From contig CP136066.1 of NCBI GenBank assembly GCA_032622095.1, positions 205,118,978 through 205,182,977 on the forward strand: 64,000 nt of DNA. The letters are read 5' to 3'. The stretch comes from Siphonodentalium dalli (taxonomy: Eukaryota > Mollusca > Scaphopoda > Gadilida > Siphonodentaliidae). Shown here piece by piece: positions 1 to 64,000 of the stretch. Position 1 is the first letter of the stretch, and each line of letters opens with the position of its first letter. Position numbers and translations under genes: made by a program. The notes below the pieces were generated by a model that ran no database searches, had not been told where the DNA came from, and saw only the letters and a list, made by a program, of their open reading frames with translations.

Positions 1-843
1 AAACACTAAGATTGGAAAATTACCAACTTTTACTGGTTGAAAAAAATCAAACAATGAGAACAATGCCAACCTATATATGGTGTCAAATTAATGTCCAACT
101 AATGTTGTGTCATGCATGAAATTTCCGACTGCTGGAATGTACCAAAGTTTAGTTTAGATATATTTATTTCAAATATATGTCAAATTTAGATAACACATGA
201 TATATAACACATACATTTGTTTATACATACAAAGGAATTGGGGGACAAGTACTGACTCACTTAAGGGTACCCCCTCTCCCATATGTTATTACACTGAAAA
301 AATAAATAATTAGTAATGGCAAAGCAACATGACTACCAAAACAAGTTGAACATATATACAGATCACTGGACACCCCCTCTCCCGAGTTAGTCATAAGTTT
401 GTATATGTATTTATTTAAAATCGGGTTTGTTTGTTGCGTTTGTTGGCTTGTACGTATCATTATTTGAAACAGTTAGTCAAAATAATCCTGATTTTCCTCA
501 CGTATGAATGACTGCACAGCTTAGCAAATTGTACCAAAGTTCGGGTGGGGGTCGAGACACCCAATCAACCCCTGTCGTCACGTCCCTGTTCAACTGACAA
601 GTTTCGTGTGTTCTTCACAACATCTTCGGAATTTGATTCAGGAGGCCTAGAGCTGTCACGTTTAGATATGCTTGCCATCATCAATAAACACACTTTAACT
701 TGAAAAAAAAAGATGCGATTAAGTCGGATTGGCAGCAAATTATGTGCCGTGTATATACACATATAAGAAAAGCATGACTTTCACAACAAACATGAACTTT
801 ATAATATAAGATACAAATGATACTTGTGTCAAATACATGAGCC
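1..843. other. non-coding flank, no gene seen
   Basis: AT-rich sequence with only short accidental open frames. I see no domain, splice structure or clear repeat unit here. Confidence 0.5.
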
Positions 844-1150
844 ATGTTTGACGCTGGGAGAACATTAAACATAGTTTCGGAGACCACGTGGATTTCAAAA
901 TCTGACCTAGAATCGGGAATTAGCCCCGCCCCCGTAATCGGCTTCGGATTCTCAATCCGGATTTTAGCGAAATTACGACTCTGTCGAATACGTCTCGAAT
1001 GCAGTAATCTGAATGATCACTTATACCAAAATCACTTGCAGGATAATTCCGATTGTACTTATTGTGGCCTATGACAGAGACCACAGAACACTTCTTCTTT
1101 TATTGTCGAAAGTTCACGAACGAACGAACGAACGATATGCTTTCAAGGTC
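844..1150 (+). pseudogene. non-LTR retrotransposon ORF2 C-terminal remnant
   Basis: The open frame from 844 ends at a TGA at 1072-1074. A neighbouring frame then carries ETTEHFFFYC at 1078-1107. Together with the upstream DCTYCGL these give the spaced Cys-Cys...His...Cys pattern that follows the reverse transcriptase of many non-LTR elements (zf-RVT-like tail). A GAACGAAC microsatellite expansion at about 1116-1134 lies inside it. Neither the RT catalytic domain nor an endonuclease is present, so this is a 5'-truncated, frameshifted fossil. The family assignment is inferred from the Cys/His pattern only. Confidence 0.5.
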
Positions 1151-1595
1151 TTCGCAACAGACCATGTTTAAATGAACTTATTAAAGGATCACTATCATTA
1201 CCAATAGATCATAACATTGATATCTTCGCAAGAGAACAGACATATATTCTACTTACAAAAAGATTTGCGACTAACTGAGAGAAAACAAACTATACTATCA
1301 GCAATGCGGTAACCCTTGTCTTCTTGAACGGATTGGTGGGAGGGGGGCTATAGGTGCTGAGGGGAGGGCAGACAGGAAGCTATATATATATCCATTAATA
1401 ATTCGCAGTCAACATAACTCAATTATATATTAATGATAAACCAGTTATCGCCCATTGCCATGACTGGATATCCAATGGGGAAATGACAAATATAAGCTTA
1501 TAAAGCTTACAGTCAGATCCTTTTCTCACATCTTATATGCTGGGACATGCGTGTTAACATTTTGTAATAAATATATGTGTTTAATTAAAATTGTA

Positions 1596-1601
1596 CATGT
1601 A
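1596..1601. repeat. Polinton target-site duplication, left copy
   Basis: The six bases catgta sit directly before the left terminal repeat and recur exactly at 18818-18823 after the right one. Six-bp duplications are the known signature of Polinton/Maverick integration. Confidence 0.93.
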
Positions 1602-2135
1602 AGTAGTATTGGCGGACACTCTGGCCCACCCCGTCGCTGCGCGACACTCTGGCCCTGGCCAGAGTGTCCCGCAGGATTTGGTTTGCATTTTTTCTGGCCC
1701 ACCCACCTCGCTGCGCGACACTCTGGCCCGGGCCAGACTGTCCCGCAGCGAGGGGGTGGGCCAGAAAAAATTCAAATCAAATCCTGCGGGACACTCTGGC
1801 CCGGGCCAGAGTGTCGCGCAGCGAGCGGGTGGGCCAGAGTGTCCCGCCCAGGGTCTGTCCAGAGGTTGTGTTACATTATAAAGAGTAAGGCGAGCGCTTC
1901 GAAGGATTTTTTGACAGAAAAGAGCACAATTTACAAATGTATCGATTTTCCTCGGATTATAATGCCAGTGTGGTAAGCGAAGGGCGCTCCCCTTCGCTGT
2001 ACACATTGAACTTAGAATAATACCGAGAAAAAATAGATGTGTTAGTAAATTGTGCTACTTTACCAGTGCATTTTTTTAACAAAAGCGAAAGTCTTCGAAT
2101 AAATTCGAAGACACTAGCATTGTAAAATGTACTTG
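1602..2135 (+). repeat. Polinton left terminal inverted repeat
   Basis: It matches the reverse complement of 18297-18817 from the terminal agtagtattggcgga through the GC-rich palindromic block, the AT-rich stretch and the tcgaataaattcga palindrome. The match fades at about 2135. Sequence from about 1860 to 2325 is also repeated, inverted, at 3657-4130. Confidence 0.92.
1612..1850. repeat. nested palindrome at the left terminus
   Basis: The outer arms (ggcggacactctggcccacc at about 1611 and its near complement ending at about 1848) enclose smaller palindromes at about 1651-1668, 1721-1738 and 1795-1813, all built on ctctggcccgggccagag. The strand can fold into one long hairpin with side arms. 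The right terminus has the same structure at about 18584-18806. Such ends could act in replication or end protection, but that is inference. Confidence 0.8.
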
Positions 2136-2262
2136 CAGAAGTTACCTTTCAGTGAAATGTTATGAGATAATGGTAAAATGGTAAAGATAAAATTTTCCCG
2201 AGTCAAATCGGTGTTTTATTCATAGAAATATGATGTTTTTGACAAAAAAGTAAAACAGCTGA

Positions 2263-2334
2263 TTTGACGTTCGGAGAAAATTGGTAGAAAAACTCAATGA
2301 CGTCGTCAACGAGGCCCGCGCACCCCATATATTT
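2263..2334 (+). promoter_or_regulatory. cassette promoter module A
   Basis: In order it holds TTTGACGTTCGGAGAAAATT, GGTAGAAAA, a CRE-like ATGACGTCGTCAACGA block, a CGCG-rich stretch and TATA-like catatattt, ending about 64 bp before the ATG at 2398. The same module precedes three other cassettes, at 3713-3641 (minus), 4273-4347 and 17696-17771. Confidence 0.75.
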
Positions 2335-2397
2335 GATCCTCGAAGATGTTAACGTTATTACATGCGTAAAATTGTAACGTTAGCGTTATTTTGAAAC

Positions 2398-2847
2398 ATG
2401 GATCCAGTAACGGAATTTCTCAAGACTATTGATGTGCAGTACGACCATGTTCCTGCAACAACGCAGATTTCGACTCCACTGTATGCAGGCAATATAACAC
2501 CACGGATAGAACATCAACAGGTACCAATGGTGTATCCGCGAACGGATCAACAACCAGTGTATACACCGCCGGTGAAAACACAACAAATGACTCAACCTGT
2601 TATATACCAAGTTATCAACAGTTCAAAATGGGAAGAACAGACAAAATTGTTACGGAATATTTGTCCGGAAATGAAGGATTTACGAAAGCAATTAACACAG
2701 AAACCGGTTGAATGTACAATCAACTTGAAACCTCACACGGTTGACATACCAATTGAGGTACATGGTTTCCAGAAAGAACATACGAAGCGATCAACATTTG
2801 GATCACTCGGGAAAGATTTAACAGTGATGAAGAAACAAAAGAAATGA
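2398..2847 (+). CDS. cassette A ORF, unknown 149-aa protein
   Basis: An intact ATG-to-TGA frame of 149 codons. I do not recognise the family. The N-terminal half is rich in Pro, Gln and Thr and looks disordered. The middle (about residues 75-105) is more helical and charged, and the C-terminus is Lys-rich (KDLTVMKKQKK). No signal peptide or membrane segment is visible. It is the first gene inside the left terminal repeat. The shared cassette promoter ends 64 bp upstream, and a histone-type 3' stem-loop lies 21 bp downstream of the stop. It stayed open while the core genes decayed, although its short length makes chance survival possible. Confidence 0.6.
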   Translation: MDPVTEFLKTIDVQYDHVPATTQISTPLYAGNITPRIEHQQVPMVYPRTDQQPVYTPPVKTQQMTQPVIYQVINSSKWEEQTKLLRNICPEMKDLRKQLTQKPVECTINLKPHTVDIPIEVHGFQKEHTKRSTFGSLGKDLTVMKKQKK

Positions 2848-2863
2848 TTTTTTATATTATTTT

Positions 2864-2911
2864 AAACGGCCCTTTTCAGGGCCACTTAAAATTCACGAAA
2901 GATACGCTCTG
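2864..2911 (+). terminator. histone-type 3' stem-loop and downstream element, cassette A
   Basis: GGCCCTTTTCAGGGCC at 2868-2883 forms a 6-bp stem with a 4-base TTTC loop, preceded by AAAC and followed by AC. This is the replication-dependent histone mRNA 3' signal in base order, stem length and loop. A purine-rich CGAAAGA at 2896-2902 sits where the U7 snRNA-binding histone downstream element is expected. No AATAAA lies between the stop and the stem-loop. Confidence 0.8.
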
Positions 2912-3119
2912 TATTATGCTATATGAAGATCGTATTATAGATATGAAGGGTGGTAGTGGTTTTTTTTTGTATTGTTAAGGAAGTATTCTTTGATATATAT
3001 ATATATAAATTATGTGAAGATTCTCTCCAAGTTCATGATGAATGAATTTGGTTTGAAGAAATTATGTGAACATTATCTCCAAGTTCAGGAAGAATGAACA
3101 AATCGTACAGTAGCAATTT

Positions 3120-3166
3120 CAGAGCGTATCTTTTAAAAAATTTGTGAGGCCCTGAAAAGAGCCGTT
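3120..3166 (-). terminator. histone-type 3' stem-loop and downstream element, cassette B
   Basis: On the minus strand GGCTCTTTTCAGGGCC (3163-3148) folds into the same 6-bp stem and TTTC loop, with one G-T pair. It is preceded by AAAAC and followed by AAAAGATACGCTCT (3134-3121), the same downstream element as in cassettes A and C. It lies 145-195 bp past the cassette B frame and converges on the cassette A stem-loop. Confidence 0.78.
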
Positions 3167-3306
3167 TTGGATGGTTTCAAAAGAAACCGCACGATGTGTT
3201 TGTGTTTGAATACAGCTGAAAGTTGTCATGGGAACGTCGCAACCAAATGGCACAATTGCATGGCTGGCCTGTCTGTATCCCCCAGAGCGGCAAGAATTCG
3301 TAAACT

Positions 3307-3605
3307 CTATGCCCTGAGAAGATTATGATAGACCGCTGCAGTGATGTAGCCGCAAGTCACACCATCAATCTTGATGTCCCCAGCAATCTTGTGTGTCGGA
3401 ACCACCGTGGTGGCAATCCAAAGACTTGATCTCTATTGTCCGTCATCAGCATAACGGTGTACCTGTAGATATCAAAGAAGTTATCTACAGTACCCGTTTC
3501 TGCTAAACTCAAAGCCTTCCATATCATCTGTGCTTCATCCCCAAACACACCTCTCACCAGCATCCCATCCTCCAAATAGCTTCGATACAGATCACGGTAA
3601 TCCAT
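3307..3605 (-). pseudogene. cassette B ORF, unknown, probably frameshifted
   Basis: The frame from the ATG at 3605 runs 82 codons to 3357 and starts MDYRDLYRSYLEDG. A second minus-strand frame, overlapping near 3415 and ending at 3307, looks more protein-like at its C-terminal end, so a slip near 3400-3420 probably cut a protein of about 100 residues. Cassette promoter B lies upstream (3713-3641) and a histone-type stem-loop downstream. A weak resemblance to cassette D (aromatic-rich stretches YRYTVMLM versus FTFTCATW, then an RN/DNR-x-F turn) suggests a distant paralogue. No function is assigned. Confidence 0.5.
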
Positions 3606-3640
3606 TTCGGTATGAATGAAGAATGGGGATATCTGGTTTT

Positions 3641-3713
3641 TTTTATTGAAAACGCGCAGACGTCACCGACGACGTCATGCGTTTTTTCTACCAAATTTCT
3701 CCGAACGTCAAAT
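3641..3713 (-). promoter_or_regulatory. cassette promoter module B
   Basis: Read on the minus strand it has TTTGACGTTCGGAGAAATTT, GGTAGAAAA, ATGACGTCGTCGGTGACGTC, a CGCG stretch and an AT-rich TATA position (ttcaataaaa), ending 36 bp before the ATG at 3605. Order and spacing match modules A, C and D. Confidence 0.72.
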
Positions 3714-4208
3714 CAGATGTGTTTCTTTTTTTGTCAAAAACATCATATTTCTATGAATAAAACACCGATTTGACTCGGGAAAATTTGATCTGTACCATTT
3801 TACCATTATCTCATAACATATTTCACTGAAAGGTAACTTCTACGAGTACATTTTACAACGCTAGCGTCTTCGAATTTATTCGAAGACTTTCGCTTTTGTT
3901 AAAAAAATGCACTGGTAAAGTAGCACAATTAACCAACACATCTATTTTTTCTCGGTATTATTCTAAGTTCAATGTGTACAGCAAAGGGGAGCGCCCTTTG
4001 CTTACCACACTGCCATTAGAATCCGAGAAAAAATCGATACATTGGTAAATTGTGCTCTTTTCTGTCAAAAAATCCTTCGAAGCGCTCACCTTACTCTTTA
4101 TAATGTAACACAACCTCTGGACTGATGAATCCTAACCTGGGACCTGTCACTCTGGCCCACCCCTTCACTGACTGCCACTCTGACCCATGGGTCAGAGTGA
4201 CAGCCCAG
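3657..4208 (-). repeat. internal inverted copy of the Polinton terminal/subterminal region
   Basis: From 3657 to about 4130 the sequence is the reverse complement of about 2325-1860, including the TCGAATTTATTCGA palindrome and the tttgctcggta/atctattttt block. It is oriented like the right terminus. It ends in a degenerate GC-rich tip (about 4148-4205, actctgacccatgggtcaga) where the true terminus has the nested palindrome. It may mark an old end captured by recombination or a nested second Polinton end. Confidence 0.8.
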
Positions 4209-4272
4209 GTTCTGATACCTGTCACTGACACACACCACATCGCTCGAGGTATTCTGGAAAAAAGAAACACAC

Positions 4273-4347
4273 TTGAATTGACGTTCGGGAAAATTTGGTG
4301 AAATATGCAATGACGTCGTCAGCGGCGTCCGCGCGTTTCATATAATA
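4273..4347 (+). promoter_or_regulatory. cassette promoter module C
   Basis: TTGACGTTCGGGAAAATTTG, then CAATGACGTCGTCAGCGG, a CGTCCGCGCG stretch and TATA-like catataata, 34 bp before the ATG at 4381. Same order as the other three modules. Confidence 0.75.
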
Positions 4348-4380
4348 TGGAGCGCAGTGTATCGTTTTTTTATCTTCAAA

Positions 4381-4717
4381 ATGTTCTCTAAACTAAAAAC
4401 TTCTCTGCCGATGCTCGATTAAAGCATTGGCAGAATAATGTTAGAGATTCGGAGAGCCATAAGATAGCCATTAGAGCTGGAGTTCAAGAATTCCTGCAAA
4501 GACGGAGACCCAGTCCTCCCAAGGTGTATGTGGAAACTCCAGAGTGGAACCCACGTATAAGGAGGGGGCATTATATCCAGATTTGTCTGAATATAATCCT
4601 CTAAGACCACTGCCAAGGTGGATTACCATTGAGGCAGCGAAATACGTGCGGGGTCCATACTGGAGACCCTCATACAACAAGGGAGGACTTTATCCTGATT
4701 TGTCTGAATTTTATTGA
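4381..4717 (+). pseudogene. cassette C ORF, broken
   Basis: The ATG-initiated frame stops after 13 codons at 4420-4422. Coherent coding text continues in another frame (about 4393-4602), then in a third to the TGA at 4715-4717. The last part holds two near-identical motifs, ALYPDLSEY and GLYPDLSEF, about 40 codons apart, and is rich in Pro, Arg, Trp and Tyr. At least two indels have therefore hit a small gene of roughly 110 codons. It keeps its promoter upstream and a histone-type stem-loop 19 bp after the final stop. The family is not recognised. Confidence 0.55.
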
Positions 4718-4732
4718 CTCGGCAAACAATTT

Positions 4733-4780
4733 AAACGGACCTTTTCAGGGCCACCCAATTTTTTCAAAAGATACGCTCTG
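4733..4780 (+). terminator. histone-type 3' stem-loop and downstream element, cassette C
   Basis: GGACCTTTTCAGGGCC at 4737-4752 is the same signal with one stem mismatch (A opposite G), preceded by AAAC and followed by ACCCA. AAAAGATACGCTCTG at 4766-4780 repeats the cassette A and B downstream element. Confidence 0.75.
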
Positions 4781-4822
4781 AAATTGCTAAAAAACGTAAC
4801 AAATAAATAAAACAAATAATAT

Positions 4823-4828
4823 TTTATT
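4823..4828 (-). terminator. poly(A) signal for the zinc-knuckle gene
   Basis: AATAAA on the minus strand lies 26 bp beyond the stop of the 5408-4854 gene. This gene therefore seems to use an ordinary polyadenylation signal, unlike the cassettes next to it. Confidence 0.55.
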
Positions 4829-4853
4829 CACTATTTTTAACTTTCTTGGAAGA

Positions 4854-5408
4854 TTATCGCGATAAACGTCTTTTTCTCTTTCTGCTAGACAAAGTGTTTT
4901 GCTTAATTTCAGTATCGTTAGTGCTTTTGGCTACAGCGTTAATCACTTCCATCTGCGAATCCTCCGTGTTTAGAATAGTGATTTCATCATTTGACACCTC
5001 GGTTGAGGCGTATAATTCACAACTCTCAGTTTTCACATCCGCGATCTCGTTAATTGACATCGCGGTTGAGTTCCATTGTTCCCCACTTTCAGCTTTCATA
5101 TCCGCTATATCATTAGTTAATGTCTCAGTTTGATCAATGTTAATAACATCATATGGTGTGAGATCATCGTTGTCTGATGTGTGCGTCCAAGTAGACTTCC
5201 CACGAGTAGATTCACTCAGCGTCAATGATGATTTTTTCATCTGACCAATCTTCTTTTTCGTAGTGCCATCACATTGAAAAGCCCAATGTGAACTCGAATT
5301 GCATCTAAAACAGTTACCGTATGGTGGTACCCACTTTGTATTCTTTAAAACTTCTAATGCAATTTTTCGTAAATGCTGTATGTTGTTACTCTGCAATCGT
5401 GGATCCAT
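4854..5408 (-). CDS. CCHC zinc-knuckle protein
   Basis: An intact 184-codon frame on the minus strand. Residues C33, C36, H41 and C46 form an exact C-x2-C-x4-H-x4-C zinc knuckle, which usually binds single-stranded nucleic acid. The middle is acidic, Ser/Thr-rich and probably disordered. It contains a roughly 20-residue motif repeated three times around EIADVKTES, MKAESGEQW and ITILNTEDS. The C-terminus SSRKRKRRLSR is a clear basic nuclear-localisation-type tail. It is divergent from the DNA polymerase gene and shares its 119-bp palindromic promoter, so early co-expression is plausible. A role in nucleic acid binding during replication or packaging is inference. Confidence 0.7.
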   Translation of the reverse strand: MDPRLQSNNIQHLRKIALEVLKNTKWVPPYGNCFRCNSSSHWAFQCDGTTKKKIGQMKKSSLTLSESTRGKSTWTHTSDNDDLTPYDVINIDQTETLTNDIADMKAESGEQWNSTAMSINEIADVKTESCELYASTEVSNDEITILNTEDSQMEVINAVAKSTNDTEIKQNTLSSRKRKRRLSR

Positions 5409-5439
5409 TGTGAGCGTTCGGTGCGTTATTCAGTCGTCA

Positions 5440-5558
5440 GTGAAATGACGACGTGATGAAAAAGCGCGTCACTTTTATGCTCTGACACGGACGATGACTG
5501 CGCATGTCCGTGTCAGAGCATAAAAGCGACGCGATTTTTCATCACGTCGTCATTTCAC
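5440..5558. promoter_or_regulatory. palindromic divergent promoter
   Basis: Two 53-bp arms (5440-5492 and 5506-5558) are inverted copies with two mismatches, separated by 13 bp. Each arm holds an outward TATA-like box: ATAAAAG at 5520-5526 reads right, and CTTTTAT at 5472-5478 reads left. Each also has GACACGGAC and an ATGACGACGTGATGAAAAA block related to the CRE-like element of the cassette promoters. The right arm ends one base before the polymerase ATG (5560), so that leader must be very short or transcription must start inside the palindrome. The left gene starts at 5408. Confidence 0.8.
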
Positions 5559-5559
5559 G

Positions 5560-8500
5560 ATGAAGCGCCTTGTGCCATATTCAGATAGCGAAAGCGAACG
5601 AGATAATAGAAAGAGAGTGCGACTGGATGATGACTGTAAATATTATACTATAAAAAATCTGACCGATAAATACTCGAAGAAATTTAAAACAGCATCAAAG
5701 AAATTCAACGTCACATTTCAAGAATTTCATCAACCATTTCAAACTGTTCACAGAATTTTCAAAGATCTGGTGAACAGTTTGAAAGATGAGTGTGATGCAG
5801 GACCAAAAGATCAAATGAGAATTTCCATCTTTCATCCAGGGCTAGATCTAGCGATTCACGTCCCGTTCACTGAAGCAAAAGACCTGACGGGTGAATTATT
5901 GCTTGACAACATAGAAAAAGTTGCACAATCGAACAAAAAATTCAAAATTCATGACGGACAGAAGACATTTGACATCACTGTCACGCATATGCCTACAGGG
6001 ACCGCAAGACATACCTTACATTATGGAGCATTAGGTGAATAAATTCAAATGAAAACAGTAAAGAAAAGTATTCTTCTGATTAAGAACGTAGAAGATAACA
6101 TGTGTTTTGCGAGGGCTGTCGTTGTTGGTATGTGTAATACTGACAACAAAGATACAGCTGAATGGAAGCAACAATGGAAACGGATTACGAGGCCAGCAAG
6201 ACCTCCACAACGGGAAGCTGCGAAGTCATTGTTGGATAAAGTGGGTTTATCACACGACACCAGTTGCGGGGTTGAGGAATACAAAATTATTCAGGAACAA
6301 CTATATCCTGAGTATGTTATAAAAATACATAATCAATTTGCTGACGAAGGCTTTCTTTTTCAACCACCACCAGTTGGGAAAGAAAGTAAAGTTGTCCATC
6401 TATATTTCAATGACAACCACTACGATGTGATCACAACTGTCACGGGATTCCTTGGATGTGCTTATTACTGTGAACAATGTAATGTCGGATCGAGCAACAG
6501 ATGTGATCATATATGTCCATATAAGTGTATGTGTTTCGAGGGTCAGATATGTCCCTTTGAACGATGGATACACTGCATCAAATGTAAGAGGACTTTTAGA
6601 AGTAAACGATGTCTCGACAATCATTTGAAAAAATCATCAAAACAAGACAAAACTATTTGTGATATGATACACAAATGTCAGAAATGTGGGGTTGAAATCG
6701 TCACACGAAAGGATAGAAGACATATCTGTTCGGGAACAAAGAAGTGTAAATAATGTAAGGAAATCGTCGCATCAGATCACAGATGTCATATCCAACAGTA
6801 CCAAAAGAGAGAAACACAGAAAGAAGTAAAGGTACCATTCATATTTTTTTATTTTGAATGTCAACAAGATACTGGTGTTCATATACCCAATTTTTGTGTT
6901 GCACAAACTGCTTGTGAAAAGTTTATATGTAAACCCATTGATGAAATATGCATATCATGTGATTCTGTACTGCCAAACAGAGAATATGTTTTTAAAGGTG
7001 AGAATGTATTGGAAAGATTTTGTAAATGGTTGTTTGACACCAACGACCATAAAGGTACAACATGTATTGCTCACAATGCAAGAGGTTACGATAGTCAGTT
7101 CCTCTTACATTACTTGGTGAACAATGGAAATTCAAAACCTAATGTTATTATGAATGGTAACAAAATACTGAGTTTACAATGCAATTGTGTTAGAGTAATC
7201 GATTCATTGAGTTTCATCCCAATGGCATTATCTAAATTTCCAAAAACATTCAAACTTGAAGAAATGGCTAAAGGTTATTTTCCACATTGGGCAAATACAC
7301 AGGACTTTCAGAATTACGTAGGACCATATCTAGACAAAAAATACTATAAACCTGAAATCATGTCTGAGGAAAATAGGACTTCATTTCTCAAATGGTACGA
7401 AGCTAGGGGTGGGGATATTTTTGATTTCCAAAAAGAAATTCAAAAGTATTGTAAATCAGATGTAGACATTTTAAGACGTAGATGTGGCAAATTCAGACTA
7501 TGTGTAATGGAAACTGATCAAATAGATCCATTCCGGGAGGCAATAACATTAGCTCAAACCTGTAACCTTGCATGGAGAAAAAATTCATTACCAGAGAATT
7601 CTCTAGGTATAATTTCAGACGCTGGATATCCACAAGCGCGTAAATTTTCAATGAAAGCAATTCGATGGCTACGGTACATTGCTACAAAACAAAATGTAAA
7701 CATAAAACATGCTTTATATGGTGGTGAAGTTAAAATAGGCAGACATTTTGTTGATGGTTATCATGCAAAATCAAGCACAGTGTATGAAATGTATGGGTGT
7801 TTTTTTCTTGCTGTCCTACTTGCTATCCAGATAAAACCGCCGAAACCCATACAGTAATATAACAATGCATGAATTGTATGACAAAACAATAGAAACGGAA
7901 ACTGAAATCAAAAGCTTGGGATGCAAATTAATATGCATCTGGGAACATGACCTGGATAATAAATGTAAAGCAGACACAAATTTAAAACAGACTATGGATC
8001 AATTCTATTTGCACCAAGACCCAATTAAACCAAGGGAAGCATTATTTGGTGGCAGGACTAATGCTCTAAAATTATATCATGAAATAGAACCAACATCTAA
8101 ACAGGAAATAAAATATATTGATATATGCAGTTTGTATCCTAGTGTGAATAAATATAAGGAGTACCCTCTTGGCCATCCTGCAATTCTAAGTCAGGAACAA
8201 ATAGGAGACATCAAATCCTACAAAGGACTCATTAAATGCAAAGTATTACCTCCAAATAAATGGTACATTCCAGTGCTACCGATCCACTGTAATAACAAAA
8301 TGATATATACATTGTGTAAAACTTGTGCAGAAAATGAAAGTGGACAGTGTAGTCATAAAACCGAACAGCGTGCTTTAGTTGGAGTTTGGACGCATGTAGA
8401 ATTGTTCAAAGCAATAGAATTGGGTTACCAAATTCTGGAAGTGTATCAAGTTTGGCATTGGACTGAGTGGTCGGTCAAAGTATACAGGGATTACATTGAT

Positions 8501-9319
8501 AAATACCTCAATTAAACAAGAAGCAAGTGGATATCCAAATTCTGTTAAAAGTGAAGAAGATAAAGATAAATACATTAAAGATTATTATGAGGTTGAAGAT
8601 ATCAAACTTGAAAAAGAAAAAATCGAAAAAAAAACCAGGACTCCGCCAGTGTGCAAAATTAATGATAAATTTCATATGGGGAAAAAATGCACAAAATAAT
8701 ATTCTTACTAAAACTGAATATATCTCAGAACCATCCAGATATTTGGAACTATTAACTGATAAACATATCACCGTCAAAGCAGTTGAAATTTTTGAACAGG
8801 ATAAATTCATATTATTCAGCTATGAAAATAAAACCGATATTATAGAACCACATCCATCTACCAATGTAGCTGTTGCATCATTTGTCACAGCATATGCACG
8901 CTTGGAGTTGTATAAAGTTTTAGAAAAACTCCAAGATAGGGTGTTGTATTTCGACACCGATAGTTGTATGTATATTTTCGATCCAGAAAAAGAAAATATC
9001 AAAACCGAAGACAGCTACCTTGGTAAATGGACTGATGAACATCCGGATGCTAAAATCATGAAATTTGTAGGGTTAGGACCGAAAAATTATGGATATCAGT
9101 ACATGAAAGATGGTGTCGTAAAATCTGTATGTATGGTCAAGGGTATCACTCTGGATTAAAACTAAGCAGCAAATAAATTTTCAACGTGTCATAAACTATC
9201 CATGCAGAATTAAACACACAAAGAACCGAGAAGTAATTAGTGAAGAGCAAACAAAAACATTCCGATCTGTGTACACCAAACGACTTGTTGTGGGTGAATA
9301 CAACACAATTCCTTATTGA
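5560..9319 (+). pseudogene. polB: Polinton protein-primed DNA polymerase B, multiply broken
   Basis: This would synthesise the element's DNA from a terminal-protein primer. The N-terminal domain covers 5560-6042. After an in-frame TAA (6040-6042) the same frame continues 6049-6753, with Cys/His zinc-ribbon-like pairs. After a second in-frame TAA (6751-6753) it runs to about 7800. Exonuclease motif II is HNARGYD at 7072-7092 and motif III is YCKSDVD at 7447-7467. Polymerase motif A DICSLYPSV starts at 8120, motif B (AKLMINFIWGK) at 8653, and motif C YFDTDS at 8947-8964. Frames change near 7805 (T run), 7855, 8508, 8633 (A run) and 9150. The C-terminus ends ...NTIPY at a TGA at 9317-9319. In exonuclease motif I the first Asp is Tyr (codon 6850-6852). 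Two stops and at least five shifts make it non-functional. Confidence 0.92.
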
Positions 9320-9914
9320 TGGAATTGATGTGTTACCAGCAGAGATGCTTTTGAAAATTTATAATAACTTGATCGAAATGTCAAAAATGGATCAAGAAAT
9401 CAAACAAGAACTTAAGCAAACTTGGTTTTTGAGGGAAAGTAAAATTATAGTGCAGACTTTGCTGAACGGACATTTCTCAGAGGGGCAGAGTCGACTGAGA
9501 TGTTTGATTGAGAGATCAGAATTTGAAACTGATTTCTTAATGGATATATTGGATCAACTGTTTTCAGATTATTGGATATTGCATGGTGCTCCTAAAAACG
9601 AAATAAACGAAATTCGTGAATTAGTTGAAAATAATTTTATTCGTTTTGCTGAATATCAAGACAGGATTCTCAATGAAAAAACTTTGAAATTCGAAGAGGT
9701 GACGAGAATATATGGATTCATTATTCTCCGAGAACCATGTACAATTTTCACTGCTGAAGAGTTATTTGAAGAAAAGGTGTCTTTGGATTATATTGTAAAA
9801 ACCACTAGACCTATTCCAGATTTAGATAATGAACTCATATGTACATTTGGAATAATCTGGAGTTATGGTGACTTTTCATTAAAAATAAAAAAGGTTGATT
9901 CCGAAAAATCCTAA
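9319..9914 (+). CDS. F-box-like Polinton protein
   Basis: The long frame 9240-9914 has no ATG before 9345; it is merely open through the polymerase tail. An ATG at 9319 overlaps the polymerase stop (TGATGG) and would join this frame after a one-base slip near 9335, so the real start is probably 9319 with one indel. The N-terminus contains VLPAEMLLKIYNNL, which fits the Leu-Pro-x-Glu-x-Leu-Leu-x-Ile pattern of an F-box (the SKP1-binding part of SCF ubiquitin ligases). The rest (about 190 aa) is mostly helical and acidic with no motif I recognise. F-box identity is tentative because it rests on 14 residues. Confidence 0.45.
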
Positions 9915-9945
9915 TCAGTCTTACATGATCTGTCTCAGGGCAAAC

Positions 9946-10595
9946 ATGGACGAATCATTGTTGTTCAAACATCCCTGTAACATTTTCATATCGGGGCCAA
10001 GTGGTTGTGGTAAAACAGATTTTGTTAAGAAATTAATCGAATATAAAGATGATTTGTTCAAACCTGTTCCAAACAAAGTCGTTTGGTGTAACAAAGAATG
10101 GCAAAATACCTATAGTCAGATGCAAGAATTTCACAATATTCAATTTATAAATGGAATACCAGATGATGACAATGAACTTGTCGATGACACAGACTTACCG
10201 CACCTCGTCGTTTTGATGACATGTTAGGTGATAAAGATGAAGAAAAAATTATGTTGTAGTTTACAAGAAAAGAACATAACAGAAATACGTCTGTTATTTA
10301 CATAACCCAAAACATGTTTCAGAAATCTAAAGCGAGTAGAACTTTGAGTTTGAATGCACATTACATGGTATTATCTCAAAGTGTGCGTGATAAAGGCCAA
10401 ATAAAAATTCTTGCCTCTCAAATGCAAATACCTCATTTAATGCAAGCATATGGTGATGCAACTTTAACCAATCATGGTTATTTACTACTCGATTTTCACC
10501 CAAAAACGGATACATCGTTGAGACTTAGAACTGATATTTTCCATCGCTGGCTCACAAATGACGATCGAGGTGCGGTAATATATTCATCGGTATAA
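9946..10595 (+). pseudogene. genome-packaging ATPase, FtsK/HerA type, broken
   Basis: The family pumps DNA into preformed capsids. The start MDESLLFKHP at 9946 is the likely one, because a Phe-Lys-His-Pro lead-in directly precedes the P-loop. Walker A GPSGCGKT lies at 9994-10017. A one-base loss inside the Walker B region (hydrophobic strand then Asp-Asp, about 10205-10220) shifts the frame and ends the first part at 10227. In the new frame an in-frame TAG (10257-10259) precedes the sensor-like YITQN and the C-terminal half to 10595. Length would be about 215 residues, normal for Polintons. It is non-functional as read. Confidence 0.88.
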
Positions 10596-10631
10596 AGATA
10601 AGTGTATCAACATAATATTTTATTTCCAATC

Positions 10632-11194
10632 ATGGAGTCGCATGAAGCAGTCTTGAGTGTATTTTCGACTATCGCTAAATTAATACTTGATGATCACTTA
10701 AAGCTTACAAAGCAGACACGAACATTCCTGCAAAAACACAAAAAAGAGCTGAAGAAACTCATATCGATTCAAAAAAGAAAATACTTTTAAAAACTGGTGG
10801 AGGTGGTTTTCTCGGTGGAGTTTTGATCAGAAGTCTTCTCAGACAAAAAGAAAATAAATCAATTGCACGAGTTAGATCAAATAGAGTAAATGCTACTCGA
10901 GTAAATTCTACGATTGCACAGCGAGCTAGCACAGTCAGAGTAAATTCTACAATTGCACAGCGAACTACTCCAGTTAGAGTAAATTCTACTGGATTAAATT
11001 CTACATTTGCTAGATTTCAACCACTCAACGATAATGGTCGGCAATCAATTCCATCAATTCAAGAAGCAGAACATTACCCGTTGGTTCAACGATACTCAAA
11101 AATTATGAATCTTTCAAACCCATCGAAATTAGCTTTGATGGAATTTGATCGTAATTTTAATAAATGTAAAGTAAAAAGTAATTCAGTCATTTGA
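10632..11194 (+). pseudogene. small basic Polinton protein with tandem repeats, frameshifted
   Basis: Start MESHEAVLSV at 10632. The first frame stops at 10788-10790, just after an A run (10768-10774) where one base was probably lost. The next frame carries KTGGGGFLGG at about 10791-10820, a Gly-rich hydrophobic patch. It then holds three tandem 14-17-residue units beginning RVNST (about 10880-11000) and a C-terminal tail to 11194. Basic helix followed by a Gly-rich hydrophobic patch also occurs in the next gene, so the two may be paralogous. I know it only as a Polinton-associated type of unknown role, possibly a minor virion component. Confidence 0.6.
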
Positions 11195-11217
11195 CATTCA
11201 ACTGTTGAAGAGTAAAG

Positions 11218-11559
11218 ATGGCGAAAAAAACTCCACTGATTAAAAAATATGGTAGTTTTGTAATGGCTATGAATCAGGCACCAACTCATTTTCGGAAAAA
11301 AATGATAGAAGATGCCACAAAGAGAGTGATTGATTGCATGCCAGAATGCTGTAAAAATATTTTAAAAGGCAATGTAAAACTAACAGTAGCTCAGAAGCGC
11401 AAACTTCGTCCGAGGTGTAGACACCTCAGAGAACTTGCAAGTAAATCAACATCTGGGAAACGAAAAAAACTAATTTTAAACCAGAAAGGAGGTTTTTTAC
11501 CACTTCTTATGCTAGCACCATTGCTTGGTAAAGCAGTCGCTGGAATACTTCGCGGTTAA
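11218..11559 (+). CDS. small basic Polinton protein, intact
   Basis: An intact 113-codon frame with ATG at 11218, 23 bp after the previous gene. It is strongly basic (KRKLRPRCRHL, GKRKKL) with a C-terminal Gly-rich hydrophobic segment, QKGGFLPLLMLAPLLGKAVAGIL, that could contact membrane or bury in a capsid interior. This layout is common among short Polinton ORFs close to the ATPase. The role is unknown; DNA condensation or minor capsid are guesses from charge and context. Confidence 0.65.
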   Translation: MAKKTPLIKKYGSFVMAMNQAPTHFRKKMIEDATKRVIDCMPECCKNILKGNVKLTVAQKRKLRPRCRHLRELASKSTSGKRKKLILNQKGGFLPLLMLAPLLGKAVAGILRG

Positions 11560-11561
11560 AC

Positions 11562-12760
11562 ATGAAGAAAATGGTCGCTGTTCCCTTCAAAATGTTGGAT
11601 AACATTAAAAAATGGAGAATGAGTCTAACTAATCCGAAATGATCACCTAATCCTGAAATTACGAATGTTTCAAAACTAAGCAGAGAATTGAATTCAGTTT
11701 CTGATCAAAATTTGTCAGAATCTGAGAAGGTTAAATTATATGGTACAACTTTGCACAAATTGAAAACTTCTAAAAAATCAGTTAGAGCTATTTCAGCCCC
11801 GAAAACAGAACAACCATTTAATCATCATCATAGAGATGTGCTAGAAAGTATTCCGTTAAAGATGAGAAGAAAAGCTAAACAATTTTTACAACTGATTTCA
11901 AAACATCCACAAATGAAGTTTGATGAACATGGACAATTAAAATATGGTGAAAAAGTTATTAGAGGATCAAATATTGTTGATCTCCTCAATGATATTGTAC
12001 GACAAAGAAAAGGTTTCGAACCAACAGGTTGTCAAAGCTTTTCACAAGGTTTGAGCGAGCTTAAAGGTACTCAACCCGATAAAACTCCTCTCAATTACTA
12101 TTTCAATGGCTTCGGGGGTCAAAAATATTTGATTCGAATCGAGGAAGTCACCCATCAAAGCTCAGATTTGTTAGATATCGATTTTAGAAATCTATTATTT
12201 TTCATTATCGGGAATACTATCTGGCCCAGAACTCAGTCAAAATTGCGTTAAAATTACCACTTGATTTTAGAGTTATTCATCCTTGTCTGTTTGAATAGAT
12301 TTGGAGTACATATCCAGAGCAGATTACGGCAGTTATTAGTACACATCTCGAGAACATAACAAATTTGAAAAATCAATATCTAATAACTCTGAGCTTTGTT
12401 TGATGGGTTCCTCGACTCGAATCAAATATTTTTTACCCCCAAAGCCAAAGAAATAGTAATATAGGACCCTCTGATCGGATTGTTGTTGTTGGAATCTGTT
12501 GAGATGGGGACCCTCTTTACGGGTTGAGTACCTTTAATGTACCTCAAGATTTTGTAGGGAACAGAAACTGCTGGCTTTGGATTAAAAAACATTTGAAAGA
12601 TGATTCAGATGATGATTTTGAAACTTCGGTACAAAGCATAACACCAAAACAATTTGATTCTCATCGATTCACACCAATGAAAGGTATAAAAGCAAGACAT
12701 TCAAAAACTAAAATAGCAAAGGGTATTAAAACAGAAAAATCACAATGGGATCAATACTAG
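11562..12760 (+). pseudogene. Polinton ORF of unknown function split by a stop and a MITE
   Basis: The ATG at 11562 opens MKKMVAVPF..., an in-frame TGA lies at 11640-11642, and the same frame continues to 12060. A 473-bp TTAA-flanked insertion (12061-12533) then interrupts it. Coding text resumes at 12534 in the frame expected for precise TTAA removal and ends at a TAG at 12758-12760, overlapping the integrase ATG by 16 bp. The protein is hydrophilic and Lys/Ser-rich with a central segment around FLQLISKHPQMKFDEHGQL. I recognise it only as a Polinton ORF in the usual place before integrase. The apparent 187-codon frame ending at 12251 has MITE sequence as its C-terminus. Confidence 0.7.
12061..12537. 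mobile_element. TTAA-flanked MITE inside the Polinton
   Basis: The ends AGGTACTCAACCCG and CGGGTTGAGTACCT are inverted repeats flanked by TTAA at 12061-12064 and 12534-12537. An inner inverted repeat (tttgattcgaatcgaggaa versus ttcctcgactcgaatcaaa) strengthens the palindrome. A second copy sits in a STYX intron at 51176-51635 and a partial copy ends at 31459. TTAA duplication is typical of piggyBac-type transposases, but no transposase is encoded. Confidence 0.85.
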
Positions 12761-13828
12761 ATGAACAGTTATCTAAAATTTTCTATAATCCGATGAAAGT
12801 TGGAAGTTATGGCGGTGTAAAGAAGCTTTTTGATGAAGCGAAAAAGCAAAATAAAAAAATTAAACTCATAGATGTGAAGAAATGGTTTCAAGGTCAGTCG
12901 ACATATACTTTACACAAACCAATAATTCGAAAATTCCAACGTAGAAAGACTGTTGTAGCTGGGATTGATATTCAATGGCAGGCAGATTTAGCTGATCTTC
13001 AGAATTTGAAAAAACATAATGATAATTACAGATATCTGTTGTGTGTGATAGACGTTTTTTCAAAATTTGCGTGGGTATTGCCAATCCACGATAAATCTGG
13101 ACAAACTGTGATCGAATCATTCAGGAAAATTTTGAAATCTTCAAAACGTAAACAAAAATCGTTTCAAGCTGATAAAGGTTCTGAATTCAAAAATGAAAAG
13201 TTTTTGAAATTCTGCGATCAGAAAGCATTCATTTCTTCACAACTGAGAATCCAGAGACTAAAGCAAGTATTGTCGAACGATTTCAAAGAACTTTAAAAAC
13301 TCGTATGTGGAAGTATTTCACACACAATAAAACTTCAAGATATATTGATGTTTTATAGCCCCTAGTCGATTCTTACAACAATAGTTATCACCGCAGCATA
13401 AAATCGAAACCGTCGGCAGTTACTTTGAAAACTGAAGCTGAAATTTCCAAAAATCTATATGGAACAGGGAATAAAAAAGGAAAATCTACACTGAAAGTGG
13501 GTGACTTGGTTCTATCAACAAAACCAAAAGAACATTTGAAAAGGTTTATTTACCAAACTGGACTCGTGAAATTTTCAAAGTTGATAAAATTTGCAAAACT
13601 AATCCAATAACATACAAAGTTTCTGATCTTGATGGTGAAGAGATTGGTGGATCATTCTACAAACATGAAATCCAGCATATAAAAGACAGTAAGGTGTATG
13701 AAATAGAATCAGTTATTGATAAAAGAACGAGAAGAGTGGGTGGTAAAACAGTAAAAGAAATTAAAGTTCATTGGCTTGGATATCCAGAAAAGTTTGACAG
13801 TTGGATCCCAGCTTCAAAGTTAGTATAA
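12745..13828 (+). pseudogene. int: Polinton integrase (rve, DDE) with chromodomain, broken
   Basis: This would insert the linear element DNA into the genome. Catalytic Asp 1 (WQADLAD) is at 12985-12987 and Asp 2 (ADKGSEF) at 13171-13173. Glu (IVERFQ) is at 13275-13277 in a shifted frame, which gives a D-D-35-E spacing. The first frame ends at 13296. Frame 3 then carries the Glu and has an in-frame TAG at 13356-13358. Another shift near 13540 leads to the C-terminal part. From about 13697 a chromodomain (YEIESVIDKRT...VHWLGYP..FDSWIPASKL) ends the protein, as in many Polinton integrases that target methylated-histone chromatin. At least two indels and one stop make it inactive. Confidence 0.92.
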
Positions 13829-13841
13829 AACAGAATTTACC

Positions 13842-14099
13842 ATGTTGAAAAATCATTCAGATTCAATTAATCTCGATGAACCATCACAATTTAAATTATG
13901 TGGTGAAAAAGTTGCTAAGAACCAAGTCACCTACTTCACGCAGATAATTATTATTTATATCATAATAATTACATCTATTGTACACATTAGTATCCAGAGC
14001 GCAAACAAAGAATTGTGGCTTATTCTTCTAAGTAGTTCTCTAGGTTATATTCTACCAACACCTGCACTCAAATTATTGAAAAATACTGAGAAAAAATGA
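13842..14099 (+). CDS. small two-span membrane protein of Polintons
   Basis: An intact 85-codon frame. After a polar N-terminus of about 35 residues come two hydrophobic spans. The first is IIIIYIIIITSIVHIS (about 35-52) and the second is LWLILLSSSLGYILP (about 58-73). A short basic tail, KLLKNTEKK, follows. Many Polintons have a similar short protein between integrase and capsid genes; its role is not established. The stop overlaps the next start (ATGA at 14096-14099), which supports the reading of both genes. Confidence 0.75.
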   Translation: MLKNHSDSINLDEPSQFKLCGEKVAKNQVTYFTQIIIIYIIIITSIVHISIQSANKELWLILLSSSLGYILPTPALKLLKNTEKK

Positions 14100-14943
14100 A
14101 TTTATTCTACATAACTCTCATGAGTGATAGTTAAATTTCACTTTACCCAGCCAACTCACAATGTTGTTTCGCAGTGAAATTACCAAAAACCATACATATT
14201 GATAAAGAGCTTTGGGAAGTTGCAATGGTTGAACTAATTGTACCCTCAGAAACATACAACATTATTGGAGATGCCTGCAAAATAAAAATAAAAACTTCTG
14301 TTCCAAGAATTTTACAATATTTGAATAAGATACCAATGAGTGATGTAGTAATTTCAAAACCAGAAAATGGTATAGAATTAAAAATACCAGAAGGAGCATA
14401 TTCTGGTGGATCACATTTGACAGATACAATTCAAGGTGTAATTGATAGTACAGTAAGCAGCATGATTCCAGAACTGAAATTCGAATTCGGATATTCCAAA
14501 GCACAACAACGAGTTAAAATTTCAATCAATAGTTATACCAAAGTAGGTATTGTACTCCCCAGAGCTCTTTTGGATAAACTTGGTTACAGAACAGAATCAA
14601 ACACTGTCACATTTGCTACTCCTTCAATAACATTTCCATATCGAGTTGATTTAAATGCGGAGCATAATCAATTGTTTGTTTATTCTGACATTGCTGATTA
14701 TACAATTCTTAGTGATGTTGAAGCACCGATATTACGAGTGACAACATTCGAGAGTAAAAGAATACATGATGGTAAACATATTAAGCATGACTTCAAAACT
14801 TACATTATGTACCAGTATCAAAGTCTAGCTTTGATACCATAAATGCATATATAACTGGTGTTAGTGGCAAACCAATTCAGTTTATTGGTGGAAAGTCTAT
14901 GGTAAAGTTGCAATTCCGACGCGGAGGTAATTTGTATTTATGA
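14096..14943 (+). pseudogene. minor capsid (penton-type, single jelly roll) protein, broken
   Basis: The start MNLFYITLMSDS at 14096 overlaps the previous stop. An in-frame TAA at 14132-14134 follows, then the same frame continues FAVKLPKTIHIDKELWEVAMVEL through 14842, in the family's usual order: a short Phe-Tyr-rich start, then a lipid/strand-like Trp-Glu-Val-Ala segment. A frameshift near 14828 moves the C-terminus (GKPIQF...KLQFRRGG) to a frame ending at 14941-14943. Length would be about 280 aa. Assignment to the minor capsid of Polintons rests on N-terminal pattern and position directly before the major capsid. The track-style start at 14174 is GTG and is not the real start. Confidence 0.8.
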
Positions 14944-15277
14944 TGATCCCCGTGTATAGAGGCGTACCTAGACAGTATGGAAATGGAATTGGTTCACTAT
15001 TCAAATCTGCAATGAGAACAGTAGTACCGTTTCTAAAACCTATTGGTCAGATTGCTAAACAACAAGTATTCAAGCTTGGACTTGCTGCAGCTTTGGGAAA
15101 CAATAAAGAAAATATCAACACCTTTTGGGGTAAACAATAAAGAAAATATCAACACAAAATGGCATAAATAGATCATCGCGACCTTTGAAAAATCAGTCTT
15201 CTCGCAAAGGAGTTAGAAGTAAGTCCATTAAAACGCCTGTAAAGAAATCAAAACGATCTCTCGATATATTTGATTAA
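14940..15277 (+). pseudogene. pVI-like small virion protein, disrupted by a 34-bp duplication
   Basis: Start MMIPVYRGVPRQYGNGIGSL at 14940 overlaps the previous stop. The Tyr-Arg-Gly and Gly-Ile-Gly-Ser-Leu-Phe lead-in followed by a long amphipathic helix is typical of a short protein preceding the major capsid in Polintons and compared with adenovirus pVI. Its frame ends at 15140. A 34-bp tandem duplication (copies of aaacaataaagaaaatatca at 15098 and 15132) shifts the frame. The basic C-terminal tail (SKSIKTPVKKSKRS) is read in the following frame to the TAA at 15275-15277, just before the major capsid ATG. Confidence 0.72.
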
Positions 15278-15279
15278 TC

Positions 15280-16583
15280 ATGATGATGCAAAATGGATCA
15301 TGCGAATGCAGCAAGTCCGAGTTAGATGCTTCTGATGTTCCACAAACAATGACAACGATGTTGGAATCACAATGGATAGAACATCACCCGATTAGCTCTT
15401 TGAATAATTCCGCACCAGTAGAATTTGTAATTCCACCTCAAACTGAAAAATGGACAGATGTAGATCAATCATATTTGTACCTGAAATTCAAAATCACAAA
15501 AGCAGTTGGAACAAACTTGGTTGATGGTACTGATGAAATTGCGCCTATTAACAACTTTTTCCATAGCATGCTCAGTAGTATCGATATTTACCTAAATAAC
15601 AAACTTGTAATGGCGAACGGAGATACCTATCCTTATCGAGCCTACATGGAAAATCTCTTAACTTATTCTCGTGAATGTAAAGAAAATCAACTTGCCGCAC
15701 TAGAAATGTGGTACCCCGACACCGCTAAACAGTTCACCGAAAACATTAAACTGGTGGTTATGATGGATTGAAATCTCGCCAAGCAATCATAGCAGGTAGT
15801 AAAACGGTAGAATTGTGTGGTCGTTTACACACAGATATATTTCTACAAGAGAAATACTTACCAAATGGAATTGAGATAAGAATTCGTCTCAATAGAGCGA
15901 ATCCAAAATTCTCTTTAATTGGTCAGGCCAACGGAAAAATAGTATTTGAAACGGCAGTTTTCAATGTTCGTGCAATTACGCTGATGCCAGTAGTAGCAAA
16001 TAACTTGAACCAAACAATAATACAGAAAAATATGAAAATACCGATTAGAAGAGTTGAAGTAAAAACATTCCCTATTGGTGCAGGGCTTAGATCAAAAATT
16101 GAAGATCACCTTTTTCAAGGACAATTGCCAAAGTGACTTTTCATTGGCTTGGTATCAAACAAAGATATGAATGGCGATATTGAAACGAACCCATTTCATT
16201 TCCAACACTTCAATCTGAAAAAACTTGAAGTTAGTCAGGACGGACATATCATCCATAACCGACCATTTGAACCAAACTTTGAATCAGAACAATGCCTAAG
16301 ATCTTATTTATCACTGTATCAGTCTTCCGGTATGTTTGGACAAAACAAATCCTTTGGTTTGAATCTCGAAAAATACATGAATGGTTATTGTTTCTGGGGT
16401 TACGACCTCACACTTGACCAAGGAGCAGAGGAAGTACATTTGCATCCTATTAAAACCGGTAACATAAGGTTAAAGCTTCAGTGTGCTGCAGCTCTAGCTT
16501 CAGTGATCAACGTGATAGTCTATGCTGAGTTCGATAATCAAATTGAAATCAACAGTTTGAGAGAAATAATAACAGATTATTAA
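15280..16583 (+). pseudogene. major capsid protein (double jelly roll), broken
   Basis: It begins with the Cys-x-Lys-Ser-Glu-Leu-Asp motif (ECSKSELDASDVP) and continues with PVEFVIPP, NNFFHSMLSSIDIYLNNKLV and YPYRAYMENLLTY, all typical of the N-terminal half of Polinton major capsids. A frameshift near 15760 moves the protein to another frame (15768-16136). A TGA at 16134-16136 interrupts that frame, which then continues without shift to 16583. Total length would be about 430 aa, normal for the family. Family role: hexon-like double jelly-roll trimers forming the icosahedral shell. Defects are one indel and one stop. Confidence 0.9.
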
Positions 16584-16587
16584 AAAC

Positions 16588-17045
16588 ATGGATGAATTGC
16601 ATTTGGAGGAAAAAAATTGAGACTGGAAGTTGGAGGACTCGATTTCATTCCATATGTTTCTATCCTTGACAAAGTTCGGAAAACTTTCGAGAAATGTTTC
16701 GTTCATGAAATACAAAATCAAATTTCAAAAGAAGTGACACTCAATTGTGAATGATGTAAAATAGATCATACAAGTCAGACACGACATTTACTTTGTCTTT
16801 GGACACCACCTATACAATGGGTAGATATGTTCATTGATATAGCACTACTTAAATTGAACATCTACTGAGTTATGGAACAATGGTATCCAGAAATAGAATC
16901 ATTTACACCACAAGAGAAATTTGAGGCATTCAAACTTTGGAAAGATATAAAGGAAGTTGTTCATGCAAACTGTAACTAATTTAATTCGTTTTTTGTTGAC
17001 TTGTGGTCTGAAAAAGTTAAAAAATACTACGAAGATGAACACTAG
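16588..17045 (+). pseudogene. Cys/His-rich Polinton ORF, broken by stops
   Basis: ATG at 16588 opens MDELHLEEK. A frameshift in the A run at 16611-16616 leads to a frame that continues to 17045. That frame is interrupted by TGA at 16752-16754, TGA at 16866-16868 and TAA at 16977-16979. The first TGA falls inside a Cys-x-x-Cys-x-x-Asp-His-x-Ser-Gln-x-x-His-x-x-Cys signature (about 16746-16795), which looks zinc-binding. The C-terminus contains ESFTPQEKFEAFKLWKDIKE. A short Polinton protein with this Cys/His pattern is familiar to me but has no known role. The stop overlaps the protease start by 11 bp. Confidence 0.6.
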
Positions 17046-17517
17046 CGAACTTCAGCATATACTAGACAAATCATCCTACCTATGTTCATTGTATGGTGTG
17101 GTGTGTGCAAAAGATCAGTTACCACACGAGAAACCTCATCATGTAAAAGCATACATAGTAAATACACATAAGTCAGAAAAGCCAGGAGAACACTGGTTTG
17201 CAATTTTCTTCAATGGGAATATTGCAACATATTTCGATTCGTTTGGGATACCAGTTATTGATAAATATATCAAATCATTTATTCAAAGAAATTCGATCGA
17301 ATGTAAAATAAACGTTGGGCGGTTTCAACATCACGGCACAAACGTGTGTGGTATCTACTGTATATTTGCTTTACATTTCTTGAAAAGCGGATATGGTATA
17401 AAAGTATTAGTTGAAATGAATTTTTATGGTGACTACTTCAAAAATGATAGAAAAGTATTTGATTGGTTTCATAGAAATATGTTGATTGTTAATGATGAAA
17501 TGATTTACCAAATGTAA
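17035..17517 (+). CDS. PRO: adenain-like cysteine protease (Ulp1/C48 fold), intact
   Basis: An intact 160-codon frame with ATG at 17035. Catalytic residues appear in adenain order: His in GEHWFAIFF (codon 17191-17193), Asp in TYFDSFG (17236-17238), Gln in RFQHHG (17336-17338) and Cys in TNVCGIYC (17347-17349). The family processes virion proteins during maturation. The protein is slightly shorter than usual for Polinton proteases, so a longer start upstream was possible, but the frame upstream has only a weak ATG at 16957 inside the preceding gene. It is the only core enzyme without a visible defect. An AATAAA lies 84 bp downstream. Confidence 0.9.
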   Translation: MNTSELQHILDKSSYLCSLYGVVCAKDQLPHEKPHHVKAYIVNTHKSEKPGEHWFAIFFNGNIATYFDSFGIPVIDKYIKSFIQRNSIECKINVGRFQHHGTNVCGIYCIFALHFLKSGYGIKVLVEMNFYGDYFKNDRKVFDWFHRNMLIVNDEMIYQM

Positions 17518-17600
17518 ATTATGTTCATTGCATTACCAATTATTGATTGTAAATATGATAATTTCATGATCAGTTGTAAATATGTTGATTCTTAATTCAA

Positions 17601-17606
17601 AATAAA
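17601..17606 (+). terminator. poly(A) signal after the protease
   Basis: AATAAA followed by a T/G-rich stretch (gttatgttgttg, tgtctgttttt). It probably ends the rightward core transcript and contrasts with the histone-type ends of the cassettes. Confidence 0.55.
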
Positions 17607-17695
17607 AGTTATGTTGTTGAAAAACAGTGTCTGTTTTTAATGATCGTCTTCGGCATTGTCGATGAAGATCTTAATTCACCAAAAAAGAAAACACA

Positions 17696-17771
17696 TTTGA
17701 AATATCATTCGGGAAAATTGGTAGAAAATCACAATGACGTCGCCAACGACGTCCGCGCGTTTTACATATAA
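17696..17771 (+). promoter_or_regulatory. cassette promoter module D
   Basis: TTTGAAATATCATTCGGGAA, then AATTGGTAGAAAA, a CRE-like CAATGACGTCGCCAACGACG, CGTCCGCGCG and TATA-like catataac, 35 bp before the ATG at 17807. Element order and spacing are those of modules A-C, though the first block is mutated (TATCATT in place of GACGTT). Confidence 0.75.
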
Positions 17772-17806
17772 CAAACATCCAGTTTAGCGCATATCATTTC
17801 TCCACG

Positions 17807-18238
17807 ATGGAATACCCTAAAACTGATCTTGGATCTTATGTCAGAGCCATCCGTGTATCGGCCCCGAGGGACATTGCGGTGTGGGAGACCATTTCCTGGG
17901 CAGTGTATGGTGCAGGTGAAAAGTTCTGTGAACTATTCACTTTTACCTGTGCAACATGGGCTCGCAATCCTACACTGTTCAGTGGACAGGAGACAGAACA
18001 CATCGAATGGCTTGGGACAACAGGTGTCTTACTTGCGGTGGTGGCAACCCTTCTGCAGAGAAAGCTCGTGTTTTGGAAAAAGAAAAAGCAGTACAGATTA
18101 GACGTATCCCCATTGAAGGGTGTGAGTATACCGCAAGGTATATTTCCACCTCTCATCGAGGGTTCGCTTGTGTTTCGGGAGTTGGATCAAGAGGATGGAT
18201 TTGAGTTCCTAAAGACCCCTTATCCACTTTTCTTGTGA
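17807..18238 (+). CDS. cassette D ORF, putative single-span membrane protein
   Basis: An intact 143-codon frame. One hydrophobic segment, TTGVLLAVVATLL (about residues 68-80), is followed by a basic stop-transfer-like run (KLVFWKKKKQYR), which suggests one membrane span with the C-terminus in the cytosol. The N-terminal 65 residues are rich in Trp, Phe and Cys (WETISWAVYG, FCELFTFTCATW). The C-terminal part is Pro-rich and probably loose. I recognise no family. It is the last gene before the right terminal repeat, has the shared promoter 35 bp upstream and a histone-type stem-loop 14 bp after the stop. Weak similarity to cassette B is noted there. Confidence 0.6.
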   Translation: MEYPKTDLGSYVRAIRVSAPRDIAVWETISWAVYGAGEKFCELFTFTCATWARNPTLFSGQETEHIEWLGTTGVLLAVVATLLQRKLVFWKKKKQYRLDVSPLKGVSIPQGIFPPLIEGSLVFRELDQEDGFEFLKTPYPLFL

Positions 18239-18246
18239 TCTAACGT

Positions 18247-18275
18247 AAAACGGCCCTTTTCAGGGGCCACCCAAA
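18247..18275 (+). terminator. histone-type 3' stem-loop, cassette D
   Basis: GGCCCTTTTCAGGGGCC at 18252-18268 is the same stem-loop with one extra G in the 3' arm. It is preceded by AAAAC and followed by ACCCA, the usual histone cleavage context. The AAAGATACGCTCT downstream element of the other cassettes is not visible here. It lies 14 bp after the cassette D stop. Confidence 0.7.
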
Positions 18276-18296
18276 ACCTGCTATCAGATGGCTCTT

Positions 18297-18817
18297 GCAT
18301 GCACATTTCACAGCGCTAGCGTCTTCGAATTTATTCGAAGACTTTCGCTTTTGTTAAAAAATGCACTGGTAAAATAGCACAATTTACCAACACATCTATT
18401 TTTGCTCGGTATTATTCTAAGTTCAATGTGTACAGCGAAGGGGAGCGCCCTTCGCTTACCACACTGGCATTAGAATCCGAGGAAAAATCGATACATTTGT
18501 AAATTGTGCTCTTTTCTGTCAAAAAATCCTTCGAAGCGCTCGCCTTACTCTTTATAATGAAACACAACCTCCGGACAGACCCTGGGCGGGACACTCTGGC
18601 CCACCCCCTCGCTGCGCGACACTCTGTCCCGGACCAGTGTCCCGCAGGATTTGGTTTGGATTTTTTTCTGGCCCACCCATGCACCTCGCTGTCCAGAGTG
18701 TCCCGCAGCAAGGTGGGTGGGCCAGAAAAAATCCAAACAAAATCCTGCGGGACAATCTGGCCCGGGCCAGAGTGTCGCGCAGCGAGGGGGTGGAACAGAG
18801 TGTCCGCCAATACTACT
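18297..18817 (-). repeat. Polinton right terminal inverted repeat
   Basis: Inverted counterpart of 1602-2135. It includes the tcgaatttattcga palindrome, the AT-rich block and the GC-rich nested palindrome (18584-18806), and ends ...ccaatactact at 18817 before catgta. Confidence 0.92.
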
Positions 18818-18823
18818 CATGTA
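18818..18823. repeat. Polinton target-site duplication, right copy
   Basis: catgta, identical to 1596-1601. Confidence 0.93.
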
Positions 18824-18920
18824 TGCAGAGACTTGTTATTGAGAATAAAATATTGTTTACACTAAATCAGCCAAAATAAACCCCTAAACTACCCCAGCTA
18901 CACCACCTTAACACATACTT

Positions 18921-19350
18921 AGAGCACAATCCCATTGTTGCAATCGTTCCCTGGTTTTTGGTAAAGCACACCGATTCCCAAGGCTGGCGAATGAATAGTT
19001 CAATGATTACCCCATTGTTAGGCACACTCAACTCACAACAGACAAATCGCACGGTCGCTTCGAAGTAGCTTCAATTACCAGGGGCACGAACAGCGCTCTG
19101 CTTCCCCCAAACACACTGCCATTATACGCCGTTACTATGTATGCACCTCTAATATACTAAGCAGGCACATATATAGGGACGGCGTATAAGGGGAGTGCGG
19201 GTGGGGGGATGCACGTTCTCTTGTATAATAACTGAAGCTACATTGAAACGACCGCGCGATTTGTTTGTTAAGAGTTGGGCGTCTCGAACAATGGGATATC
19301 ACTGAAATATTAGTTTGCCAGCCTTGGGAATTGGGTGTGATTTACCAAAA
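18921..19350. repeat. dispersed 'agagcacaatcccattgtt' repeat, facing copies
   Basis: The block 18921-19070 (agagcacaatcccattgttg... gattcccaaggctggcgaa... caatcgcac) recurs directly at 21433-21570. It recurs inverted at 19237-19350 and 21165-21320, where ccagccttgggaattggtg marks the reverse copies. The copies look like the arms of inverted-repeat elements. No protein is encoded. Confidence 0.65.
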
Positions 19351-19899
19351 ATACAATATATATACATACATCAACAGGACGAACGCAGGGGGTGGCAATA
19401 GTAACACATGCATTGGTTGAATTATTTATTAACTAGTAGAATAATTACATTTATTATAATTATTCCACAAAACTAATCCAGTTCCGAAAATATTCTCAGG
19501 ACCACTAATCCAACGATGAAAGTAAACGAATTAACATTTACATTTAGAACCACTAAATAGTGATATATCCAATAATCCAACAGAATCACCACTTCACTAT
19601 ATAGCGCTCCACATATCCGATATAACTAACAATAGAACTTGTATCTGGAGAATCTGGAGGAACCAATGGACTATTATGGTAGTAATTTCGAAACAGTTTC
19701 TTGAAAAGGCGACACGTTTGTCACATAATAATGATGTGCAGCATTACCTTTGGCAAAACGTAGTTGGTTGTTGGTTACAGGTCCAAATTCCATGTCATCA
19801 TTCTGGGAGACAGACTTCTTCGGAATTCATGATCCACTTATACAATGTATATAATAATAGTAAGACACAATCATGCGACTCCAAACACATCTGCGAGTG

Positions 19900-20218
19900 A
19901 CTTGGTTTGTGAAAACGCGTCACACGTTAATCCGTGTCGCTTCGGACATATTTATTCACATTCAACGGCGATCACTGCATGGGTAATCACGATGATTGGT
20001 GTGGCTAACGGGTCATTGTGTTCATCTCGGCCAGCGCACGGATTGTACGTCGTGTTCAACTTACGATCAATTGCGTATTTCGAGATAATCGCATTATGTG
20101 CGGTCAATTGTGCTCTAAGTAGGTCAGAGCACGCGAATAGTTCTTTACCAGAATAAATCTCGTCTCCGACTCGATTTATTCTGGTAAAGAACTATTCTTG
20201 TGCTCTAACCATTACTTA
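19900..20218. repeat. inverted-repeat block A with 80-bp hairpin
   Basis: At 20127-20212 gcacgcgaatagttctttac... and its complement gtaaagaactattcttgtgc fold around cgtctccgactcg. The upstream part (cacgttaatccgtgtcg... gtgcggtcaattgtgctcta) reappears inverted at about 21030-21165. The hairpin reappears inverted at 20931-21019, and a half copy lies at 25455-25520. Confidence 0.65.
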
Positions 20219-20929
20219 ACGGCATCTCTTTGGAGAACGGATTAGTCACACCTGACCCGAAATCCACGCCATCGGCGAAGTGGGAATCTCCCTAGCTAGC
20301 CTATTTTATTCATATTAGAATATTTCATTGTCTGTATCATAAGTTTATTGCCATACATGCTTATTCAACATTTCAGCAATTGTGTGTTGTTATCTGTGTC
20401 CACTGCCAGAATATATACACAGGGTTACCCACTAACATAACACATGTAATAATTGTACAAACTTTCTGATATGTTCTGTACATGCATCGATACACAAATA
20501 ACCACACATCCCTTGCCCAAAAAGTGACCAACGCCTTCACGACACGTTTCCAGCTTGCAGCAAATACACTAAACTGTTAGTTTCTCGGTTCTCTTATACG
20601 ACATTTGAATTGTTTTCGGCTGGCATATATATTCTCTTTGTTATTTGTTCTAATTTGGAGGTCTAAATAGTGCACGAAATAACAGAATAATAATCAGGCC
20701 ACAATTGTCGATCTTCGTTACATGGTTCTTGTATGCAAATGCAAAGTACGTTTCTAATAACATTTAGTCCATTCAAGTACGCAAATACCGAGTACGTTTT
20801 AAATCACATTTACTCTATCACCTCCTACGACAGGGCCAGATATGCTTGACAAGATACAGCCTAAGAGGCCGTAATAACCACTGATACAATACAACGCTCA
20901 TAACATGACGCACGCAAACTATGTAATGG

Positions 20930-21600
20930 TTAGAGCACAAGAATTGTTCTTTACCAGAATCAATCGAGTCGGAGACGAGATTTATTCTGGTAAAGAACAA
21001 TTCGCGTGCTCTGACCGACTTAGAGCACAATTGATCACACATAATGCAATAAACTGGAAATGTGCCTTGCGATGGCCGCGATTGGACACAATAGCCGGTT
21101 AGCCACGCCCAAAAACGTGATTAACATGAACTGAATGTGAATAGATATGTCCGAAAAAACACGGACTGTTCCCACTTTGAAGCGCCCGTGCGATTTGTTT
21201 GTTATGAGTTTCGGGTGCCTAACAATGGGATAATCATTTAACTATTCCTTCGCCAGCCTTGGGAATTGGTGTACTTTACCAAAAATCAGGGAACGATTGC
21301 AACAATGGGATTGTGCTCTAATTCATATTAACCCATGGTATCTCACCCACCGGTTTGGAAGTAGATATGGATGATTTCTAATGAGTCGCAATTATATACG
21401 AGATTTATTAACCGAGTGTACTATATTTGATTAGAGCACAATCCCATTGTTACAATCGTTCCCTGAGTTTTGGTAAAGCACACCAATTCCCAAGGCTGGC
21501 GAAGGAATAGTTCAGTGATTATCCCATTGTTAGGCACACGCAACTCATAACAGACAATCGCACGGGTGTTTCAAAGTTGAACCAGTCCGTGTTGTTTCGG
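20930..21600. repeat. inverted-repeat block B
   Basis: Inverted partner of 19900-20218 followed by inverted and direct copies of the 18921 repeat. The whole 18.9-21.7-kb stretch is a mosaic of one or two inverted-repeat families, and I see no gene in it. Confidence 0.6.
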
Positions 21601-21849
21601 GCATATCTGTTCACATTCAACGGCGATCAGTTCATGTTAATCACGTTGTTGGGCGTGGCTAACCGGCTATTGTGCCCAATCGCGGCCAGCGCACGGATTG
21701 TGCGTCGTGGTCAAAACACACTCATGCAGTGGCACATTTCCAGTCAATCATTCGTGTTCCGACCGCTGACGAGAGAGGACGTCCTGGATTGAGCGCTCCA
21801 GGACTTAGCTAGCTCGCTCAGCGATCGGATTACTGACTTCGGCCGGACA

Positions 21850-22407
21850 ATGGATTCGTCTTTAATCCCCGCCGAAGTCAGACACGCACTCAACTCACTC
21901 CACGTGGATCCCTGCCTGGCCTGGACTTTACGCAGTTCGGGTAGCCACGTGGAGCTTTTTATGGAATTCCGGGTTACGCCATCACGGTCCTTTTCAGGAC
22001 CCTCTAATGGAGGTAACCCGGATGCTGGAACCCACCAGCAACAGACCTCCACTGGAGGGGCGACCACCAAGAGAAAGAAGCCAAAGAGAAAGACACCATC
22101 GCGCCGCCGCAGGAACGCCGACAGGAAGGCCAGGTGGATCAAGAGGAAGGCTGAGAGACACCCAGCTACCTCCCACTTGGCCACGGAACAACAACAGCAG
22201 CCCTCTGTCGTCGTACCTGAATCCAACATCAGCGGAGATGACAGGAACGCCGATGTCACCCCGGCCGTTCCTGTCTCTGACTTTGTGGTGTTAATGGAGG
22301 CCCTGCCACCACTACCACCGTCTCCTTACCCGGATGCTGCGGAGGACTATAATCCAGCGACACCGAGACCTCTGGGGTGCTATTCACCGGCTGGGTTTAT
22401 AATATAG
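21850..22407 (+). CDS. gag-like basic ORF of an unidentified mobile element
   Basis: A 185-codon frame with ATG at 21850. Residues about 72-100 are a dense basic tract (TKRKKPKRKTPSRRRRNADRKARWIKRK), flanked by a short folded-looking N-terminal half (VRHALNSLHVDPCLAWTLRSSGSHVELFMEF) and a Pro-rich acidic C-terminus ending LGCYSPAGFII. Similar short proteins with an SRRRR-x-ADRKA-type tract occur widely in invertebrate repeats, so this is probably a nucleic-acid-binding ORF1/gag of a retroelement. GC content is clearly above the surroundings, as expected for an inserted element. A relative lies inverted at 25167-24725. Confidence 0.5.
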   Translation: MDSSLIPAEVRHALNSLHVDPCLAWTLRSSGSHVELFMEFRVTPSRSFSGPSNGGNPDAGTHQQQTSTGGATTKRKKPKRKTPSRRRRNADRKARWIKRKAERHPATSHLATEQQQQPSVVVPESNISGDDRNADVTPAVPVSDFVVLMEALPPLPPSPYPDAAEDYNPATPRPLGCYSPAGFII

Positions 22408-23440
22408 TCCAGGTAGTTTTACGAGGCGACGCTCAATGCGAAGCTATCGGTGGACATATCGATGGGAAGACATCGCCGCGCGGTATATGATTATCCGATC
22501 AAGGCGATTGGCGTCAATCATAGATTGACCATCGGTCACATAAACATGCTGCGTGTAACAGTACACGTTTGGTTCATTTCAACAATGAGCAACCGAGGAA
22601 AATTACGTGGGGCAAAATATACCACCGACGACATGGGGGGGGTCTACAAAACAAAATTAAGTATATAGGGCTGGTGTGGGTGGGTGGTTCAGAGGCCGAA
22701 ACAATCGTGCTTGTAAATTTACAAGTACTGACCATGTAATGTTGTTTGTAAGCATGTTAATATAATGTTTGTTGGCATATGGCTATATAGACAGCTATAG
22801 TGACTAATATAGCCTCAGATTTAGCAACCTTCTGGATTTCACAGGATCCCGTCCCACTTCACAGTGGAAAACCGTAATTTAGTAAAAAAAAAATAATATA
22901 TTACCCAGTTGTATTACCCAAATAAAAGTAATAAAATAAAATAAAAACTGTATCACAAATACTACATGGCGAATACTCAATGATGACTAGATATCATTAA
23001 CCCGATTGTTGCATAACATGAAATTGAAAAGGGTATCTCATAAATTTCTAATGTCTGAAATACTGTCTTGTTCTGGCGTGCAATCACATTAATTCCTTCT
23101 GGTTATTTCTCATCTTTAATGATTGCAAGTAATATTAATTTGCAACACTTATCCAAATAAAACTGAATTGGTTATGATAAATGACCGTTACTGTTTATTG
23201 TTCAGACAATCCCAACTGAAGGCGACGCTATTCTCCTTGAATTTACGAACTTCATCTTGAAGCTTAAATACTGCTCAACAAGACTAAACTTAAATACTAA
23301 TTGTATACTGTTATCGCCTACAAATAGATGAACTGAAATAATGTGATGCATTCAGATGCTTCGAGAAATGACATTCTTCAATGTCTTCAAAGTCAAACTA
23401 AAATCAAGAATAAAATCTGACTGAGACTATACTGCAGAAT
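22408..23440. other. no gene seen
   Basis: AT-rich intergenic sequence with one G run near 22634. No coding pattern or clear repeat is visible. Confidence 0.4.
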
Positions 23441-23444
23441 CTAG

Positions 23445-23870
23445 TGCACAAATATACATACAAATGGTTGAGTTATAATAATGCAAAATGTGTTTACGGA
23501 TGGAACCAGGTTGGTAGCTCTGGTATGCATCGACAGGCGAAACCTGTGATGTGCAGTAATATCTGCATACATCCTCCCCTATCATTCAGGTCTATCACCA
23601 TACCAAACCACTTAAAAATTCGACAACCGACACTTCAACTTATATTGCAAAAAACTGTGTACGGATTGAATTTCATAAACAGGGCCCATGGATAACTCTG
23701 GTAGGCATTGGTGCTCACAGTCCGTGATATTATGCATATTCGTTCCCCATTTCTGGTCCGTCACATGTCATAGAACATCAAAATATGACAACCGACTCTT
23801 GAGTTATAACGCAAAATGTTTGTATGGACGGACGCATGGGCGGCTCGAGACGTCAACTATATACCCGCCG
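23445..23870 (+). repeat. degenerate ~170-190-bp tandem repeat
   Basis: Three degenerate units share gttataatgcaaaatgtgtttacggatg, a ggtagctctggtagcatt part and cccatttctggtctatcac. Starts are at about 23460, 23635 and 23800. The open frames across them reflect this repetition and are not called as genes. Confidence 0.5.
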
Positions 23871-24452
23871 ACTAATATCGGGGGTATAATAACCATGTAT
23901 CTATGTGTATACCTAACCAAAACAATTCCCCTCCTCACCACCCCGGTGGATAAGACTAAAGAGTTCTTTGACCATGCACAAATAATTGTAGAACCCCTGA
24001 CCTGTTTAGCACTATTTACTCTGGCCAGTGTTCTCTCTCAGACTAAACACGCTCGGTATATAAAGGCTATAATGCGGTCTAAGGCAATTTGTGACATACA
24101 GTGTACATACACAATGCTTTATTATTGTTGTTAGATACTGAAAAACCAGGACACATCTGGAAATAAAGTTTATTTTTCGTTTTTCTGACCTGTGATTTGC
24201 CGATTAAGCATGTTATTGCTTGAGTCTTAATTTTACACAGTTTGCACCAACAAAGGACAGTGGAATGGGATTGAAAGGCAGTTAACACAGTTATTGGAGA
24301 ACGGCTGAAAAAAACTCTTGAAATTTGGATAAAAACATGAGAAAAGGGGTGGGTCCCTAACATTTGGAGGAAAAAATTTGCACAAATGGGGTGGTGGGTC
24401 CCTCGGGTTGGAAAAAACGTTTTGGGCCCTATATGTGCAATTGTTTTCCAGA

Positions 24453-24480
24453 CCCCCCCCCCCCCCCCCCCCCCCCCCAC
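24453..24480. repeat. poly(C) run
   Basis: About 26 consecutive C at 24453-24478. The exact length is likely to vary or be misassembled. Confidence 0.9.
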
Positions 24481-24724
24481 TGCCGACGAGCGTAAAACGT
24501 TTTTGGGCATTGTGGAGAGAAGAATACAAATATTAAAGAACAAAGAAACTGGCACCATTCACCAGCGCCGGAAAAATGATGCATGGAAAGAAATTTCTTT
24601 GAAAATGGCCAGGAAATATCCAAACAGAACCAAAACACACAAAAAAATCTTCTGAGACGTTATCTTCTCGGCTCTTCATTTTCACACTGTGCTAATTAAA
24701 AAACCTCATTAATATCAATGAAAC

Positions 24725-25167
24725 TCATTCTGCAGATGTATAAACGCCAGCATGAGTCTCCACACAATTATACCAAAAAATTATACCGCTATACATGCCG
24801 ATTGTGGCCGGTGAGAGTTCATGAATTAGTCGTGAGACGGCGTCAATGGACAAGTGACAAATCTGATAGATTGGATCAATCACACCATCGACATCGTGTG
24901 TCGTTTGCGCTAAAGCGAAGATACCTTTGCGTTCAGCCGCTACCAAATAAACTACCTGGTTTATAAAATAGTCTCGCTTGGTGAATAGCACCCCAGGTGT
25001 CCCCCGGCAGCATCGCGGAAGAGGAGCAGGAAGCAACACCCCTGCTCCTGTCGAAGATGAAATCCAACAGTACCTGAGAAAACAGAGAATTCAACATCAA
25101 CAGTTAATGGACGAACAAGAAGAGAAAAATAGAGAACATGACAGAAGAGAACAACAAGAAGAATCAC
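24725..25167 (-). pseudogene. remnant related to the gag-like element, inverted
   Basis: On the minus strand a frame ends LGCYSPSETIL at 24961-25000, matching the end of the 21850-22407 protein (LGCYSPAGFII). The following ataaaccaggtagttt matches the sequence downstream of that ORF at 22396-22420. A second minus frame (25039-24725) runs into the 3' part. The pair shows two inverted copies of one element with different C-terminal reach. Confidence 0.45.
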
Positions 25168-25346
25168 AACGATACAAAGAAGAACAAGAACAACGAGTCC
25201 AACAACTTATACAACAACAACAAAAATACCTGACATCTCCACCATCTTCGACGGAAAAATCAAATCCGAAGAAAAGAAGGAAAAAGAAAAAAATGACAAA
25301 CTCTTTGAAAAAAAAATGCCTTTTTTTTGTGTATCATTTAAAATAA
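24978..25346 (+). other. coiled-coil-coding open frame
   Basis: There is no ATG near the 5' end of the frame (it opens with TTG). From about 25060 it encodes a long Gln/Glu/Arg heptad-like stretch (LRKQRIQHQQLMDEQEEKNR, REQQEESQRYKEEQEQRVQQ), followed by a basic tail (KKRRKKKK). An AATAAA at 25342 follows. It could be an exon or part of an element ORF. Low-complexity CAA/GAA composition could also produce it by chance. Confidence 0.35.
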
Positions 25347-25454
25347 AAGCTAAAAATGAGGGGTTAGGGAAAGGGTCATTCGACCCTTTCGAGGATCCCG
25401 GGGTTAGCCCCCCCAAACCACAATCCCTGCACATTTCCAGTTGATTGCATTATG

Positions 25455-25520
25455 TAGGATCAATTGTGCTCTATGTCGGCCAGAGCACGCGAATAATTCT
25501 TTACCAGAATAAATCTGTCT
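25455..25520. repeat. half copy of the 20.1-kb hairpin
   Basis: aattgtgctctatgtcggccagagcacgcgaataattctttaccagaataaatct matches one arm of 20127-20212 and breaks off there. Confidence 0.6.
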
Positions 25521-25660
25521 TCGACAATAATTTTCGTATAGAATTGCGACGAATTTTAGATCCTTTCGCTCGTAATCACATCTCAGTAAGGAAAAACGAT
25601 CTCGAAACGGCTGGGGTTATACAAAAATTGATTTCCTTATCACAACCAAGGAGGAAGTAA

Positions 25661-26237
25661 AGACACCTTCAAGAAAAAATATAGTTCCAGTTTAAATGAA
25701 ATGTGTCTTTGCATGTTGACAGAATTATTCAACCAACCTTATCACCCATGTTTATCTCACAGTCAACACTAAAAAACCCAACAAAAATCGATTATCATAA
25801 TTATAATTATCATAATAGCAACCACAAGCGCGCGATGGTGCTTATACCTTAGGCGCAGGTGAATTATGACGTCATATAATTTTATATATATATTCCATAG
25901 CGATGAACCAAATTATGGTGGGGTGTTTGTCTGGTCCCGCCGCCCCGGACTATAAACCTTGCCAACGCTCTGCCGTATACGTCGTTACGCCCCCCGGGTG
26001 TATACTAATGTATACATTGTTGGTTGGATACTCATAGTTCAAAGTAACTCTTTGTATACCAAGTTTAAGTTTAATTTAAGTTTAAGTTTAATAGGCAAAA
26101 CATCCTTATAAGGACAGTATGCAAACATAATAATATATAGTTGTACATTAAACAATATAATAAATGATATAATAATAGATGGTAATATATAACCATTTAA
26201 GTAAAGCTGAATGTGCATAGGGTCGTCTCGTCTTCAT
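25661..26237. other. no gene seen
   Basis: AT-rich, with an aagtttaagttta simple repeat near 26060-26090. Confidence 0.4.
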
Positions 26238-26573
26238 TTATTCATTGCTTATGAGGCGATGCTCATCGCGTGCGGAAAATAATTTTCGGATTATATGACA
26301 TATTGAAGTGCATGAATTTGAAATATTGTTGGATAGGATTTTGACAAGCTGTTCAGTTTGTGTCATGTTTTCAAAGTCTGGGAACTGTGACTTCATAAGA
26401 GTTATTAGTTCGAGCCGCGGTGTGCGGTAAGCAATACATTCCAAAAGAAAGTATTTTTCATCTTCAATGGCATCATCGGAACAAAATATACATAGTCTTT
26501 GTTCCAATGCCGTCGGTGGTTGGGTGTGGCGTCCCCTTTCAATAGCCAGTTTATGATTACTTATACGCAGTCT
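26238..26573 (-). pseudogene. non-LTR retrotransposon ORF2 C-terminal remnant
   Basis: On the minus strand LRISNHKLAIERGRHTQPPT, then LEQRLCIFCSDDAIEDEKYFLLEC, is the conserved Arg-Ile-Ser/Gly-x-His-x-Leu, Arg-Gly-Arg and Cys-x-x-Cys...Glu-Asp-Glu-x-x-Phe-Leu-x-x-Cys tail that follows the RT domain of many invertebrate non-LTR elements. The frame ends at 26238. Upstream it is cut at about 26575 by a different element, so only the C-terminal 110 residues are present. Confidence 0.7.
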
Positions 26574-26574
26574 G

Positions 26575-27443
26575 CAGAGGCGGACTGGCCGATCGGGAGA
26601 CCGGGAAAATTTCCGATGGGCCGGATGTCGTGTGGGGGGGGGGGGGGGGTATATGTGGTTGGGCCGCAAATGAAACCGACGTGGGCCGCCACATGCATGT
26701 GTTGTTTAACCAGCCTAATTGGCTAATCGTAATTTTGTCATTAAATGAACTTGTCAGCATATAACGCCACGTAAAGACCCCGTTAATCTCGAGATGTTAA
26801 CGGTAACTCCCAGCTGTAAATCCCACAAAAAATCTCACGACCCCCTCCCGGACCCTCCCCCAATTGAAATTTCCAATACAATAGGAACGCTTCAGTTGAG
26901 GCCAGTCTAGATGCTAGGATTAGCGATTTTCTTGTATAGTTTTCAATATGTTCTCACCCCGGGCCGAACAACCATGGACAGCGCGGTGTGTCCTGGTCTC
27001 TTGTCCGTAGCCGTGTGCATTTGTCTGGAGTTAGACCGCTAGATGTTAGAATTGATGCAATTTTTCCAGTGATTTTTCAGGTAAAAATATCTGAATGGTC
27101 TCTCATACCGGGAATATATAGAACCATGGTTTATTAATATATAGGATATGAGGCCAGAGCACTGACGTGCAAGGGTGCAAATGCAATTATGCAAAAACAT
27201 GTATTTGGTCTCATTCTGATTCAAGGGCGGGGATGTGCAGTTGGAATTCCCCAAGGTGGACACCCCCTGAACAGATTCTGATTCAAGGTGGGGTGCAGAT
27301 GGGCCGGTATTATATTAATTTCCCGGGCCGGTTTTTTTTACCAAGTCCGCATCAGTCTGGGTGAACGTCGACTCTATATTTGAAATCTAGAATATTGTAA
27401 TGAATATTTAGGTATGAGTTTACTCAGACTGAGTCCGCCTCTG
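26575..27443. mobile_element. hAT-like non-autonomous element
   Basis: The left end CAGAGGCGGACT at 26575 and right end AGTCCGCCTCTG at 27432-27443 are perfect 12-bp inverted repeats of a hAT-like type (CAG...CTG). It interrupts the retrotransposon remnant on its left. I could not find an 8-bp target duplication. It holds a G run (26634-26649) and no transposase frame. Confidence 0.5.
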
Positions 27444-28240
27444 ATCCCGGACATTTCTCCATCCATGGTTACATGGTGACACTTGTTATTTTTATTTTAT
27501 TTTTTATTTTCTATTTCATTTATTGTTAATGTTGCTGGTTGACAATTTCGCATTGTACATATGACTGAATCAATTTGCCACGTGAAGATGAGTTTTACTC
27601 GCGACATAAAGCACCCTGACAATCTTTGAGTTTGAAGAGGCTAAAGTAAACACCACCTGCTGGGTAAAAAACAAATACAGCCAGTCCGGTGAACTATAGG
27701 ATTAACCCTCACTATACAAGCCCCTGCCCTTTGGAATTTAACGCCATAAGCATGAGTGCCACCATGAACAGAACAGTATATAGTGACCCTTTTAATAGTA
27801 AATACTCATTGACGAGTAGTTTCCAAAGGAAATGGTCAGATAATAAGTTCAACAAACGACAATATGACAGGAATCCTTCAAGCATTTTTATTATTGTTTA
27901 TAAACAATTCCTGTGTATAATTGTATAACTGGGTGAATAATTCATTTAGTATAGAAAGGGTTTAAACAGCTTCTGTAACTTTTAAATTTTACTTCTTTTT
28001 CGGTAGTATTTTTCAGAAAAGTGTTTTAAATTAAACCTTCCCACCATCAAATTTATGGAACCATATGAAACTATATGGATACACCATTGTTCACGTATCC
28101 ATGTAAGTAATATATATGTTTGCCTATATATGTAAGTTATATGTGTGTGTTAACACACGCGTGTAATGGTTTATGTATTTGAGGGTATGCAAATGTATGT
28201 TCTTTGGTTTTTATGTTTACCCATACCATAGTATGGTAAA
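27444..28240. other. no gene seen
   Basis: AT-rich sequence with short accidental frames only. Confidence 0.4.
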
Positions 28241-28254
28241 CATAGTGTCGTTGT

Positions 28255-28760
28255 CCGGTTTGACAACTCGTCGTTAGTCCCGTCCGTCTGTCTGTCTGTC
28301 TGTCGGTAGACACTTTACGCATGGTGCGATAACTGAAATATTTTCTATCTGATCGGAACCAAACTTTGTATATGAATTTCTCAGCACCAAACACAGATCG
28401 AGTTTGAATATGGGTTCGATCCTAGTTTTATTTTTACGGAGTTATGGCCCTTTTTCGACTTAGAATTCATGCATGCTACCATAACTCAAAAAATTTTTAT
28501 CTGATCAGAATCAAATTTGGTATGCAAGTTTCTCGGACCAAAATACAGATCGAGTTCGAATATGGGTTTGATCCGATATTTTTTAATGGAGTTATGGCCC
28601 TTTGACATGGAATTTCTGCATATTTTGATAAATCAACCATTTTTCAACTGATAAGAACCAAATTTGGTATGCGAGTTTCTCAACTCAAAATACAAATCGA
28701 GATTGAATATGGGTTAGATCCAGCATTTTATACCAGAGTTATGGCCTTTTTCAACTAAGA
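28255..28760. repeat. ~150-bp tandem repeat after a CTGT microsatellite
   Basis: (CTGT)n near 28284-28305 is followed by three units of about 150 bp. Each carries tttttatctgatcggaacc, aatttggtatgcaagtttct, acagatcgagttcgaatatg and gagttatggcc. A fourth, separate copy lies at 29125-29345, and a weak one at about 45060-45190. The pattern fits the 3' region of an RTE/SINE-like repeat with a variable number of units. Confidence 0.7.
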
Positions 28761-29124
28761 ATTGAACAGATAACCATAGCAGTCAACAACTAATTGATTA
28801 CCAGCAGTATCACTTTAGCTCTGTGAGAGACAAACAGTAAATCTGAGTTATTGATAATTAGAGTTATTTTTAGACATTAGCGTAACCAGATATATGTTTT
28901 TGAGCGACAGGACACTGGCTTACAGGCTGTAGCTCTATCTAATTAATTTGCACTCTTACTCCGTGTTTCTGAGAAGGTTTCTATGCCAGGAAAGATGGGA
29001 ATAAATTGTGTTTTATCACATATTTTGTCATGTTTGTCCAGTGTTTCACAGACAAAAAAATCAAATGCATGCCTATGCTGGTGGAGATGGGGAAATTGAT
29101 ACTTTAATACCCACAAAAGACTAA

Positions 29125-29345
29125 TTTTTATGTTTACCCATATCATAGTATGGAAGTGTCAACATCCGGATTGACCAACTGTCATTAGTCCATCCATATG
29201 TTTGTCTGTGGACACTTTACGCATGGTGCGATAACTCAAACATTTTTTATCTGATCGGAACCAAATTTTGTGTATGAATTTCTCAGCACAAAAGACAGAT
29301 CGAGTTCGAATATGTGTTTGATCAGACAATTTTTAACTGTGGCTC
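29125..29345. repeat. separate copy of the 28.3-kb repeat unit
   Basis: tttatgtttacccatatcatagtatgg to gatcagacaattttt repeats 28210-28440 at high similarity, including the cactttacgcatggtgcgat core. Confidence 0.7.
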
Positions 29346-30060
29346 TTTTTTCGAAAAAAAATAATATTCACTCTTAAAAAATAAATTTAGTTTGAATTCC
29401 TTGCCCTATTTAACATAAGCCTGTGATTTATTGACAGCTCTGCTGTATAACATATATTAATCGGTCAGCAGTGAGGTGTTTATCTTGATTGCTGTTGTGG
29501 GTAGAATTTGATACATTATCATTATATTGGAATCTCTTGATCAAGTATTGCATGTCCAGGTCACCTTTTCACATTTAAGGCTGTGGTGGTTCAGCATTAC
29601 ATATCCTGTTCCAGTGCATTCTCTTATATAAATGTGAGTGACACATAAATTCCAGTAATTTGTGTTATGTGCATTGTCTATAATAGTACCTAACAGTATA
29701 CTCTATAATTCAACATCAAAACTCTCATTTATAATTCCGATCAGAGTAATTTACTATCGCCAAGGGATGGGTTAACATCTGCCGATCGTGATCGGCCTCT
29801 CGTTAGTGTATGGTATTAGGCTTCAGGCCAAAAAAAGTTTCTGCATTTTCAAGGGCTTGAGACCTTTTGCACCATAACGCATTAGAATGCGTGATTGTTG
29901 TATTCAAACACATGTGTTAACGTGAAATTTGGTGCAGACTGCAATGGACTGCATTGATTTTTTTTTCGGAGCTGATCGGAGCTCACGGGGAATTGGTGAT
30001 ATTTCCCCATAAGCTGGTGTTAATGCTAATCCTTATGGGAGGCCCTTTTCACATTTATTT
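29346..30060. other. no gene seen
   Basis: AT-rich, no coding pattern. Confidence 0.4.
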
Positions 30061-30074
30061 GTTATTTGCGATTG

Positions 30075-30190
30075 AGCACGAATATTTGCGCTTAAGCGTA
30101 AATTATTTGCGCTTAAGCATAAATCATTTTCACTCAAGTGCAATTTACTTTCGCTTAAGCGTAAATCATTTGCGCTTAAGTGAAAATACC
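30075..30190. repeat. 17-18-bp minisatellite with TTAAG core
   Basis: Units like tttgcgcttaagcgtaaat are themselves palindromic around CTTAAG. About six copies lie here, with one relative at about 31261-31290. Confidence 0.75.
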
Positions 30191-30680
30191 TAACACTCCC
30201 TTACTCCCCTCCGATTGTGAATGTTTGAGTCCATCTCATAGTAGTAGCTCCATACAGATTCAAAAGTTGAAGGAAAAAAAACAACATATTTCCATATGTA
30301 TATCAGCATTTTTTGCCATGGTGTCTCAATAATTGGTGCCTCACTACCAGAGCTCTTGTATATTTTATTTAAGGACATTTCCTACACAGATATATACCAT
30401 TCCTATGGCCATAAAAATGGCATTAGGGGTTACTGGGGCCTCGCATGGTGTACTTATTGACTTGAAATAGGGGGGAAATCCTACTTTCATATTATCAGCA
30501 TCCCAGAGATCTAGTATATTTTATAGAAGAGACATATCTTGCACAGATCTATACCCATTTAAATACCCACTATTTAAATAAAAGAATCATCACACATAAC
30601 AATCACGCCTAAATAAACCTTCTAATCCTGTATTTTTAATGCACGGATTCTAGGACGCGACGCGTGTAATAAACACAAAA

Positions 30681-30832
30681 CGACACGATGTGTAAATGGG
30701 TTTGTCGATACGGCACTCGTGCTGTCGCGGAAGGATAGAACTCGAGGCGCAAGCGCCTCTCGTTCTATCCTTCCGCGACAGCACTCGTGCCGTATCGACA
30801 AACCCATTTACACATCGTGTCGTTCTGTGTAT
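30681..30832. repeat. 152-bp near-perfect palindrome
   Basis: Two arms of about 75 bp start cgacacgatgtgtaaatggg and meet at gcgc-aa-gcgc (30747-30754). The few mismatches are two short blocks where ctc faces gag. The outer part (gacacgatgtgtaaatgggtttgtcgatac) and neighbouring ttctaatcctgtatttttaat recur at 54899-54950 in another order, so the palindrome belongs to a repeat family. Confidence 0.85.
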
Positions 30833-30834
30833 AT

Positions 30835-30895
30835 ATGGGAGTCGACCATAGGTCGCCTCGCATATATAAGAGAATGCATTGGCCTAACAATTTTT
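30835..30895. repeat. ATGCATTCTCTTATATATGCGAG hairpin family, copy 1
   Basis: Half-degenerate 5' arm and intact 3' arm (gcctcgcatatataagagaa, tgcattggcctaacaatttt). Other copies lie at 45805, 46100, 50735, 56760, 56962 and 57058. Confidence 0.7.
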
Positions 30896-31299
30896 CATCA
30901 TTTGTTATTATTATTATTTATTTTTTTTACAATTTTTATAATTTTCTCTTATATTCTTTAACTATTTCAGTGCCAGACTTATTTTGTAGGTTTAATGCCA
31001 GGGAATCTTACGTTTTGCATGTGTATCAAAATTATTACTATGAATACTTGGTGATAGTTTTGAGATATAACATGCCCCTATGGTTTTATCCAGTTCGTTT
31101 TTAAATTCGCTATAGCATGCTTAAGCATGCCCCAAAAAAATAAACCCCAATTTAGGTACGATTTTATCAGCCCTGACAGACCGTAAATTAGGGCCGATGG
31201 CACTGAAAGAGTTAAAATTAATTCAGGGGGGCAATGCATATATATGAATTTGTTGGGGCCTAAGCGTAAATCATTTGCTCTCAAGCACAAATACCTTGC

Positions 31300-31460
31300 G
31301 ATCAAATTTGTCCGTTAATTTCAAATATCGATATCTGATCATTCTGAGCTCTGAAGGGTGGGTTCCTCGACTCAAATCAAATTTTTTTTTACCCCCCCCC
31401 CCCCCCCGAAGCCAAAGAAATAGTAATTTAGAGGTGCTTAATCGGATTCAGTACCTTTAA
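31300..31460. mobile_element. TTAA MITE, truncated copy
   Basis: Similar to 12310-12537 from the inner gatatctgat...ggttcctcgactc part to the terminal attcagtacct and TTAA at 31455. The left half is missing. A C run (31393-31407) is expanded. Confidence 0.65.
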
Positions 31461-31969
31461 TGCTCCCTCATGTGACGTCACATGAGAGACTACAGCAGCA
31501 GGCAATGTCACACTTGAAAGGCTGACGCTATTGGCTTTTATCTACCGACGGTAATCAATAAGTGATCGACTGTACCATCGGAGCTGAACATTTGTATATA
31601 GAGGTAATTTGACCCCGAAAATATGACAGGTGCCGTTGACATCAGACGTCTTAAAAGGCCACTAATTAGTACAATAAAATTATTAATTATATAACCTATA
31701 AATGGTTGCAATCAGGTCGGTGAAAATTGTAACATGGTGGTAAATTTACCCATATAGTGTAACGAGTTAGATGCATTTGACTGCAGACGACTTAAAGGGG
31801 CAAATATTAGCAATAAAGAGCGTTCGTTATCAGCTTAGAAGATATGTAGGAAAATTGGTACATATGGGTCACCACTCACCAGACCAGGGGAATGCCATGG
31901 GATGGGCGTGTTTGAACTTGATGTTTAACAGCAGATTACTAAAGAGGGACTAATCAATTATATCATCAA

Positions 31970-32210
31970 TAAAGAGCGTTTATGTCAACGGGACCTAGCA
32001 TGTATAAACACGACGCAACATACATGTAACCTCTGACTAATAGTCATCCTGTCATACAATGGTTTTACCTGACATATTTCTGGACTTATAATAAACGCTC
32101 TTTATTTGTCATATAATTTATTAGTCCCCCTTTATGTCAACGGGATCTAGTATATGTAAACACGATGCAACATGCATGTAACCTCTGACTAATACTCTTC
32201 CTGTCACTGA
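31970..32210. repeat. direct repeat pair with inverted ends
   Basis: tttatgtcaacgggacctagcatgta... cctctgactaatagtcatcctgtcat occurs at 31979-32060 and again at 32132-32207. aataaagagcgttta (31968) and its complement taaacgctctttatt (32092) are inverted. This fits a tandem or solo-end structure of a small DNA element. Confidence 0.55.
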
Positions 32211-32218
32211 TGAAAGCT

Positions 32219-33030
32219 TATGGGTTGGGGGTCTAATGGTAAACATCAAAGGGGGTGCCTATTGGCACCAATCATGGCATCAACCTGGCACTACTCTAAG
32301 ACCGTCCAAGAATGTTCCAAGGCGATTCTAACAAAGTACCATATACGGTTCCAAGTTTGGTTGGTACCAGAGGTTCTTGGGAGAGAATGGTACCGATCTG
32401 CAAGTGTTCAAAGACTGAGAAACAAACAGCGGTGGGTGTGGTATAGGTTCATAAATGCTATATGGCACCGATCTGGAAGTGTTCAAAGACTGAGAAACAA
32501 GCAGCGGGGTGTGGTATAGGTTTATAAATGCTATATGGCACCGCTTGGCAGTGATCATGAAAGTACTCAAAGACCGTCCAAGAACATTCAAATTTATGTT
32601 TTGAAGCTATGAGGGCTTTAAAATGGGTTGGGGCCCTAATGGTAAACATCAAAGGGTGTGCCTATTGGCACCTATCATGGCATCATCCTGGCACTACTCT
32701 AAGACCGTCCAAGAATGTTCCAAAGCGATTCTAAGTTCCATATACGGTTCCAAGTTTGATTGGTACCAGAGGTTCTTGGGAGAGAATGGCACCGATCTGC
32801 AAATGTTCAAACACGTACGTGAATATTAAAGGGAGGTGATGCAATCTCTGTGTACGTTCGTAATATGTGTATTACGTTATCTAATGTCAGATTATGTATA
32901 TCACGTGATAACCTCGATGAACGATGGGATAGCTTCAGCCCTGAATATTAAAGTGAGACAATACGCTCGCGTTGTTAAAGACGGCCATCTCAGTGTGTGA
33001 ATATTAAAGGGACATGAGGTACTCAGTGTG
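32219..33030. repeat. two copies of a ~400-bp dispersed repeat
   Basis: ggtaaacatcaaaggg... gcctattggcacc... ctaagaccgtccaagaatgt... ggttcttgggagagaatgg starts at 32219 and again at 32623. A third copy lies at 36578-36985 just before the Penelope-like element. The 3' part is built from 27-35-bp subunits around gtgaatattaaaggga. Confidence 0.75.
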
Positions 33031-33535
33031 AATGCTAAGGTGCTGTGATACAATCTCGGGCGTGCATGTTAACGTGACACGAGGCAATCTCGCTGTATGA
33101 ATATTAAAGGGAGACAAAGCGCTCACAATGCAAGTTAATGGGAGGTGATGCAATCTCGGTGTGTGAATATTAAAGGAACACAATGCAATCTAAAGGGACG
33201 CACGGCACTCGCAGTGGGTGTAAGTTAAAAGGACACACAACAAAATTAGAACTAAAATTAAAAAAAAAATATCAAACTTTCAAAAGTAAATTTTTTTTCA
33301 AAAATTTAAAGAAAAAGTTTAAAAACTTCAAACACTTGAACATTTTCAAAAAATTCAAAAAATCAAAAATTTCAATTTTTTTTAAATTGCAACAAAAAAA
33401 AAATCAAATTTTCCAAAAACTTCAATTTTTTTTCAAAAATAAAAACAAAAAACTCCCGAATAATAAAACAAAATGTCCGGTCAAAAATGGCACGCGCGGC
33501 CCCTCCCATTTTTTTTGGCGGGGTTTTTTTTTTTT

Positions 33536-33800
33536 TAGTAGCAACTCAGCAAGGAGGGAGAGGCAAAAAGAGCAACTGAGCAAAAGGGGAGAGGGGAAGA
33601 GATCAACTGAGCAATAGGAGAGGGGAAAGAGCAACTGAGCAAGAGAGGAGAGGGAAAAGAGCAACTGAGCAAGAGAGGAGAGGGAAAAAGCAAGAGATGA
33701 GGTGGAAAAGAGCAACTGAGCAAGGAGGGAGAGGCAAAAGGGGAGAAGGGAAAAGAGCAATTAGCAATAGATGAAAAGGGGAAAGAGCAAATGTGCATTC
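33536..33800. repeat. ~30-bp purine-rich minisatellite
   Basis: Units like gcaactgagcaagagaggag followed by agggaaaaga, about nine degenerate copies. The long minus-strand frames over it (Leu/Ser-rich) are products of the repeat and not genes. Confidence 0.8.
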
Positions 33801-34039
33801 CAGGAAAGGGAAAAAGAGTCTTTAAAAAATCAGTTTTTTGATGCACGATCCCCCCTTACTAAAAAAAAAACCCGCCAAAAAAAGGGGAGGATAGGGCCGC
33901 GCGCGCCATTTTTTACCTAATAACAATAACTCTAAAAGATAAATAGAGGTACGAACGCGGCGAGTTTATAATACCACACCATATTCTCTCTTCTTTTCGA
34001 TCATACATGGACGATAGTTCTTCCCCGTAATTTGAGATA

Positions 34040-34663
34040 ATGCACCGGTGCCATTTATGTGGAAAGATCTTATCGACGAACTACAATCTACAAAGACATA
34101 AGAATAGTAAACACGGAGTTATGTCAAGAACGAAGAACGATATATTCGGGCGATACGATACTGCATATGACCGTGAAACGGATATAGATTCTGACGAAGA
34201 TGAACGGGAAACGATATCAGATTCGTCAGATTCGGATGATGATACTGTCGCCGGTAGTAAAGCGGTAATCGGCCTTAAGAAAGCTGCGCAATGTGCCGGC
34301 GAGATGGACACATTCAAAAGTATGTTGAAACGCGTCAACGATGATGCGGAAGCGATGGCCGCCTGGTCTGATAAGGTTGATCGACAGATGGAAGAAGAGA
34401 GCATGTCGGAAGAAGAGGCTGAGGAAAAAGCTCAATGAGAATGCATCGACACAGAGTTTGATATCTTTCTCAAAAGTTACAGACGATTGATAGAATACCA
34501 GTATCGATTGAAAACACCCCCCATACATAACACTATCATGAAGAAAATGGTCAAGCTGACCAAACTCGGCTATAATAATGAATGGGCTGCGGATGAAGCG
34601 ATGAGGAAATTCAAGAAACTCTTAGAAATAAATCTAACGATTGAAGATTCAGACAATGATTAA
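34040..34663 (+). pseudogene. C2H2 zinc-finger ORF with one in-frame TGA
   Basis: ATG at 34040. Residues C4, C7, H20 and H25 form an N-terminal C2H2 finger (MHRCHLCGKILSTNYNLQRH). It is followed by a very acidic Ser/Asp/Glu tract and a helical part with AAWSDKVDRQMEEE. A TGA at 34436-34438 interrupts it, and the same frame continues 74 codons to a TAA at 34661-34663 with the helical MKKMVKLTKLGYNNEWAADEAMRKFKKLLE. C2H2 plus acidic linker plus this type of helical C-terminus is a pattern I associate with virus-like/Polinton-related elements of marine animals; that link is inference. An AATAAA at 34668 follows. Confidence 0.65.
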
Positions 34664-35185
34664 ATTTAAATAAACTTCATCAAAATGTTATTCTCGTCTT
34701 TGTTATATATTCATATTTGGATGGGAGACTATATGGATGAGATAAGAGCCCGAAACTTTTTCAAAATTAGTAAATTTTATCTTAATTCGTGAAAAATTTG
34801 AAAATTTAAAAATAATTGTTTTTATAACCCTTCAAAAATTTGGAAAATTTGATTTGATTTTGTTGCAATTTAAAAAAATTTGAAATTTTTTGAAAATGTT
34901 CAAGTTTTTGAAGTTTTTAAACTTTTTCTTTAAATTTTTTGAAAGTTTGATATTTTTTTTTGAAATTTTAGTTCTAATTTTGTTGTGTGTCCTTTTAACT
35001 TACACCCACTGCGAGTGCCGTGCGTCCCTTTAGATTGCATTGTGTTCCTTTAATATTCGCACACCGAGATTGCATCACCTCCCATTAACTTGCATTGTGA
35101 GCGCTTTGTCTCCCTTTAATATTCATACAGCGAGATTGCCTCGTGTCACTTTAACATGCACGCCCGAGATTGTATCACAGCACCT

Positions 35186-35425
35186 GCTTTTAGCTGTGGT
35201 GCCTGCTGTTTTGCCTTTGTCGTTGTCTGTATTCCAGTCCTCTCTGTTGTTGATGCCAATGTTGATGATGACGTGTCGAGGTGTCTTTTCTGGCTTCGAT
35301 TTCAGTTTGTGGGCCATGTTGCAGAAATGACCTAAATTGCCACCTGGATAAGAAGCAATACAAACATTTTTGGGAGGATCGACATCGATCCGGGACACAT
35401 TAGAAGAGCCTAAAATAACAACAGG
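35186..35425 (-). pseudogene. SGNH-hydrolase-like retroelement ORF fragment
   Basis: On the minus strand VVILGSSNVSRI (block I-like Gly-x-Ser with Asn), then ASYPGGNLGHFCNMAHKL and HVIINIGINNRED (block III-like Gly-x-Asn). This matches the SGNH-like domain found in ORFs of several invertebrate retroelements. It is cut at 35186 by the right end of the inverted-repeat element, so the element probably inserted here or the two were joined by recombination. The usual block I Asp is Ser. Confidence 0.55.
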
Positions 35426-35499
35426 TTTTTTTTATCTGTTTAGGGAAGGACCAATCCTTCTTAGGGCCAGGTTGACGAAATTAAAAAAATTTGGATACC

Positions 35500-35700
35500 T
35501 TAGGTGATGTTGATAATACCTCGGCAATACCTCGTCTGCACATGCGCGAAGCTGGCGCCGCACGGGCTCGCCAATACGACAACGATGACCGCCTGGTCAA
35601 ACTACACACACGTACCAAGTTTCGTCCCGATCGGTCGAGAATCGTAGATTTGTATAAATGACAGACATACAGACAGACATACAAACATACAGAGGTCTTC
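35500..35700. repeat. RTE/SINE-type 3' tail
   Basis: catgcgcgaagctggcgccgcacgggctcgccaa... ccgatcggtcgagaat... gacagacatacagacagac also occurs at 41440-41605. The terminal (CAGA)n run is typical of RTE-class tails. Confidence 0.7.
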
Positions 35701-36176
35701 AAAATATATATGAGATGTATACATTTTTGTGAAGCTAAGACGTAACGCCACCTTTCTGTGCCAAAATTGGAATTCCTCATCCAAGATGGTAGCCAATCTG
35801 GCGGCCGGATGTGATTTATTTTTTACGTTTTTTACTAGTATTTTAAAGACAAGTTTCTGCTGTTTGGAACTGTTTGAGAATTGTGACTTTATTTTGTATT
35901 TAGCATGTTAAATGGCCTTCTTTGAAGCAATGAAATATGCCATTCATGGGATCCCAACCCATTCCGATCACTCAAAAATTAGATTTTACAGAACGCGGTA
36001 TAACATATCACAAAATATCACCATTGGGATTCTAGTCATATTTCATCAAGAAATTGGAAGAATTACGCAATGTAAGTGATGCTTTCTATTTTGTATTGAT
36101 ATTCCAACTCAAATGTACCTAAAGTTATCACTTTGGCTCAAAATGGTGACCAATATATATTGTCCCAGCATACCGT

Positions 36177-36580
36177 GCAACTGCTTACAAGTTGTGGTTG
36201 ACGCACGCAATTGACTATTATGTCTAATATACATTGGATACTAACATTTCTGATGCGTATTGGTTAATTGGTACTATTTTAACCACTGAAATCACCAGAA
36301 TTAATCGAATTGTTATGTCACAAACTTTACATAAAAAAGCGGCAAAAACTCACTGTTCATGTTTGAACCATTTTTTAAAAGTAAAATGGAACTATCTTTG
36401 GTATCAAATGTGTTTATTGTTTTGATATGGGCTAACTGTGTCACACTGGGGTGTTTTAGAAAATATTGCTCAAGGTGGCTTGCAAAATGGCAACCAAATT
36501 TGGTAAAATGTTGATTTGTCACATATATTTCGAACATTATTCACTGCTGTTCCGAAAAGGTAGCAGATTGTGACTCACTT
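36177..36580. repeat. dispersed repeat, inverted partner of 42131-42490
   Basis: Reverse complement of 42131-42490 (shared stretches accaaatttggttgccattt, ataccaaagat, tactaacatttctgatgc). It is cut at 36580 by the third copy of the 32.2-kb repeat. Confidence 0.7.
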
Positions 36581-36985
36581 GGGCCCTAATGGTAAACATC
36601 AAAGGGGTGCCTATTGGCACCTACCATGGCATCATCCTGGCACTACTCTAAGACCGTCTAAGAATGTCCAAAGCGATTCTAAGTTCCATATACGGTTCCA
36701 AGTTTGGTTGGTACCAGAGGTTCTTGGGAGAGAATGGCACCGATCTGCAAATGTTCAAGCACGTAAGTGAATATTAAAGGGAGGTGATGCAATCTCGCTG
36801 TACGTTCGTAATAGGTGTATAGTGTACGTTCGTAATATGTGTATTACGTTATCTAATGTCAGATTATGTATATCACGTGATATATTAAATATTAATATTA
36901 AAGTGAGACAATACGCTCGCGTTGTTAAAGACGGCCATCTCAGTGTGTGAATATTAAAGGGACATGAGGTACTCAGTGTGCTTCA
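36578..36985. repeat. third copy of the 32.2-kb repeat
   Basis: Near-identical to 32630-33030 with a small internal duplication of gtacgttcgtaata at 36800-36840. It ends at gtactcagtgtg, exactly where the 33038 element begins in the other copy. Confidence 0.75.
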
Positions 36986-37221
36986 TTTTCAGGAAATAAA
37001 TATCTCATTTAGTTTAGATTCTAGGGACCAGGAAGTTCTGCGTGCCATTAACAGCCAAGCTCGTCAGACACAGAACCTCAAGGTCATACAGGCAATACCC
37101 CCCCCCCCCCCGCGACTTTCACGTGGAGAATGACAACATCCACTGGACATCACAGACGGCGGCGAACATCTACCACGGCTGGACTAACATCTTTAAAGGT
37201 CATTTAAACTAATTCATCAGA

Positions 37222-39579
37222 AGGGCAAGGGCATCAGCCATGCGGAAAGAGTCGGTCTCGGCACCGAGATAGTCAATCTTGTACCCGACCTTTCCCTGAG
37301 CGCTGGTGAGAAATCAATACTTAGGTATGGTCTAACCTTTGTTCCTACCCCACCCGATCTCAAAGAAACACCACATGTGGTTGAGACGGAGGATGGAACA
37401 TTAGTTTACCAGACTCTATGTATGCCATGGAAATGAACGGCGGTCCAGCAAGCATGCAATTTAGGGAAGTAACAGCTATGGCTGATTTCTTTCGCAATTC
37501 TACAGGTTTAAAAGATCAATTTAAAGAACCTTCGATGTGGACGCCCACTGATCGCCAGATTGACAACTCAATTCCCGAGGTCGCTGGCTTAGTCAAAACC
37601 GACATTACAAATTTACCAAAATTTCACAACGAGGATAACCTCACTAAAGTTGAAAGAACTGCACTAAAAACCCTTCGCAGCAATAAAAACATTGTAATCA
37701 AACCTTGGGACAAAGACAGCTCGCTCGTCATCATGTCTAAAGAAAATTACATTCAGGAAGCGACGCGCCAATTAAGCAACACTAAATATTACAAACCATT
37801 GGATGAGCCAATTTGGAAATCCAATGTTTTAAAATTCAATCTCATTCTCAAAAGCTTGCTGGACCAGGACGTTTTAAAGAAAAAACATGTTCAGTATCTA
37901 ATTGCAAAACCTGAATACAATAAAAGGACATTTTATTTGCTACCTAAAATACATAAACCTTTGAGCTGTTGGACTAATCCATACACACCACCCGGACGCC
38001 CCATCATCAGCGACGTGGGCTCGGAGTCGTACCACATTTCGGAGTTTATTGATTTCTATTTGAAACCAATTGCTACCCGCCATCCGAGCTATCTAAAAGA
38101 CACGGAGGACTTCCTCATTAAATTGTCGAAAATTTAAGTTCCATCTTCTGCTTACCTAATTAGTCTCGACGTGGAATCTATGTATACAGATATTGGAATC
38201 GATGCCGGATTAAAGTCAATTAAGAATGCATTTGATTTCCACCATGATCCTCATAGACCTGGAGATGAACTACTTCAATTATTAGAACTTTCTCTTAAAG
38301 GGAATGACTTTGAATTTAATGGACGATATTATTTACAGGTCTCCGCTGCAGTATTGGCAAGAAGTTTAGTACTAATTTTGCCTCAATTTTTGTTGCAGAG
38401 TGGGAGAAAGGCGCCCTAGCCAAATCTGACAAACAACCATTAGCCTATTATAGATTCTTGGACGACATATTTATCATTTGGACTCATGGTCTGGATGAGT
38501 TTAGGGTGTTCTTGAACATCTTGAACAGTCATGATGAATCAATCAAACTCAAAGAATCAATATCGCAAACCAGCATTGATTTCCTTGATTTAACAATATT
38601 TAAGGGCCCACAATTTACTTCATGCAACATTTTAGATACAAAACTTTTTACGAAACCAACGGACTCTCACCAGCTTCTTCATCGTAAATCTTTCCATCCG
38701 CCAAAACTTTTCAATGGATTGATTAAATCTCAAATCATTCGATACCACCGGAACTGCACGAACAGAAGCGACCTAAATCAAGCTTGGTCAGTGCTGTTCC
38801 AGGCTTTACGACCGCGCGGCTACTCTAGTAGATTACTGCGCCAAGTAAAGTCCGAAACTCTCAGAGAATTGGAATCGTTACGCCATGACCCAACATCGAC
38901 TGAGCCAACAAGGATACGGCCCAACCGGCCGGTGTTGGGTAATGGTTCAGCCTCATTTTGTCACAAAAAACGATGTTACATCAATACAATAGGATATATC
39001 AATACTAGTAACACTTTCACCAGCGAACAAACACGCATATCGTATCAAATGCATAGCGAACTTAATTGTGATTCTAAAAATGTAATTTACTTAATCACAT
39101 GCAAAAGATGCCGTATACAATATGTTGGACAAACAAAAACCTCTCTCAAAGTTAGAATGTCTAATCATCTTTCCAGTGTTCGCAAAAAACTCGACATGCA
39201 AATTTCCGATCATTTCAACTCATCTAATCATGACATTAAATCCCATTTCAGCTTTCAGCCAATAGAACAGACACCAATTCTAGCCGACGAAGACCAAACC
39301 GATTCAATACGCCTAGAACGCGAAAATCATTGGATGGGCGTACTTAAAACATATCTTCCGTTCGGACTTAACATTGACTACAAATGTGTTTCTCGAAATT
39401 TCTTGTGCTTTCCTCTGATCTACAATCGTAGAAATGTTGAAATCGCAAACATTTTCAGAAAAAACTTTGCATTATTAAACACTAAATTGACCGAGCCTCT
39501 CGACAAACGGGTTATTATTGCCTACAAGAAAAATCCCAGTTTGAGAGATATGCTCGTTAGATCTAGACTCAGACCTTGA
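37222..39579 (+). mobile_element. Penelope-like element, RT plus GIY-YIG
   Basis: The N-terminal part has VNLVPDLSLSAGEKSILRYG (37270-37330), then a shift near 37415 to 37418-38137. That part contains KVERTALKTL...NIVIKPWDKDSS, LLPKIHKP and GRPIISDVGS, the characteristic N-terminal and RT1-RT3a blocks of Penelope-like elements. Further shifts lie at 38137 and near 38345-38370, around SLDVESMYT and the usually Gly-Thr-x-Met-Gly segment, which is lost. The frame 38458-39579 is intact. It holds the RT active site just before it (FLDD at 38457-38468), then the linker, then the GIY-YIG nuclease VIYLITCK...IQYVGQTKTSLKVR at about 39080-39165 and the RERENHW-type C-terminus. The RT is inactive as read; the nuclease half is open. 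Confidence 0.92.
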
Positions 39580-39797
39580 TTAACACGCAGTTCAATTAGC
39601 TTTTTAGCAATTTCAACATCATTATCCTTTGTTTGTGCTCAACACAATAATTTATGTTAATTTCCGACACAACCTAACAAAATTTAGCTAGTTCCATAGA
39701 AATAATTACATAAGAAATCGGATAACCGACCTGTGCCAGCGCAAATAATTACATAAGAAATCGGATAACCGACCTGTGCCAGCGCTCTCCACACTTT

Positions 39798-39798
<1 letters not shown>

Positions 39799-39880
<82 letters not shown>
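39799..39880. repeat. (AT)n microsatellite
   Basis: About 80 bp of TA dinucleotides, with one gc interruption near 39844. Frames across it are not genes. Confidence 0.95.
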
Positions 39881-39886
<6 letters not shown>

Positions 39887-40054
39887 GGGAATGACTTTAT
39901 GATCCCTGGTGAGGCTAATGTGTATACAAGAAGTGATGTATTATCATGAATGTTGAGAAAATATTTGCCGGGAGTGACTATATTGTCATCGTTGGGGTGT
40001 ATATGTATATCTTGAGTGCCTATATGGCCATGCATGTGGCAAATATATACATAC

Positions 40055-41610
40055 TAGCAGGTGGACCCGACTTCGTCCGGGCTGTTTCCCCTCTGATTTT
40101 CGGCGAATTGCGAGATTTGACCTTGAATTGTCCATTTTGAAGGTCAAGGTCAGGTGGGGTCACGATTTGACCCGTCCAAAACACTGCCCGGACAAAAGTA
40201 CCCGACAAAAGTACCCGTCGAAATCCATCCGGTTTTACCCGATTTGACCTTGAATTGGTCCGGGCTGTTTCCCCTCTGCTTTTCGGCGAATTCCCCTCTG
40301 CTTTTCGGCGAATTGCGCGATTTGACCTTGAATTGTCCATTTTGCAGGTCAAGGTCAGGTGCGGTCACGATTTGACCCGTCCAAAACACTGCCCGGAAAA
40401 AGTACCCGTCGAAATGCATCCGGTTTTACCCGATTTTACCTTGAATTGATCAATTTTGAAGGTCAATGTCAGGTCGGGGTTCCGGCTAGCTGGTGGACCC
40501 GTCTTCGTCCGGGCTGTTTCCCCTCAGCTTTTCTGCGAATTGCGCGATTTGACCTTGAATTGTCCATTTTGAAGGTCAAGGTCAGGTAGGGTCACGATTT
40601 GACCCGTCGAAAACACTGCCCGGACAAAAGTACCCGACTAAAGTACCCGTCGAAATCCATCCGGTTTTACCCGATTTGACCTCGAATTGATCATTTTGAA
40701 GGTCAAGGTCAGGTCGGGGTCACGATTTGACCCGTCCAAAACACTCAGTGGACAAAAGTAACCCTACGTATCAAATTTCGTCGAAATCCCATCAAAATTC
40801 GCGATTTGACCTTGAATTGACCCGATTTCAAGGTCAAGGTCACATCGCACGTGCAAACGAATAGGCTCACGACACTCCCCATACGAAAGTATCCCTAGAC
40901 ACTAATTTTCATCGAAATCCCGTGATACTCGGGCGTTCGACCTCGAAATGACCCGATTTCAAGGTCAATGTCACGTCGCACGGGCAAATTAACAGGCCCA
41001 TACCACTCCCCGGCCGAAAGTACCCCCACATACCAAGTTTCATCGAAATCGGCTCTGCCGTTTTCGAGTCCATCGCGAACACACAGACAGACAGACAGAT
41101 TTCCCAAAATATATAATAGACTAGCCGATGAGCCCGACGTTGTCCGGGCTATTCAAAAACCAAATTTCGATAGCTCCACCCGTTTCCGAGATCTCGTCTG
41201 CGCATGCGCGAAGCAGGCGTCGCACGGGCTCGGCGACCCGATAAAATTCGTATCCGGGGCAAGATACATTCACATAGCAAATTTCAAGTCGATATCTCCA
41301 CCCGTTTCCGAGATCTGGTCTGCGCATGCGCGAAGCTGGTGTCGCACGGGCTCAGCGACCCGATAAAATTCGTATCCGGGGCAAGATACATTCACATAGC
41401 AAATTTCAAGTCGATAGCTCCACCCGTTTCCGAGATCTCGTCTGCGTATGCGCGAAGCGGGCGCCGCACGGGCTCGCCAATACGACGTTGACGACCGCCT
41501 GGTCAAACTACACACACGTACCAAGTTTCGTCCCGATCGGTCGAGAATTGTAGATTTGTATAAATGACATACATACAGACAGACAGACAGACAGAGGTTT
41601 TCAAAATATA
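40055..41610. repeat. cluster of RTE/SINE-type tails in tandem
   Basis: Units start agcaggtggacccgacttcgtccgggctgtttcccc at 40055 and 40487 and contain gatttgaccttgaattg and aaggtcaaggtcaggt repeats (period about 210). A second type from 41120 has aatttcgatagctccacccgtttccgag repeated three times with period about 120. Ends at 41080-41100 and 41573-41590 are (CAGA)n. These are non-coding 3' ends of non-LTR elements with internal tandem amplification. Confidence 0.75.
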
Positions 41611-42130
41611 TAGGAGATACACGGAGTGACTGTATTACCAATAGTGATGCGAATAGGACTACAAGATGTTACTGTGTGTTCACTAATGTAGTGAATAGGC
41701 ATACATGTCGTGACTATATGGTCATGGGTTAGGTGTAGGAGTATACCTGGTTGGCCTGCGTGTTTACTCACGGCTATATGGCCATATGTTGGGTGTATGG
41801 GCATACCCGTGTGTGCTGTATAGTAGTGGGTGAGGTGTATGTGTATAAATCGAGTGACATGTTCATTTATGTGGTGTTCATGTATATATGGAGTGACTGC
41901 ATGATCGCTATATAACTCAAGGATATGTTAACCGATAGAGAGATCATATCAGAGTGTCTCCACCTTAATGGCGTTATAGGTGTGCAATACGAAGGAAACG
42001 GTTTTCATGACGATATATAGTTTTCGGCAAAACTTCATACTGCATCCCTTAAAATGATTTTTCATGCCTCATAAAATACTGGGGACAACCATAATATAAC
42101 ATTTGGTTGTCAGTTGATTAAGTAGCATGT

Positions 42131-42490
42131 TTAATAACCAAGTGAGTCACAATTTGCAACCTTTTCGGAACAACTTAGAATAATGTTAGGAATAAATGTG
42201 ACAAATCAACTTTTTACCAAATTTGGTTGCCATTTTGTAAACCATCTTGAGTAGTTTTGTCTAAAACACCTCAGTGTCAAATATTTAATATATATCAAAA
42301 TAAAAAGAACATTTGATACCAAAGATTTTTTTTTGGCGGATTTTTATGCCAAGTTTGTGATTTAAAAAATCCCATAATTCTGGTAATGTCAGTGGTTAAA
42401 ATAGTAAAAATTAATCAATGTGCATCAGAAATGTTAGTATTCAATGTGTATGAGACAGAACAGTCAATTTTATTCATCAACCACAACTGG
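42131..42490. repeat. dispersed repeat, inverted partner of 36177-36580
   Basis: See that entry. This copy continues past 42131 to the left with gttattaaacatgc, so it is the longer of the two. Confidence 0.7.
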
Positions 42491-44130
42491 ACAGGTGGTG
42501 CAGAGATACATATATGTTGAATGTTGGTGAAACGGGTTTCCGTAGAATAAAATTATTTGTAGTCGTGACGTCATTGATATTTGTGCACACAGAACCATGT
42601 GCTGTTTGTTATGAAAGTCGGTGCAGATGATTGCTGTAAGAAAGTTTTTTCTGTCAGATTTCCGCGGGACATATCGCGATGGGAATGATCACTATCAAAT
42701 TTCAATATCATGACATCTGACTATGGACAAGGAGCGACTCACTGACCTTTCGGAAACCGGTGCTTTGGTTAGTCGACATAGAAATTTTAGATTCCAATTT
42801 CGACATCGAGAAATGAGTGGCATACAAATTACAATCATATTCATAATATATAATAATAATATATTAAACAATGCTGAATGCACAATCCACTGAATGTGAC
42901 TGAAGAATGGAACAAATTCACGGGGTCCGTGACTACCCGACCCGAGACGCCCCGCCCCCTTTCACTCCGAGACAACCCGCCCCTAAAATTAATTAGTGGT
43001 AATTAGTGGCTAATTAGGAGGTGTGACTGTGAGGGGATTTACAGGTATATGAGATGTTAGTCCCACAAATTAGACTACAGTATTCGGATTAATACATATT
43101 TTAATATTTGGACATTTAGTCACTACCTATATAGATACTTATACTTATTGCAGACTGAATATATACATGTATACCCATATCAAACATATGTGCTCCCATA
43201 AGGATGGTTCTCCTGATACAGGAGGAATGTACAGAGAAGTTCCAGTTCCTACCAATATTTTGCAAGTGTGGTCAGATTAAAATCTGTATTAAAAATCCTA
43301 AGAACGACAACTCTTGAAAAACCTACGAACTCTACACCTTCCGTCCTTCTGTACTATAAAGTTCAACTGTTACTATTGCGAAGAGTTACAAGAAGTATGA
43401 TAACGGAACAATTAACAATGATGATGATGAGTCAGATAAATGTAGTTGGTAAAAAGCGATATATAACACACCTACATGGTAACATAATGTTGAAATTCTT
43501 GAAGCAGTATTGAACTCAAATAAATTGCCATTTGAGGCTTTTACTAGTTCAGATCATGTACTTTTTATGGCAGTTATTCATTTCCACTCAATTTGTATAC
43601 TAGTACTTGTTTAGAATGCTCTCACCAAAATTTTCCTTTCAAAACTATGAATAAAGTCATCTTTTTGGTAATTTACCTGTATATTGTTATAAGGTATGCT
43701 TGATGTGTGCTACAGATAGCATAGATTCATTCATGTGGTGTACCATCTTAACATTTAAGTTTTCTGTGTAGGTCCATCTAAATTGATTTGGCGGTGTCAT
43801 ATGTTATTTGGTGCTTTTCTTTATGACGAAGTTTCCCAATGTTGAGACTTATCTTTGTCCAACAATAATTTTCCTCATTTCATTGGTAAGTGAGCAATAC
43901 ATGTATATGGCACCTCCGATTTTCAAAATTAACAGACTGGATGTTAACGTGATTAAAGTAATAATTTTTAACGTCAGATGTGATTAGGTTAGCTGCTAAT
44001 TTAATTTGGGGATAATTGTGTTGATTGATTAAAAGTGGGGGCGGGCTAACTGTGGCCATACAGGTTATTAAATACTTAATTGAACTTAGCTTCAGATGTG
44101 AGGTATTAATCAAAGCTTACCGCTATACTT
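42491..44130. other. no gene seen
   Basis: AT-rich intergenic sequence upstream of the STYX exons. I looked for the missing first STYX exon here and did not find one. Confidence 0.4.
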
Positions 44131-44453
44131 AAAGTAATTGACCACCAATAACGTGGTGTCACCCCGTTAATATGGCAGTACTATACCGCGGTATCCTCCA
44201 ATACCGCGGTACTGATACCGCTTGTTAACCCGAACAAGTATGTGTGAGTAAATACCTCCCCTAAAAGAGTTCCATGAAAATCACCGCGGTATTCAACAAA
44301 ATTAATGCGGTGCCCGCTAAAAGACCACGGTATCATTATCGCCCAATACCGTAACTCCACGCCATGACCGTCTCGATACCGCTACCGTTTATTACCGGTA
44401 TCACTGCGGTCATGACCGGGGTATCACCCCGTTTTTCTGGTCAATTACTTTGA
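44131..44453. mobile_element. MITE with AAAGTAATTGACCA ends
   Basis: AAAGTAATTGACCA at 44131 and TGGTCAATTACTTT ending at 44453 are inverted ends, with inner accccgtt/aacggggt repeats. The inside is full of ataccgcggtat-type palindromes. No coding frame. Confidence 0.7.
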
Positions 44454-45503
44454 GAATAGCGGTACCTGACAGCTTAATCAAGAATTGAAAACCTCACACT
44501 ATCTTGACAAAGTTAGTTTGAGCTTAATTGTCATTTTTAAGTTTAAAAAAATTAATTTGTTATCACTTATTGTGACATGTGACATGTCATAAGGGTGGGA
44601 ATGACTGTGGAATGTTTGATTTCAGTAGATTAGGAAACTGCTTGTAACCCGTTTGAAACTGATGTTGATTGATCTTTTCAGGACTGGTCCTACAGCATGC
44701 GAAGAGATATGCAGGTACTAGTACTAAGTTGAAAGTTCCACATACATGTACCTCGATGTAATTCGCAGCCATCTGGTGAAAATTATTTTCATTTGAGTTA
44801 GAACTAAATTATGCAATAATATAGCATGCCTTGTTCAACCATTCTTTATCATTTATGGTTTATCTTTTACTGATATACTCAATCTATTATCAAACACTGC
44901 AATAACTGTTTGATTGAACAGTAAATTACCTTTCATTGATGCTGTGGATCTATGCTCGTAAATATTATACCATTTTGACTTTTTATATGCCAATTTTATA
45001 ATCATACACCCATTTAAAAAAATATGACATATTATTTTATTGGTCTCCCCATCTGTTCGCTTTTGATTTCTGGATGAAAACTTGAGTAAGTCTAAACTGA
45101 ATGGAAAGAATTTGGTATGTTAATTTACTAGCCCAAAATACAGATCAAGTTCAAACTTGGGTTCTACTCCCCAATTTGCATCAGAGCTTAAGTTTTCTGT
45201 GTTGGAATTACGATGGGCATATTTTGCCATGCCCTAGCGATGCTATTGTTAAATCTCTGAAGTCCAGATTTCATAAATTGTCATAAGAAATAATGTGTTC
45301 AATATTGAATTGGATGGCGACACAGCTTTATTGCAAATTTGAACATTATATTAATTAGAAAAAAATCTTTGAGTTAAATTACTGCTATTTTAGGTAAATT
45401 TTTGCTTTATTTTACAGTCATCGGCAAAGCAGTCAATATTGCAGAATGTTGTGAAAATAATTCAATCTAAAACAACAAACTACTTTTAAAATTTATTTTA
45501 TAG

Positions 45504-45557
45504 GAAGTGATTCCACGGTTATATCTAGGACCATATGCAGTTGCCATGAGAAATAAG
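45504..45557 (+). CDS. STYX: STYX exon a
   Basis: Acceptor ttttatag before 45504, donor gtagca at 45558, phase 0 at both ends. Encodes EVIPRLYLGPYAVAMRNK, the N-terminal strand of the phosphatase fold. Confidence 0.85.
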
Positions 45558-48500
45558 GTAGCATAATGTTCATTATTATAACTAATACCTAGAATAACCT
45601 AGAATATTGAACATGTTTCGAATTGAATTGTAGATAATATGACCATCTCTACCAGTTTATAGCAATGGAGAGATGGTTCTAACACATGTTTTATTATATG
45701 GTAGTTCTCCAGTTTTCAAAAGCTCATTTTCAGGAATATCTCTATAGTATATGTGACCCGCCATATCAAATCCAGTCGTAAGTCGGGATTTTTTTACCCT
45801 GTGCCAATGCATTCTCTTATATATGCGAGTCGACTATAGGTCGCCTCGCATATATAAGAGAATGCATTGGCCTAACAATTTTTTACAATTTTAATAAATT
45901 TTTCTTGTATTCTTTAACAATTTTATACTTTCACCCATACAGAGCCCCAGACAAACATGAGCAGACGACACTCTTCTATATGCTTCTATATATGTGTGGC
46001 CACAGTGTGGGGCTCCTTGCAGGGTAATGGATGTTTTTTATTTTATGTCCTAAAAATTGTAAGAAACATTTATTTAAAAAAAATGATAACAAATTGTTAG
46101 GCCAATGCATTCTCTTATATATGCAAGGCGACCTATGGTCGACTCGCATATATAAGAGAATGCATTGGCACAGGGTAAAAAAAAATCCCGACTTACGACT
46201 GAATTTGATATGGCGGGTCACATATTGTCGTTATTTAATGGCATGCTTCTTTCTTGTGCACATACATGTAACATAATAGAGAATCATTACAATACTGTAA
46301 AACCTCTACAAACCGAACATGCTGAACTTTTGTTCGTTTAATAGAGGTGTTTGGTTTATAGAAAACATGAAATTGCCATCACAATGACGAAAATCAAGAC
46401 AAAAATACTCCCAACATGAATACTGTAACTTGAATAAACAACACGAAAAATTATTTATGTAAATCTGGCGATGCATGCATACATATAAAACAAACATAAA
46501 CTTTAAAAACCGACTTTATGAAGAATTTGTGGAAGTTTTTTAATTACATGCTACGCTCTTTTTAGTTTCTATTATGGCCTTTGCATGGTATAGATTGTAA
46601 ATCGTTTATAAACTTGAATTGAATTAAATGATGTGTACAACGGCTGTATAACCTCGGGTTCTATTCTTCTGGGTGAAATGTTTTGGTGACAAATGTAAAA
46701 CAGCAGATTTTCAGGAATCTAGTTTTTTATATTGACAGCACTTGTGAAATATCCATTCAACTTTAATGTATCAATTGATGTAAAGACAGACTGCCAATGA
46801 TGTATTGTAACTGTGAATTCTTAATTCTTCATTAAAAGTGTGAAACATAGCGATCTAATCTAACAAATGTTATTATTGTCGGGCTAAAAGCTTTAGCCGT
46901 ATAAAAGAAAACTGATTTAGAATATACTAGTAAGTTATATAATGGCATGTGTATTCCATGGTGCATGCATATTTGGTTTCCGGAGGTCAGAATTAACATG
47001 TCGGGTCACTTACTAACTCAATAGTCCCTTTTTGGGTTTGGAATGGAGAGGTTCTGGATTACTGAGGTAATTATTAGTGATATTACACTTGGTTGAATTC
47101 TGTCTGGATTGGGCAGTTTGTTCGTAATGAAGAGGAATTTGGTTTATAGAGGGTTCGGTTTGGAGAGGTTTTACTGTACTGAAGAAATATGTCAAACCTT
47201 GTCTGTTGTTACTATGAAGTTGAAATTTATTTAAATTTTCTTCCCTAAAACTTTCTTCTATGTTCACTTTTTTTTGTGCAGCTCGATACATTGCAGAAAT
47301 GTGGGATCACTCATATTGTATGCATAAGGCAGAATGTGGAGTCACATTTCATCCGTCCCAATTTCCCGGACCATTTCAAGTGAGTAAAATACTTGTATAT
47401 TGAGGATTTCCCTCTTTTCAATTGGGTACCGTGTTCAATGCTATTAAGTCCATTATGAACACTGATATTTATATTGTCTCATCTACAGTGTGGATGTTGA
47501 TGGTATCATGTATGGCAGACTTAGTGTCGGAGCAGTGCATAAAATTTGAAGTGAAAAATCGTGTCATTTGTGTACAGGTTAATACGCAAAATAAAAGGCT
47601 ATCAAATGCCTCCCTCCCCTTCATTGGAGGGAACAAAATATACATATTTTACTTCTTGGTAGTGTAGATAAACACTCCAAATATTTTGCTTTGAAGAGTG
47701 ATTGGCATGACATGCGTAGTGGTAGTATCTCATTCGATAGCCCCCTTAACTCTATATAGTTTATAGAATCACAATTAAACTTTGCCTTCCACAAGGAAAG
47801 GCTAGTTTAATTAATTAATTAACTGGTATTCAGGATACACCCTCTCTATTAACTGGTATTCAGTATGCACCCCTCTCTATTAACTGGTATTTGGGATTCA
47901 CCCCTCTTTGTTAACTGGTATTCAGATACACCCCTCTCTGTTAACTGGTATTCAGTATGCACCCCTCTCTGTTAACTGGTATTTGGGATTCACCCCTCTT
48001 TGTTAACTGGTATTCAGATACACCCCTCTCTGTTAACTGGTATTCATGATTCACCCCTTTCTGTTAACTGGTATTCATGATTCACCCCTTTCTGTTAACT
48101 GGTATTCATGATTCACCCCTCTCTGTTAACTGGTATTCACGATTCACCCCTTTCTGTTAACTGGTATTCATGATTCACCCCTTTCTGTTAACTGGTATTC
48201 AGTATGCACCCCTTTCTGTTAACTGGTATTTGGGATTCACCCCTCTTTGTTAACTGGTATTCAGATACACCCCTCTCTGTTAACTGGTATTCATGATTCA
48301 CACCTCTCTATTAACTGGTATTCAGTATGCACCCCTCTCTGTTAACTGGTATTCAGTATGCACCCCTCTCTGTTAACTGGTATTTGGGATTCACCCCTCT
48401 TTGTTAACTGGTATTCAGATACACCCCTCTCTGTTAACTGGTATTCAGTATGCACCCCTCTCTGTTAACTGGTATTTGGGATTCACCCCTCTTTGTTAAC

Positions 48501-51500
48501 TGGTATTCAGATACACCCCTCTCTGTTAACTGGTATTCAGTATGCACCCCTCTCTATTAACTGGTATTCAGATACACCCCTCTCTGTTAACTGGTATTCA
48601 TGATTCACACCTCTCTATTAACTGATATTCATGATTCACACCTCTCTGTTAACTGGTATTCATGATTCACACCTCTCTGTTAACTGGTATTCATGATTCA
48701 CACCTCTCTGTTAACTGGTATTCAGGATTCACCCCTCTCTGTTAACTGGTATTCAGGATTCACCCCTCTCTGTTAACTGGTATTCAGGATTCACCCCTCT
48801 CTGTTAACTGGTATTCATGATTCACACCTCTCTGTTAACTGGTATTCATGATTCACCCCTCTCTGTTAACTGGTATTCAGGATTCACCCCTCTCTGTTAA
48901 CTGGTATTCAGGATTCACCCCTCTCTGTTAACTGGTATTCATGATTCACACCTCTCTGTTAACTGGTATTCAGGATTCACCCCTCTCTGTTAACTGGTAT
49001 TCAGGATTCACACCTCTCTATTAACTGGTATTCGGGATTCACCCTCTCTGTTAACTTGTATTCATGATTCACCCCTCTCTGTTAACTGGTATTCAGGATT
49101 CACCCCTCTCTGTTAACTGGTATTCAGGATTCACCCCTCTCTGTTAACTGGTATTCAGGATTCACCCCTCTCTGTTAACTGGTATTCATGATTCACCCCT
49201 CTCTGTTAACTGGTATTCATGATTCACCCCTCTCTGTTAACTGGTATTCAGGATTCACCCCTCTCTGTTAACTGGTATTCAGGATTCACCCCTCTCTGTT
49301 AACTGGTATTCAGGATTCACCCATCTCTGTTAACTGGTATTCTGGATTCACCCCTCTCTGTTAACTGGTATTCATGATTCACACATCTCTGTTAACTGGT
49401 ATTCATGATTCACCCCTCTCTGTTAACTGGTATTCATGATTCACCCCTCTCTATTAACTGGTATTCAGGATTCACCCCTCTCTGTTAACTGGTATTCAGG
49501 ATTCACCCCTCTCTGTTAACTGGTATTCATGATTCACACCTCTCTGTTAACTGGTATTCAGGATTCACCCCTCTCTGTTAACTGGTATTCAGGATTCACC
49601 CCTCTCTGTTAACTGGTATTCTGGATTCACCCCTCTCTGTTAACTGGTATTCGTGATTCACACCTCTCTGTTAACTGGTATTCATGATTCACACCTCTCT
49701 ATTAACTGGTATTCAGTATGCACCCCTCTCTATTAACTGGTATTCAGTATGCACCCCTCTCTGTTAACTGGTATTTGGGATTCACCCCTCTCTGTTAACT
49801 GGTATTCAGTATGCACCCCTCTCTGTTAACTGGTATTTGGGATTCACCCCTCTCTGTTAACTGGTATTCAGTATGCACCCTCTCTGTTAACTGGTATTCA
49901 GTATGCACCCATCTCTGTTAACTGGTATTTGGGATTCATCCCTCTCTGTTAACTGGTATTCAGTATGCACCCTCTCTGTTAACTGGTATTCAGTATGCAC
50001 CCCTCTCTATTAACTGGTATTTGGGATTCACCCCTCTTTGTTAACTGGTATTCAGATACACCCCTCTCTGTTAACTGGTATTCATGATTCACACCTCTCT
50101 ATTAACTGGTATTCAGTATGCACCCCTTTCTGTTAACTGGTATTTGGGATTCACCCCTCTTTGTTAACTGGTATTCAGATACACCCCTCTCTGTTAACTG
50201 GTATTCATGATTCACACCTCTCTATTAACTGGTATTCGGTATGCACCCCTCTCTGTTAACTGGTATTCAGTATGCACCCCTCTCTGTTAACTGGTATTTG
50301 GGATTCACCCCTCTTTGTTAACTGGTATTCAGATACACCCCTCTCTGTTAACTGGTATTCAGTATGCACCCCTTTCTGTTAACTGGTATTTGGGATTCAC
50401 CCCTCTTTGTTAACTGGTATTCAGATACACCCCTCTCTGTTAACTGGTATTCATGATTCACCCCTTTCTGTTAACTGGTATTCAGTATGCACCCCTTTCT
50501 GTTAACTGGTATTTGGGATTCACCCCTCTTTGTTAACTGGTATTCATGATTCAGGGGGGGGGGGGTAGCATGTCCTAACTAGAATACCTCATAAACATAG
50601 GTTTTATTTGCAGATGGCATGTGACCCAATTTAACAACTTGATTTCTATTGCCATCACCAAATTAGCTCACATTAATTTAGCAGTATGAATCACGTGGTT
50701 GACACATTAGCCTAACAATATTTACCTTGACCTTGTAAGCCAGCACATTCTCTTATATGTGCGAGGCTCTTTATGGGAGACTCGCAATAATAAGACAATG
50801 CATTTTCCACAGGATCTTTTATTCTGCAACAGAGCGGCTTCCGTCATGAATGGGTTAAAATATGTCTCGGATACTGGTGCTTAGCAAATCGTGTGTGGTC
50901 TCCGCCATCTGAAAAGACTGTAAATACTCATTGCATTTGATCTTCCTCTTACAGATACCTTGTGCTCGATGTAGCCGATAGCAGTACTGAGAACATTATT
51001 CAACACTTCAATAAGGTACCGGAAAATTTATTACTTGCCACTTGAAAATTGCACAATGACCACAATCATCGACAATGACGTAATTGGTTTGTATTGTCTG
51101 AGGATAAGAGAAATATTTGCATTGAACATTTTGAAAACTTCTTTATGGCAGTGCAATAAAAGATAGAAACGAACATTAAAGGTACTCAATCAGAATTAAC
51201 ACTCCAAAATTACTATTTCTTTGGCTTTGGGAGTAAAGAATATTTTATTCGAGTCGAGGAACCCACCCATCAAAGCTCAGAGTGATCAGATATCGATTTT
51301 TGAAGTTTGTTATTTCTCGAGATGGGCAATTAAATGTGGCCCAGAAACACGTGGTCAAACGGATGGTCTCAGAAAAATTGCAGCTGAAGATGGATAACTC
51401 TAAAATCAAGTGGTAATATGGCCAAATTTCGTGATACTTAAGTGATAATACGGCCATATTTTGTTGAACAAAATGTTGATAAATAACAAGTTTTGGGAAA

Positions 51501-54500
51501 TTTGATACCATAGTTGACAGTGGTTAGCATTATTTTGTTGCAATAAATCATTTCTGATAACTAAAGCGTATTTTGAAGAAATGTTGTTGTATCTTGATGA
51601 TATGGGGACCGTCTGATCGGATTGAGTACCTTTAACTTGATGTTATTATCAGGTAATCGTCAGACTGCCAACTATAGCGAAACAATCATTGCTCTATTAT
51701 TTATCGTATGATGCTTGTTCCATTTAGATTTATTCTCTATTCATATGTTTACAGGTACGAGATTTTCTGGATGAGTGTTATGAACAGAATGGATGTGCTT
51801 TAGTTCATGGTAATGCTGGCATTTCAAGAAGGTCAGTTGCAAGCCTTGAAATTGTGTGTCTGTCATTTGCAGAATGAGGTCCCCAGAGGGTGAATTTAGT
51901 GATGCTACCCCGCATAGCGGGCTAGCATCACCAAATTCACCCTCTGGGGACCTCATTCTGCTTACACCTCAGCAGAATGAGGTTCCCAGAGGGTGAATTT
52001 GGTGATGCTAGCCCGCTATGCAGGGTAGCATCACTAAATTCACCCTCTGGGAACCTCATTCTGCAAATGACAGACACACTATTTCAAGGCTTGGTCAGTT
52101 GAGTCATTTTCAAATGGTTGGTGCATATCTAGCACTGACAGTGGAAGTCTTGAGCTTGGTTCTAGAGCCCTTGTGCCATCCACTCGAATGTGGTCAGGGA
52201 CGTGGCTAGTATTAAAACGATTTGTTGATTATTCGACGTCGATGAATTGTTCACCAAAAGTCGACTCCAGAATCCCAAGTTGATTATTTGCATTTATATA
52301 TTAAATTGAGCATGCACTATATTTTAAGGGAACAATGATACAATATACCAACAACGGCACAGTGTTAAAATAAAAGCTGCACTATTTAGTAGAATTACTT
52401 ACACAAACACCAGTTATGAAATCGACAATTTTGCTAATAAATAAACATCGTTGCACGATGGCAGATCAAAGATCAGCCACACTTGGAATCCTTTGATGTT
52501 CTTTCAAGTTGTGCCCTAGAGCATTCTGTCAAAAAAATATCAAGCAGTTTAGAAACTGTATTTACTGAGTATAGGACGTCTGTGTAAAGGGTGTTCTGTG
52601 GAATCCGTTGCATTGTGCATTGGCACATTTTTGTGTTGTAATTGGAATGCAGATAATAACACTAAGGCGTTTTCATACATGACAAAGAGATTCTATTTTC
52701 AATGCAAAGTCGTAACACATACCTTATGTGGTAATTAAGTGTGTGCGTCATGATGTTTCTTATTTTTCAATTGATATATTATAGCGTCTCTCTGCAAAGA
52801 AAAGGAAAGTCAACTTTATTGATATTCCAGTAACAGTTAGAGCTGTTGGAATTTGACAGGTTTGACATTGGCTTGGCCGCTATGAGCGATGTGCAATTGT
52901 TGGATTGTAGACTGTTTGAATCTCGCGCCAAGTTGTGACCCTTGAGCAAGGTCGCTCGTACTGTGTCTGCTTTGCACCACCCATGCGTTATAAGGGTACC
53001 TGAGCCGTGAAAGATCTTGTCAGTATGCTAGCCATATGGTATCCTGGCATACTCCCGGCTGTACCTCCCCCTGTCCCCGGGGAGCAGTAGATGGTTACTG
53101 AATGTTCAGGCTCATCAGGGTAATAATTGTAAAACATTGAGCGCTTTGGGCCTCATGGGAAAGGCGCTTTACAAATGCTATACATTATTATTATTATCAT
53201 AGAACTCATTTATAACAGATAGATTGATTTGCAATATTCAATGTTGAACTGATCAGCTGCAATCGGACGCTCAATGCACCTGTGTGAATAAACAGATAGT
53301 GTCATCTCAATGCAATGCAGTCTAAACTACTTTATAATATCATGCCTAATGTTGCTTGTGTTATCTTTCCAGCGCAGCTTTTGTGATTGCGTACCTCATG
53401 GAGAAGTTAGATCTGTCGTATAAGTAAGTAGATATGAGTATAAATCAGTTATAACATATATTATAAGTAAGTGGAGATGATCATGATTTCATCAGATACA
53501 CATCAGTTATAACAGAAGTTTTGGGCTGATGCAGCTAGCTGGTGTGTTTTTGTTTTCAATTTCTAAACAGTTGAGGTTCTAACAGAAAGATGTAACAATA
53601 TATTTAAATGGCCGCATTTTCCCTCAAATTATGAGTTGTTGACCAATTTCCTTTGAGTTGTCTTCAGAATCTTTCATCTGATTTGATTCGAAATTGGGTG
53701 TCGTGATTCAAATTGTATCGAATCATTGGCACAAGTTGCGTTCTCATTAATTCAACAGACCACTATGCTTTTTCGCGAAGATATATTATGATCCCAATAA
53801 AAGACCACACATGCAAATAACACTGTTGTTGACTGAGATGTACTATAGACCACCAAAGCATTGTAAGACTCATTTCACTGTCTTCAATATTGCTTCTGAT
53901 AATGTTTCATTATTGTATAGCAGAGATGGCCACAAAGGATGGGCACTTAATATTAAGTTAGATATGCTTTTGATCCATTTATATATAATATTTACATTGT
54001 ATACTGCCGATCACTTATCATTGTTATTAAAATTATGAGTTAAAGGGGTACTGTACACAGAGATAGGCAATTTTTTTTTTTACTCCCATTGAAATAACTT
54101 TCAAGTTAGATTGTGTTCGTGTTATATGAGTTTCGTATAAACCTAATTTAGCGAAGAAAATATTGATCTTGGAAAGAAAAATATTACGATTTCAAACTAC
54201 GCGCCATGTTTTTGACCTTCACCGGAGAAGACGCAGGTCTCAGGAAGAACCGGAAGTTTATTGCTCACAGCTTCGATTGATGCATTCAATCTCTTCCATC
54301 GAACAATCTCACTCCCTATAAAAGTACTTGACGCTTTATGACTCTTGTTTCTTTCTCCTTTTTTCCGAATCGGTTATAACGGGCCTTCCTTTTGCAGGTA
54401 ACATGTTTTGTTTGCAACTCAATAATGTTCGCGAACGGTCGTCAATAAAAGACACGCAGCAGATGCGATTTCAAGAACGGTAACTCGTAATGGCATAATT

Positions 54501-57500
54501 CGCCATTTTATGACTCAAGCCATAAATGAATTTATATTAAATAATTCAATTTTACTTTTACGATAGCCTGTTATTAACCGGAACGTTTTGAGTAGACATC
54601 GTCGACTCAAATTAGTTATTTTATAATATAATATTCATATTAGATCTCTATTGTCACCGGGAATTTATTGAAATTGGTGTACATTACCCCTTTAAATGAG
54701 CAAATTAATACTTTAAGAGAAAACAATACAAAAAAAAAATTCCAATCCACAAACATGTATGACTTCAGTACATACATGATTGATTAACTGGTTCAACTAT
54801 TGCTTGAAATGTGTTTTGATCTAAATCAATTGGCTCAACTTGTGTTCATTGCTTTTTAAGGAACTAACAATTTTGATGGTAAAGTTAATACACAGAATGA
54901 CACGATGTGTAAATTGGTTTGTCGATACAGAATTAAAAATACAGGATTAGAAGGGTTATTTAGGCTTATACAGGGCATCTTTGTCACGTGTGATGATTCT
55001 TTTATTTAAATAGTTCCAGTTTCATGGTTGAGGCGAACGTCATGTACGTCATTTTACGTCAACGAGATGCGTATGGAACATACGTTCCATATGGATTTGT
55101 AAATATGGAACAGCAATAACACTGTACGTTTAGGAACAATCGTGTAATAAATGATGGTTTTTTTCTAAATTCAGCCCGGTTAGGCCCCGTCATTGGAAAC
55201 ACTAACTAGGCATCGTGCCATTTTCAAAACGCGAAGACTTCTTAGCATACTAGAATCTTGGTGCCCAACTAAAAGCTTCACTTGAGTAAATGGAATTCCC
55301 TCTGCCAAAAAATAGAGAAAATTTTATGACAATGTTTACATTAGGCCACATGTTTCTCAGGCACGTTTATTTTCAAAACAAGGGGGGAGGCAGGTATTTA
55401 TTTTAGACCAAAATTTACCGGGAGGCAGGTTTTTATGTCTGAATTTTTATGGGGAAAATTTTGCGGGAGGCAGGTTTTTATATGTGACTTTTTACAAAAA
55501 AAATTATATTGGGAGGTGCGCTACGAGATGCCTGTTCAAGATTCAAGATGCCAAAATGTGTCTCCCTTCATAGGTGGATGAAAAAATTGATATATAATAT
55601 ACTACCATGCAGTACATGTATGGCAAATTGATATTAATAACATTGACTGAACTGAATTATTTAAGTGATATTTAAAATATTCAGTTCAGTCAATGCTATT
55701 AATATCAATTTGCCATACATGTACTGCATGTAGTAGAATTTAAAACTAGTTTTTAATATACAGCATGGAGATTTGGATTTTGGGGGTAAATTAAAATATG
55801 ACTGGCTGTTTTGATTTTGATTGAAATTTTAATGTAAAATAAAAAGTGAATGGAAGGTGCAGGTAATCCATCTGTACTACTGTGCTATTGGTTTTTCGTA
55901 TATTTATTTGGAAGAAGCGGCCAACTATGTCCGCAACTTCAGCCGCATTCAGCTCCATCGATACACGGTCGAACTCATCCGTCTTTCGTTTGGAAACACT
56001 GACATTTACGCCAAATTACGGAACTCTCATCACATTCACAATGAACGGATTTATCCTTCATAAAATTGTGTTGTGTCGGAAGTGTCTATGTTGATTATCC
56101 TCCATGGAATCAATACATGTCCATTTTCAATCACGAAAATATTTAGCAGCGCCAAGTTTTTGGTTGGCAATTATCGCAATACGGCAGGGGAACACTGACG
56201 TTCGTACTCATATTTCACCAATTTTTGTACCTAGCTTGTACCTAAGTTTCACGGGAAAATGGCTAATTTGATTCTATTTGTCGTTATATACATATTTATC
56301 ACCCCATTATTCATTTTCATAAAAATAAAATAAAAGAAGCCGAAGATGACATGTGCAATATGTTTGAAGCATGAATTTGGCGATAAGTTGTTATCAGAGT
56401 ACGTTATACTTGTGATGGTTACGTTACGCACACAGTGTTCCCCTATCGTATTGCGATAATCGCTAACCCATGTTTTTTGAGGTGGTGCGTTCGATATGCG
56501 TTCGGAGTAGTTGGAAGTAGAGTTATCCCTCTATAACCAATGACCGGCTTACTGCAGTTACACACATGATATAAACGGAACACGCGGTGCACATTTATAG
56601 CAGGCGGGCACTTTATATACTTTTTATTTTCGTTGTCGAATAAAAAGCTCCCAGCGGCGGATTTTTAAGGGGGGCGGCGGTGCCTGAGAAACATAATTAA
56701 GTTAATGTGGTCTTATTAACCCTTAAATGACAGAAACTGATGCAGCATTTAAGATCTAGTAAGCCAGTGCATTCTCTTGTATATGCGAGGCTCTCTATGG
56801 GAGACTCGCATATATAAGATAATGCATGGCACAGGATCTTTAATGCTGCACCAGTTCCTGCCATGAAAGGGTTAATTGTTTCTAAGACAATTTTGTTTTA
56901 AAATTGGGTTAAATATTCAATGCCAATGAGCAGCACTGGTGCAGCATTAAAGATCCTGTGCCAGTGCATTTTCTTATATATGTGAGTCTCCCATAGGGAG
57001 CCTCACATATATAAGAGAATGCGCTGGCTTACAAGGTTCAAGGTAAATATTGTTAGGCAATGCATTCTCTTAGATATGTGAGTCTCCCATAGGGATAATG
57101 CATTGGCACAGGGTTTTGCAAAAGTTTAGGAAGCTCATGTCATGGAAGGTTTAAACAATACTATGGAAATACAGTAATGCCCTAAATAATCGACTCCTTA
57201 ACCACAGCAGAATTATGGGTAACTTTTCAGGATTTAGTAGGAAATATGGCTAATTGACATCCTTTGGAAAGCTCTCACTGAGAGCTTTCCGATGACTGGC
57301 AACAAGCTATATTTCTGGCTAAATCCTGAAAAATTACCCATAATTCTGCTGTGGTTAAGGAGTCGATTATTTAGGGCATTACTGTATGTATATTTAGGTT
57401 TCTCAAGCTTTATAAATGTACATCATGGCATGAAGAAAGTCTGTTATGATATCTAAGACACAAACAAATATAAATTTTAATGTTTCACTCACTTTGGGTA

Positions 57501-57651
57501 ATCACTGGCCAGAAAAAAAACCCTACAATTTGCTAGATGTGATGACCACACATATAAACCCACTTACCTCTATTCCAGAGCAGCATATGCTGTAGTTCAA
57601 CAGAAGAGATTCTGTGTCAGTCCTAATGAGGGATTTGCTAACCAGTTGCTA
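45504..57651 (+). CDS. STYX: STYX-like pseudophosphatase gene, six exons, partial
   Basis: Exons at 45504-45557, 47282-47379, 50955-51015, 51755-51831, 53373-53423 and 57579-57651 read in one consistent frame through canonical acceptor and donor sites. Motifs in order are EVIPRLYLGPYAVAMRNK, LQKCGITHIVCIRQN, the YLVLDVADSSTENI segment, LVHGNAGISR (phosphate-binding loop), SAAFVIAYLMEKL and QQKRFCVSPNEGFANQLL. The usual catalytic Cys of the dual-specificity phosphatase loop (His-Cys-x5-Arg) is Gly here, the hallmark of STYX. STYX acts as a catalytically dead binding competitor (ERK1/2 nuclear anchor, FBXW7 partner in vertebrates). The first exon and the final coding exon(s) after 57651 were not located. 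Introns are large (0.7-4.2 kb) and full of repeats. Confidence 0.9.
45751..46224. mobile_element. inverted-repeat element in STYX intron
   Basis: tatgtgacccgccatatcaaatccagtcgtaagtcggga at 45748 is inverted at 46183-46224. Each end holds one full copy of the ATGCATTCTCTTATATATGCGAG hairpin (45805-45875 and 46098-46172). The interior is unrelated AT-rich sequence. Confidence 0.8.
46225..47200. other. intron, no other gene seen
   Basis: AT-rich intron sequence. aaacctctacaaaccgaac near 46300 and its inverted counterpart near 47110-47175 (ggtttggagaggtttt) hint at a degenerate inverted-repeat element. Confidence 0.4.
47282..47379 (+). CDS. STYX: STYX exon b
   Basis: Acceptor ttttgtgcag, donor gtgagt at 47380, leaving phase 2. 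Encodes LDTLQKCGITHIVCIRQNVE and the following PNFPDHF. Confidence 0.88.
47810..50554. repeat. 31-bp minisatellite array in STYX intron
   Basis: Consensus CACCCCTCTCTGTTAACTGG plus TATTCAGGATT, about 88 units. Variants differ mainly in the last bases (aggatt, atgatt, agtatg, tgggatt, agata), and the agtatg-tgggatt-agata order recurs as a higher-order block at both ends while aggatt/atgatt units fill the centre. All units carry GTTAAC. It lies between STYX exons b and c and ends in a G run at 50555. Confidence 0.95.
50730..50815. repeat. ATGCATTCTCTTATATATGCGAG hairpin family, degenerate copy
   Basis: gccagcacattctcttatatgtgcgaggctc and gagactcgcaataataagacaatgcatt face each other around tttatggg. 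Confidence 0.7.
50955..51015 (+). CDS. STYX: STYX exon c
   Basis: Acceptor cctcttacag, donor gtaccg at 51016, phase 0 at the end. Encodes the YLVLDVADSSTENIIQHFNK segment, which contains the Asp-x-Ala/Asp general acid region of the fold. Confidence 0.87.
51176..51635. mobile_element. TTAA MITE, second full copy
   Basis: TTAA at 51176-51179 and 51632-51635 flank AGGTACTCAATC...GATTGAGTACCT. The inner tattcgagtcgaggaaccca matches the Polinton-borne copy at 12061-12537. Confidence 0.85.
51755..51831 (+). CDS. STYX: STYX exon d, Gly in place of catalytic Cys
   Basis: Acceptor tgtttacag, donor gtcagt at 51832. Encodes VRDFLDECYEQNGCALVHGN and AGISR; the loop His-Gly-x5-Arg has Gly where active enzymes have Cys. 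A palindromic MITE starts 8 bp after the splice point. Confidence 0.92.
51832..52101. mobile_element. four-arm palindromic MITE at a STYX splice donor
   Basis: An 8-bp duplication gtcagttg lies at 51832-51839 and 52094-52101. The element 51840-52093 begins CAAGCCTTGAAAT and ends ATTTCAAGGCTTG. Each half is itself a palindrome built from cagaatgaggt(t/c)cccaga and gggtgaattt. The whole can fold as a cruciform. Eight-bp duplications fit hAT. Related degraded copies lie at 57690 and 57990. Confidence 0.85.
52858..53195 (+). repeat. tRNA-derived SINE
   Basis: The head cattggcttggccgctatgag... gtttgaatctcgcgcca contains A- and B-box-like blocks. A middle tgacccttgagcaaggtcgctc and a tail gaaaggcgctttacaaatgcta plus (ATT)n follow. 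That tail form is shared by many invertebrate SINEs. Box assignment is by eye. Confidence 0.6.
53373..53423 (+). CDS. STYX: STYX exon e
   Basis: Acceptor atctttccag, donor gtaagt at 53424. Encodes AAFVIAYLMEKLDLSY, the helix after the phosphate loop. Confidence 0.87.
   Translation, partial: RSFCDCVPHGEVRSVV
54040..54695. mobile_element. TTAA-flanked MITE, second family
   Basis: TTAA 54040-54043 and 54692-54695 bracket AGGGGTACTGTACAC and GTGTACATTACCCCT. The interior is AT-rich with no transposase. Its ends differ from the AGGTACTCAA family. Confidence 0.75.
54899..54955. repeat. partial copy of the 30.68-kb palindrome arm
   Basis: gacacgatgtgtaaattggtttgtcgatac followed by aattaaaaatacaggattag, which in the 30.6-kb region lies inverted just upstream of the palindrome. 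Confidence 0.6.
55605..55738. repeat. 134-bp palindrome
   Basis: Arms catgcagtacatgtatggcaaattgatattaataacattgactgaactgaat and their inverse around tatttaagtgatatttaaaa. Nearly perfect. Confidence 0.85.
56160..56470. mobile_element. short inverted-repeat element
   Basis: ggcaattatcgcaatacggcaggggaacactg at 56165 and cagtgttcccctatcgtattgcgataatcgct at 56433 are inverted ends. No coding frame. Confidence 0.7.
56758..57112. repeat. three clustered hairpins of the ATGCATTCTCTTATATATGCGAG family
   Basis: Full copies at 56760-56830 and 56955-57030, and a half copy at 57058-57110. Between them gcagcatttaagatc and its inverse join the first two into a larger inverted repeat. Confidence 0.8.
57173..57386. 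mobile_element. palindromic MITE
   Basis: tacagtaatgccctaaataatcgactcc... gattt at 57171 is inverted at 57315-57386, with a second inner hairpin ggaaagctctca/tgagagctttcc. It lies 190 bp before STYX exon f. Confidence 0.85.
57579..57651 (+). CDS. STYX: STYX exon f
   Basis: Acceptor tctattccag, donor gtaagt at 57652, phase 0 at the end. Encodes AAYAVVQQKRFCVSPNEGFA and NQLL. The next exon, expected to continue the last helix, was not recognised downstream. Confidence 0.87.
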
Positions 57652-57689
57652 GTAAGTGCTTAATAAATAACTGATTTAGTTTTCACCAA

Positions 57690-58110
57690 GCCTGCAAATA
57701 GTGTGTCTGTCAATTGCAGAATAAGGTCCGCAGAGGGTGAATTTAGTGATGCTATCCCACAAGGTGATGGCCAAATTGACCCTCTGGGAACCTCATTCTG
57801 CTTAGGCCTCAACTGCTGTGGGAGACCTAGGATCAGATTGAAGTTCCCCAGTTGAAGTGGGTGATGTTCACCCATTAGTCACCTCGATTATACATTTTAT
57901 CTTCTGCAAATTAGGGAATATAGAAACTTCCCAGAAGTAACTAAAAATAATGTTAATTTGAGACTATAGAGACTTTCCAGAAGATGAGGCTTAAGCAGAA
58001 TGAGGTCCCCAGAGGGTGAATTTGGTAATGCCAGCCCACTGTGCAGGACAGCGTCACTGAATTCACCCTCTGGGAACATCATTTTGCAGATGACAGACAC
58101 ACTATTTCCA
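57690..58110. repeat. two degraded copies of the four-arm MITE
   Basis: tgtgtctgtcaattgcagaa... gagggtgaattt... cctcattctgctta at 57701-57805, and gcagaatgaggtccccagag... gacagacacactatttcc at 57994-58108. Confidence 0.8.
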
Positions 58111-59030
58111 GACTTAGTCGTCACAGATATTTGTCCGTGGAAATGTTTGTTACCCGACTAAAAAATCAAGTAAATTCTCGTCTGAAGGAATTAAACATAG
58201 GATATTCATTGAATTAACACCACAAATTTGAATTAAAGGCTCATACTTTATCGACTGAATTTAAAAGTTAAAACGACCGGTGATCATTTTATTCAACAGC
58301 TTATACAATTAATTACTGCAATCAGTATGAGAAGTCATTGAATTATTATTGCTTCAAAGTTCCATGTCTAAAATCATGTGCATGCATCCACCAACAATTT
58401 CCTTTAGCTCACCCTACAGCCACATCTCTTGTCCGATCGTCACCAAACTTCATATGGATCTTTGGGGTGACATCTAGATAGGAGCCATCAATTTATTCCA
58501 AAATATCACTAAAAAATATTCGCCACATCTTGGATTTCAAATTTGAATCCATCGCCACACCCGCAGCCAGCATTTATTGTAGATTTGTTTTGAAAATTCA
58601 CAGGCATGTTTAGAGCAATCAAGTTTCTGAATTTTGTTGAAAATAAAATGGCCGCCAGTGGCCATCTTGGAATTTACTCTTTCCATGACTAAATTCTTCT
58701 CCACATCTTACAGGCTACATCCCTCATCCGATTGTCACTAAACTTCATATGGATCTTCATTGTGACCACTAGATGGGAGCCATAAAATTTTTCCAAATTT
58801 TGTTGAAAACGATCCAATTGAGTACAAAGCTTCATATGGCTCTTCAGGTTGAAAGTTCTCTTGTATTACCTAAACATTTAAACTTTCCGCATTCATTATC
58901 GATCCATTGACTGAAATGTATGAGATTATCCCCTCTCCAATTGTAGCTACAGTGTCATTGACACTTTCATTCCTTTCTATATTATTTATAAGCACCAATA
59001 ATCTCATCAATTACTAGTATTTTTGCCCCA
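58111..59030. other. no gene seen
   Basis: Contains two degenerate copies of a unit with caccaaacttcatatggatctt (58448 and 58736) and gccaccatctagatgggagcca-like text. It may be repeat-derived. I found no STYX exon in it. Confidence 0.4.
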
Positions 59031-60542
59031 GATAAATATAATCATGTCTCCCTTCAGATAAATATAATGTCTCCCTTCAGATAAATATAATCATGTTTCC
59101 ATTCAGATAAATATAATCATGTCTCCCTTCAAATAAATATAATATGTTTCCCTTCAGATAAATATAACCATGTCTCCCTTCAGATAAATATAATATGTTT
59201 CCCTTCAGATAAATATAATCATGTCTCCCTTCAGATAAATATAATCATGTTTCCCTTCAGATAAATATAATCATGTCTCCCTTCAGATAAATATAATCAT
59301 GTCTCCCTTCAGATAAATATAATCATGTTTCCCTTCAGATAAATATAATCATGTTTCCCTTCAGATAAATATAATCATGTTTCCCTTCAGATAAATATCA
59401 ATATAATCATGTCTCCCTTCAGATAAATATAATCATGTTTCACTTCAGATAAATATAATCATGTTTCCCTTCAGATAAATATAATCATGTCTCTCTTCAT
59501 GTTTCCCTTCAGATAAATATAATCATGTTTCTTCCCAGATAAATATAATCATGTTTCACTTCAGATAAATATAATCATGTGTCCCTTCAGATAAATATAA
59601 TCATGTTTCACCCCAGATAAATATAATCATGTTTCCCTTCAGATAAATATAATCATGTCTCCCTTCAGATAAATATAATCATGTCTCCCTTCAGATAGAT
59701 ATAATCATGTTTCCCTTCGATAGATATGATCATGTTTCCCTTCAGATAAATATAATCATGTTTCTCCCCAGATAAATATAATCATGTTTCCCTTCAGATA
59801 AATATAATCATGTTTCCCTTCAGATAAATATAATCATGTTTCCCTTCAGATAAATATAATCATGTTTCCCTTCAGATAAATATAATAATGTTTCCCTTCA
59901 GATAAATATAATCATGTCTCTCTTCATATAGATATAATCATGTTCCCTTCAGATAAATATAATCATGTTTCCCTTCAGATAAATATAATCATGTCTCCCT
60001 TCAGATAAATATAATCATGTTTCTTCCCAGATAAATATAATCATGTTTCCCTTCAGATAAATATAATCATGTTTCCCTTCAGATAAATATAATCATGTCT
60101 CCCTTCAGATAAATATAATCATGTCTCCCTTCAGATAAATATAATCATGTTTCCCTTCAGATAAATATTATCATGTTTCCCTTCAGATAAATATAATCAT
60201 GTCTCCCTTCAGATAAATATAATCATGTCTCCCTTCAGATAAACATAATCATGTTTCCCTTCAGATAAATATAATCATGTCTCCCTTCAGATAAATATAA
60301 TCATGTTTCCCTTCAGATAAATATTATCATGTTTCCCTTCAGATAAATATAATCATGTCTCCCTTCAGATAAATATAATCATGTCTCCCTTCAGATAAAC
60401 ATAATCATGTTTCCCTTCAGATAAATATAATCATGTCTCCCTTCAGATAAATATAATCATGTCTCCCTTCAGATAAATATAATCATGTTTCCCTTCAGAT
60501 AAATATAATCATGTTTCCCTTCAGATAAACATAATCATGTTT
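59030..60542. repeat. 26-bp minisatellite, first block
   Basis: Consensus CAGATAAATATAATCATGTTTCCCTT, about 58 units, alternating TTTCCC and CTCCC forms. There are no spacers between units, and it lacks CRISPR features. Confidence 0.95.
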
Positions 60543-62180
60543 TATGGTTTATGGCAATTATGCCAAAGGGGATGTCAGGAATGATAACTTATTGGCAAGG
60601 TCCGCAAGCACCACACCGACACACCGAGCAGGCAGATAAAAACCCGCGTGATGCATCGACTGGTAACCGGAAGGCGTGAACCCACGGCTATCTAAAAGTC
60701 AACAAAAACAGTTAGGATAGTAGAACGGTTGATTATTCATCGGTTATGTGAAGTTTTAATTATGCGATAATAGTATAAGGCATATACATGTATATATTGA
60801 GTATACAGAGAAGTTACACACCCATAGTTACACAAATATAGATAAAGGTCATCGTAGCATGCATTGGATGAGTATATATACCTGTAGTTCCCGATAAATA
60901 TTGTTAAAGGTCATCGTAGTGTGCATTGGATGAGAATATATACATGTAGGTCCCGATAAATATAGTTAAAGGTCATCGTAGTTATTAGATGTATGGATAT
61001 TGTTTGCAAATTCCCAAATATATGTTTATGACGTATATTACCACATTTCCATCCATAGTTATGATGCATAGTAACCCTCCCCATTTATGTATGATGTATA
61101 CGTCGCACATCTTACAGTTATAATGTATATCACTCCTTTCCCATTAGTTAAGTTCTATGTCAACATGTTAACGTGTATGTCAGATATGATAATTTGGGCA
61201 AACTATATATAGTTGAAGGTTATCGTCTCTTATTGGACGAGCAGTTACTCATAATATCGTTAAGGGTTATCGTTGCCTATAGGATGAAAATTGTTAGTAA
61301 ATTCATAAATATATGGATAGAGTTAAATGGTTTCCATAGATGCATACATACAGCAACAGTTTATCGCTGTCAGATATTATATATTTTGATTTTATAAACC
61401 TTATTATAAATGGCACACCTTTTCTGGTGGTATGTTTGTGTATATGTTTATTGTTATGCAGTGTTTGACTATCAGTATATCCTGATGGTTTTGGAGGAAA
61501 AATAAGTCCGTATTAAAATAAATAATAAATAAACACATCTTCATGCAACACAGCAGCCCCGGGTCAAAGGGCAACCATGCAGCAAGCATCCACACATCAC
61601 ACGACAACATGTCCATCTTACACTTGTCATGATAATTGATAAATAGGGCTGTTGTTAGTAAGTAATTCAATTACAAACCTATACATATGACATGGTGAAC
61701 GCTCTTTACGTAGAGTATATAACAGTTATGTATATATATGGTATACATCGGTTGGAATTGTGTTCAAAGTTCCCATGCATACAATTTGTTATCGTGATAG
61801 CAGACAAAAGCGTGGGCCATCCCACATACAGGTATACAATCAACATCCATACGTTAAAAGGTTTGTTGGTTAACGGGTCCTGTTTCTAAAGTGGTGTTGA
61901 CATGTGGAACTATGTAAACATGTCATATTTACTGTATTTGAGTGTTTATTTTTTTAGTGTTTATTTTTTGACTTATCGTACTAGCTTGATAACACAGAAG
62001 GAATCAATTGTTTGGAAAATGTTTACTAAGTCCGTTCCGAAATCATATTTTTGTACCGAAAGTTGGTCCTATAAAAAAATGTTTGGCCACAGCAGCTCAT
62101 CAGGTACACCTCTGGTCTATAACAGATATAAAGCAATCTGTTATTTCATATATGGTTTCGGGAGTTAAGTGCACGACCTT
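60543..62180. mobile_element. 1.64-kb insertion within the 26-bp array
   Basis: Non-repeat sequence interrupts the array with ataatcatgttt on both sides (60531-60542 and 62181-62192), compatible with a target duplication or simply with the array period. Inside, gttaaaggtcatcgtag... gcattggatgag is repeated three times (60840-60985). No terminal inverted repeat or protein was found. Confidence 0.45.
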
Positions 62181-64000
62181 ATAATCATGTTTCCCTTCAG
62201 ATAGATATAATCATGTTTCCCTTCAGATAAATATAATCATGTTTTCCTTCAGATAAATATAATCATGTTTCCCTTCAGATAGATATAATCATGTCTCCCT
62301 TCAGATAAATATAATCATGTTTCCCTTCAGATAAATATAATCATGTCTCCCTTCAGATAAATATAATAATGTTTCCCTTCAGATAAATATAATCATGTCT
62401 CCCTTCAGATAAATATAATCATGTCTCCCTTCAGATAAATATAACCATGTTTCCCTTCAGATAAATATGTTTCCCTTCAGATAAATATAATCATGTTTCC
62501 CTTCAGATAAATATAATCATGTCTCCCTTCAGATAAATATAACCATGTTTCCCTTCAGATAAATATGTTTCCCTTCAGATAAATATAATCATGTTTCCCT
62601 TCAGATAAATATAATCATGTCTCCCTTCAGATAAATATAATAATGTTTCCCTTCAGATAAATATAATCATGTCTCCCTTCAGATAAATATAATCATGTCT
62701 CCCTTCAGATAAATATAACCATGTCTCCCTTCAGATAAATATAATCATGTTTCCCTTCAGATAAATATGTTTCCCTTCAGATAAATATAATCATGTTTCC
62801 CTTCAGATAAATATAATCATGTTTCCCTTCAGATAAATATAATCATGTCTCCCTTCAGATAAATATAATCATGTTTCCCTTCAGATAAATATAATAATGT
62901 TTCCCTTCAGATAAATATAATCATGTCTCCCTTCAGATAAATATAACCATGTCTGCCTTCAGATAAATATAATCATGTCTCCCTTCAGATAAATATAATC
63001 ATGTTTCCCTTCAGATAAATATAATCATGTCTCCCTTCAGATAAATATAATCATGTCTCCCTTCAGATAAATATAATCATGTCTCCCTTCAGATAAATAT
63101 AATCATGTCTCATTCAGATAAATATAATCATGTCTCCCTTCAGATAAATATAATCATGTCTCCCTTTAGATAAATATAATCATGTCTCCCTTCAGATAAA
63201 TATAATCATGTCTCCCTTCAGATAAATATCATGTTTCCCTTTAGATAAATATAATCATGTTTCCCTTCAGATAAATATAATATGTTTCCCTTCAGATAAA
63301 TATAATCATGTTTCCCTTCAGATAAATATAATCATGTCTCCCTTCAGATAAATATAATCATGTCTCCCTTCAGATAAATATAACCATGTCTCCCTTCAGA
63401 TAGATATAATCATGTCTCCCTTCAGATAAATATAACCATGTTTCCCTTCAGATAAATATAATCATGTCTCCCTTCAGATAAATATAGTCATGTTTCCCTT
63501 CAGATAAATATAATCATGTCTCCCTTCAGATAAATATAATCATGTCTCCCTTTAGATAAATATAATCATGTCTCCCTTCAGATAAATATAAGCATGTCTC
63601 CCTTCAGATAAATATAATCATGTTTCCCTTCAGATAAATATAATCATGTTTCCCTTCAGATAAATATAATATGTTTCCCTTCAGATAAATATAATCATGT
63701 CTCCCTTTAGATAAATATAATCATGTTTCCCTTCAGATAAATATAATCATGTCTCCCTTCAGATAAATATAATCATGTCTCCCTTCAGATAAATATAATC
63801 ATGTTTCCCTTCAGATAAATATAATCATGTCTCCCTTCAGATAAATATAATCATGTTTCCCTTCAGATAAACATAATCATGTTTCCCTTCAGATAAATAT
63901 AATCATGTCTCCCTTCAGATAAATATAATCATGTCTCCCTTCAGATAAATATAATCATGTTTCCCTTTAGATAAATATAATCATGTCTCCCTTCAGATAA
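62181..64000. repeat. 26-bp minisatellite, second block, runs off the window
   Basis: Same unit as 59030-60542, about 70 copies, in the same orientation and continuing to the last base. Shorter 16-bp variants (cagataaatatgtttccctt) recur in sets at 62458, 62563 and 62758, showing a higher-order duplication of about 105-195 bp. Confidence 0.95.

Follow-up and report, generated by a model that had tools for sequence, protein, structure and literature searches.

The locus described here raises the question of why genes lying near the ends of a mobile element should finish in the stem-loop of histone mRNAs, and whether such an element draws on the 3'-end processing of its host. The DNA analysed (the window, 64,000 nt, all positions below being window coordinates) comes from Siphonodentalium dalli (GCA_032622095.1, contig CP136066.1).

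The element and its end genes

Positions 1602-18817 are a bounded Polinton, delimited and identified by the following features:

1596-1601, target-site duplication CATGTA (6 bp), left
1602-2137, plus strand, left terminal inverted repeat, starting AGTAGTATTGGCGGACAC
5608-9159, plus strand, DNA polymerase B (PolB), interrupted, a core gene without stem-loop
12745-13296, plus strand, integrase (rve), PF00665, E 7e-11
18296-18817, minus strand, right terminal inverted repeat
18818-18823, target-site duplication CATGTA (6 bp), right

The polymerase is of the protein-primed kind, with Pfam PF03175 matching two pieces (E 4.4e-21 and 8.8e-22) and a third piece scoring 25.4 bits against a cut-off of 25.8. 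A candidate packaging ATPase scored 20.1 bits with Adeno_IVa2 (cut-off 21), and no significant Pfam match was found for a protease ORF and two capsid-region ORFs assigned by eye. A third copy of the terminal repeat, partial and inverted, lies at 3722-4125. The same genome harbours a second Polinton family (B), whose PolB N-terminus is 52% identical to that of the window family (A). When the family B PolB (locus L062) was used as a query, 27 proteins were obtained, the best of them named from Mercenaria mercenaria; neither single-protein nor alignment queries found PolB relatives in viral contigs.

Close to the element ends lie four genes and their upstream blocks:

2244-2331, plus strand, promoter-like block of gene 1
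2398-2847, plus strand, gene 1, an intact ORF (149 aa)
3177-3605, minus strand, gene 2, interrupted in the window copy, open part 3357-3605
3654-3731, minus strand, promoter-like block of gene 2
4258-4344, plus strand, promoter-like block of gene 3
4382-4716, plus strand, gene 3, interrupted in the window copy
17699-17768, plus strand, promoter-like block of gene 4
17807-18238, plus strand, gene 4, an intact ORF (143 aa)

An earlier note on this DNA, made from the letters alone, had spoken of four genes; genes 1 and 4 are intact, whereas genes 2 and 3 are interrupted in this copy. The final stop of gene 2, read by eye, is at 3177-3179, 13 nt ahead of its stem-loop, and in gene 3 tblastn with the protein from family B matches 4422-4517 and 4634-4711; an AATAAA lies 86 nt downstream of the gene 3 stop. 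The end genes are short ORFs without visible introns, and the promoter-like block is common to the four. Genes 1 and 2 are convergent. Their upstream blocks form in part an inverted-repeat arm; because these blocks consist in part of duplicated sequence, as do the ends of genes 2 and 3 on the 3' side, the four window cases are not independent.

Neither gene 1 nor the homologue of gene 2 in family B has a Pfam match. Gene 4 aligns with gene 2 and with this homologue, to which it is 24% identical. A fold model of the homologue, of low confidence (mean pLDDT 58.8), gave OTU domains as its ten best PDB matches in Foldseek (best E 4.8e-3, none at or below 0.001), and we assign gene 2 an OTU-like predicted fold with correspondingly low confidence. 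The predicted fold would be like that of the OTU deubiquitinases OTUD3 and DUBA/OTUD5, from which the family B protein differs in that, judged by eye, it seems to lack the catalytic cysteine. Read by eye, the expected OTU catalytic motif has no Cys in L062, in a second locus (L064) and in window gene 4. Searches for proteins homologous to the OTU-like end gene found none among 29 candidates at E<=0.001 or 885 at E<=0.1.

Histone-type signals at the gene ends

RF00032 (Rfam Histone3) and a motif scan were applied to the window, and RNA folding to the following stem-loops at the ends of the four genes:

2868-2883, plus strand, stem-loop 1, perfect, 20 nt past the stop codon of gene 1
3148-3163, minus strand, stem-loop 2, GGCTCT..AGGGCC, one G.U pair
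4737-4752, plus strand, stem-loop 3, GGACCT..AGGGCC, one broken pair, followed by ACCCA
18252-18268, plus strand, stem-loop 4, an extra G in the window copy, followed by ACCCA

The earlier note had reported histone-type stem-loops ending four genes near the Polinton ends and proposed a covariance search as a check. At a threshold of E<=10, RF00032 finds exactly these four places in 64 kb, with scores of 33.8, 26.8, 24.5 and 23.8 bits (E 5.8e-6, 0.0023, 0.017 and 0.032). Rfam's gathering score is 34, and all four fall below it, the best by 0.2 bits; a score of 33.8 is not weak beside the second stem-loop of the host H3 repeat, which at 33.4 bits is likewise below 34. The stem itself is as claimed at site 1, the others having the changes listed. 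As for the flanks, AAAC stands upstream of all four, whereas the ACC(C)A-type tail is not universal, ACCCA being replaced by ACTTA and TCACA at the other two sites. On folding, stem-loops 1 and 2 keep 6 bp and a 4-nt loop; the third forms a weaker hairpin, and in the fourth the fold moves to a loop of 3 nt. In all four genes the stem lies on the sense strand, 13-20 nt from the stop (that of gene 2 by eye), and RF00032 finds no histone-type signal in the window at the polymerase, the integrase or the remaining core genes. When up to 3 mismatches are allowed, the window contains 5 occurrences of the motif where 0.19 would be expected, and 0 of 100 shuffles reach 5; a chance origin is rejected. 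The fifth match (21986, GGTCCTTTTCAGGACC) was discarded, having no histone flanks and no RF00032 match at E<=10 and lying outside the element. That the sites are host histone genes was rejected, since they follow Polinton genes.

A shared purine-rich element had been claimed behind three of the genes, and exact copies are present there:

2898-2910, plus strand, downstream element AAAGATACGCTCT, exact, gene 1, 14 nt past the stem-loop
3121-3133, minus strand, downstream element AAAGATACGCTCT, exact, gene 2
4767-4779, plus strand, downstream element AAAGATACGCTCT, exact, gene 3
18285-18296, plus strand, degenerate downstream element CAGATGGCTCTT by eye, gene 4, AAAG absent

With up to 3 mismatches AAAGATACGCTCT is no commoner than chance in the window (19 against 16 expected), and its weight therefore rests on the exact copies and their position.

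The H3 genes of S. dalli end in GGCCCTTTTCAGGGCC, followed 14 nt on by AAAGATAAACTCT. Their 16-mer is identical, AAAG comes after a further 14 nt and a TTGCT box stands at 32. The end of window gene 1 is 87% identical to host H3 over 47 bp. The two host H3 ends score 41.6 and 33.4 bits with RF00032, and both have the two boxes (AAAG at 14 and 15, the second box at 32 and 34). Among eight distinct Polinton ends from families A and B, seven have AAAG starting 13-15 nt past the stem-loop and seven have a WTGCT or TAGCT box at 29-33 nt, gene 4 failing both; single-sequence shuffles yield each box in about 2-6%, in a test that is descriptive, as it was designed after the sequences had been seen. 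AAAG at the host spacing also occurs at the end of a tandem reverse-transcriptase element (L063). Ungapped similarity to H3 over 41 nt downstream gave P<0.05, uncorrected for the number of tests, for L063 and for four of the eight Polinton ends (A1, A2, A3 and BC), and was not significant for A4, B1, BA and B3; A2 and A3 resemble each other, as do B1 and B3, and these are not independent.

The downstream sequences AAAGATACGCTCT, AAAAGGTTACTCTTT and the host H3 element are candidate pairing partners of U7. An Rfam search did not find the host U7 snRNA (top score 26.8 bits, the gathering score being 34), and none of its five matches (L170-L174) is U7-like. Two U7 patterns, at 155 and 139 places (29 and 11 in reversed controls), gave mostly one dispersed repeat among the 100 matches listed; a third gave 21 places against 23 in its control. 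Eleven short loci (L175-L185) were rejected as U7 for a low Rfam score or the lack of a matching 3' hairpin.

Conservation in other copies and in family B

Stem-loops 3 and 4, altered in the window, are perfect in other copies: full stems occur at genes 1, 3 and 4 of L064, at gene 4 of L067 and in family B (L062). In family A, stem-loop 2 was not seen in perfect form, and its L064 copy failed the motif scan. The family B ends score 41.8, 40.2, 40.1 and 37.1 bits with RF00032; together with 38.0 bits in L064, five of the eight Polinton sites in these two loci reach the gathering score, the remainder being 33.8 and 33.6 (L064) and 22.2 (the first stem-loop of family B gene C). Three homologous end genes have proteins only 24-46% identical between families A and B, gene 1 giving a weak match (24% identity, E 0.005 against a very small database), and yet their stem-loops agree at 16 of 16 positions, at 40.1-41.8 bits. 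Gene C carries a second stem-loop in tandem with a paired change, GGTCCT/AGGACC. In total the signal was found on five different end genes (1, 2/A, 3, 4 and C).

The motif has 2670 matches genome-wide, histone genes included, and none in the reversed control. Occurrence as a gene-free host repeat had been named as an outcome that would count against the histone reading. Thirty motif loci were fetched, representing 12 places on contig C1 with the reference place among them; every one matches a gene end of family A or B, and such a repeat is rejected. Viral contigs contained 101 matches to the 16-mer, of which 12 pass a loose threshold (flank score 4) but lack the pair of histone flanks; a stricter stem-loop pattern gave 0. 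The sequence part of the earlier reading is supported: host H3 shares the stem-loop and, at an equal distance from it, has a downstream element that is nearly identical, and a diverged family keeps both.

Probable use of the signal and relation to known systems

These data make it probable that the genes near the ends of these Polintons bear true histone 3'-end signals of the host type and use the processing that goes with them, and suggest that the element draws on the host machinery for histone mRNAs rather than on the usual poly(A) tails. Host SLBP would bind the end-gene hairpin and the purine-rich downstream element would pair with host U7 snRNA, leading to cleavage a few nucleotides past the hairpin and to mRNAs that end in the stem-loop, without poly(A). 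Such mRNAs would be made mainly while SLBP and the histone machinery are active, in S phase and the early cleavage divisions, and the signal together with the common promoter-like block may make the end genes one co-regulated class, apart from the core genes. U7 binding, lack of poly(A) and S-phase limitation are proposed for Polinton mRNAs by analogy, because the signal acts in this way in histone genes.

Use of the signal would not by itself specify the benefit. Histone-type mRNAs are stored in oocytes and early embryos, and germline expression is necessary for mobile elements; the gain might thus be stable, translatable mRNAs without poly(A) at these stages, or escape from poly(A)-dependent surveillance, rather than coupling to S phase. 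We regard this as possible, if somewhat unlikely; the sequence evidence for it is identical, and it is compatible with the main reading rather than exclusive of it. Passive capture, in which an ancestral Polinton acquired a copy of a histone 3' end from the host that is now functionless, would account for the 87% identity of gene 1 to H3, and histone clusters and Polintons do coexist in this genome. It is very unlikely, however, given an intact 16-nt stem-loop on three homologous genes with such diverged proteins, the presence of the signal on five different end genes and the paired change in gene C.

The convergence of genes 1 and 2 and the placement of sites near the element ends could also point to a hairpin acting as DNA or as a generic terminator, not via SLBP. 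A palindrome, however, needs no TTTC loop, AAAC flank, host-spaced downstream element or sense-strand placement in both orientations, and gene 4 and the family B gene 2 homologue lie outside any convergent stem-loop pair; we give this explanation very little credence. No more probable is that the hairpins are decoys that titrate SLBP or U7 snRNP and disturb histone supply, with the mRNAs ending elsewhere. The high copy number (the 2670 exact motifs include histone genes) and the tandem double stem-loop of gene C would suit a decoy, but the measured sites, 13-22 nt past the stop with a downstream element, look like processing signals (genes 2 and C by eye).

We therefore favour actual use of host histone processing. 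Histone mRNAs are treated in PMC6303110 as the sole metazoan protein-coding mRNAs ending in this stem-loop, a rule that virus-like mobile elements with such ends would break. If the reading is correct, it would show a way for an integrated DNA element to tie its expression to the host replication phase, and would supply natural non-histone substrates of SLBP and U7 from which the rules for stem and downstream element could be read in evolution. There is about an even chance that the end genes form a regulon run on host histone 3'-end processing, whose mRNAs would be the first in this class to come from a mobile element and not from histone genes; L063 may be a separate uptake, and selfish DNA that has to act in S phase or the early embryo may more generally make use of ends of the histone type.

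The window element shares with Polinton/Maverick elements and adintoviruses the 6-bp target duplication, terminal inverted repeats, PolB and rve integrase, and differs from them in its set of end genes, which have an upstream block in common and 3' ends of the histone type. In line with the earlier note, which knew of no such Polinton, the papers listed in the literature searches contain no description of this combination. The likeness to the metazoan histone 3' end (RF00032; SLBP/U7 snRNP) extends to the 6-bp GG..CC stem, the UUUC loop, the AAAC flank, a purine-rich element 13-15 nt past the stem and the short ORFs without visible introns, in letters nearly those of host H3 at the gene ends; unlike metazoan histone genes, the Polinton end genes that carry it are non-histone and part of a mobile element.

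Stem-loops and architecture of the Polinton

The four histone-type stem-loops that the earlier note had placed at the ends of Polinton genes (genes 1-4) were all located in the window as described. GGCCCTTTTCAGGGCC occurs, with up to 3 mismatches, in 5 places against 0.19 expected, and 5 or more were found in 0 of 100 shuffles. At E ≤ 10, RF00032 Histone3, the Rfam covariance model of the histone mRNA 3' stem-loop, matched the following places:

2863-2908, stem-loop 1, 33.8 bits, E 5.8e-6
3168-3123, minus strand, stem-loop 2, 24.5 bits, E 0.017
4732-4777, stem-loop 3, 26.8 bits, E 0.0023
18247-18293, stem-loop 4, 23.8 bits, E 0.032

No other RF00032 match was found in the 64-kb window, the 34 further Rfam matches at this E value belonging to other families. 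In the covariance search proposed in the earlier note, the model picks exactly these four sites; each scores below the RF00032 gathering score of 34, and an Rfam scan of the window at the curators' threshold listed nothing. A perfect 6-bp TTTC hairpin, GGTCCTTTTCAGGACC, is also present at 21986-22001, within a basic ORF outside the Polinton; it lacks histone flanks, has no RF00032 match at E ≤ 10 and is probably a coincidence.

The element at 1602-18817 is a Polinton with sharp ends, bounded by a CATGTA duplication (1596-1601 and 18818-18823) and with both termini (1602 and 18817) reading AGTAGTATTGGCGGACAC in opposite orientation. Pfam identified an integrase, a PolB in three pieces (the third slightly under cut-off) and an ATPase piece (Adeno_IVa2, slightly under cut-off); the putative protease and capsid ORFs had no significant Pfam match and are named by eye only. 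The window copy is broken, with interruptions in PolB, gene 2 and gene 3. Its repeats are:

1602-2137 with 18296-18817, terminal inverted repeats (repeat search)
3722-4125, third, partial, inverted copy of the terminal repeat, inside the element

Because of this internal copy, genes 1 and 2 lie between two facing repeat copies. A further inverted repeat (53 bp, spacer of 13 nt) with TGACGACGTGA-like boxes lies at 5436-5561. It separates the PolB region from a divergent gene of the CCHC type and is probably a bidirectional promoter; its Rfam matches to miRNA families each fall under the respective gathering score. Elsewhere in the window, an ORF with a GIY-YIG domain (38458-39576, E 1.2e-8) is likely a Penelope-like element.

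The end genes share further features. The stem-loop follows the stop codon by 20, 13, 20 and 13 nt for genes 1, 2, 3 and 4, respectively, the gene 2 stop (3177-3179) having been assigned by eye from the reading frame in which gene 2 matches a protein of a second Polinton family. The 124-146 bp immediately 5' of the four genes contain a common, promoter-like block: when these stretches are aligned, 48 columns are invariant, including ATGACGTCG and GCGC. The blocks of genes 1 and 2 also serve as arms of an inverted repeat (I9) and are therefore not independent. Among the stem-loop genes, one of four (gene 3) has AATAAA or ATTAAA within 300 nt past the stop, versus 7 of 10 other ORF ends, a weak contrast since many of the compared ORFs are broken.

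Conservation across Polinton families

We show, at the level of sequence, that a defined class of Polinton genes bears host-type histone 3'-end signals kept across diverged families. In a second family of the same genome (family B, loci L061/L062), the PolB-like ORF is 52% identical over 552 aa to that of the window element, which belongs to family A. The end-gene proteins are 24% (gene 1, a weak match, E 0.005), 29-33% (gene 2) and 31-46% (gene 3) identical between families, and the stem-loop is letter-identical on the family B homologues of all three, with RF00032 scores of 40.1, 41.8 and 40.2 bits. By blastn, gene 1 and the family B reference L062 match in short stretches of 21-47 bp, located at the stem-loop regions. 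Family B also carries a gene C:

L062 5602-5676, minus strand, tandem stem-loops of gene C, a short gene (~63 aa by eye)

The first of these is letter-perfect, yet scores 22.2 bits; the second contains a paired change (GGTCCTTTTCAGGACC), scores 37.1 bits and is the only one followed by the downstream element, the purine-rich, AAAG-containing candidate U7 pairing site. Eight distinct Polinton ends were compared (A1-A4, B1, BA, B3 and BC; A2/A3 and B1/B3 are related). In the same seven of them an AAAG begins 13-15 nt past the stem-loop and a box reading WTGCT or TAGCT lies 29-33 nt past it, by a spacing test designed post hoc on sequences already viewed. The gene 4 end (A4) has neither at these spacings. 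Two host ends have AAAG at 14 and 15 nt and the box at 32 and 34 nt.

Genome-wide, GGCYCTTTTCAGRGCC gave 1314 + 1356 matches, a total that takes in histone genes, versus approximately 4 expected by chance (our own arithmetic, uniform base composition) and 0 for the reversed control. The first 30 of 100 listed loci, all on contig C1, come from 12 genomic places; family B accounts for 28 loci and family A for 2. Four of the 28 (L025-L028) are the place of L062 itself; 16 of the other 24 share 99% or more identity with L062, and family B therefore multiplied recently. An exact 34-mer from the gene 1 end occurs 109 times. Perfect stem-loops were found elsewhere in family A (genes 1, 3 and 4 in L064, gene 4 in L067), and the altered stem-loops 3 and 4 of the window hence appear to have decayed; stem-loop 2 was not found in perfect form among the family A copies examined.

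Host histone genes and predicted processing

In the 2.227 Gb, nine-contig assembly, the histone profile PF00125 gave 150 scored matches out of 520 candidates (contigs C2, C5, C7, C8 and C9). The H3 genes on these contigs terminate in acaaacGGCCCTTTTCAGGGCCaccaaaatttcactAAAGATAAACTCTaaaaATTGCT, and another stem-loop in the H3 repeat carries an identical 16-mer, with cacAAAGAGAAACATTttaaaaATGCT further on. By blastn, identity to host H3 is 87% (47 bp) for the end of window gene 1 and 83% (59 bp) for that of gene 3. As the two host sites score 41.6 (H3) and 33.4 bits on the same RF00032 scale, the 33.8 bits of the window lies within the range of the host histone repeat.

Processing by SLBP and U7 snRNP would end the mRNAs approximately 5 nt past the stem-loop; such mRNAs may be without poly(A) and expressed in S phase or the early embryo. 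PMC6303110 cites histone mRNA cleavage 5 and 7 nt past the stem-loop, at ACCCA. Genes 3 and 4 have this motif at the predicted cleavage place. Searches of the genome did not find the host U7 snRNA. A dispersed repeat containing TTCTCTTTTCATCAATTTCTCTAG (e.g. C1:59128481-59128504) mimics the U7 5' end and Sm site and makes up most of the 100 listed among 139 genome matches to a U7-like pattern; it was rejected as U7, the 3' hairpin being missing in 3/3 fetched copies.

A tandem array of 5.6-kb period (L063, C1 from 64.26 Mb) carries a histone-type stem-loop at 2828-2873 and 8441-8486 (33.9 bits, with AAAG and TTGCT boxes), ~25 nt past an ORF stop; a reverse transcriptase ORF (RVT_1; Penelope-like by eye) lies downstream of it. 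The array may represent another kind of mobile element that uses the signal.

Relation to known systems

Full-text search of open-licence literature found no Polinton or Maverick linked to the histone stem-loop, stem-loop binding protein or histone mRNA, and titles and abstract starts of the matches listed gave no link of Polintons or adintoviruses with the histone 3' signal. The term 'stem-loop' is absent from PMC11071296.

Folding of the family B gene 2 homologue with two relatives gave a model of low confidence (pLDDT 58.8). Its ten top-ranking PDB matches are all OTU domains, with E 4.8e-3 at best; the catalytic cysteine seems to be absent from this OTU-like end protein. Gene 4 aligns with the same homologue at 24%. 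In their position beside the inverted repeats, the Polinton end genes may be analogous to adenovirus early genes.
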